A DNA stretch of 24,666 nucleotides, from IMG/VR virus record IMGVR_UViG_3300034072_000754, positions 1-24,666 of that record; one strand, 5' to 3'. Positions 1-24,666 of the stretch are shown in pieces. The notes under the pieces were generated by a model. That model was not told where the DNA came from. It did not search any database and saw nothing but the letters and a program-made list of their open reading frames with translations. The DNA is from a virus. Both the position numbers and the translations under genes were made by a program. Within the stretch, counting starts at the first letter, position 1; each line of letters begins with the position of its first letter.

Positions 1-2
1 CC

Positions 3-188
3 CTGTCCAGGCCACAGAAAAACTCTCTCGCGATCCCACTCCGGGCGCGCCTCGGACGTGACAGCTGGCAAATGTTGGGGGATCGGATCGCGGCGATCGC
101 ACGACGCGAATTGGTAGGCCGGCTGGGCCTGTTCGAAGTCAATTATCTCAATGCCTTACGCTGTCAAACCCCAAAGATGAGCGCTTAG
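3..188 (+). CDS. possible C-terminal fragment of an unrecognised protein
   Basis: A frame open from the left edge of the window ends with TAG at 186-188 and would encode about 61 residues ending in NALRCQTPKMSA. It reads like a plausible protein tail with mixed charged and hydrophobic residues (for example SWQMLGDRIAAIARRELVGR) and a fair share of G/C-ending codons. The start lies outside the window. I do not recognise a family. It lies upstream of the methylase on the same strand, separated by about 60 bases and a palindromic repeat unit. It could equally be chance, because long open frames are common at this GC content. Confidence 0.3.
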   Translation: MSRPQKNSLAIPLRARLGRDSWQMLGDRIAAIARRELVGRLGLFEVNYLNALRCQTPKMSA

Positions 189-248
189 GGAATTCAACGA
201 CTTAAGCGGCGAGTGTCAAACCTGAGAAGCCGTGGTTAGACCTGGTGC

Positions 249-325
249 CATAGTCACCGCCGTCTAGACTGCAGAACGCATGGCCTTCCCCTTCTGGGTC
301 GACACCATAGACGAACGCGACTATG
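249..325. repeat. palindromic repeat cluster 0 (two 20-bp units)
   Basis: Two units of the window-wide 20-bp palindrome family are visible. Unit 249-268 is CATAGTCACCGCCGTCTAGA and is directly followed by CTGCAG (269-274). Unit 306-325 is CATAGACGAACGCGACTATG. The CTGCAG hexamer abuts the outer unit of the two complete elements at 16611-16731 and 23855-23975 in the same way, so this is a fragment of the same element. It covers the first possible ATG (280) of the methylase frame, which argues that the real methylase start is further downstream. Confidence 0.7.
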
Positions 326-354
326 AAGGATCTCGCCAGCGAGGGCGCGAGATC

Positions 355-1071
355 ATGACCGGCTATATGGGGAACAAGGGCGTTTCTGGCGCCTATCAGG
401 CGATCATTTCGCAAATGCCGCCCCATGACACCTATATCGAGACCCACCTTGGAAGCGGCGTGATCATGCGCCGCAAGCCGCCGGCCGCGCGCTCGATCGG
501 CCTGGAGATCGACCCGGCGACGATCGAGCGCTTCGGCCCGATCGACGGCGCGGAGATCGTTAACGCCGACTGTGTCGCCTTCCTTCAGGCCTTCGACTGG
601 ACCGCCGCCGGCCGCGTCGTGGTCTATGCGGACCCGCCCTATGTCCTGGCCACGCGGACGTCTTCGAAGCGCTACCGCCACGACTACACCGACGCCGACC
701 ACGTCCGCCTTCTGGCGACGCTGAAGGCCCTCCCCGCGAATGTGTCGGTGATCGTCTCCGGCTATCCTTCGGAGCTGTACGCGGCCGAGCTGGCGGGATG
801 GCGCACGATCGAGTTTCAGGCGAGCACGCGCGGCGGCCCGCGAACTGAGAAGCTTTGGATGAACTTCGAGGCCGGCGCGGTCCAGTCCGCCAAGTTCGCC
901 GGGGTCGATTTCATTGACCGGCAAAGGATCAAGCGGAAGGCGGCGAATTGGGCGAAGGCCTTCGCGGCCATGCCGCACGGCGAACGGCTGGCGGTTCTCG
1001 CGGCGGTTCTCGAAGCCGGGGAACGCACCGAGGCCCCACCGCCCAGGCGCAAGGCGTCCGGAGCGCGGTGA
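355..1071 (+). CDS. D12-class N6-adenine DNA methyltransferase
   Basis: Transfers a methyl group from S-adenosylmethionine to adenine in DNA. Over 238 residues it shows the D12/Dam-type order: MGNKG near the N-terminus (5-9), HLGSG (31-35) as the SAM-binding loop, GLEIDP (49-54), NADC (70-73), and catalytic DPPY at 93-96. The frame is open from ATG 280, but 249-325 is repeat sequence. ATG 355 puts the conserved MGNK segment where the family has it, so I chose 355. No restriction partner is visible, so it is an orphan enzyme. In a prophage such enzymes usually protect against host restriction or mimic host methylation. It sits alone between two repeat clusters like an inserted cassette. The target sequence cannot be read from this window. 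Confidence 0.85.
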   Translation: MTGYMGNKGVSGAYQAIISQMPPHDTYIETHLGSGVIMRRKPPAARSIGLEIDPATIERFGPIDGAEIVNADCVAFLQAFDWTAAGRVVVYADPPYVLATRTSSKRYRHDYTDADHVRLLATLKALPANVSVIVSGYPSELYAAELAGWRTIEFQASTRGGPRTEKLWMNFEAGAVQSAKFAGVDFIDRQRIKRKAANWAKAFAAMPHGERLAVLAAVLEAGERTEAPPPRRKASGAR

Positions 1072-1092
1072 AGAGCACCTTTGTCGATCGAC

Positions 1093-1184
1093 TACAGACG
1101 CCGGCATCTATGCCGGAATCGCCCATAGACGCGCGCGACTGTGTCGGCCGCCCGTAGCTGCTCCCACAGTCGGCGGCATCTATG
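1093..1184. repeat. palindromic repeat cluster A (three 20-bp units)
   Basis: Units are at 1093-1112 (TACAGACGCCGGCATCTATG), 1124-1143 (CATAGACGCGCGCGACTGTG) and 1165-1184 (CACAGTCGGCGGCATCTATG). The first spacer is 11 bases (CCGGAATCGCC), nearly the reverse complement of the 11-base spacer of cluster B. The second is 21 bases and begins with TCGGCCGC, the exact reverse complement of cluster B's 8-base spacer. It begins 21 bases after the methylase stop. It looks like a degraded copy of the 115-bp element; each unit could fold as a hairpin in RNA. Confidence 0.75.
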
Positions 1185-1290
1185 ATCGATCGAGCGCCAA
1201 CCTTCAGAAGCGATGTGACCGCCGAATTGATGAAAATGGCCGCCCCTCGTGGCAGGGGGAAGGCTAGAATTCGTGGGTATCTCGGAAAAG

Positions 1291-1567
1291 GGTAACAAAG
1301 GTAACAGGCTCACCGAAAACGGCAATTCTGCAAACCAAATCAGACGCTTACGACAATCTCTAAAAGGTAACATTTAGGGTAACATCAAGGTCACACTGTT
1401 ACCGTGACAGAAGGTGATTTCGACATAATTTTTTCGCCAGCAAATTCAGACACTTGGCGGAATGTTACCTTTGACGTTACCTCGTGTTACCTCCCAAAGG
1501 TAACATCATTTCCTGTTATAATTCCGCGACTTAGAGCCTGTTTTCACCCGCTGTTACCTTTGTTACC
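1291..1567. repeat. symmetrical GGTAACA heptamer array, candidate origin or operator
   Basis: GGTAACA occurs at 1291, 1300, 1366, 1378 and 1499. Its complement TGTTACC occurs at 1397, 1463, 1485, 1552 and 1561, with CGTTACC at 1475 (start positions). The layout is nearly mirror-symmetric. Outer pairs are 9 bases apart (1291/1300 and 1552/1561), inner pairs 12 apart (1366/1378 and 1463/1475), all pointing inward. The centre at about 1415-1455 is AT-rich (CATAATTTTTTCG). The block is clearly less GC-rich than its surroundings and has no convincing gene. Such iterons around an AT-rich core suit a replication origin; P4 origins use a similar GGTGAACAG iteron. A multi-site operator or a terminase-binding region are alternatives. 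Confidence 0.7.
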
Positions 1568-1879
1568 TCGTCCCGAGATCGAAACCGGAAAAGGCCGCCG
1601 CACCGCACCCCGAATTTTCGGCCCGTGGAGCCTCCGAAGTCGCGTCACCTTGCGTCGCCATAGCCCCCAAGCTTTTCGGCCGCCCAGGCCCGCCGCATAA
1701 GGCTTCCCGAGGGTTCCAAAGCTTCGACGTTTCCGCCCTTTTTGGCCGGCAGGTGCGGCGGGGGGAAAACTGCGCGCGCCGGGGGCGGCGCTGAGAGGTC
1801 GGGCTTCGAGCCGCCCAGGCCACGATCTGGAAACCGTTCGTGATTTGTTCTCGACGTTGCCGCGCGCTACAGGCGCGGC
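1568..1879. other. GC-rich stretch without a convincing gene
   Basis: No frame here reads like a real protein; the open frames are Arg/Pro-rich shadows. The only motif I can point to is the cos-like segment at 1752-1770, listed separately. In P2 the cos site lies just beyond the 3' end of the portal gene, which is the side of the portal gene this stretch occupies. Confidence 0.5.
1752..1770. other. candidate cos core resembling P2
   Basis: GGTGCGGCGGGGGGAAAAC resembles the P2 cohesive-end sequence as I recall it (GGCGAGGCGGGGAAAGCAC), with matches in 10 of the first 12 positions and then a two-base insertion before the A-run. It lies about 480 bases beyond the 3' end of the portal gene, where P2 carries cos. 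G-rich sequence is common here, so the resemblance may be chance. Confidence 0.35.
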
Positions 1880-2272
1880 ATGGGTGGGATCAATCCAGAC
1901 CGGGCGGTGAGCCCGCCGTCGCCCTTGGCGGCGATGACGCTAGAGGAAGTCGCGGCGGCTGGCTGGACGGTGCGCCAGCGTTGCCGGCGGTGCGGCGTGG
2001 TCTTGCGGGTCTCGTTGCCCGTGGTGATCGCCGCGCTTGGCCCCAAAGCGATCCCTTGGGGGCGCTCGCCGCCCTGCCCCGTGGTGGCGGACAACCGTTT
2101 CCCGTGCGAAGGGCGTATGCACTATTTCGCGCGGGCGACGCGGCATGGCCGGTGGGTCTCTATGGCCGCGCCTCCGACCCAGACAGAGCTTGACCTATGG
2201 CGAGCGCGGGCGTCGGGAAGGCCCGTTGACGCCGTTCGGACGGCTGGTCAGGCCGTCCGCCCGCCGCCGTAG
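1880..2272 (+). CDS. small Cys-rich protein, probably zinc-binding
   Basis: A 130-residue protein with four cysteines spaced C-X2-C (QRCRRCG) then, after about 27 residues, C-X9-C (PPCPVVADNRFPC), which could hold one zinc ion. The N-terminal MTLEEVAAAGWTVRQRC reads like a real start, so an internal ATG at 1934 is an alternative to 1880; neither has a clear Shine-Dalgarno. The 3' end overlaps the convergent portal gene by 25 bases. I do not recognise a named family. P2-type phages encode a small zinc-finger late activator (Ogr/Delta, C-X2-C-X22-C-X4-C). The spacing differs here, but it is the only zinc-finger-like candidate in the window for a late regulator. That role is speculation. Confidence 0.55.
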   Translation: MGGINPDRAVSPPSPLAAMTLEEVAAAGWTVRQRCRRCGVVLRVSLPVVIAALGPKAIPWGRSPPCPVVADNRFPCEGRMHYFARATRHGRWVSMAAPPTQTELDLWRARASGRPVDAVRTAGQAVRPPP

Positions 2273-3258
2273 GGCATGAACGCCACGGCCTCGAAGCCCA
2301 GGGCCTCGTTGAGCCCTTCGAAGTGGCGTTGCAGCGGGACAATCTCGCTTTCGAAGAACACGCCGTGCGCCTTCTCGACGTCGCCGAACCCGCCCGCGTT
2401 GGACGGGATGACGCCGATGAGCTGGGGCGGCACGCGGTGCGCGGCGAGGATATCGTCACGCGTCACGTTCTTGATGTTCATGAAGTCGTCTTTGACCGCC
2501 GCCTCACTGACCGGGATGATCTGAACCCCGTCCTTCTTGCCGTTTGGCGCATATAGGAACAGGTTGCGGAAATTGCCCGGCCCCTTGGCGTTCTTGAACG
2601 CCTCTTCTAACTCATCAATCTGTTTCTCATCGGCCGCCGCGTCGGTCATGTAGAAGATGAACCCGGCGTGATGGCCGTTCAGATAGTAGCGGCGGCGGAA
2701 GAGCGTGGCGTTCTCGTTGAGGAACGTGGCCTGGAGCGCGGCCATGTAGTCGGGAATTCCATAAACCTCCTGGTCAAGGTCGGGCTCCATAAGGTGCGCC
2801 ACCGTCCCCGGCTCGTATTGCCTCTCAAGACCGTAGGCAGGGACATACCAGAAGGCCCCGGCCTTGCCGCGCCGCATGTACTTCGACGGCAGCGCCTCGC
2901 ACGCCATCGGCGCGCCCAACACGTTCCGCACCTTCTGAACGAAGCAATCGCCGATAACGAGGTGATTGTGGACGATCGCCTTGAAGGTCTGGCGGCTCAT
3001 GTACCGCGACGGCCGGAAGCTGGACGTCAGAAGGTTGCGCTTGACGATCAGCGCCGACGAGTGATGCGGCGAGGCGTGGAACGCCGCCGTGAGGCCCGCG
3101 CGCGACACCGGCGGCTCATACCACCGGCCGTTCCAAGGGCTCTCCAGACACTCGAAAATCTGGCGCTGGTTTAGAACCGGCTCTGGGTCCCCGAAGCTGA
3201 AGGCGCGGACCTTGTCGGCGGCCCCGTTCGTGGTGGCGGTGACGGTTTGGGCGGTCAT
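2248..3258 (-). CDS. Q: phage portal protein, PBSX/P2 gpQ family
   Basis: Forms the dodecameric ring at the capsid vertex through which DNA is packaged and to which the tail connects. Its 336 residues are close to P2 gpQ in length. Typical family segments are visible: the N-terminal FSFGDPEPVL and ESPWNGRWYEPPVS, PSKYMRRGKAGAFWYVPAYG, PDLDQEVYGIPDYMAALQ, and near the C-terminus AAHRVPPQLIGVIPSNAGGFGDVEKA. I chose ATG at 3258 because GGAG sits seven bases upstream in GGAGCTGACCCG and the P2 protein begins similarly; the longer frame to 3390 is terminase sequence read in another frame. It follows the terminase gene with a 4-base gap, so the two are co-transcribed leftward as in P2. Confidence 0.95.
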   Translation of the reverse strand: MTAQTVTATTNGAADKVRAFSFGDPEPVLNQRQIFECLESPWNGRWYEPPVSRAGLTAAFHASPHHSSALIVKRNLLTSSFRPSRYMSRQTFKAIVHNHLVIGDCFVQKVRNVLGAPMACEALPSKYMRRGKAGAFWYVPAYGLERQYEPGTVAHLMEPDLDQEVYGIPDYMAALQATFLNENATLFRRRYYLNGHHAGFIFYMTDAAADEKQIDELEEAFKNAKGPGNFRNLFLYAPNGKKDGVQIIPVSEAAVKDDFMNIKNVTRDDILAAHRVPPQLIGVIPSNAGGFGDVEKAHGVFFESEIVPLQRHFEGLNEALGFEAVAFMPYGGGRTA

Positions 3259-3262
3259 CGGG

Positions 3263-5032
3263 TCAGCTCCAAGACAAGCGGGAAGAACGCGGCTGGCCAG
3301 ACGCCGCCGTGAGAGGTTCGTGGTCGAAGGCGTGCATGGCCGCCCAGGCAAGGTCCGCATGGCCGGTCTCTTCGGTGCGGCCGGCCTCATAGGTCACCGC
3401 GCGGCCCGAGCTGGTCACGCTCTTGCGGATGGCCATGAAGCTCTGAGCGACGTCGATCGCGCCCGCGTCCATCTCGAAGCGCCCGCGACTGATCGTGTCG
3501 TGAGCCTTCAAGACCATCCGGGTCTTGACCTCGGGCGAATAGGTGATGGCCCGCGCGCCGGGGTAAAACTGCTGCACGAGCTGGAACACACCCAGGCCCA
3601 TCCCCGTCGCGTCGATCCCGATGTAAGCGACGGCATAGCGGGCGCAAATGTCCTTGATCGCCTTGGCCTGGGTGGCGAAGTCCATCCCCCGCCATTGATG
3701 CTTTTCGAGAAGGCGGAACTTGCCCCCCGGCGCGGCCGGCGGCGCGATCACCACGAGCGCGGCGCGGTCGCCGGTATGCGAGGGATCATAGCCCAGCCAC
3801 ACCGGCCGATCGCCATACGGGCGCCCGCCCTCGATCATGGCGCGCCAGTCGACATCGGCCCACTCTTCGAGGCTGTCGACCATGCACCGCTGAAGCATCT
3901 CCAGCGGGAACACCGACGCGTTGTCGTCGATGAATTCGCACATCAACAGATTGGCGAATTGGTCCGCCGTGTACTCTTCGCGAAGCTCGTCAATGTCGAA
4001 GAGATCGCACCCGCCGCGCTGGGCGTCCTCGATCGTCACGATGTGCCGCCACTTGCGATCCGGCCCGCGAAGGCCGTCGATCAAGGCCCCGTGGCTGACG
4101 TCGATCTCGACCCGATCGCCCTTCGGCCGCTTCTTGTTCCACGCCTCGCCGGTCCAGAACGGATAGGCTTGGTGGCTTACGCTCGAAGGCGTCGAGAAGT
4201 AGGTTTTGCGCCACTTCTTGTGTAGCGCCATGCCGCTCGCGACCTTCTCCAGTTCGGTGAACCGGAAGGTCCAAAAGAACTCATCGAAATAGAAATTGCC
4301 GTGGTAGCCCTGGGCGGTGCGGGCGTTGGTCCCGAGGAAGTAGAGGATCGCCCCGTTCGCCAGAACGATCGGGTCGCCGGTCAACTCGACTTCGACCTCT
4401 TTGGCGAAGGCGACGATGTATTGGCGGAAAACGTGCGCCTGGGCTTTGCTGGCGCTGAGGAAAATCTGGTTTCGGCCGGTCTTCAGGGCATCAACAAGCG
4501 CCTCGCGGGCGAAGTAGTACGTGGCCCCGATCTGGCGCGACTTCAGGATGACGCGCGAGCGCTCCATGCCCGCCGCCGCCCAGAACTTCTGATAGTCGAA
4601 TAAACCGCCTTCGAAGAGGGCGATCAGCTTGGCCGCTTGCTCGTCTGTGAAGTGGTTCTTGGTCGGGCGGTTCCTGCTGTTCTTGCGGTTCCGCTCGCCG
4701 ATCGCCGGGTTTAGGTCGCCTTCGTGTCCGCCCGGCTCGCCATAGCGGCGCACCCGCGCAAGGCGCTCGATCTGGCGCGTCAGAAGGTCAATGTCGCGGA
4801 CGTCCGCGCCGGTCTTGCCGTCCTTCAGGACGAGCGCGATCAGCTTGGCCTCAATGCAGGTTTCGATCCGCGTGATCGCCTGGGCGTCCGCCCAGCCGTC
4901 GCGATCCTTCCAACTGGCCACCGTGGTCCGTGGCACGCCGAAGTGATCGGCGATCTCGCTCACCGGCCAACCCATCCAGAACAGGGCGCGCGCGTTGCGG
5001 CGTATGTCGGGGCTCTTGGGCAACAGGTCCAT
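3263..5032 (-). CDS. P: terminase large (ATPase) subunit, P2 gpP family
   Basis: The DNA-packaging motor: it cuts concatemeric DNA at cos and pumps it through the portal using ATP. Its 589 residues match the P2 gpP size. In order it has an N-terminal helix-turn-helix (about 10-47, GWPVSEIADHFGVPRTTVASW), a Walker A variant KSRQIGAT (164-171), Walker B FYFDE (247-251), then an RNase H-like nuclease with GYDPS (Asp416), GIDATG (Asp474) and HADLAWA (Asp560) as likely metal ligands. It is first in the leftward operon. There is no obvious Shine-Dalgarno before the ATG; 46 bases upstream begins the GTTGT-N14-ACAAC palindrome, which fits a short-leader late promoter shared divergently with gene O. 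Confidence 0.96.
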   Translation of the reverse strand: MDLLPKSPDIRRNARALFWMGWPVSEIADHFGVPRTTVASWKDRDGWADAQAITRIETCIEAKLIALVLKDGKTGADVRDIDLLTRQIERLARVRRYGEPGGHEGDLNPAIGERNRKNSRNRPTKNHFTDEQAAKLIALFEGGLFDYQKFWAAAGMERSRVILKSRQIGATYYFAREALVDALKTGRNQIFLSASKAQAHVFRQYIVAFAKEVEVELTGDPIVLANGAILYFLGTNARTAQGYHGNFYFDEFFWTFRFTELEKVASGMALHKKWRKTYFSTPSSVSHQAYPFWTGEAWNKKRPKGDRVEIDVSHGALIDGLRGPDRKWRHIVTIEDAQRGGCDLFDIDELREEYTADQFANLLMCEFIDDNASVFPLEMLQRCMVDSLEEWADVDWRAMIEGGRPYGDRPVWLGYDPSHTGDRAALVVIAPPAAPGGKFRLLEKHQWRGMDFATQAKAIKDICARYAVAYIGIDATGMGLGVFQLVQQFYPGARAITYSPEVKTRMVLKAHDTISRGRFEMDAGAIDVAQSFMAIRKSVTSSGRAVTYEAGRTEETGHADLAWAAMHAFDHEPLTAASGQPRSSRLSWS

Positions 5033-5078
5033 GACGGCGGACCCTAGCGGCGAGGTTTCGCGCGGGCGGCGCGCCCGC

Positions 5079-5102
5079 GTTGTCGGCGTCTCGGCTCACA
5101 AC
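5079..5102. promoter_or_regulatory. late-operon activator palindrome, copy 1 (P/O divergent)
   Basis: Inverted repeat GTTGT (5079-5083), 14 bases, ACAAC (5098-5102). The inner 14 bases differ from copy 2 at two positions only. It lies between the divergent terminase and scaffold genes, 46 bases from the terminase ATG and 91 from the preferred O start (49 from an upstream ATG at 5152). P2 Ogr binds TGT-N12-ACA centred near -55 at late promoters. Here the spacing is N14, so this is a related but not identical arrangement. Confidence 0.7.
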
Positions 5103-5193
5103 ATCACAAGGTTGAGCCGCGCGAGCGGTCTGGACCGAATGGCGGCCGATCATGGCGCTCGATCCCGCGCCAGCTTTTAGCCGCGAGAGACAC

Positions 5194-6072
5194 ATGGCCA
5201 AGACCCGCTTTTTCCGCGTCGCCGTCGAGGGCGCGACCACCGATGGCCGCCACATTGAGCGCGCCTGGATCGAGCAAGCCGCCCGCAACTATTCGACCGG
5301 AAAATACACCGCCACGGTCAATCTGGAGCACATCAAGGGCGTCCTCCCCGGCGGCTCCGCTGGTAGCCCGTTCGGCGCTTACGGGACCGTCACGGCCCTG
5401 AAGGCCGAAGAGATCAGCGACGGACCGCTCAAGGGCAAGCTGGCGCTGTACGCCCAGGTCGAGGCCACCGACGATCTGGTCAAGCTCAACAAGGAAGGCC
5501 AGAAGATTTTCCCCTCGTGCGAGATCAACCCGGCCTTCGCCGGCTCCAACGAGGCCTATCTGGTCGGGCTGGCGATCACTGACGATCCGGCGAGCCTGGG
5601 GACCGAACGGTTCCAATTCTCCGCCAAGTCTTCGGCCAACACCTTCGCCAAGCGGAAGCAAGACGCCGGCAACGTCCTGACGGCGACCACCGATGATCTG
5701 GGCTTGACCCTGGAGCTGGAGCCGGAGGCTCCGGCAACCGAGAGCTTCGCCGCGCAAATCACCGCCGGCATCAAGGAAGCCTTCGCCTCGATCCTGAAGC
5801 CGGCCGTCCCGGCGACGCCGCCGGCTCCGGCCGCTCCGGCCGCTCCGGCCGCTCCGGCGGACCAGAACGCGGCCCTCTATGCCGCGATCGAAGGCGGCTT
5901 CGAGAAGATGGCCGGCGGCTTCGAAAAGGTCTTCTCCGCCCAGGCGGCGGAGGTCTCGGGCCTCAAGTCGCAAATCCAAGACCTCACGGCGAAGTTCGCC
6001 GCCACCGCCGCGCCGGGCCAAGGCCGCGAACCGGCCACCGGCGGCACGGGCGCGGTCACCACCGACTGCTAA
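5194..6072 (+). CDS. O: capsid scaffolding/maturation protease, P2 gpO family
   Basis: Acts as internal scaffold and as a serine protease that trims capsid, scaffold and portal during head assembly. It has 292 residues. The N-terminal protease domain carries the family triad: Asp17 in EGATTDGR, His46 in NLEHIKG and Ser108 in FPSCEINP, followed by YLVGLAITDDPASLGTERFQF. An Ala-Pro linker (about 205-222) is encoded by a 9-bp tandem repeat, and the C-terminal part with QAAEVSGLKSQIQDLTAKF is a probable coiled coil serving as scaffold. I chose ATG 5194 because MAKTRFFRVAVEG aligns with the start of P2 gpO and GAGAGA precedes it; ATG 5152 would add 14 residues and sit closer to the late palindrome. 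Confidence 0.94.
   Translation: MAKTRFFRVAVEGATTDGRHIERAWIEQAARNYSTGKYTATVNLEHIKGVLPGGSAGSPFGAYGTVTALKAEEISDGPLKGKLALYAQVEATDDLVKLNKEGQKIFPSCEINPAFAGSNEAYLVGLAITDDPASLGTERFQFSAKSSANTFAKRKQDAGNVLTATTDDLGLTLELEPEAPATESFAAQITAGIKEAFASILKPAVPATPPAPAAPAAPAAPADQNAALYAAIEGGFEKMAGGFEKVFSAQAAEVSGLKSQIQDLTAKFAATAAPGQGREPATGGTGAVTTDC
5824..5859 (+). repeat. 9-bp tandem repeat inside gene O
   Basis: Four consecutive copies of GCTCCGGCC (last copy GCTCCGGCG) encode the Ala-Pro-Ala linker between the protease and scaffold parts of gpO. The copy number is likely to vary between relatives by slippage, without breaking the frame. Confidence 0.85.
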
Positions 6073-6127
6073 CCGCGCCGCCGTCTAGACGCCCCTCCCC
6101 GCCGCCACATCGGAACCGTAAGACACC

Positions 6128-7171
6128 ATGCACAACGACACCCGCCGCGCCCTTCTGGCGTACACCTCGCAAGTCGCCATCCTGAACGGCGTCGCTTCGG
6201 CGACTGAGAAGTTCACGGTCGCGCCGTCCGTCCAACAGACCCTGGAGAAGCGCCAGACCGAAAGCAGCGCCTTCCTTCAGGCGATCAACATGATCGGCGT
6301 CCGCAATCAGGAAGGCGAAAAGCTGGGCCTGGGCGCGGCCGGCACGATCGCGCGCCGTACCAACACCAAGGTCAAGGAGCGCAAGGCCCGCGTCGCTCAC
6401 TCGCTGGGTTCGAACCGCTACCGCTGTGAAAAGACCGACTTCGACACCGCCCTTCCCTACGAACAACTCGACGCTTGGTCGCAGTTCCCTGAGTTCCAGA
6501 CGCTGATCCGCGACGCCGTTCTTCAGCAACAGGCGCTGGACCGCATCATGATCGGCTTTAACGGGACGCACGCCGCGATCGAGACCGATCCCGAAGAGTT
6601 CCCGCTTCTGCAGGACGTCAACAAGGGCTGGCTCCAGCACATCCGCGAGCAAGTCCCCGCCCAGGTCATCGCCGAAGGCGAGAAGGTTGCGGACAAGGTC
6701 ATTATCGACCCGCGCCCCGACCCCGCTCACGAGGGCGAAATCCTGGGCGACTACGCCACGCTCGACGCGGCGGTGTTCGACGCCAAGAAGAACCTCGCGC
6801 CCTGGGCGCAAGAGCGCGCCGACCTCGTCGTCATCGTCGGCCGCAACCTGATCAACGAGAAGATATTCCCGATGATCAACAAGGCGATCGACCCGACCGA
6901 ACAGGTCGCGCTCAACATCATCATGGGCGCCAAGCAAATCGGCGGCCTCCCCGCCGCCGTGGTCCCGTTCTTCCCGGCCGATGCGTTCCTGATCACCACG
7001 CTCAAGAACCTGTCGATCTATTGGCAAATCGGCGCTCGCCGCCGCGCCATCATCGACAATCCGAAGGCCGATCAGGTCGAGAACTTCGAAAGCTCGAATG
7101 ACGCCTACGTGGTCGAAGATTTCGGCCTGGTCTCGCTGGTCGAGAACATCGAAGTCCGCCCCGCCCACTAG
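6128..7171 (+). CDS. N: major capsid protein, P2 gpN family
   Basis: Builds the icosahedral shell. Its 347 residues are close to P2 gpN (357). Family landmarks are visible throughout: an N-terminal FTVAPSVQQTLEKRQTESSAFLQAINMI, then GVRNQEGEKLGLG, IARRTNTKVKERKAR, YRCEKTDFDTALPYEQLDAWSQFPEF, MIGFNGTHAA, the LQDVNKGWLQHIRE segment, and near the end YWQIGARRRAIIDNPKADQVENFESSNDAYVVEDFG. In P2 the N-terminal ~31 residues are removed by gpO; the equivalent region here precedes VQQTLEKRQTES. It lies 55 bases after O in the same operon and is followed by a GC-rich hairpin. The protein is notably free of the Ala-Pro stretches seen in its neighbours. Confidence 0.97.
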   Translation: MHNDTRRALLAYTSQVAILNGVASATEKFTVAPSVQQTLEKRQTESSAFLQAINMIGVRNQEGEKLGLGAAGTIARRTNTKVKERKARVAHSLGSNRYRCEKTDFDTALPYEQLDAWSQFPEFQTLIRDAVLQQQALDRIMIGFNGTHAAIETDPEEFPLLQDVNKGWLQHIREQVPAQVIAEGEKVADKVIIDPRPDPAHEGEILGDYATLDAAVFDAKKNLAPWAQERADLVVIVGRNLINEKIFPMINKAIDPTEQVALNIIMGAKQIGGLPAAVVPFFPADAFLITTLKNLSIYWQIGARRRAIIDNPKADQVENFESSNDAYVVEDFGLVSLVENIEVRPAH

Positions 7172-7193
7172 GCGCGGCCCTCTAGGCGAACCC

Positions 7194-7217
7194 GGCCGGC
7201 GGCTCACCTCGCCGGCC
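7194..7217 (+). other. GC hairpin after the capsid gene
   Basis: GGCCGGCG (7194-7201), an 8-base loop, then CGCCGGCC (7210-7217): a perfect 8-bp stem with no T-run after it. It may stabilise or cap the abundant capsid message rather than terminate it; transcription must continue into gene M for packaging. Confidence 0.5.
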
Positions 7218-7255
7218 GATCTCTCCCCCCCAAGACCCGACAAGGACCCGAGCCC

Positions 7256-8170
7256 ATGAGCCTCGCCGACCGCAACCGCGCCCGCACCCTGGCGCGCCTC
7301 GCCGAAGCCACCAAGACGCCGGCCGCCGCCGAACCCGAAGCCGTCGCCGGTAAGACGCCGCGCGCCAGCCTGTCGACCCGCAATCGCGAGCGAAAGGCCG
7401 CCGCCCAACTCACGCCGCGCGCCGCCGCCGTCGCCCAGGCCATGAACCCGGCCCCCGCCCCGGCCTCGGAACCGGCCGCGCCGGCCGCCGCGCCGCCACC
7501 CGCCCCGGAAGATGAACGCGCCCGCGCCTACCGCATGAAGCTGGTTGAGCTGGGCGAAGACCGTCGCCGCCTGAAGGCGATCCAATCGGTCGCCGGCAAG
7601 ATCGAGCTTAAGCGCCAGCTCCTGCCGAACTATGCCCCGTGGGTGGGCGGCATCATCGCGGCCGAAGCCGAAGGCGGCGTGATCGACCAAGACGAGATTT
7701 TCACGACGGTCATGATCTGGCGTATTGACGTGGGCGACTTTGCGGGCGCGTTGCCGCTCGCCGCCTACGCCCTCCGCCACAAGCTGAAGCTCCCCGAACG
7801 CTACAACCGCGACGTGGCCACCACGGTCGCCGAAGAGATCGCCAACGCGGCCCTCAAGGCCATGACGGCCGGCGAGCCTGTCGATCTCGAAGCGCTTCGC
7901 GAGGCCGCGCGCCTCACGGCTGATCACGACATGCCCGATCAGGTCCGCGCCAAGCTCCTGAAGGCGCAAGGCTTGGCCCTCATGCCGATCGCCCAGGGCG
8001 CGGAAGAGATCAACGAGGCCCTGGGCTACCTCACCCGCGCCTTCGGCCTCAACGAAAAGGTCGGCGTCAAAAAAGAGATCGAGGCCCTTCGCCGCGAGCT
8101 GGCCAAGCTCCAAGCGGCCCCGCCCGCCGAAGCCGCCGATCAAACCGACACCGGCGGCGCGCCCGCCTAG
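7256..8170 (+). CDS. M: terminase small (endonuclease) subunit, P2 gpM family
   Basis: Partner of gpP that recognises cos and starts packaging. It has 304 residues, longer than P2 gpM (247) because of an Ala/Pro-rich N-terminal part (about 1-85, including APAPASEPAAPAAAPPPAP). The family core begins around YRMKLVELGEDRRRLKAIQSVAGKIELKRQLLPNYAPWVGG and continues with DEIFTTVMIWRIDVGDFAGALPLAAYALRHKLKLPERYNRDVATTVAEEI. Start at ATG 7256. It follows the capsid hairpin and precedes a second hairpin before gene L. The C-terminal 20 residues are again Ala/Pro-rich. Confidence 0.93.
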   Translation: MSLADRNRARTLARLAEATKTPAAAEPEAVAGKTPRASLSTRNRERKAAAQLTPRAAAVAQAMNPAPAPASEPAAPAAAPPPAPEDERARAYRMKLVELGEDRRRLKAIQSVAGKIELKRQLLPNYAPWVGGIIAAEAEGGVIDQDEIFTTVMIWRIDVGDFAGALPLAAYALRHKLKLPERYNRDVATTVAEEIANAALKAMTAGEPVDLEALREAARLTADHDMPDQVRAKLLKAQGLALMPIAQGAEEINEALGYLTRAFGLNEKVGVKKEIEALRRELAKLQAAPPAEAADQTDTGGAPA

Positions 8171-8207
8171 AGACGATCCCCGGCGCTAATCCCCCGCTGG
8201 AGATCTA

Positions 8208-8240
8208 GGGGCGTCTCGATCTTGGGGGGAGAGACGCCCC
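8208..8240 (+). other. inverted repeat between M and L
   Basis: GGGGCGTCTC (8208-8217) and GAGACGCCCC (8231-8240) form a perfect 10-bp stem with a 13-base loop, within a 167-base gap. No T-run follows, so it is not a typical intrinsic terminator; it could be an RNA-processing or stability hairpin, or a protein site. The rest of the gap is C/G-rich with no ORF or clear promoter. Confidence 0.55.
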
Positions 8241-8337
8241 ACCCCTTCGCCCCCCGGCGATCGGCGGCGGAGCTGGACCCAGAGGGCGCAAGCCCAACCG
8301 GCCCGGCTCCCCACCGCCGTATCGGAGCCCGCCCCTT

Positions 8338-8817
8338 ATGAGCCTGATCGCCCTTCCGCCCGTTGACCAAGCCGTCGTCACGCCCGAGGGCGAGACGATC
8401 GAGGCCGGCCCGTTCTGGCCCTCGCAAAGCACCGCGGAACTTCGCGGGGCCAGCCAAGTCGGCGGCGAAATTGATGACTACCGTTTCCGCGAGGCGGTCC
8501 TTGCCGCGATCATCTGGATTGACGCCCAGCTCACGCCCTGGCGCGTGATGCAGGAAGCCGCCGGCTTCGCCACCCTCGCCGACGTTCCGGCCCCGACCGT
8601 GGGCGGTGAGAGCGCCAAGGTCATCCTCTTCCGCCGCGCCCTCTTGGCCGCCGTCCGCGCCGATCTTGCCGAGGTCTCGCGCGACTTCGACGCCACCGCG
8701 ACCGGCGATCAGAAGGCCGAGCGCCTGGAGCCGGTGATTGACGATCATCGCCGAAACGCGGCCTGGGCGCTCTCCGACCTTCAGGGCAAGCCCCGCGCGC
8801 GCGTGAGGCTGCTGTGA
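8338..8817 (+). CDS. L: head completion protein, P2 gpL family
   Basis: Connects the filled head to the tail by capping the portal. Its 159 residues are near P2 gpL (169). Typical segments are IEAGPFWPSQSTAELRGASQVGGEIDDYRFREAVLAAIIWI, with VILFRRALLAAVRADLAEVSRDFDATATGDQKAERLEPVIDDHRRNAAWALSDL toward the C-terminus. The stop TGA (8815-8817) overlaps the ATG of gene X by one base, so the two are translationally coupled. The start is ATG 8338, directly after the long M-L gap. Confidence 0.92.
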   Translation: MSLIALPPVDQAVVTPEGETIEAGPFWPSQSTAELRGASQVGGEIDDYRFREAVLAAIIWIDAQLTPWRVMQEAAGFATLADVPAPTVGGESAKVILFRRALLAAVRADLAEVSRDFDATATGDQKAERLEPVIDDHRRNAAWALSDLQGKPRARVRLL

Positions 8818-9035
8818 TGGCCGCCCTCACGCCCGTTCAAGCCCTGCCCGACGAGACGGTTGACGCCCTGGTCTATCGGGTGACCGGCGCGGCGTCGCCG
8901 ACCGTCGAAGCCGTGCTTGAGGCCAACCCCGGCCTTGTCGAGCTGGGCTTTCGCCTCCCCGCCGGAACCGTGGTGATGATCCCGAACGATCAGCCGAAGG
9001 CCGCCACCGCCACCCTCGTACAGCTTTGGGACTGA
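8817..9035 (+). CDS. X: tail protein X, LysM-like
   Basis: A 72-residue small tail protein. The pattern ALPDETVDALVYRVTG, VEAVLEANPGLVELGFRLPAGTVVMIPN is the LysM-like fold of P2 gpX, which is needed for tail assembly near the baseplate. I chose ATG 8817, overlapping the L stop by one base, over a GTG three bases upstream. It is followed after two bases by the holin gene. Confidence 0.93.
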   Translation: MAALTPVQALPDETVDALVYRVTGAASPTVEAVLEANPGLVELGFRLPAGTVVMIPNDQPKAATATLVQLWD

Positions 9036-9037
9036 TC

Positions 9038-9376
9038 ATGAAGCCTGAGTTCATCGAAGCCGCCCAGAACGCCGCCGGAGCCCTTGGCCCCGCCGCCCTG
9101 GGCTCCGCCGTCGCCCAGGCCTGGAAACCGGGCCTGTCTTGGCGGCAACGCCTTGTGCAATGGCTGGTCGGGATTTGCGTGTCCTACTTCGTGACGCGCG
9201 CGGCTTCGGTCACCCTGGGTCTCAACGAATTCGTCGCCCAGGCGATCGGGTTCGTCGTGGCCATGTGCGCCTTCGAGGTCGCCCCGCGACTGGTCAAGGC
9301 CGTGGGCGACGCCTTCGCCACCCTTCCCGATCTGGTCCGCGACTTCGCCAGTCGCTTCCGCGCGCCGGGCGCCTGA
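9038..9376 (+). CDS. probable phage holin
   Basis: A 112-residue protein placed between tail gene X and the endolysin, the position of holin gene Y in P2. It has a short polar N-terminus, then two hydrophobic stretches at about 40-60 (VQWLVGICVSYFVTRAASVTL) and 65-82 (FVAQAIGFVVAMCAFEVA), and an Arg/Lys-containing tail. A weaker hydrophobic segment at 14-28 could be a third helix. Holins make lethal membrane holes that time lysis. I do not recognise a specific holin family, so the call rests on topology and context. Adjacent gene ends and starts are two bases apart (TGATCATG). Confidence 0.7.
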   Translation: MKPEFIEAAQNAAGALGPAALGSAVAQAWKPGLSWRQRLVQWLVGICVSYFVTRAASVTLGLNEFVAQAIGFVVAMCAFEVAPRLVKAVGDAFATLPDLVRDFASRFRAPGA

Positions 9377-9378
9377 TC

Positions 9379-10029
9379 ATGGGTGAGCTGATCCTGTTCC
9401 CTCCCCCCGTCGTCGCCGCCCTTCAGGCTCGTCTAGACGCCGCCGGCCGCCCGTGTGGCGCTCATGACGGCGTCTTGGGCCCGCGCACCTTGGCCGCTCT
9501 GATCGACCACGTCGCCGGGCGTTACGTGGGCGATCTTGGCCTTACACTGGCGCGCGCCATGCTGGTCGAATTCCCCCGCCGGCAAATCATCTCGCCCCTG
9601 CGGGTCGCTCACTTCCTCGCCCAGGCCGCCCACGAGACGGGCGGCTTCGGCTTTATGGTCGAGATCGGCGCGGAGGCCTATTTCCGCCGCTATGACGGGC
9701 GCAAAGACCTGGGCAACACCGAACCCGGCGACGGCGCGCGCTTTAAGGGTCGCGGCATCTTCCAACTCACCGGCCGGGCCAACTATCGTTCGTTCGGTCG
9801 CCGCCTGGGCCTCGATCTCGAAGCCTCGCCCAGCGCCGCCGCTCACCCCCCGATCGCCGTCGCCTTGGCCGGCCTCTATTGGGCCGACCGGGGCCTCAAC
9901 GCCCACGCCGACGCCGACGACGCCGAAGCCGTTACGCGGCGCATCAATGGCGGGCTCAACGGCCTGCCCGATCGCCTCGCTCGTCTCGCCCGCGCCAAGT
10001 CGGTTCTAGGCCTGAAGGAACCCGCCTGA
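9379..10029 (+). CDS. endolysin, glycoside hydrolase 19-like
   Basis: Degrades peptidoglycan glycan strands at lysis. It has 216 residues. The N-terminal 45 or so (VVAALQARLDAAGRPCGAHDGVLGPRTLAALIDHV) resemble a peptidoglycan-binding or leading helical domain. The catalytic domain carries HFLAQAAHETGGF with likely general acid Glu86, a second acidic residue at Glu95, and the strongly conserved RFKGRGIFQLTGRANYRSFG (121-140). No signal peptide is seen, so it depends on the holin for export. Start ATG 9379 follows the holin stop with the same TGATCATG junction. It is followed with a one-base overlap by the spanin pair, giving a complete lysis cassette. Confidence 0.93.
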   Translation: MGELILFPPPVVAALQARLDAAGRPCGAHDGVLGPRTLAALIDHVAGRYVGDLGLTLARAMLVEFPRRQIISPLRVAHFLAQAAHETGGFGFMVEIGAEAYFRRYDGRKDLGNTEPGDGARFKGRGIFQLTGRANYRSFGRRLGLDLEASPSAAAHPPIAVALAGLYWADRGLNAHADADDAEAVTRRINGGLNGLPDRLARLARAKSVLGLKEPA

Positions 10030-10508
10030 TGCTTCGCCCTCTCGCCGACCGGGTCCGCGCGGTGCGCGGCTATCTCACCCTCATGGCCCTCGCCGTCGCC
10101 GCCGCCGTCCTCTACGCGCGGTTTCAAGAGGTTCGCGCCGATCGCGACGCCCTGGCCTCTTGGGGCGAGGCCGTATGCGCCTCCGCCGGCTCGCATCTGG
10201 TCACCCCGCCGCCCGCTAAGGGCAAGGCCCCGGCGCGAGGCGTGGCCTGTCGCGCCAGCGTGGACGCCCTGGCGGCCTTCAAAGCCCAGGCCGCGACCAA
10301 GACCGCCGACGAGCTGTTGGCGGCCCTTGATGAACGCCTAGGCAAGGAAAACGTGGACGCGGCGTTGGCGCGTCGGGCGGCCGAGCGAGCCCAGCTCGCG
10401 GCCGAAAGGATGGAGGCGGCCGATGCGGCTGTTCAAGGTGATCACGTCGGGCCTTCTTGGTTTGACGCTCTCAATCAGTCTGGCGGCTTGCGCGCACCGG
10501 CCCGCTGA
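10029..10508 (+). CDS. putative inner-membrane spanin (Rz-like)
   Basis: A 159-residue protein with one N-terminal membrane helix (about 13-30, GYLTLMALAVAAAVLYA) and then a charged, Ala-rich, mostly helical periplasmic domain, with a likely coiled coil at about 95-140 (LLAALDERLGKENVDAALARRAAERAQLAAERMEAA). This is the architecture of Rz-type i-spanins, which fuse the inner and outer membranes after endolysin action. It overlaps the endolysin stop by one base and contains the start of the lipoprotein gene in another frame near its 3' end. Sequence identity of spanins is always weak, so the call rests on architecture and context. Confidence 0.8.
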   Translation: MLRPLADRVRAVRGYLTLMALAVAAAVLYARFQEVRADRDALASWGEAVCASAGSHLVTPPPAKGKAPARGVACRASVDALAAFKAQAATKTADELLAALDERLGKENVDAALARRAAERAQLAAERMEAADAAVQGDHVGPSWFDALNQSGGLRAPAR

Positions 10509-10746
10509 GACCGCGCCCGCGCCGCAAGCCGTTGTGATCCGGGTCAAGGACACCCCGCCCGCCGATCTCACGGCTTGCCCGGTGCGTCCGGTGGGCTTCC
10601 CGCTGGACGCGGAAGCCACCATGCCGCCGGCCGTCCGCGCCGCCGCCATCCGCCTGTCAAAGGCCTATGCCGCGACGGTCGATCAGCTTGAACGCCTGAT
10701 CGCCTGGACCGCCGCGAACCCCTGTCCCGAGGTCCCCGCCCGATGA
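10423..10746 (+). CDS. putative outer-membrane spanin lipoprotein (Rz1-like)
   Basis: A 107-residue lipoprotein. The signal peptide (1-22, VITSGLLGLTLSISLAA) ends in the lipobox LAAC with Cys23 as the lipidated residue, followed by a Pro-rich stretch (RPAETAPAP, KDTPPADL). It partners the i-spanin to bridge the periplasm. The first 86 bases lie inside the i-spanin gene in the +1 frame, the partial-overlap arrangement known for LysB/LysC-type pairs. It has two further cysteines (in TACPVRP and NPCPEV). Its stop overlaps the start of gene R by four bases (ATGA). Confidence 0.83.
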   Translation: MRLFKVITSGLLGLTLSISLAACAHRPAETAPAPQAVVIRVKDTPPADLTACPVRPVGFPLDAEATMPPAVRAAAIRLSKAYAATVDQLERLIAWTAANPCPEVPAR

Positions 10747-11228
10747 AGAAGGCCGCCCTTGTCCGCGACTATCTGGAGCGGGCCATTCCGCGCCTGAAGG
10801 GCAACGCCCAAGCCTTGCGGGTCTATGTGGATGAGGGCGGCGTGGCGGCGATCGGCGCGCCCGGCCGCGCTTGGGAATATGGGTTCAAGCTCAACCTGAT
10901 CTTCGAAGACATGCCGGTTGACGAGCTGGACGCGGTGACCGGCGCGCTCTTGGCCTGGATCGAGCTGAACCAACCCAGCCTTCTCCAGTCGCCCGACGCC
11001 CGCCGCCGCGTGCTCACCTTCGAGGCCGATTTCACGGGCGCTCACGCCATGGATGTTTCGGTGACGCTGGACCTCACCCAAGGCGTCAAGCTGATCGCGG
11101 CGGCCGGCGGCAAGTTCGAAGCCGTCCACCTAGACGAGCCGCGCCCCGATCCGGTGTATGGCCAGCTCGAAGAGGTCTTCGCCAACGGCGCCCAGATTAT
11201 CAACCACCGGCCCGCCCATGAGCCATGA
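10743..11228 (+). CDS. R: tail completion protein, P2 gpR family
   Basis: Completes the head-proximal end of the tail so it can join the head. Its 161 residues are near P2 gpR (155). Family-like segments are MKKAALVRDYLERAIPRLKGNAQALRVYVDEG, AWEYGFKLNLIFEDMPVDELDAVTGALLAWIELNQPSLL and VLTFEADFTGAHAMDVSVTLDLTQ. It starts at ATG 10743 overlapping the o-spanin stop and ends overlapping the start of S by 11 bases, so it is embedded in a tightly packed operon. Confidence 0.92.
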   Translation: MKKAALVRDYLERAIPRLKGNAQALRVYVDEGGVAAIGAPGRAWEYGFKLNLIFEDMPVDELDAVTGALLAWIELNQPSLLQSPDARRRVLTFEADFTGAHAMDVSVTLDLTQGVKLIAAAGGKFEAVHLDEPRPDPVYGQLEEVFANGAQIINHRPAHEP

Positions 11229-11691
11229 TCTGATCGCGGTCGAGGCCTGGGCGGCGGCGGTCCTTCAGCGCCTATCGCCGGGCGAGCGCCGCCGCTTCCT
11301 GCGATCCTACGCCGCCGAACTTCGCCGCTCGCAAGCCGAGCGCATCGCCGCCCAGAAGAACCCGGACGGCTCCGACTTCGAGCCCCGCAAGGTCCAGCCC
11401 GGCCGCACGCTTCGCGACAAGGCCGGCCGCGTCCGCCGTCGAGGCCCGATGTTCAAGAAGCTCCGCACCGCCAAGCGCCTGAAGGTCACCGAAGCCACCG
11501 AAACCGCCGTGAGCGTCGGGTTCACCGGCCGCGACGCGGCGATTGCGTCTGTCAGTCAGTTCGGGCGAACCGTCCGCGTCGGCAAGGAGCCCAGCGCGCC
11601 CATGGTCCGCTTCGCCGTCCGCCGTCTAGTCGGGCTCACCGACCAAGAGCGCGAGGCCTTCGCCCGTCGCTTCCTCGATCAACTGACCTGA
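11218..11691 (+). CDS. S: phage virion morphogenesis / tail completion protein, P2 gpS family
   Basis: A 157-residue protein of the gpS family, acting with gpR in tail completion. Seen in the sequence: LQRLSPGERRRFLRSYAAELRRSQAERIAAQKNPDGSDFEPRK, then PMFKKLRTAKRLKVTEATETAVSVGFTGRDAAIASVSQFG, typical of the family. I chose ATG 11218, which overlaps the end of R. It is the last gene of the O-to-S operon; after it come 16 bases and the second late palindrome. Confidence 0.92.
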   Translation: MSHDLIAVEAWAAAVLQRLSPGERRRFLRSYAAELRRSQAERIAAQKNPDGSDFEPRKVQPGRTLRDKAGRVRRRGPMFKKLRTAKRLKVTEATETAVSVGFTGRDAAIASVSQFGRTVRVGKEPSAPMVRFAVRRLVGLTDQEREAFARRFLDQLT

Positions 11692-11707
11692 GACCCAGCG
11701 CCGCGAT

Positions 11708-11731
11708 GTTGTCGGCGTCCCGGCGCACAAC
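11708..11731. promoter_or_regulatory. late-operon activator palindrome, copy 2 (before J)
   Basis: GTTGT (11708-11712), 14 bases (11713-11726), ACAAC (11727-11731). The whole 24 bases are the exact reverse complement of copy 3 before gene V. Eight bases further on both copies carry CTCGCGGG. The J start codon is 44 bases downstream with no Shine-Dalgarno in front, and TTATCC at 11766-11771 is a weak -10 candidate. Confidence 0.75.
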
Positions 11732-11775
11732 GGCGCGGGCTCGCGGGCGCGCGAGCGGCGCGGCCTTATCCCGGC

Positions 11776-12651
11776 ATGGCCAACACGATCGACCTTTCGA
11801 ACCTCCCCGCGCCCGACATTGTCGAGCCGCTGTCGTTCGAGGCGATCCGCGCCCAGATGCTCGCGGAATTGCCGCCGGATTACGTCCTCGTCGAAAGCGA
11901 CCCGGCCGTGAAAATCCTGGCGATCGCCGCCTATCGCGAGCTTATGGTTCGCCAGCGCGTGAATGAGGGCGCGGTTGCGGGTATGCCCGCCAAGGCCCTC
12001 GGAAACGATCTGGTCAATCTCGCCGCGCTCTTTGGCGTCGTGCGCCTGGTGCTTGATCCCGGCGACCCAGACGCGGGTGTTCCGCCGGTCTTGGAGGACA
12101 TCGAAGACCTTCGCGCTCGTATGGTGCTCGCGCCGGAAGGTTTCAGCGTCGCCGGCCCGGTCGGAGCCTACGAGTTCCACGCGCGCGCCGCCGACCCGGA
12201 TGTTCTCGACGTTGCGGTTGATAGCCCGGCCCCGGCGGAGGTCTTGCTAACCGTGCTGTCGCGCGTGGGCGACGGCGAGCCGTCCGCCGATCTGCTGACC
12301 AAGGTGTCGGACGCCGTCAACGCCGACGCCGTGCGGCCGGTGGGCGACCGTGTCACCGTCCAGCCCGCTACGATCCTCGCCTTCGCGATCGAGGCGACCC
12401 TTCACGTTCTCCCCGGTCCAGACGCGTCCGTGGTTCTGGCGACCGCCCAGGCCCGCCTTGCCGAGTTCCTGGCCTCGCGCCGCAAGATCGGCCGCGCGGT
12501 CCCGATCAGCGGGCTCATGTCCGCCCTTCATGTTCCCGGCGTCGAGCGCGTGGCCCTGGCCTCGCCAGTCGCCGACGTCGCCGTTGACGCCGATCAAGCG
12601 GCCTATTGCGCCGCGCCCGTGGTCACCCTTGCCGAGGCTGGCGGCGCATGA
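11776..12651 (+). CDS. J: baseplate assembly protein, P2 gpJ family
   Basis: A baseplate wedge component. Its 291 residues match P2 gpJ (302). Family landmarks are DLSNLPAPDIVEPLSFEAIRAQMLAELP near the N-terminus, VLVESDPAVKILAIAAYRELMVRQRVNEGA, ALGNDLVNLAALFGVVR, and GPVGAYEFHARAADPDVLDVAV. It is the first gene of its operon, 44 bases after the late palindrome. In P2 it follows V and W; here it leads, with V and W found 4 kb downstream. The stop overlaps the start of I (ATGA). Confidence 0.95.
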   Translation: MANTIDLSNLPAPDIVEPLSFEAIRAQMLAELPPDYVLVESDPAVKILAIAAYRELMVRQRVNEGAVAGMPAKALGNDLVNLAALFGVVRLVLDPGDPDAGVPPVLEDIEDLRARMVLAPEGFSVAGPVGAYEFHARAADPDVLDVAVDSPAPAEVLLTVLSRVGDGEPSADLLTKVSDAVNADAVRPVGDRVTVQPATILAFAIEATLHVLPGPDASVVLATAQARLAEFLASRRKIGRAVPISGLMSALHVPGVERVALASPVADVAVDADQAAYCAAPVVTLAEAGGA

Positions 12652-13196
12652 CGGCGATCTCCCTTCTCCCGCCCAACGCCACCGACCTTGAACGGGCGCT
12701 TGAGGCCGCAACCGCCCGTCTTGGCGAGGTCCCGGTTCGGCTTCGCGATCTGTGGAACCCCCAAACCTGTCCCGTCGCCTTCCTCCCGTGGCTCGCCTGG
12801 GCGGTGAGCGTCGACGTCTGGGATGAGGCATGGCCCGAGGCCGTTAAGCGCGCCACCATCGCCGCCTCGATCCCCCTGCACCGGATCAAAGGCACGGTGC
12901 AGGCGGTCAAGCTCTCCCTCGCCCCGCTGGGTCTGTCTTCGGACGTGGTCGAGTGGTTTGAGGCCGTCCCAACCGGCGAGCCGGGGACCTTCAAGGTCGC
13001 CGTTCGCTATGACGGCAGCGGCCCCACGGTCACCCTGGCGATGCTGCGGACCATGCGCCGGGCGATCGACCGCGCCCGCCCGGTGAGCCGCGCCTATGGC
13101 ATCTCCCTGACCATGGCCGTCGACGGCCCGCTCTATGTCGCCGGTAGCGTGAGGCTTCAGGTCCGCGCCCGCCTCAACCCTCACCCCGCCGACTAG
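12648..13196 (+). CDS. I: tail protein, P2 gpI family
   Basis: A 182-residue baseplate protein. The N-terminal SLLPPNATDLERALEAATARLGEVPVRLRDLWNPQTCPVAFLPWLAWAVSVDVWD is the classic gpI signature (LW.P..CP...LPWLAWA..V..WD). It is followed by KRATIAASIPLHRIKGTVQAVKLSLAPLG. It links the baseplate to the fibre. ATG 12648 overlaps the J stop; the fibre gene starts 13 bases after its stop. Confidence 0.95.
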   Translation: MTAISLLPPNATDLERALEAATARLGEVPVRLRDLWNPQTCPVAFLPWLAWAVSVDVWDEAWPEAVKRATIAASIPLHRIKGTVQAVKLSLAPLGLSSDVVEWFEAVPTGEPGTFKVAVRYDGSGPTVTLAMLRTMRRAIDRARPVSRAYGISLTMAVDGPLYVAGSVRLQVRARLNPHPAD

Positions 13197-13209
13197 ACGA
13201 GGCTCCCCC

Positions 13210-13959
13210 ATGGCCGCCTTCTACCTTCGCTTGACCGCCCTGGGCCTCGCCGCCGTGGCCACCGCCATCGCCGAAGGCTCGCCCCTGCCCCTGGTTGACT
13301 TCGCCTTGGGCGATGGCGGCGGCGCGACCTATGACCCCACGGGCGCGGAAACCGACCTTGTCAACGAGGTCGCCCGCGTCCCGATCGAGACGGTCGCCCG
13401 CGATCCCGCCCAGGCCCATCGGGTGACGGTCACCGCCGTGGTCCCCGCCGAAGAGGGCGGGTTCTGGGTCCGCGAGCTGGGCGTGTTCACCGAAGGCGGC
13501 GACCTCTTCGCGATCGGCAAGTATCCCGAAGCCTACAAGCCCACGATCGCCGAAGGCGCGAGCTATGACCTTCAGGTCGCGGCGTCCATGACCATCGCCG
13601 CCGCCGCCGACGTCACGGTGAGCGAGCTGTCAGGCGACTTCTACGCGACCCGCGATTGGGCGCGCGCCAACGCCGATTTCTTCGCCGTGATCAGCGCCGG
13701 CCTCACCGCGCCGCCGGCCGCGCCCACGGCGGGCGACCAATACCTCATCCCGGCCGGTGCGGCCGGAGCCTGGGTGGGCCAAGCGGGCAAGATCGCCCAT
13801 TGGCGCGGCGCGCTCGAAGGCTGGCAGTTCCTCGCCCCGCGCAACGGCGCTCAAGCCAACGTCGCCGACGCCAACGCCACCCTGGTCAAGACGGCTGGGG
13901 AATGGGTCGAGACCGACAACCCCGCCGCCGCCCTCTTCCTTCACGCCAACTGTCTCTGA
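13210..13959 (+). CDS. H: tail fibre protein, short gpH-like with DUF2793-type C-terminus
   Basis: A 249-residue protein. Residues 1-140 look like the gpH N-terminal domain that attaches fibres to the baseplate (YLRLTALGLAAVATAIAEGSPLPLVDFALGDGGG, then VVPAEEGGFWVRELGVFTEGGDLFAIGKYPEAYKP). The C-terminal part has the pattern APPAAPTAGDQYLIPAGAAGAWVGQAGKIAHWRGALEGWQFLAPRNG, which I recognise as the DUF2793 motif found on many alphaproteobacterial phage fibres. It is much shorter than P2 gpH (669 residues), so receptor binding has probably passed to the large protein two genes downstream. Confidence 0.85.
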   Translation: MAAFYLRLTALGLAAVATAIAEGSPLPLVDFALGDGGGATYDPTGAETDLVNEVARVPIETVARDPAQAHRVTVTAVVPAEEGGFWVRELGVFTEGGDLFAIGKYPEAYKPTIAEGASYDLQVAASMTIAAAADVTVSELSGDFYATRDWARANADFFAVISAGLTAPPAAPTAGDQYLIPAGAAGAWVGQAGKIAHWRGALEGWQFLAPRNGAQANVADANATLVKTAGEWVETDNPAAALFLHANCL

Positions 13960-13966
13960 GGCCCCC

Positions 13967-14359
13967 ATGGCTCCCAACACCAAGCCCCTGTTCACCGGGA
14001 CGCCGAAGGTCGGCGTCGCCCAGCTCGCGGCGGCCAACCCGGCCCGCGACGGGACCGGCGCGATCGTTGATCTCTTCACGGCCGGCGCTAACGGCGGGCG
14101 CGTCGACAAGATCGTCATGCGCGCCAAGGCCGCCACTACGGCCGGCGCGGTGCGGCTGTTCTACAAGCCGGACGGCGGGGCCTGGAGCCTGATCGACGAG
14201 GCTCCCGTCACAGCCAACGCCGCGCTCGCCAGCTCGCCGGCGTTCGGTGCGATCTTGGACCCGATCGGCGGCCTCGTCTTGCCGGCCGGGGCCAAGGTGG
14301 GCGCTTCCACCCACAACGCCGAACCCTTCGCGGTCACGGCCTTCGGCGGGGACTTCTGA
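13967..14359 (+). CDS. small fibre-operon protein of unknown function
   Basis: A 130-residue protein between the H-like fibre and the large fibre, in the same direction with gaps of only 7 and 2 bases. It is Ala/Gly-rich with alternating beta-prone segments (KIVMRAKAATTAGAVRLFYKPDGGAWSLIDEAPV, GGLVLPAGAKVGASTHNAEPFAVTAFGGDF), suggesting a beta-sandwich virion or fibre-tip protein. I recall similar small proteins beside tail genes in other phages, but no named family. No signal peptide or membrane segment. Confidence 0.75.
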   Translation: MAPNTKPLFTGTPKVGVAQLAAANPARDGTGAIVDLFTAGANGGRVDKIVMRAKAATTAGAVRLFYKPDGGAWSLIDEAPVTANAALASSPAFGAILDPIGGLVLPAGAKVGASTHNAEPFAVTAFGGDF

Positions 14360-14361
14360 CC

Positions 14362-15942
14362 ATGAACAAGAGCCTCAACGGCTTCCCGCTCGCGCCCAGC
14401 CTCTTCACTTCGGATGCTTCCGCCCCGACGCTTGACCCTACCCTGGTCGGAACGCGCGGTAGCGCCATTGCGGGCGTCAATATCCGCAAGAATGACGGAC
14501 TGGTCATCGCGGCCGATGGTCGTGTCTATCCGTTTGAGTTTGTTGATTGCGACGCTCGTCTTAGCACTTCAACGCCGAATGTTTCTTCCGGCCCGGCCTT
14601 CAATCACCATCGCCAGCAGCAGCTTCGGCACCCTGAAAACGGCGACGTCTATTACGTCAGCAACTACTATTTCGGCGGTGCGGGGGTCGGCGGACTGGTG
14701 CTCAACCGCTGCTCCTCGTGGGGTAACGCCAACGCGATTTATAGACCAGTCGATACCGCTGGGATCGCTCGCGCAAGCGACCGCATGTTCTGGCTATCGA
14801 ACGGAAACATCTGCGTTGTTTGGCAGTTGAATGGCGGCGATCTTAAGTTTGCGATCTATGACCGCGCCCTAAACCAAGTGGTCGCCCCTACGGCGATCGC
14901 TACACCCGCCTCGGATGGCTTCTTTGACGCCCATCCCCTGGCCGGCGGCGGCTTCGCCGCGTGCTGGCTGGGCGCGGCCGGCGCGCAAAAGCTGGCGATC
15001 TTCGACAACGCCGGCGGCGTCGTCACGCCCGCCGCCACGATCCAGAATTGGGCCGGCGCGGTGGATACCTCGCTGGGCGTGAAGATGGCTGAACTTTCCA
15101 ACGGAAACCTCGCCATCGCCTTCGCCTCACGCTTCGGCGGCTCCAAGGGCCTCTATGCTGGCGTGTGGTCTCCAGTCGGCGCGCAAGTGGTCGCGCCCGC
15201 GCTGCTGTACGCTCCCGCCGCCCAGCCCGTGGCCTTCCCCGAAATCGCGGTTCTTCCCGGCTTCTTCGCGGTCGCCCAGGCCGACACGGTCAACACCAAG
15301 GTCTTCGTCCTATCAAACGCGGGCGCGGTGCAAGGTGCGGCCTATTCTAACGCGGTCGGCACCGGCGCGGCCGAGCTGACGATTAAGCTCGTGGCGGGCG
15401 ACGGCGAGTTCTGGCTGGCCTGTCAGCCGGGCGCTGGGCAAATCATGTTCGTCGCCTTACCCACGAGCGGCGCGGGCTACGCCGATTACAAAGTCACCCA
15501 CTCGTACCTGAACGCGGTTCTTCCGATCGACGGCTTCTGGGAGAAGGGGTATTTCGTCTGCTCTCAGTGGCGATATGGCGCTGTCTTCGACACCGAGAAC
15601 CGTCGCCTCGCTGGCTATACCTCCTTCGACACCTCTACTGCCGCCGCTTCCCCCTCGGTTAAGCAGGGGGTCGGGTTTAGGGCTCACAGCGTTCATGACG
15701 AGCCGTCGCAAGCCCTCTTGCGGATGAGCTACTGGATGCAGTTTGGCATCGTCGGTGTTGCCTCCGCCGACGCCGCCAAGGGTGAACAGGCCCGGTTCAC
15801 GATGGGTCCGGGCCTGTTCACGATTAACCGCGTCCCGTCCTCGGAGAGCTACTTCACGCTTGACTTCAACTTCCTGACCTACGGAGGCGGGGTCAAAGGC
15901 ACTCTCACCCCCAATAGCCTCTTCATTCGGAGCGTCGCCTAA
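14362..15942 (+). CDS. large putative receptor-binding fibre with beta-propeller-like repeats
   Basis: A 526-residue protein in the fibre operon. Its middle contains recurring blades about 50 residues apart: LSNGNICVVW (145-154), LAGGGFAACW (193-202), LSNGNLAIAF (245-254) and LPGFFAVAQ (298-306). Each is followed by a beta strand ending in an aromatic or hydrophobic core (LKFAIYD, QKLAIFD, LYAGVWS, KVFVLSN). Weaker matches continue near 345-370 and 390-400. This pattern suits a beta-propeller receptor-binding domain, followed by a C-terminal cap. Bases from about 14500 to 14900 use more A/T-ending codons than the neighbours, suggesting recombined host-range sequence. Function is inferred from position and repeats; it has no obvious P2 homologue. 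Confidence 0.8.
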   Translation: MNKSLNGFPLAPSLFTSDASAPTLDPTLVGTRGSAIAGVNIRKNDGLVIAADGRVYPFEFVDCDARLSTSTPNVSSGPAFNHHRQQQLRHPENGDVYYVSNYYFGGAGVGGLVLNRCSSWGNANAIYRPVDTAGIARASDRMFWLSNGNICVVWQLNGGDLKFAIYDRALNQVVAPTAIATPASDGFFDAHPLAGGGFAACWLGAAGAQKLAIFDNAGGVVTPAATIQNWAGAVDTSLGVKMAELSNGNLAIAFASRFGGSKGLYAGVWSPVGAQVVAPALLYAPAAQPVAFPEIAVLPGFFAVAQADTVNTKVFVLSNAGAVQGAAYSNAVGTGAAELTIKLVAGDGEFWLACQPGAGQIMFVALPTSGAGYADYKVTHSYLNAVLPIDGFWEKGYFVCSQWRYGAVFDTENRRLAGYTSFDTSTAAASPSVKQGVGFRAHSVHDEPSQALLRMSYWMQFGIVGVASADAAKGEQARFTMGPGLFTINRVPSSESYFTLDFNFLTYGGGVKGTLTPNSLFIRSVA

Positions 15943-16340
15943 TGGTCTGGACCCTCACGCGCCCAGAGACGGGCGAGATCAACACCTTCGACGTCCGCCC
16001 GGTTTACACGGCTGCGGCGGGCGGCTGGGTCGTGAACGGCATGACCTATCCAGACCCCGACGGTGATCGCTACGTCCTGACCCCGCCGACGACGCTCGTG
16101 ATCGACGTCCCGACGTTCATCATGCGCTTCCATCCGACCGAGGAGCTGGCGGCGCGGGCGAGCCAAGACGATATCATCAAGCTGTTCCTCCGCCGCCTGG
16201 ACGATCCGCGCGTCAAGAACGTCAACCTCGCCCATCCGTCCGTTCAGGGGGCCGTGATGTACATGGCGCTCAATGCCGAGCCGCCGCCGATCACGCCCGA
16301 CCGCGTGGCGGAAATCCTCGCGCCGGAGCCGTTGGCGTGA
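15942..16340 (+). CDS. small protein after the fibre, possible fibre assembly factor
   Basis: A 132-residue protein whose ATG overlaps the fibre stop by one base (TAATG). The N-terminal half is beta-rich (WTLTRPETGEINTFDVRPVYTAAAGGWVVNGMTYPDPDGDRYVLTPPTTLVIDVPTFIMRF), the C-terminal half helical (TEELAARASQDDIIKLFLRRLDDPRVKNVNLAHPSVQGAVMYMAL). It occupies the place of the fibre chaperone gpG in P2, so a fibre assembly or accessory role is plausible, but I see no chaperone signature. Its last four bases overlap the GTG start of the next gene. Confidence 0.7.
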   Translation: MVWTLTRPETGEINTFDVRPVYTAAAGGWVVNGMTYPDPDGDRYVLTPPTTLVIDVPTFIMRFHPTEELAARASQDDIIKLFLRRLDDPRVKNVNLAHPSVQGAVMYMALNAEPPPITPDRVAEILAPEPLA

Positions 16341-16603
16341 GGCGAGCCGGCCGTGTCCTCTTGGGCTGGGTCTTTCGCGTGCTGATCGCCCTTGATCAGC
16401 TCGCCAACACCCTCATCGGCGGCGATCCCGACGAGACCATAAGCAGCCGCGCCGCCAAGGGCTCGGCGCGCGGTGTCGCCGGCTGGTGTCTGCTCTGCCG
16501 TCTGTTGCACCTGATCGACCGGGACCATTGCGCCAAGTCCCTGGAGCCCGACGAGGGCGACCGCGATTGGTGGCGGGTTTCGTCGGGCTCCGCCAAGCCC
16601 TGA
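16337..16603 (+). CDS. conserved small phage protein, function unknown
   Basis: An 88-residue protein starting with GTG in a GTGA overlap with the previous stop. Landmarks are ALDQLANTLIGGDPDETISSRAAKG, WCLLCRLLHLIDRDHC and DEGDRDWW. I have seen the DQ-N-L-GG-PDETISSRA pattern with a downstream L-DRDHC in small proteins of many phages and prophages, with no assigned function. It has one hydrophobic N-terminal stretch (VLLGWVFRVLIAL) that may touch the membrane. It is the last gene before repeat cluster B. Confidence 0.75.
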   Translation: MRRAGRVLLGWVFRVLIALDQLANTLIGGDPDETISSRAAKGSARGVAGWCLLCRLLHLIDRDHCAKSLEPDEGDRDWWRVSSGSAKP

Positions 16604-16610
16604 AGCCGGG

Positions 16611-16731
16611 CTGCAGTCTAGTCGCGGGCGTCTATGGCCGATTCCGGCATAGTCGCCCGCGACTGTGGCGGCCGACATAGACGCCGCCGACTGTGCTTGA
16701 TCGAGATCCGGCATAGACGCGACCGCCTATG
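16611..16731. repeat. palindromic repeat cluster B (complete 115-bp element plus CTGCAG)
   Basis: CTGCAG (16611-16616) is followed by four 20-bp units: 16617-16636, 16648-16667 (CATAGTCGCCCGCGACTGTG), 16676-16695 (CATAGACGCCGCCGACTGTG) and 16712-16731 (CATAGACGCGACCGCCTATG), with spacers of 11, 8 and 16 bases. Its reverse complement aligns end to end with cluster C at about three quarters identity without gaps. It lies between the fibre operon and the V operon. Confidence 0.85.
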
Positions 16732-16752
16732 GTCGACGGCGGCTTCGCCGGT

Positions 16753-16776
16753 GTTGTGCGCCGGGACGCCGACAAC
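16753..16776. promoter_or_regulatory. late-operon activator palindrome, copy 3 (before V)
   Basis: GTTGT (16753-16757), 14 bases, ACAAC (16772-16776), with CTCGCGGG eight bases later (16785-16792) as in copy 2. The 24 bases are identical to copy 2 read on the other strand, showing that the site works in either orientation. The V start is 47 bases downstream without a Shine-Dalgarno. Confidence 0.75.
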
Positions 16777-16823
16777 ACCGCCCGCTCGCGGGTCGCGCGC
16801 GATTGCGCCCAACCTGCCGGCCA

Positions 16824-17393
16824 ATGTCCAGCGAACCCGACATTCCCGGCGATCTTCGTGATCTCGCGCGCCTTGGCGTGGTCCTTGACCGCGATCTTGC
16901 CGCGCGCGTCTGCACCGTCGAGATCGGCGACCTGAAGCTTCCCCGCGTCCGCTGGGGAAGCCTTCGCATGGGCGCGTTCCGCCTCTGGGCTCCGCCCTCG
17001 ATCGGCGAACAGGTCCTGGTGATCTCCCCCGAGGGCGACAGCGCCCAGGCGGTGATTGTCGCCAGCCTTCCGAGCAACGCCCACCCGGCCCCGACCGCGC
17101 TGGACGCCCTGTGGTTCGACGCCGACGACGGCTCGCGCGTGGTCTATGACCCGCAAGCCCACACCCTGACCGCCGCCCTCTGCGAAGGCGGCAAGGTCAT
17201 CGTCACCGCCCCGGCCGGGGTCGAGATCACGGGCGACGTGACGGTGACGGGCGACCTCACCTTGAACGGCAAGGCCACGGTCACGGGCGATGTTCTTGCC
17301 GATGGCGACGTGAAGGCCGGGACGATCTCGCTGAAGACCCACAAGACCAAGGGCGTCCAGCCGGGCGCGGGCCTCTCGGGTGAGCCGCAATGA
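16824..17393 (+). CDS. V: baseplate spike protein, P2 gpV family
   Basis: The membrane-piercing spike at the centre of the baseplate. Its 189 residues are near P2 gpV (211). It has an N-terminal OB-like domain (VLDRDLAARVCTVEIGDLKLPRVRWGSLRMGAFRLWAPPSIGEQVLVISPEGD, about 20-75), then a triple beta-helix built of repeated hydrophobic-T-G-D steps (EITGDVTVTGDLTLNGKATVTGDVLADGDVKAG, about 134-166), and the tip SLKTHKTKGVQPG. The tip normally carries an H-x-H iron ligand; here only His173 remains (H-K-T). I chose ATG 16824. It heads the operon V-W-FI-FII-E-T-U-D, and its stop overlaps the W start (ATGA). Confidence 0.93.
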   Translation: MSSEPDIPGDLRDLARLGVVLDRDLAARVCTVEIGDLKLPRVRWGSLRMGAFRLWAPPSIGEQVLVISPEGDSAQAVIVASLPSNAHPAPTALDALWFDADDGSRVVYDPQAHTLTAALCEGGKVIVTAPAGVEITGDVTVTGDLTLNGKATVTGDVLADGDVKAGTISLKTHKTKGVQPGAGLSGEPQ

Positions 17394-17755
17394 TCGGCAT
17401 GAGCGCCACCACGGGCGCGGCGCTGGACGGTGACGCCCACCTTGAACAGTCGATCGCCGACATTCTGACCACCCCGATCGGATCGCGGGTGATGTTGCGC
17501 GAGTACGGGTCGGACCTCCCGGCCCTGATCGACCAACCCATGAACGCGGTGACGCGCCAGAAGGTCTATGCGGCCACGGCAACGGCGCTCGCCCGTTGGG
17601 AACCGCGTATCCGCCTCACGCGCGTCACGCTGGACGCGGGCGACGCCGCCGGAAGCTACAGCCTCACGCTCGATTATCGCCGCGCCGACGCCGCCGGGGC
17701 GGCCTTCAGCGAGCGCCGCCTGGTTCTCCCCCTCTTCTCCCGTTTGGCCGCCTAA
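17390..17755 (+). CDS. W: baseplate assembly protein, P2 gpW / T4 gp25-like
   Basis: A 121-residue baseplate wedge protein. The segment HLEQSIADILTTPIGSRVMLREYGSDLPALIDQPMNAVTRQKVYAATATALARWEPRIRLTRVTLD is the gp25-like signature, including the conserved L.TP.G.R.....YGS.L..L.D. It binds the sheath initiation ring. It follows V with a 4-base overlap; the sheath gene begins 15 bases later behind AAAGGAG at 17754-17760. In P2 W precedes J, whereas here it is directly in front of the sheath gene. Confidence 0.95.
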   Translation: MIGMSATTGAALDGDAHLEQSIADILTTPIGSRVMLREYGSDLPALIDQPMNAVTRQKVYAATATALARWEPRIRLTRVTLDAGDAAGSYSLTLDYRRADAAGAAFSERRLVLPLFSRLAA

Positions 17756-17770
17756 AGGAGCCCCCGCGCC

Positions 17771-18883
17771 ATGCCTACCGACCGCCACCACGGCGTCCGC
17801 AAGATCACCGCCACCGATGGCGCTCGCGCCTTGTCGGTGATCTCGACCGCCGTCATCGGCCTCGTGAGCGTCTCGACCGACGCCGACGCGGCCAAATTCC
17901 CGCTCAACACGCCGGTTCTGGTCACCGATCTGGCCAGCGCCCTTACCAAGGCCGGGGCGGGTCTTCTCAAGACCGTGCTGACCGCCATCGCCGCCCAGGC
18001 CAGCCCCGTCGTCATCATCGTTCGCGTCGCCGAAGGGGCGAACGCCGAAGCCACCGAAGACAACGTTGTGGCGGGTCTGGACAAGCTCTTGGCGGCGGAA
18101 AGCGCCCTGGGCTTCCAACCGCGTATCATCGGCGCGCCGGGCCTGGAGACCGCCGTGGTGAGCGCCAAGCTCGCGGAGGTCGCCCAGAAGCTCCACGGCT
18201 TCGGCTACGCCGGGACCTCTCTGGAGATCGACCCGAGCGATTTCGTCGCCGAAGTGACCACCCTTCGCGAGAGCTTCGACAGCCGCGAGTTGATGCTTCT
18301 CTATCCCGATTGGAAGTCGGGCGACGCGGTGTGGCCCGCCGCCGCCGTGGCGCTGGGTCTCCGCGCCCAGGTCGATCAAGCCCAGGGCTGGAACAAGACG
18401 ATCAGCAACGTCGCGGTCAATGGCGTCACGGGCGTCACCGTCCCCATGACCCGCGAGGAAGCCGACCTTCTCAACGACGCCGACGTGACGGCCTGTATCA
18501 ACCGCACCGGCTTCAAGTTCTGGGGCAACCGCACCACGGCGGACGATCCGAAGTTCGCCTTCGAGACCGCCACCCGAACCGATCAAGTGCTGGGCGACAC
18601 GATCGAGGAAGGCATGGCCTGGGCGGTCGATCGCCCCATCACCCGCGCCCTCATCCGCGACATTCTGGAGACGGTGAACAACCTGTTCCGGGGCCTCGCG
18701 CGCGGCGGCTACATCCTGGGCGCGGAAGCCCGGTTCATTGCCGATGACAACCCGGTCGCCGATCTTCAGGCGGGCAAGCTCCGCCTGGAATACGAGTGGA
18801 CCGATACGCCGCCGCTCGAAGACCTCGCTTTCGTCGCCCGCAAGACGAGCACCTATCTGGGCTCGCTCACGTCGGCGAGCTGA
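17771..18883 (+). CDS. FI: contractile tail sheath protein, P2 gpFI family
   Basis: Forms the contractile outer tube of the tail. Its 370 residues are near P2 gpFI (396). Family landmarks: the N-terminal HHGVRKITATDGARALSVISTAVIGLV, then FPLNTPVLVTD, the AAESALGFQPRIIGAPGLETAVV segment, SRELMLLYPDWKSGDAVWPAAAVALGLRAQVDQAQGWNKTISNVAVNGVTGVT, and GFKFWGNRTTADDPKFAFETATRTDQVLGDTIEEGMAWAVDRPITRALIRDILETVNNLFR. The Shine-Dalgarno AAAGGAG precedes ATG 17771, consistent with high expression. Tube gene FII follows after 44 bases. Confidence 0.97.
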   Translation: MPTDRHHGVRKITATDGARALSVISTAVIGLVSVSTDADAAKFPLNTPVLVTDLASALTKAGAGLLKTVLTAIAAQASPVVIIVRVAEGANAEATEDNVVAGLDKLLAAESALGFQPRIIGAPGLETAVVSAKLAEVAQKLHGFGYAGTSLEIDPSDFVAEVTTLRESFDSRELMLLYPDWKSGDAVWPAAAVALGLRAQVDQAQGWNKTISNVAVNGVTGVTVPMTREEADLLNDADVTACINRTGFKFWGNRTTADDPKFAFETATRTDQVLGDTIEEGMAWAVDRPITRALIRDILETVNNLFRGLARGGYILGAEARFIADDNPVADLQAGKLRLEYEWTDTPPLEDLAFVARKTSTYLGSLTSAS

Positions 18884-18927
18884 TCGCGCCCGTCACCCTT
18901 TTCGAAACCTCATGAGGAGATCGGGCC

Positions 18928-19443
18928 GTGTCCCAACTTCCTGCGACCCTGAAGAACATGACCCTTTTCGGCGACGGCGAGAGCTACGCCGGCAAGGTCC
19001 CCGAGTGCAACATTCCCAAGCTCGCCCGCAAGATGGAGGCGTATCGCGGCGGCGGCATGGGTGGCGAGGTCGATATCGACATTGGTCAGGAGAAGATCGA
19101 GTTCGAATGGACCGGCGCGGAGCTGCTGGAAAACGCGCTGAAGACCTACGGCACGCCCACGGTCGACGGCGTGCAACTGCGCTTCGTCGGCGCTTACCAG
19201 AACGACGGCACCGGCGCTTATGATGGCTGGGAAGTCGTGGTTCGCGGGCGTCATGCCGAGATCGACCCCGGCGCCCAAAAGGTGGGATCGATCACCGAAG
19301 CCAAGTTCAAGACGACGTGCAGCTACTACAAGCTCTCGAAGAACGACGTGGCCCTGATCGAAATCGATCTCCTGGGGATGGTCTTCAAGGTCAATGGCGT
19401 CGATCGCCTCGCCGAAGAACGCCGCATCCTGGGCCTCAACTAG
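18928..19443 (+). CDS. FII: tail tube protein, P2 gpFII family
   Basis: Inner tube of the tail. It has 171 residues as in P2 (172). Landmarks: LPATLKNMTLFGDGESYAGKVPECNIPKLARKMEAYRGGGMGGEVDIDIGQEKIEFEWTG, and near the end TCSYYKLSKNDVALIEIDLLGMVFKVNGVDRLAEERRILGL. It uses a GTG start at 18928 with AGGAGA (18915-18920) in front. An intrinsic terminator lies 12 bases after its stop, which would keep this abundant product apart from the low-level E/T genes. Confidence 0.97.
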   Translation: MSQLPATLKNMTLFGDGESYAGKVPECNIPKLARKMEAYRGGGMGGEVDIDIGQEKIEFEWTGAELLENALKTYGTPTVDGVQLRFVGAYQNDGTGAYDGWEVVVRGRHAEIDPGAQKVGSITEAKFKTTCSYYKLSKNDVALIEIDLLGMVFKVNGVDRLAEERRILGLN

Positions 19444-19455
19444 TTCCTCCCGACT

Positions 19456-19484
19456 GGCCGGGGCCTAGGTCCCGGCCGCTTTTT
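19456..19484 (+). terminator. intrinsic terminator between FII and E
   Basis: Stem GGCCGGG (19456-19462), 8-base loop, CCCGGCC (19471-19477), two bases, then TTTTT (19480-19484). This is the clearest Rho-independent terminator in the window. As E, T, U and D are downstream in the same direction with no other obvious promoter, it is probably partial and sets the ratio of tube to tape-measure genes. Confidence 0.75.
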
Positions 19485-19510
19485 CCGAACCCCTCTTGGA
19501 CGCTCCCCCC

Positions 19511-19810
19511 ATGGAAACCCAAACCGAAACCGGCGCGCTCGCCGCCATCCCCACCTTCGCCCAGGTCACACTGAAGAAGCCGATCACCCGTGGCGAAAAG
19601 ACGATCGATACGATCGGTCTACGCCGTCCTGACAGCGGCGAGCTTCGCGGCCTGTCTCTCGTCGCCGTGGCGCGTCTGGAGGTCGACAGCATCGCCACGC
19701 TCATCCCCCGCATCGCCGTGCCGCACGTCAGCCCGGAAGAGTTCACGCGCATGGACCCGAGCGACATGTTGGCGATCGGCGGGGTCATCGCGGGTTTTTT
19801 CGAAGCCTAG
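19511..19810 (+). CDS. E: tail assembly chaperone, P2 gpE family
   Basis: A 99-residue tail assembly protein (E/41/14 family) that coats the tape measure while the tube polymerises. Seen: FAQVTLKKPITRGEKTIDTIGLRRPDSGELRGLSLVAVARLEVDSIATLIPRIAVPHVSPEEFTRMDPSDMLAIGGVIAGFF. I chose ATG 19511. The frame ends at TAG 19808-19810 just after a run of six Ts, where a -1 frameshift gives the longer E-E' protein (19511-19962). Confidence 0.93.
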   Translation: METQTETGALAAIPTFAQVTLKKPITRGEKTIDTIGLRRPDSGELRGLSLVAVARLEVDSIATLIPRIAVPHVSPEEFTRMDPSDMLAIGGVIAGFFEA

Positions 19811-19962
19811 GCCAAGCGCTCCCCGACGACGTCGGGACCTTCATGGCCAACCTCGCGGAGGTCTGGGGCTGGACGCCAGACAAGACCGCCGCGCTCCCCC
19901 TGGCAGACCTCATTTACTGGCACGGCGAGATGATCGCCCGTCGCCCCAAGGACAAGGCTTGA
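19511..19962 (+). CDS. E': frameshifted tail assembly protein E-E'
   Basis: Slipping back one base at T-TTT-TTC (19795-19801) fuses E to a second frame that runs to TGA 19960-19962, giving about 150 residues. The extension begins RSLGQALPDDVGTF and contains MANLAEVWGWTPDKTAALPLADLIYWHGEMIARR, the recognisable P2 gpE' family core (about 39 residues). P2 makes its E-E' protein by the same -1 slip on a T-run, and such chaperone pairs are needed for tape-measure assembly. An internal ATG at 19843 could also start E' alone. The T gene starts four bases after the stop. Confidence 0.88.
19795..19801 (+). other. programmed -1 ribosomal frameshift site
   Basis: T TTT TTC in the E frame is a canonical X XXY YYZ heptamer; both tRNAs can re-pair in the -1 frame as TTT-TTT. 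The zero-frame stop is only seven bases further on (19808). It corresponds to the P2 E/E' slippery site. Confidence 0.85.
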
Positions 19963-19965
19963 TCC

Positions 19966-22440
19966 ATGGACCTCCGCGTTCGCGTCCTTCTCGACACCGT
20001 CGAGCGCATCACCAAGCCCATGAAGGCCGTGATGGGCGGGGCCAAGGGCGCGGGCGAGGCCTTGCGCGCCACGAAAGAGGATCTAGCCCGCCTTCAGGCC
20101 GCCCAGCGCGACGTTGAAGGCTTCCGCCGGCTCAAGACCGAAGCCGGCCAAGTCGCCGCCGCACTCGAAAATCAGCGCGCACTCACGGCGCGGCTGGCCA
20201 AGGCCCATAAGGCCGGCGGTGACAATGTAAAGGTGTTGGCTATGGCGCTCTACAAGGCCCGCGCCGAAGTCAATGCTCTGGAAGCCAAGGAGATCGACCA
20301 CGCTCGCCAGCTCCAGACCCTTCGCGGCAAGATGCGCGCCGCCGGCCTCAGCGCGGACGGCCTCGCCGCCCATCAACGCCGCCTCGCCCAGGCCACGGCC
20401 GAAGCGACCAAGAAGGCGACGGAACAAGAGAGCAAGCTGGCCAAGATCGCCGCGCGTCAGAAGCGCATCGGCGCGGCCAAGGACGGGATGAACCGCGCCA
20501 CCGAAGCCGGGTCCAACCTTGCCGCGACGGGCGTAGGCGTCGCCGCCGTGGGCGTGGCGATCGGCGCGCCGCTCGTCGGCGCGACCAAGGAAGCGATCAC
20601 CTTCGAAAGCGCCATGGCGGACGTTCGCAAGGTCGTCGATTTCAAAAGCCCGGCGGAGTTCGACAAAATGTCGAGCGACATCGCCGAGCTATCGACGCGC
20701 ATCCCCATGGCCAAGGAAGAGCTGGCGCAAATCATGGCGGCGGCCGGGGCCTCGGGCGTTCCGCGCGCGGAGCTGCTGAAGTTCACCGAGGACGCCGCGA
20801 AGATGGGCGTGGCCTTCGGCATCCAAGCCGACGAGGCTGGCCAGACCATGGCGCAATGGCGCGCGGCCTTCGGCATCGGTCAAAACGAAGTCGTCGCCCT
20901 GGGCGACCGGATCAACGCCTTGACCAACAAGTTCGGCGGCACTGCGGCGGCGGTCACCGGCATAGTGACGCGCATCGGCCCGCTGGGTCGCGTCGCGGGT
21001 GTCGCGAGCGGTCAAGTCGCGGCGCTCGCCCAGACCATGAACAAGATCGGCGTCGAGGAAGAGCTTGGCGCGACGGGCATCAAGAACCTCCTGCTGAACC
21101 TCAACAAGGGCGAGGCGGCGACCAAGTCGCAACAGGCCGCTTTCCGGTCGCTGGGCTTGGACGCGACCCAGATGGCTAAGGCCATGCAGAAGGACGCGGG
21201 CGGCGCGATCGTTTCGGTTCTGGAGAAGATCAAGGCCCTTCCGAAGGAGCGGCAAACCGCGATCCTGTCAGACCTCTTCGGCACCGAAAGCGTGACGTCG
21301 ATCTCCACCCTTCTCACCGGCCTTGACGACGTGAAGGCGTCCTTCGCGCTGGTCAATGATGAGACCAAGTTTGGCGGCTCCATGCTCGCCGAATATGCCA
21401 ACCGGGCGGCGACCACGGAAAACGGCATGACGCTCATGCGTAATGAGCTGAAGGCCACGGCCGGTGAATTCGGCAAGGCCCTGTTGCCGGCGGTGCGCGA
21501 AGGCGGGGCCGTGATCGGCCGTCTCGCCAGCGGGATGCGCCGGTTCGCCACCGAACACCCGGCCGTCGCCAAGGCCCTCGCGATCACCGTGGGCGTGGTC
21601 GCGCTGCTGACGATCGGCGTGGGCGCGCTCATGGGCGTGGTCGGGACGGCGCTGGGCGTCTTGGCCGCCCTGAAGGTCTCCATGGCGATCCTCGGGATCA
21701 CCACCAACCTCGCCCTATGGCCGATCCTGTTGATCATCGCAGCGATCGCCGCCGTTGCGGGCGCGGGCTATCTCATCGTTGCCAAGTGGGACGGCATCGC
21801 CGCGTGGTTTAAGGGCCTATGGGATCGCGTCGCCGCGATCTTCTCCGGCGCGGTGGCCTGGATGACCGGCCTGGGCGCGAGCTTCGCCCAAATCGGGTCC
21901 AACCTCATGCAGGGCCTCATCAACGGCGTGATCGGCAAGGCGCTCGCGCTCAAGACCACGATCTTCAACGTCGCCGGCAACATCGCCCGATGGTTCAAGG
22001 AGCGCCTGGGTATCCGCTCGCCAAGCCGCGTCTTCGCCGGCTTCGGCGGCTACACCATGGACGGCCTGGCGCTAGGGCTCCAGCGCGGCGAGAACGGGCC
22101 TCTCAAGCAAGTCCGCGCCACGGCCGGCCGCATGGTCGCGGCCATGGCGGCCGGCGGCGCGTTGAGCGTCGCCGCGCCGGCCGTCGCCGGAGCCCAGCCC
22201 ATCGCGGCGGCGTTCCCCGTCTCCGCCCAGGTCTCCCAACCGCTCGCCGCAAGCCCGGCCTCGATCGGCGCGGCCGGCGGCGGCGCGACCTCGATCGGCG
22301 GCGACACTTACGAGGTCCATTTCCACCCCGCGCCGGGCATGGATGAGCGGGCCTTGTTCGCCATGTTCGAACGCTGGGCGGCCGATCGCGACCGCGCGCG
22401 CGGCTCGCAACGCGCCACCTTCAAGGACCCCAACGAGTAA
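19966..22440 (+). CDS. T: tail tape-measure protein, P2 gpT family
   Basis: Sets tail length and exits the tube ahead of DNA at infection. Its 824 residues match P2 gpT (815). An N-terminal coiled coil (about 15-180, many heptads such as LKTEAGQVAAALENQRALTARLAKAHKAG) is followed by a TP901-type tape-measure domain (about 210-430: FESAMADVRKVVDF, then LSTRIPMAKEELAQIMAAAGASGV, and LGRVAGVASGQVAALAQTMNKIGVEEELGATGIKNLLLNL). A cluster of hydrophobic helices follows at about 535-610 (ALAITVGVVALLTIGVGALMGVVG and beyond), probably for membrane passage. The C-terminus is Ala/Gly-rich with a short conserved VHFHPAPGMDERALFAMFERW end. It is four bases after E'. Confidence 0.96.
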   Translation: MDLRVRVLLDTVERITKPMKAVMGGAKGAGEALRATKEDLARLQAAQRDVEGFRRLKTEAGQVAAALENQRALTARLAKAHKAGGDNVKVLAMALYKARAEVNALEAKEIDHARQLQTLRGKMRAAGLSADGLAAHQRRLAQATAEATKKATEQESKLAKIAARQKRIGAAKDGMNRATEAGSNLAATGVGVAAVGVAIGAPLVGATKEAITFESAMADVRKVVDFKSPAEFDKMSSDIAELSTRIPMAKEELAQIMAAAGASGVPRAELLKFTEDAAKMGVAFGIQADEAGQTMAQWRAAFGIGQNEVVALGDRINALTNKFGGTAAAVTGIVTRIGPLGRVAGVASGQVAALAQTMNKIGVEEELGATGIKNLLLNLNKGEAATKSQQAAFRSLGLDATQMAKAMQKDAGGAIVSVLEKIKALPKERQTAILSDLFGTESVTSISTLLTGLDDVKASFALVNDETKFGGSMLAEYANRAATTENGMTLMRNELKATAGEFGKALLPAVREGGAVIGRLASGMRRFATEHPAVAKALAITVGVVALLTIGVGALMGVVGTALGVLAALKVSMAILGITTNLALWPILLIIAAIAAVAGAGYLIVAKWDGIAAWFKGLWDRVAAIFSGAVAWMTGLGASFAQIGSNLMQGLINGVIGKALALKTTIFNVAGNIARWFKERLGIRSPSRVFAGFGGYTMDGLALGLQRGENGPLKQVRATAGRMVAAMAAGGALSVAAPAVAGAQPIAAAFPVSAQVSQPLAASPASIGAAGGGATSIGGDTYEVHFHPAPGMDERALFAMFERWAADRDRARGSQRATFKDPNE

Positions 22441-22446
22441 CCGACG

Positions 22447-22848
22447 ATGCAGATGATGAGCCTCGGGTCATTCGCGTTCGGCCTGCCGACGCTGGCCTAT
22501 CAGGACTTGAGCCGCAAACTCGGGTGGCGCTACGCCGAAAACCCCCGCGTGGGCGCCCGGCCGGGTGATCAGTTCCTTGGGCGCGACGCCGAAACCCTGG
22601 ACCTGAAGGGCGTGATCGTCGGGCCTATGGGCGGCAAGCGCGAGAGCCTGGAGACCTTGGAAGCCATGGCCGACACCGGCCAAGGCTTCCCCGTCGTGCT
22701 GGGCTCTGGGCGGGTTCTCGGGACGTTCAAGATCATGTCCCTCGCCGATGACCAGAGCCTGTTTTTCGAGGACGGCGAGCCGCGCAAGACCGATTTCGCG
22801 ATCTCGCTCAAGCGCACCGACGACGCCGCCCAGGCGGGCGCGCGATGA
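22447..22848 (+). CDS. U: tail terminator-like protein, P2 gpU family
   Basis: A 133-residue protein needed to finish the tail. Landmarks: MQMMSLGSFAFGLPTLAYQDLSRKLGWRYAENPRVGARPGDQFLGRDAETLDLKGVI, then GGKRESLETLEAMADTGQGFPVVLGSGRVLGTFKIMSL, and FFEDGEPRKTDFAISLKR; all typical of gpU. It starts six bases after T, and its stop overlaps the D start (ATGA). Confidence 0.95.
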   Translation: MQMMSLGSFAFGLPTLAYQDLSRKLGWRYAENPRVGARPGDQFLGRDAETLDLKGVIVGPMGGKRESLETLEAMADTGQGFPVVLGSGRVLGTFKIMSLADDQSLFFEDGEPRKTDFAISLKRTDDAAQAGAR

Positions 22849-23843
22849 AGACCCCGGTCTGTCGCCTTACCGTGGACGGTCAAGACATGACCGACACGAT
22901 CAATCCGCGCCTGATCGAGCTGACGGTCACCGCCAAGCGCGACGACGACGCCGACACCCTGGAATTTGCCTTGGACGCCACCGATGGCCGCCTAGCCCTC
23001 CCAAAGAAGGGCGCGATGGTCACGGTTGAGCTGGGGTTCAAGGGCGAGGCCCTGGTTAGCCTGGGCTCTTTCAAGGTGACCGGCCGCGCCCATGCCGGGC
23101 CTCCCGACAAGATCACCGTGCGCGGTGAGAGCGCCGACTTCACGGCCACCTTCCGCGTTCGCGAAGATCGCAGTTGGGATGGAAAGACCGTGGGCGAGGT
23201 CTTGAGCGCCGTCGCCGGCCGCCAAGGCCTGAAGGCCTCGATCGCGCCCGAGCTGGCCTCGCAATCGGTCGGCAACCTCGCCCAGAGCCGCCAAAGCGAC
23301 GCGGCCCTTCTCCGCCGCCTGGGTAAGCAGTTCGACGCCGTCGCCACGGTCAAGGCCGGGTCTCTGATCTTCGCGCCGATCGGCGCGACCACCACGCCCA
23401 GCGGCGCGCCCCTGCCCGCCTTCGAGATCGTCCGCGCCGATGGCGATGGCCACACCTATCAAGACGCCGATCGCGACGCCTACAGCGAGGTTTCAGCGGC
23501 CTATCACGACGACGGCGAGGCCAAGCGCAAGCGCGTGAAGGTGGGCGACGATGGCGACGCCGACGCCAAGGGCAAGACCAAGCGCCTCGCGCGAACCTAC
23601 GCCAGCGAAGCCGAGGCCAAGAAGGCCGCCCAGGCCGAAATGAACCGCCTTAAGCGCGGCGCGGCGACCTTCTCCTATTCGCTGGCCTATGGCCGGCCGG
23701 ACCTCTATCCGAACCGGCGCGGCCGGGTGTCGGGCTTTCATCCCGAGATCGACGCGGTCGAATGGCTGATCGCCGAGGCCAAACACACCTTCTCGCCGTC
23801 CAGCGGCCTGACGACGTCGCTGGAGTTGGAGACCGCGCCCTAA
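22845..23843 (+). CDS. D: late control protein / baseplate hub, P2 gpD family
   Basis: A 332-residue homologue of T4 gp27-type hub proteins that sits under the spike. Landmarks: VCRLTVDGQDMTDTINPRLIELTVTAKRDDDADTLEFALDATDGRLALPKKGAMVTVELGF, then VTGRAHAGPPDKITVRGESADF, and RLGKQFDAVATVKAGSLIFAPIG, with the C-terminal GRPDLYPNRRGRVSGFHPEIDAVEWLIAEAKHTF. The length is slightly below P2 gpD (387). It is the last gene of the late tail operon. In P2 the ogr activator gene follows; here repeat cluster C begins 11 bases after the stop and no ogr-like ORF is seen. Confidence 0.95.
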   Translation: MKTPVCRLTVDGQDMTDTINPRLIELTVTAKRDDDADTLEFALDATDGRLALPKKGAMVTVELGFKGEALVSLGSFKVTGRAHAGPPDKITVRGESADFTATFRVREDRSWDGKTVGEVLSAVAGRQGLKASIAPELASQSVGNLAQSRQSDAALLRRLGKQFDAVATVKAGSLIFAPIGATTTPSGAPLPAFEIVRADGDGHTYQDADRDAYSEVSAAYHDDGEAKRKRVKVGDDGDADAKGKTKRLARTYASEAEAKKAAQAEMNRLKRGAATFSYSLAYGRPDLYPNRRGRVSGFHPEIDAVEWLIAEAKHTFSPSSGLTTSLELETAP

Positions 23844-23854
23844 CGCGCGGATCC

Positions 23855-23975
23855 TATAGACGTTCGCGTCTATGGCGGATCTAGCTCGAGCACAGACGCC
23901 GGCGTCTGTGCTGGCCACCCTAGGCGCGGGCGACTATGGCCGACTCCGGCCTAGACGGCGGCGACTGTGCTGCAG
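23855..23975. repeat. palindromic repeat cluster C (complete 115-bp element plus CTGCAG)
   Basis: Units are 23855-23874 (TATAGACGTTCGCGTCTATG), 23891-23910 (CACAGACGCCGGCGTCTGTG, a perfect 20-bp palindrome), 23919-23938 (CCTAGGCGCGGGCGACTATG) and 23950-23969 (CCTAGACGGCGGCGACTGTG), then CTGCAG (23970-23975). Spacers are 16, 8 and 11 bases, the mirror order of cluster B, with the same total length. It lies between gene D and the convergent BRO gene, whose last codons fall inside it. Confidence 0.85.
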
Positions 23976-24540
23976 AGCGGCTTGAAAGTGCGGATTGCCG
24001 GGCGCGCTCAACCCGCAATGAATAGTGCTTCGTCAGCGTGCGCTTGCCCCAAAGGATGTACGGTAGATCAAAGCCCAGACCCAAAAGCGCGACCCAGGCA
24101 TTGCCTTTGGACAACGGCGCGGCGACCTCAGCAGACAGCAACATGGCCGCTAGCTTCTGGGCGTTGATGATCTTGCGGCTTTTGAACGTCAGGCCCGTTT
24201 CGCGCTCATAATCCGCTATCTCCTCGGCAAGGCGCGTCCCCGCGTCGTATCGACCCTTACCGCATAGCGGCTCTTGTTCAATCGGCGGAGGTGACCCGTA
24301 GAAGCCATTGCGGCGGATAGCCGGAAGGACTTCCGTAGTGACCCACTTCTCGAAGGCGCGAGCGGCTGGTTTCCGGCTTGAAAAAATCAGGCTGTACAGG
24401 CCCGCTTCGTTGACGATCGCAACACGCTGGCGACCGCCGGGCGTATCGAGGCTGTGAGTGCTCTTCTGATGATCATCAAGGCGCGCGGTCGCATCGCTGT
24501 CATTAACGATCTGGAGATGCTGACAAACCTCTCTCGCGAG
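23920..24540 (-). pseudogene. BRO-N domain antirepressor-like gene, 5' end cut off by an IS
   Basis: Read leftward, a 206-residue open frame shows the second half of a BRO-N domain: AREVCQHLQIVNDSDATARLDDHQKSTHSLDTPGGRQRVAIVNEAGLYSLIF, then SSRKPAARAFEKWVTTEVLPAIRRNGFYG. A C-terminal part follows (TGLTFKSRKIINAQKLAAMLLSAEVAAPL, then WVALLGLGFDLPYILWGKR). The usual first residues (start Met through W-F-V/L) are missing. Upstream of about 24540 the frame loses similarity, has no start codon, and meets a stop (TAA) at 24580-24582, exactly where IS1595-like sequence begins. The last 17 or so residues are encoded by repeat cluster C. Intact relatives are DNA-binding prophage antirepressors; this copy is probably dead unless translated from Met at 24144. 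Confidence 0.8.
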
Positions 24541-24553
24541 GGGAGTTATATAC

Positions 24554-24581
24554 TTGACAAAGCGGTCCTGACGGCTAGGTT
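24554..24581 (+). promoter_or_regulatory. probable transposase promoter in the IS end
   Basis: TTGACA (24554-24559) is a perfect -35 hexamer; TAGGTT (24576-24581), 16 bases later, is a weak -10. AGGAG (24589-24593) precedes the transposase ATG at 24602. It is one of the few sigma70-like promoters visible in the window, in keeping with the foreign origin of the IS. Confidence 0.5.
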
Positions 24582-24601
24582 AGCTGTCAGGAGCCGCCGC
24601 T

Positions 24602-24666
24602 ATGAATCTGACCTCGCCGATCTTCCAAGACGCCGACAAAGCCCGTGAGCACCTTGAAGCGCTCCG
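24602..24666 (+). CDS. IS1595-family transposase, N-terminal fragment
   Basis: The first 21 codons give MNLTSPIFQDADKAREHLEAL, which matches the start of IS1595-family transposases (they continue with a W-P-G-P-C-P-C zinc-ribbon just past the window edge). It has AGGAG at a good distance. Partial: the window ends after 65 bases. Confidence 0.75.
   Translation, partial: MNLTSPIFQDADKAREHLEAL

Follow-up and report, generated by a model that had tools for sequence, protein, structure and literature searches.

Late genes of the window

The stretch of DNA analysed here (the window) is a fragment of 24,666 bp from a P2-like phage in IMG/VR; its late genes were assigned by Pfam and PHROGs as well as by matches to P2-type relatives. 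The order runs from Q and P, which are transcribed away from O, through O, J with I, and V with W, as far as D. No RNA families or tRNAs were found in the window. The late genes on which the analysis draws, and the three dyads found upstream of them, are as follows.

3263–5032, minus strand: P, terminase large subunit, of the P-Q late operon (Pfam/PHROGs)
5079–5102, no strand assigned: dyad GTTGTCGGCGTCTCGGCTCACAAC, predicted activator site common to the divergent P and O promoters; P2 likewise has one annotated pP/pO site
5152–6072, plus strand: O, scaffold/protease, first gene of the O-S late operon (Pfam/PHROGs)
11708–11731, plus strand: dyad GTTGTCGGCGTCCCGGCGCACAAC, predicted activator site of the J promoter (pattern search)
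11776–12651, plus strand: J (baseplate J), first gene of the J operon, with its ATG 56 bp from the dyad axis (Pfam/PHROGs)
16753–16776, plus strand: dyad GTTGTGCGCCGGGACGCCGACAAC, predicted activator site of the V promoter; reverse complement of the J copy
16824–17393, plus strand: V (baseplate spike), likely start ATG at 16824, 59 bp from the axis (Pfam/PHROGs)
22845–23843, plus strand: D, which closes the V-D late operon; ogr would be expected after it, where 823 bp are left in the contig

A dyad recurs upstream of the late operons

The pattern GTTGT-N14-ACAAC has exactly three exact matches in the window, one between P and O, which are divergent, and one each upstream of J and V, as the first-pass annotation had claimed, and none elsewhere. 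Matches were seen in none of 100 dinucleotide shuffles of the window (0 expected), and the reversed control pattern had none in the window. When one mismatch was permitted, a single extra N14 match appeared, at 10531 within a reading frame, and no spacing other than N14 gave more than one near-match. As the copy between P and O is common to both genes, the three dyads would serve four promoters. Repeat comparison bore out the further claim that over 24 bp the J copy is the exact reverse complement of the V copy, with 97% identity over 29 bp, and the sequence said to be shared after these two copies is CTCGCGGG, which lies downstream of both at +20 to +27 from the axis (11740–11747 and 16785–16792). 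The inner bases common to all half-sites of the window are GTTGTNNGC.

A TGT/ACA half-site dyad upstream of late operons, as in P2-type Ogr-dependent promoters, is present in the window. In P2 (NC_001895; promoters PP, PO, PV and PF), as in the window, one site is common to P and O; each of its three annotated activator sites has the GTTGT half, opposite a partner half that is degenerate. P2 differs in having J inside the V operon, a separate F promoter and half-sites that are closer together (N11-N12 versus N14). The Ralstonia phages phiRSA1 and phiRSY1 carry TGTTGT-N13-ACAACA together with an Ogr homologue (PMC5694545); they share the half-site and the four late promoters with the window and differ in their host and in a spacer that is one base shorter. 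For the Stenotrophomonas phage Smp131, promoters PP', PO', PJ' and PV' were proposed and reported to be similar to TGT-N12-ACA (PMC3931495). Its operon order, with J before V, is that of the window, and exact TGT-N12-ACA strings were not found in the three upstream regions of its sequence (JQ809663). For J to precede V and have a site of its own is not exceptional: the arrangement also occurs in alphaproteobacterial prophages. The N14 of the window departs from the published spacing (N12 in P2, N13 in phiRSY1); as spacing varies among Ogr-bearing phages, it was not taken as defining. The range among relatives is N11 to N14, and half-site spacing is, on the sequences compared, a loose character.

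Related prophages carry the sites at the same places

No near-identical phage was found, the best J match being about 53–54% identical (in G010 and G1016), and the exact 24-mer had no match in viral contigs. P2-like contigs and prophages were reached through terminase relatives, and in many of them a phage-specific palindrome recurs upstream of P/O and V. Genomes of one alphaproteobacterial family, perhaps Caulobacteraceae, were found by way of a Robiginitomaculum MAG, and 17 of 390 contained a P2-like terminase. A motif search extended to related prophages, as proposed with the first-pass annotation, located GTTGT-N13/14-ACAAC at P/O and J in 11 prophages of this family and, in those that include the V region, at V as well (in two copies of G927 a T replaces the first G, and G921 breaks off before V). 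The spacing is N14 in the window and eight relatives and N13 in three. The J site of G1016 is identical to the V site of the window at 21 of 24 positions. Some prophages have additional copies; in G1016, for example, one directly follows FII, and G907 has them at four other places. The operon order and sites of the P2-like prophages in G1016, G1073, G771 and G813 are the same as in the window.

Scattering of the site over the host chromosome had been named as evidence against a prophage regulon. In the 2.9-Mb genome G771 all three exact matches lie inside the prophage, and in G813 three of six do, the other three being unrelated to it.

Geometry of the predicted late promoters

A total of 47 promoters from 12 phages were aligned on the dyad axis, and similarity to TATAAT, a -10-like hexamer, was found to peak 44 bp downstream of the axis for P, J and V, a height reached in none of 500 null runs, though the phages are related, so that null counts are not independent probabilities and the significance is overstated. 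The -10-like matches of individual promoters are poor. No TTGACA peak was found in the -35 region of P, J or V, the best position being 43, in the -10 region, whereas TTGAG at offset 21 is conserved in every O promoter across the 12 phages. Those of P, J and V hence show a -10-like element without a consensus -35, as do P2-type Ogr-dependent promoters, and O has TTGAG. The first ATG is 55–59 bp from the axis in 34 of the 35 P, J and V promoters. A GCGCGCG box about 31 bp from the axis is common in high-GC relatives but is poorly separated from background, and is not claimed. The predicted promoter elements in the window are listed below.

5032, minus strand: first base of the P start codon, 58 bp from the axis; predicted leaderless or near-leaderless start
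5041–5046, minus strand: -10-like TAGGGT of the P promoter, 44 bp from the axis (TAGCGT in relatives), placed by alignment
5112–5116, plus strand: TTGAG, -35-like element of the O promoter, 21 bp from the axis (promoter alignment)
5135–5140, plus strand: -10-like CCGAAT of the O promoter, a weak match (promoter alignment)
11740–11747, plus strand: CTCGCGGG, -35 region of the J promoter, +20 to +27; most relatives have (C/G)TCGC there
11764–11771, plus strand: -10-like CCTTATCC of the J promoter; CCTATCC or GACATG in relatives (promoter alignment)
16785–16792, plus strand: CTCGCGGG, -35 region of the V promoter
16810–16815, plus strand: -10-like CAACCT of the V promoter; CCAACAT or GCCATC in relatives (promoter alignment)

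The -10-like peak at 44 bp and the ATG at 55–59 bp would imply that the dyad is centred at about -56 of the start point. The annotated sites of P2 are centred about 55–57 bp before the mapped start points, comparable with the distance to the ATG in the window, and the start point of P2 V is the first base of that gene. The match between these distances suggests leaderless mRNAs. The simplest reading suggested by the alignment is that these are promoters activated in the P2 manner and that the mRNAs of P, J and V are leaderless.

Repressors, too, typically have dyads at the promoters they control. That the sites are operators of a phage or host repressor silencing the late genes is highly improbable: the idea draws on the general likeness of promoter dyads to repressor operators, and no result of the analysis favours it. 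The dyads lie upstream of the -10/-35 region at the distance of the P2 activator and not over the promoter. A good -35 is missing from the promoters of P, J and V, as is usual where an activator is needed, and beyond the prophage the host has no exact copy in G771 and only a few, unrelated ones in G813.

Inner bases of the sites

Spacers are more alike within a phage (mean similarity 0.71) than between phages (0.51) or at random (0.37). They are identical within G771, G813, G885 and G927 and different between these phages, and they differ within the phage in G1016, G907 and G1073. This likeness suggests that the activator may read the inner bases too, or that the copies have been homogenised. 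In five prophages (G813, G885, G892, G921 and G951), the two halves differ: one is GTTGTCAG, the other is GTTGTG(C/T), and it is the CAG half that lies on the side of P, J and V. The same asymmetry, with the other half nearest O, is conserved in L194-L195, L222-L223, L226-L227 and L241-L242; the O promoter, which faces the non-CAG half, is alone in having the TTGAG -35-like box.

Near identity within a phage would also be explained if the sites served recombination, with the inverted J and V repeats able to invert the segment from J to the fibre genes. In G010, as in the window, the two copies are indeed exact reverse complements of each other, and the identical spacers within the four phages named above would fit as well. 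Nevertheless, the J and V copies form direct repeats in four prophages (G771, G813, G885 and G951), spacers differ within three phages, the gene order is not inverted, and the fixed promoter geometry would be left unexplained. This scarcely credible explanation was rejected, as orientation is not conserved. We offer only tentatively, as a rather unlikely proposal, that each phage has a private late-promoter code, in which the inner bases beside GTTGT and the N11-N14 spacing are alike across its own sites and are read by the Ogr fingers, and that transcription of P, J and V begins precisely at the start codon.

A predicted Ogr-type activator of the late operons

The three dyads are predicted to be docking sites for an Ogr-type zinc-finger late-gene activator, with a probability of about 0.88. 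The sites, their positions and conservation, the promoter geometry and the Ogr genes of relatives are the basis of this reading. Each 24-bp dyad would be an operator at which a C4 zinc-finger activator of the Ogr/Delta family, the phage's own, binds as a complex that is symmetric or nearly so, about 56 bp ahead of the start point. The bound activator would recruit host RNA polymerase to promoters with a -10-like element and little or no -35, Ogr binding and activation via the polymerase being presumed to proceed as in P2. Four late operons (P-Q, O-S, J and fibres, and V-D) would be switched on, the P/O site acting both ways, and transcription of P, J and V would begin at the start codon or only a few bases from it. 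The Ogr-like regulon of the first-pass annotation is therefore retained, given where the sites lie relative to the late operons, how far they are from the promoters, their conservation among related prophages and their occurrence alongside Ogr_Delta genes; the spacing change that it had stressed is not distinctive, with N11-N14 in relatives and N13 published. The window is best read as a further Ogr-type regulon, with N14 a minor variant of the published N12 and N13, and no new kind of system. The P2 late switch would thereby be extended to alphaproteobacterial phages, with tight site and promoter geometry, and the geometry predicts leaderless late mRNAs.

Among P2-like viral contigs, 42 of 50 have a PF04606 (Ogr_Delta) match above the Pfam cut-off. 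An Ogr_Delta zinc-finger gene lies 93–230 bp after D in 10/10 GTTGT-type alphaproteobacterial prophages that include the D region (93–196 bp in G1016, G1073, G771 and G813), and in all 25 relatives in which both genes were mapped Ogr follows D on the same strand. The gap is 0.9–11 kb in the other 15; G002, with GTTGT-N13 sites, has Ogr 2.5 kb from D. No link was seen between the loop length of the Ogr finger and the spacing, N13 and N14 both going with CX2CX22CX4C. Sequence search for solved structures near the Ogr finger gave none beyond weak zinc-finger matches, so the natural pairs of site and Ogr make its DNA recognition and spacing tolerance directly testable.

In the window, the 823 bp after D hold a repeat block and a minus-strand Bro-N gene, where the four prophages named above have Ogr, then a cut-off ORF. 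Neither PF04606 (at E 10) nor a profile from the relatives' Ogr proteins with filters off had a match in the window. The absence of an Ogr gene from these 823 bp, as against a distance of at most 230 bp in the ten closest-type prophages, is a point against the Ogr reading. The earlier statement that no ogr follows D holds for the DNA present, but is weak evidence given the 15 relatives with distant genes; likewise, the activator it could not name is missing from the fragment, which may mostly reflect a contig that ends 823 bp past D. As the contig ends just within an ORF starting MNLTSPIFQDADKAREHLEAL, later genes are not visible. Displacement of ogr from the position after D is unusual for the GTTGT-type group, and the gene has here moved, lies off-contig or has been replaced; it is probably off-contig.

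A non-Ogr protein that replaced Ogr at the same late-operon activator sites, for example the CxxC ORF at 1880–2272 or the Bro-N protein, is improbable. It would account for the lack of Ogr at the place kept by close relatives, the ORF has four cysteines, and the Bro-N gene lies after D on the minus strand. Yet the half-sites of the window match those of Ogr-bearing phages, the cysteine spacing of the ORF is unlike CX2CX22CX4C and gives no PF04606 match, and G1073 has a relative of the ORF plus a true Ogr, so that the ORF is no substitute there. The ORF was rejected as the activator, having no relatives among viral contigs. It lies beside Q, and its relative in G1073 is 35% identical and in the same place.

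The Bro-N family gene (23984–24582, minus strand, E 1.2e-16) lies just after D, convergent to the late operon. The plus-strand ORF beginning MNLTSPIFQDADKAREHLEAL (24602–24666) runs off the contig end; its start, in our estimation, resembles that of IS1595-family transposases, and a Pfam search with its 21 aa gave no match. A repeated element here could explain the contig break.

A second family of intergenic repeats, TAGACGCCGGCGTCTATGG-like and in multiple units, occurs at 247–274, 1088–1190, 16603–16737 and 23856–23983. The arms at 16603–16730 and 23856–23983 are inverted copies, 78% alike over 128 nt. Located at operon ends, these repeats might be terminators or borders of inserted genes. 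GGTAACA/TGTTACC repeats, clustered in a gene-poor stretch at 1279–1580, are perhaps repressor or replication sites.
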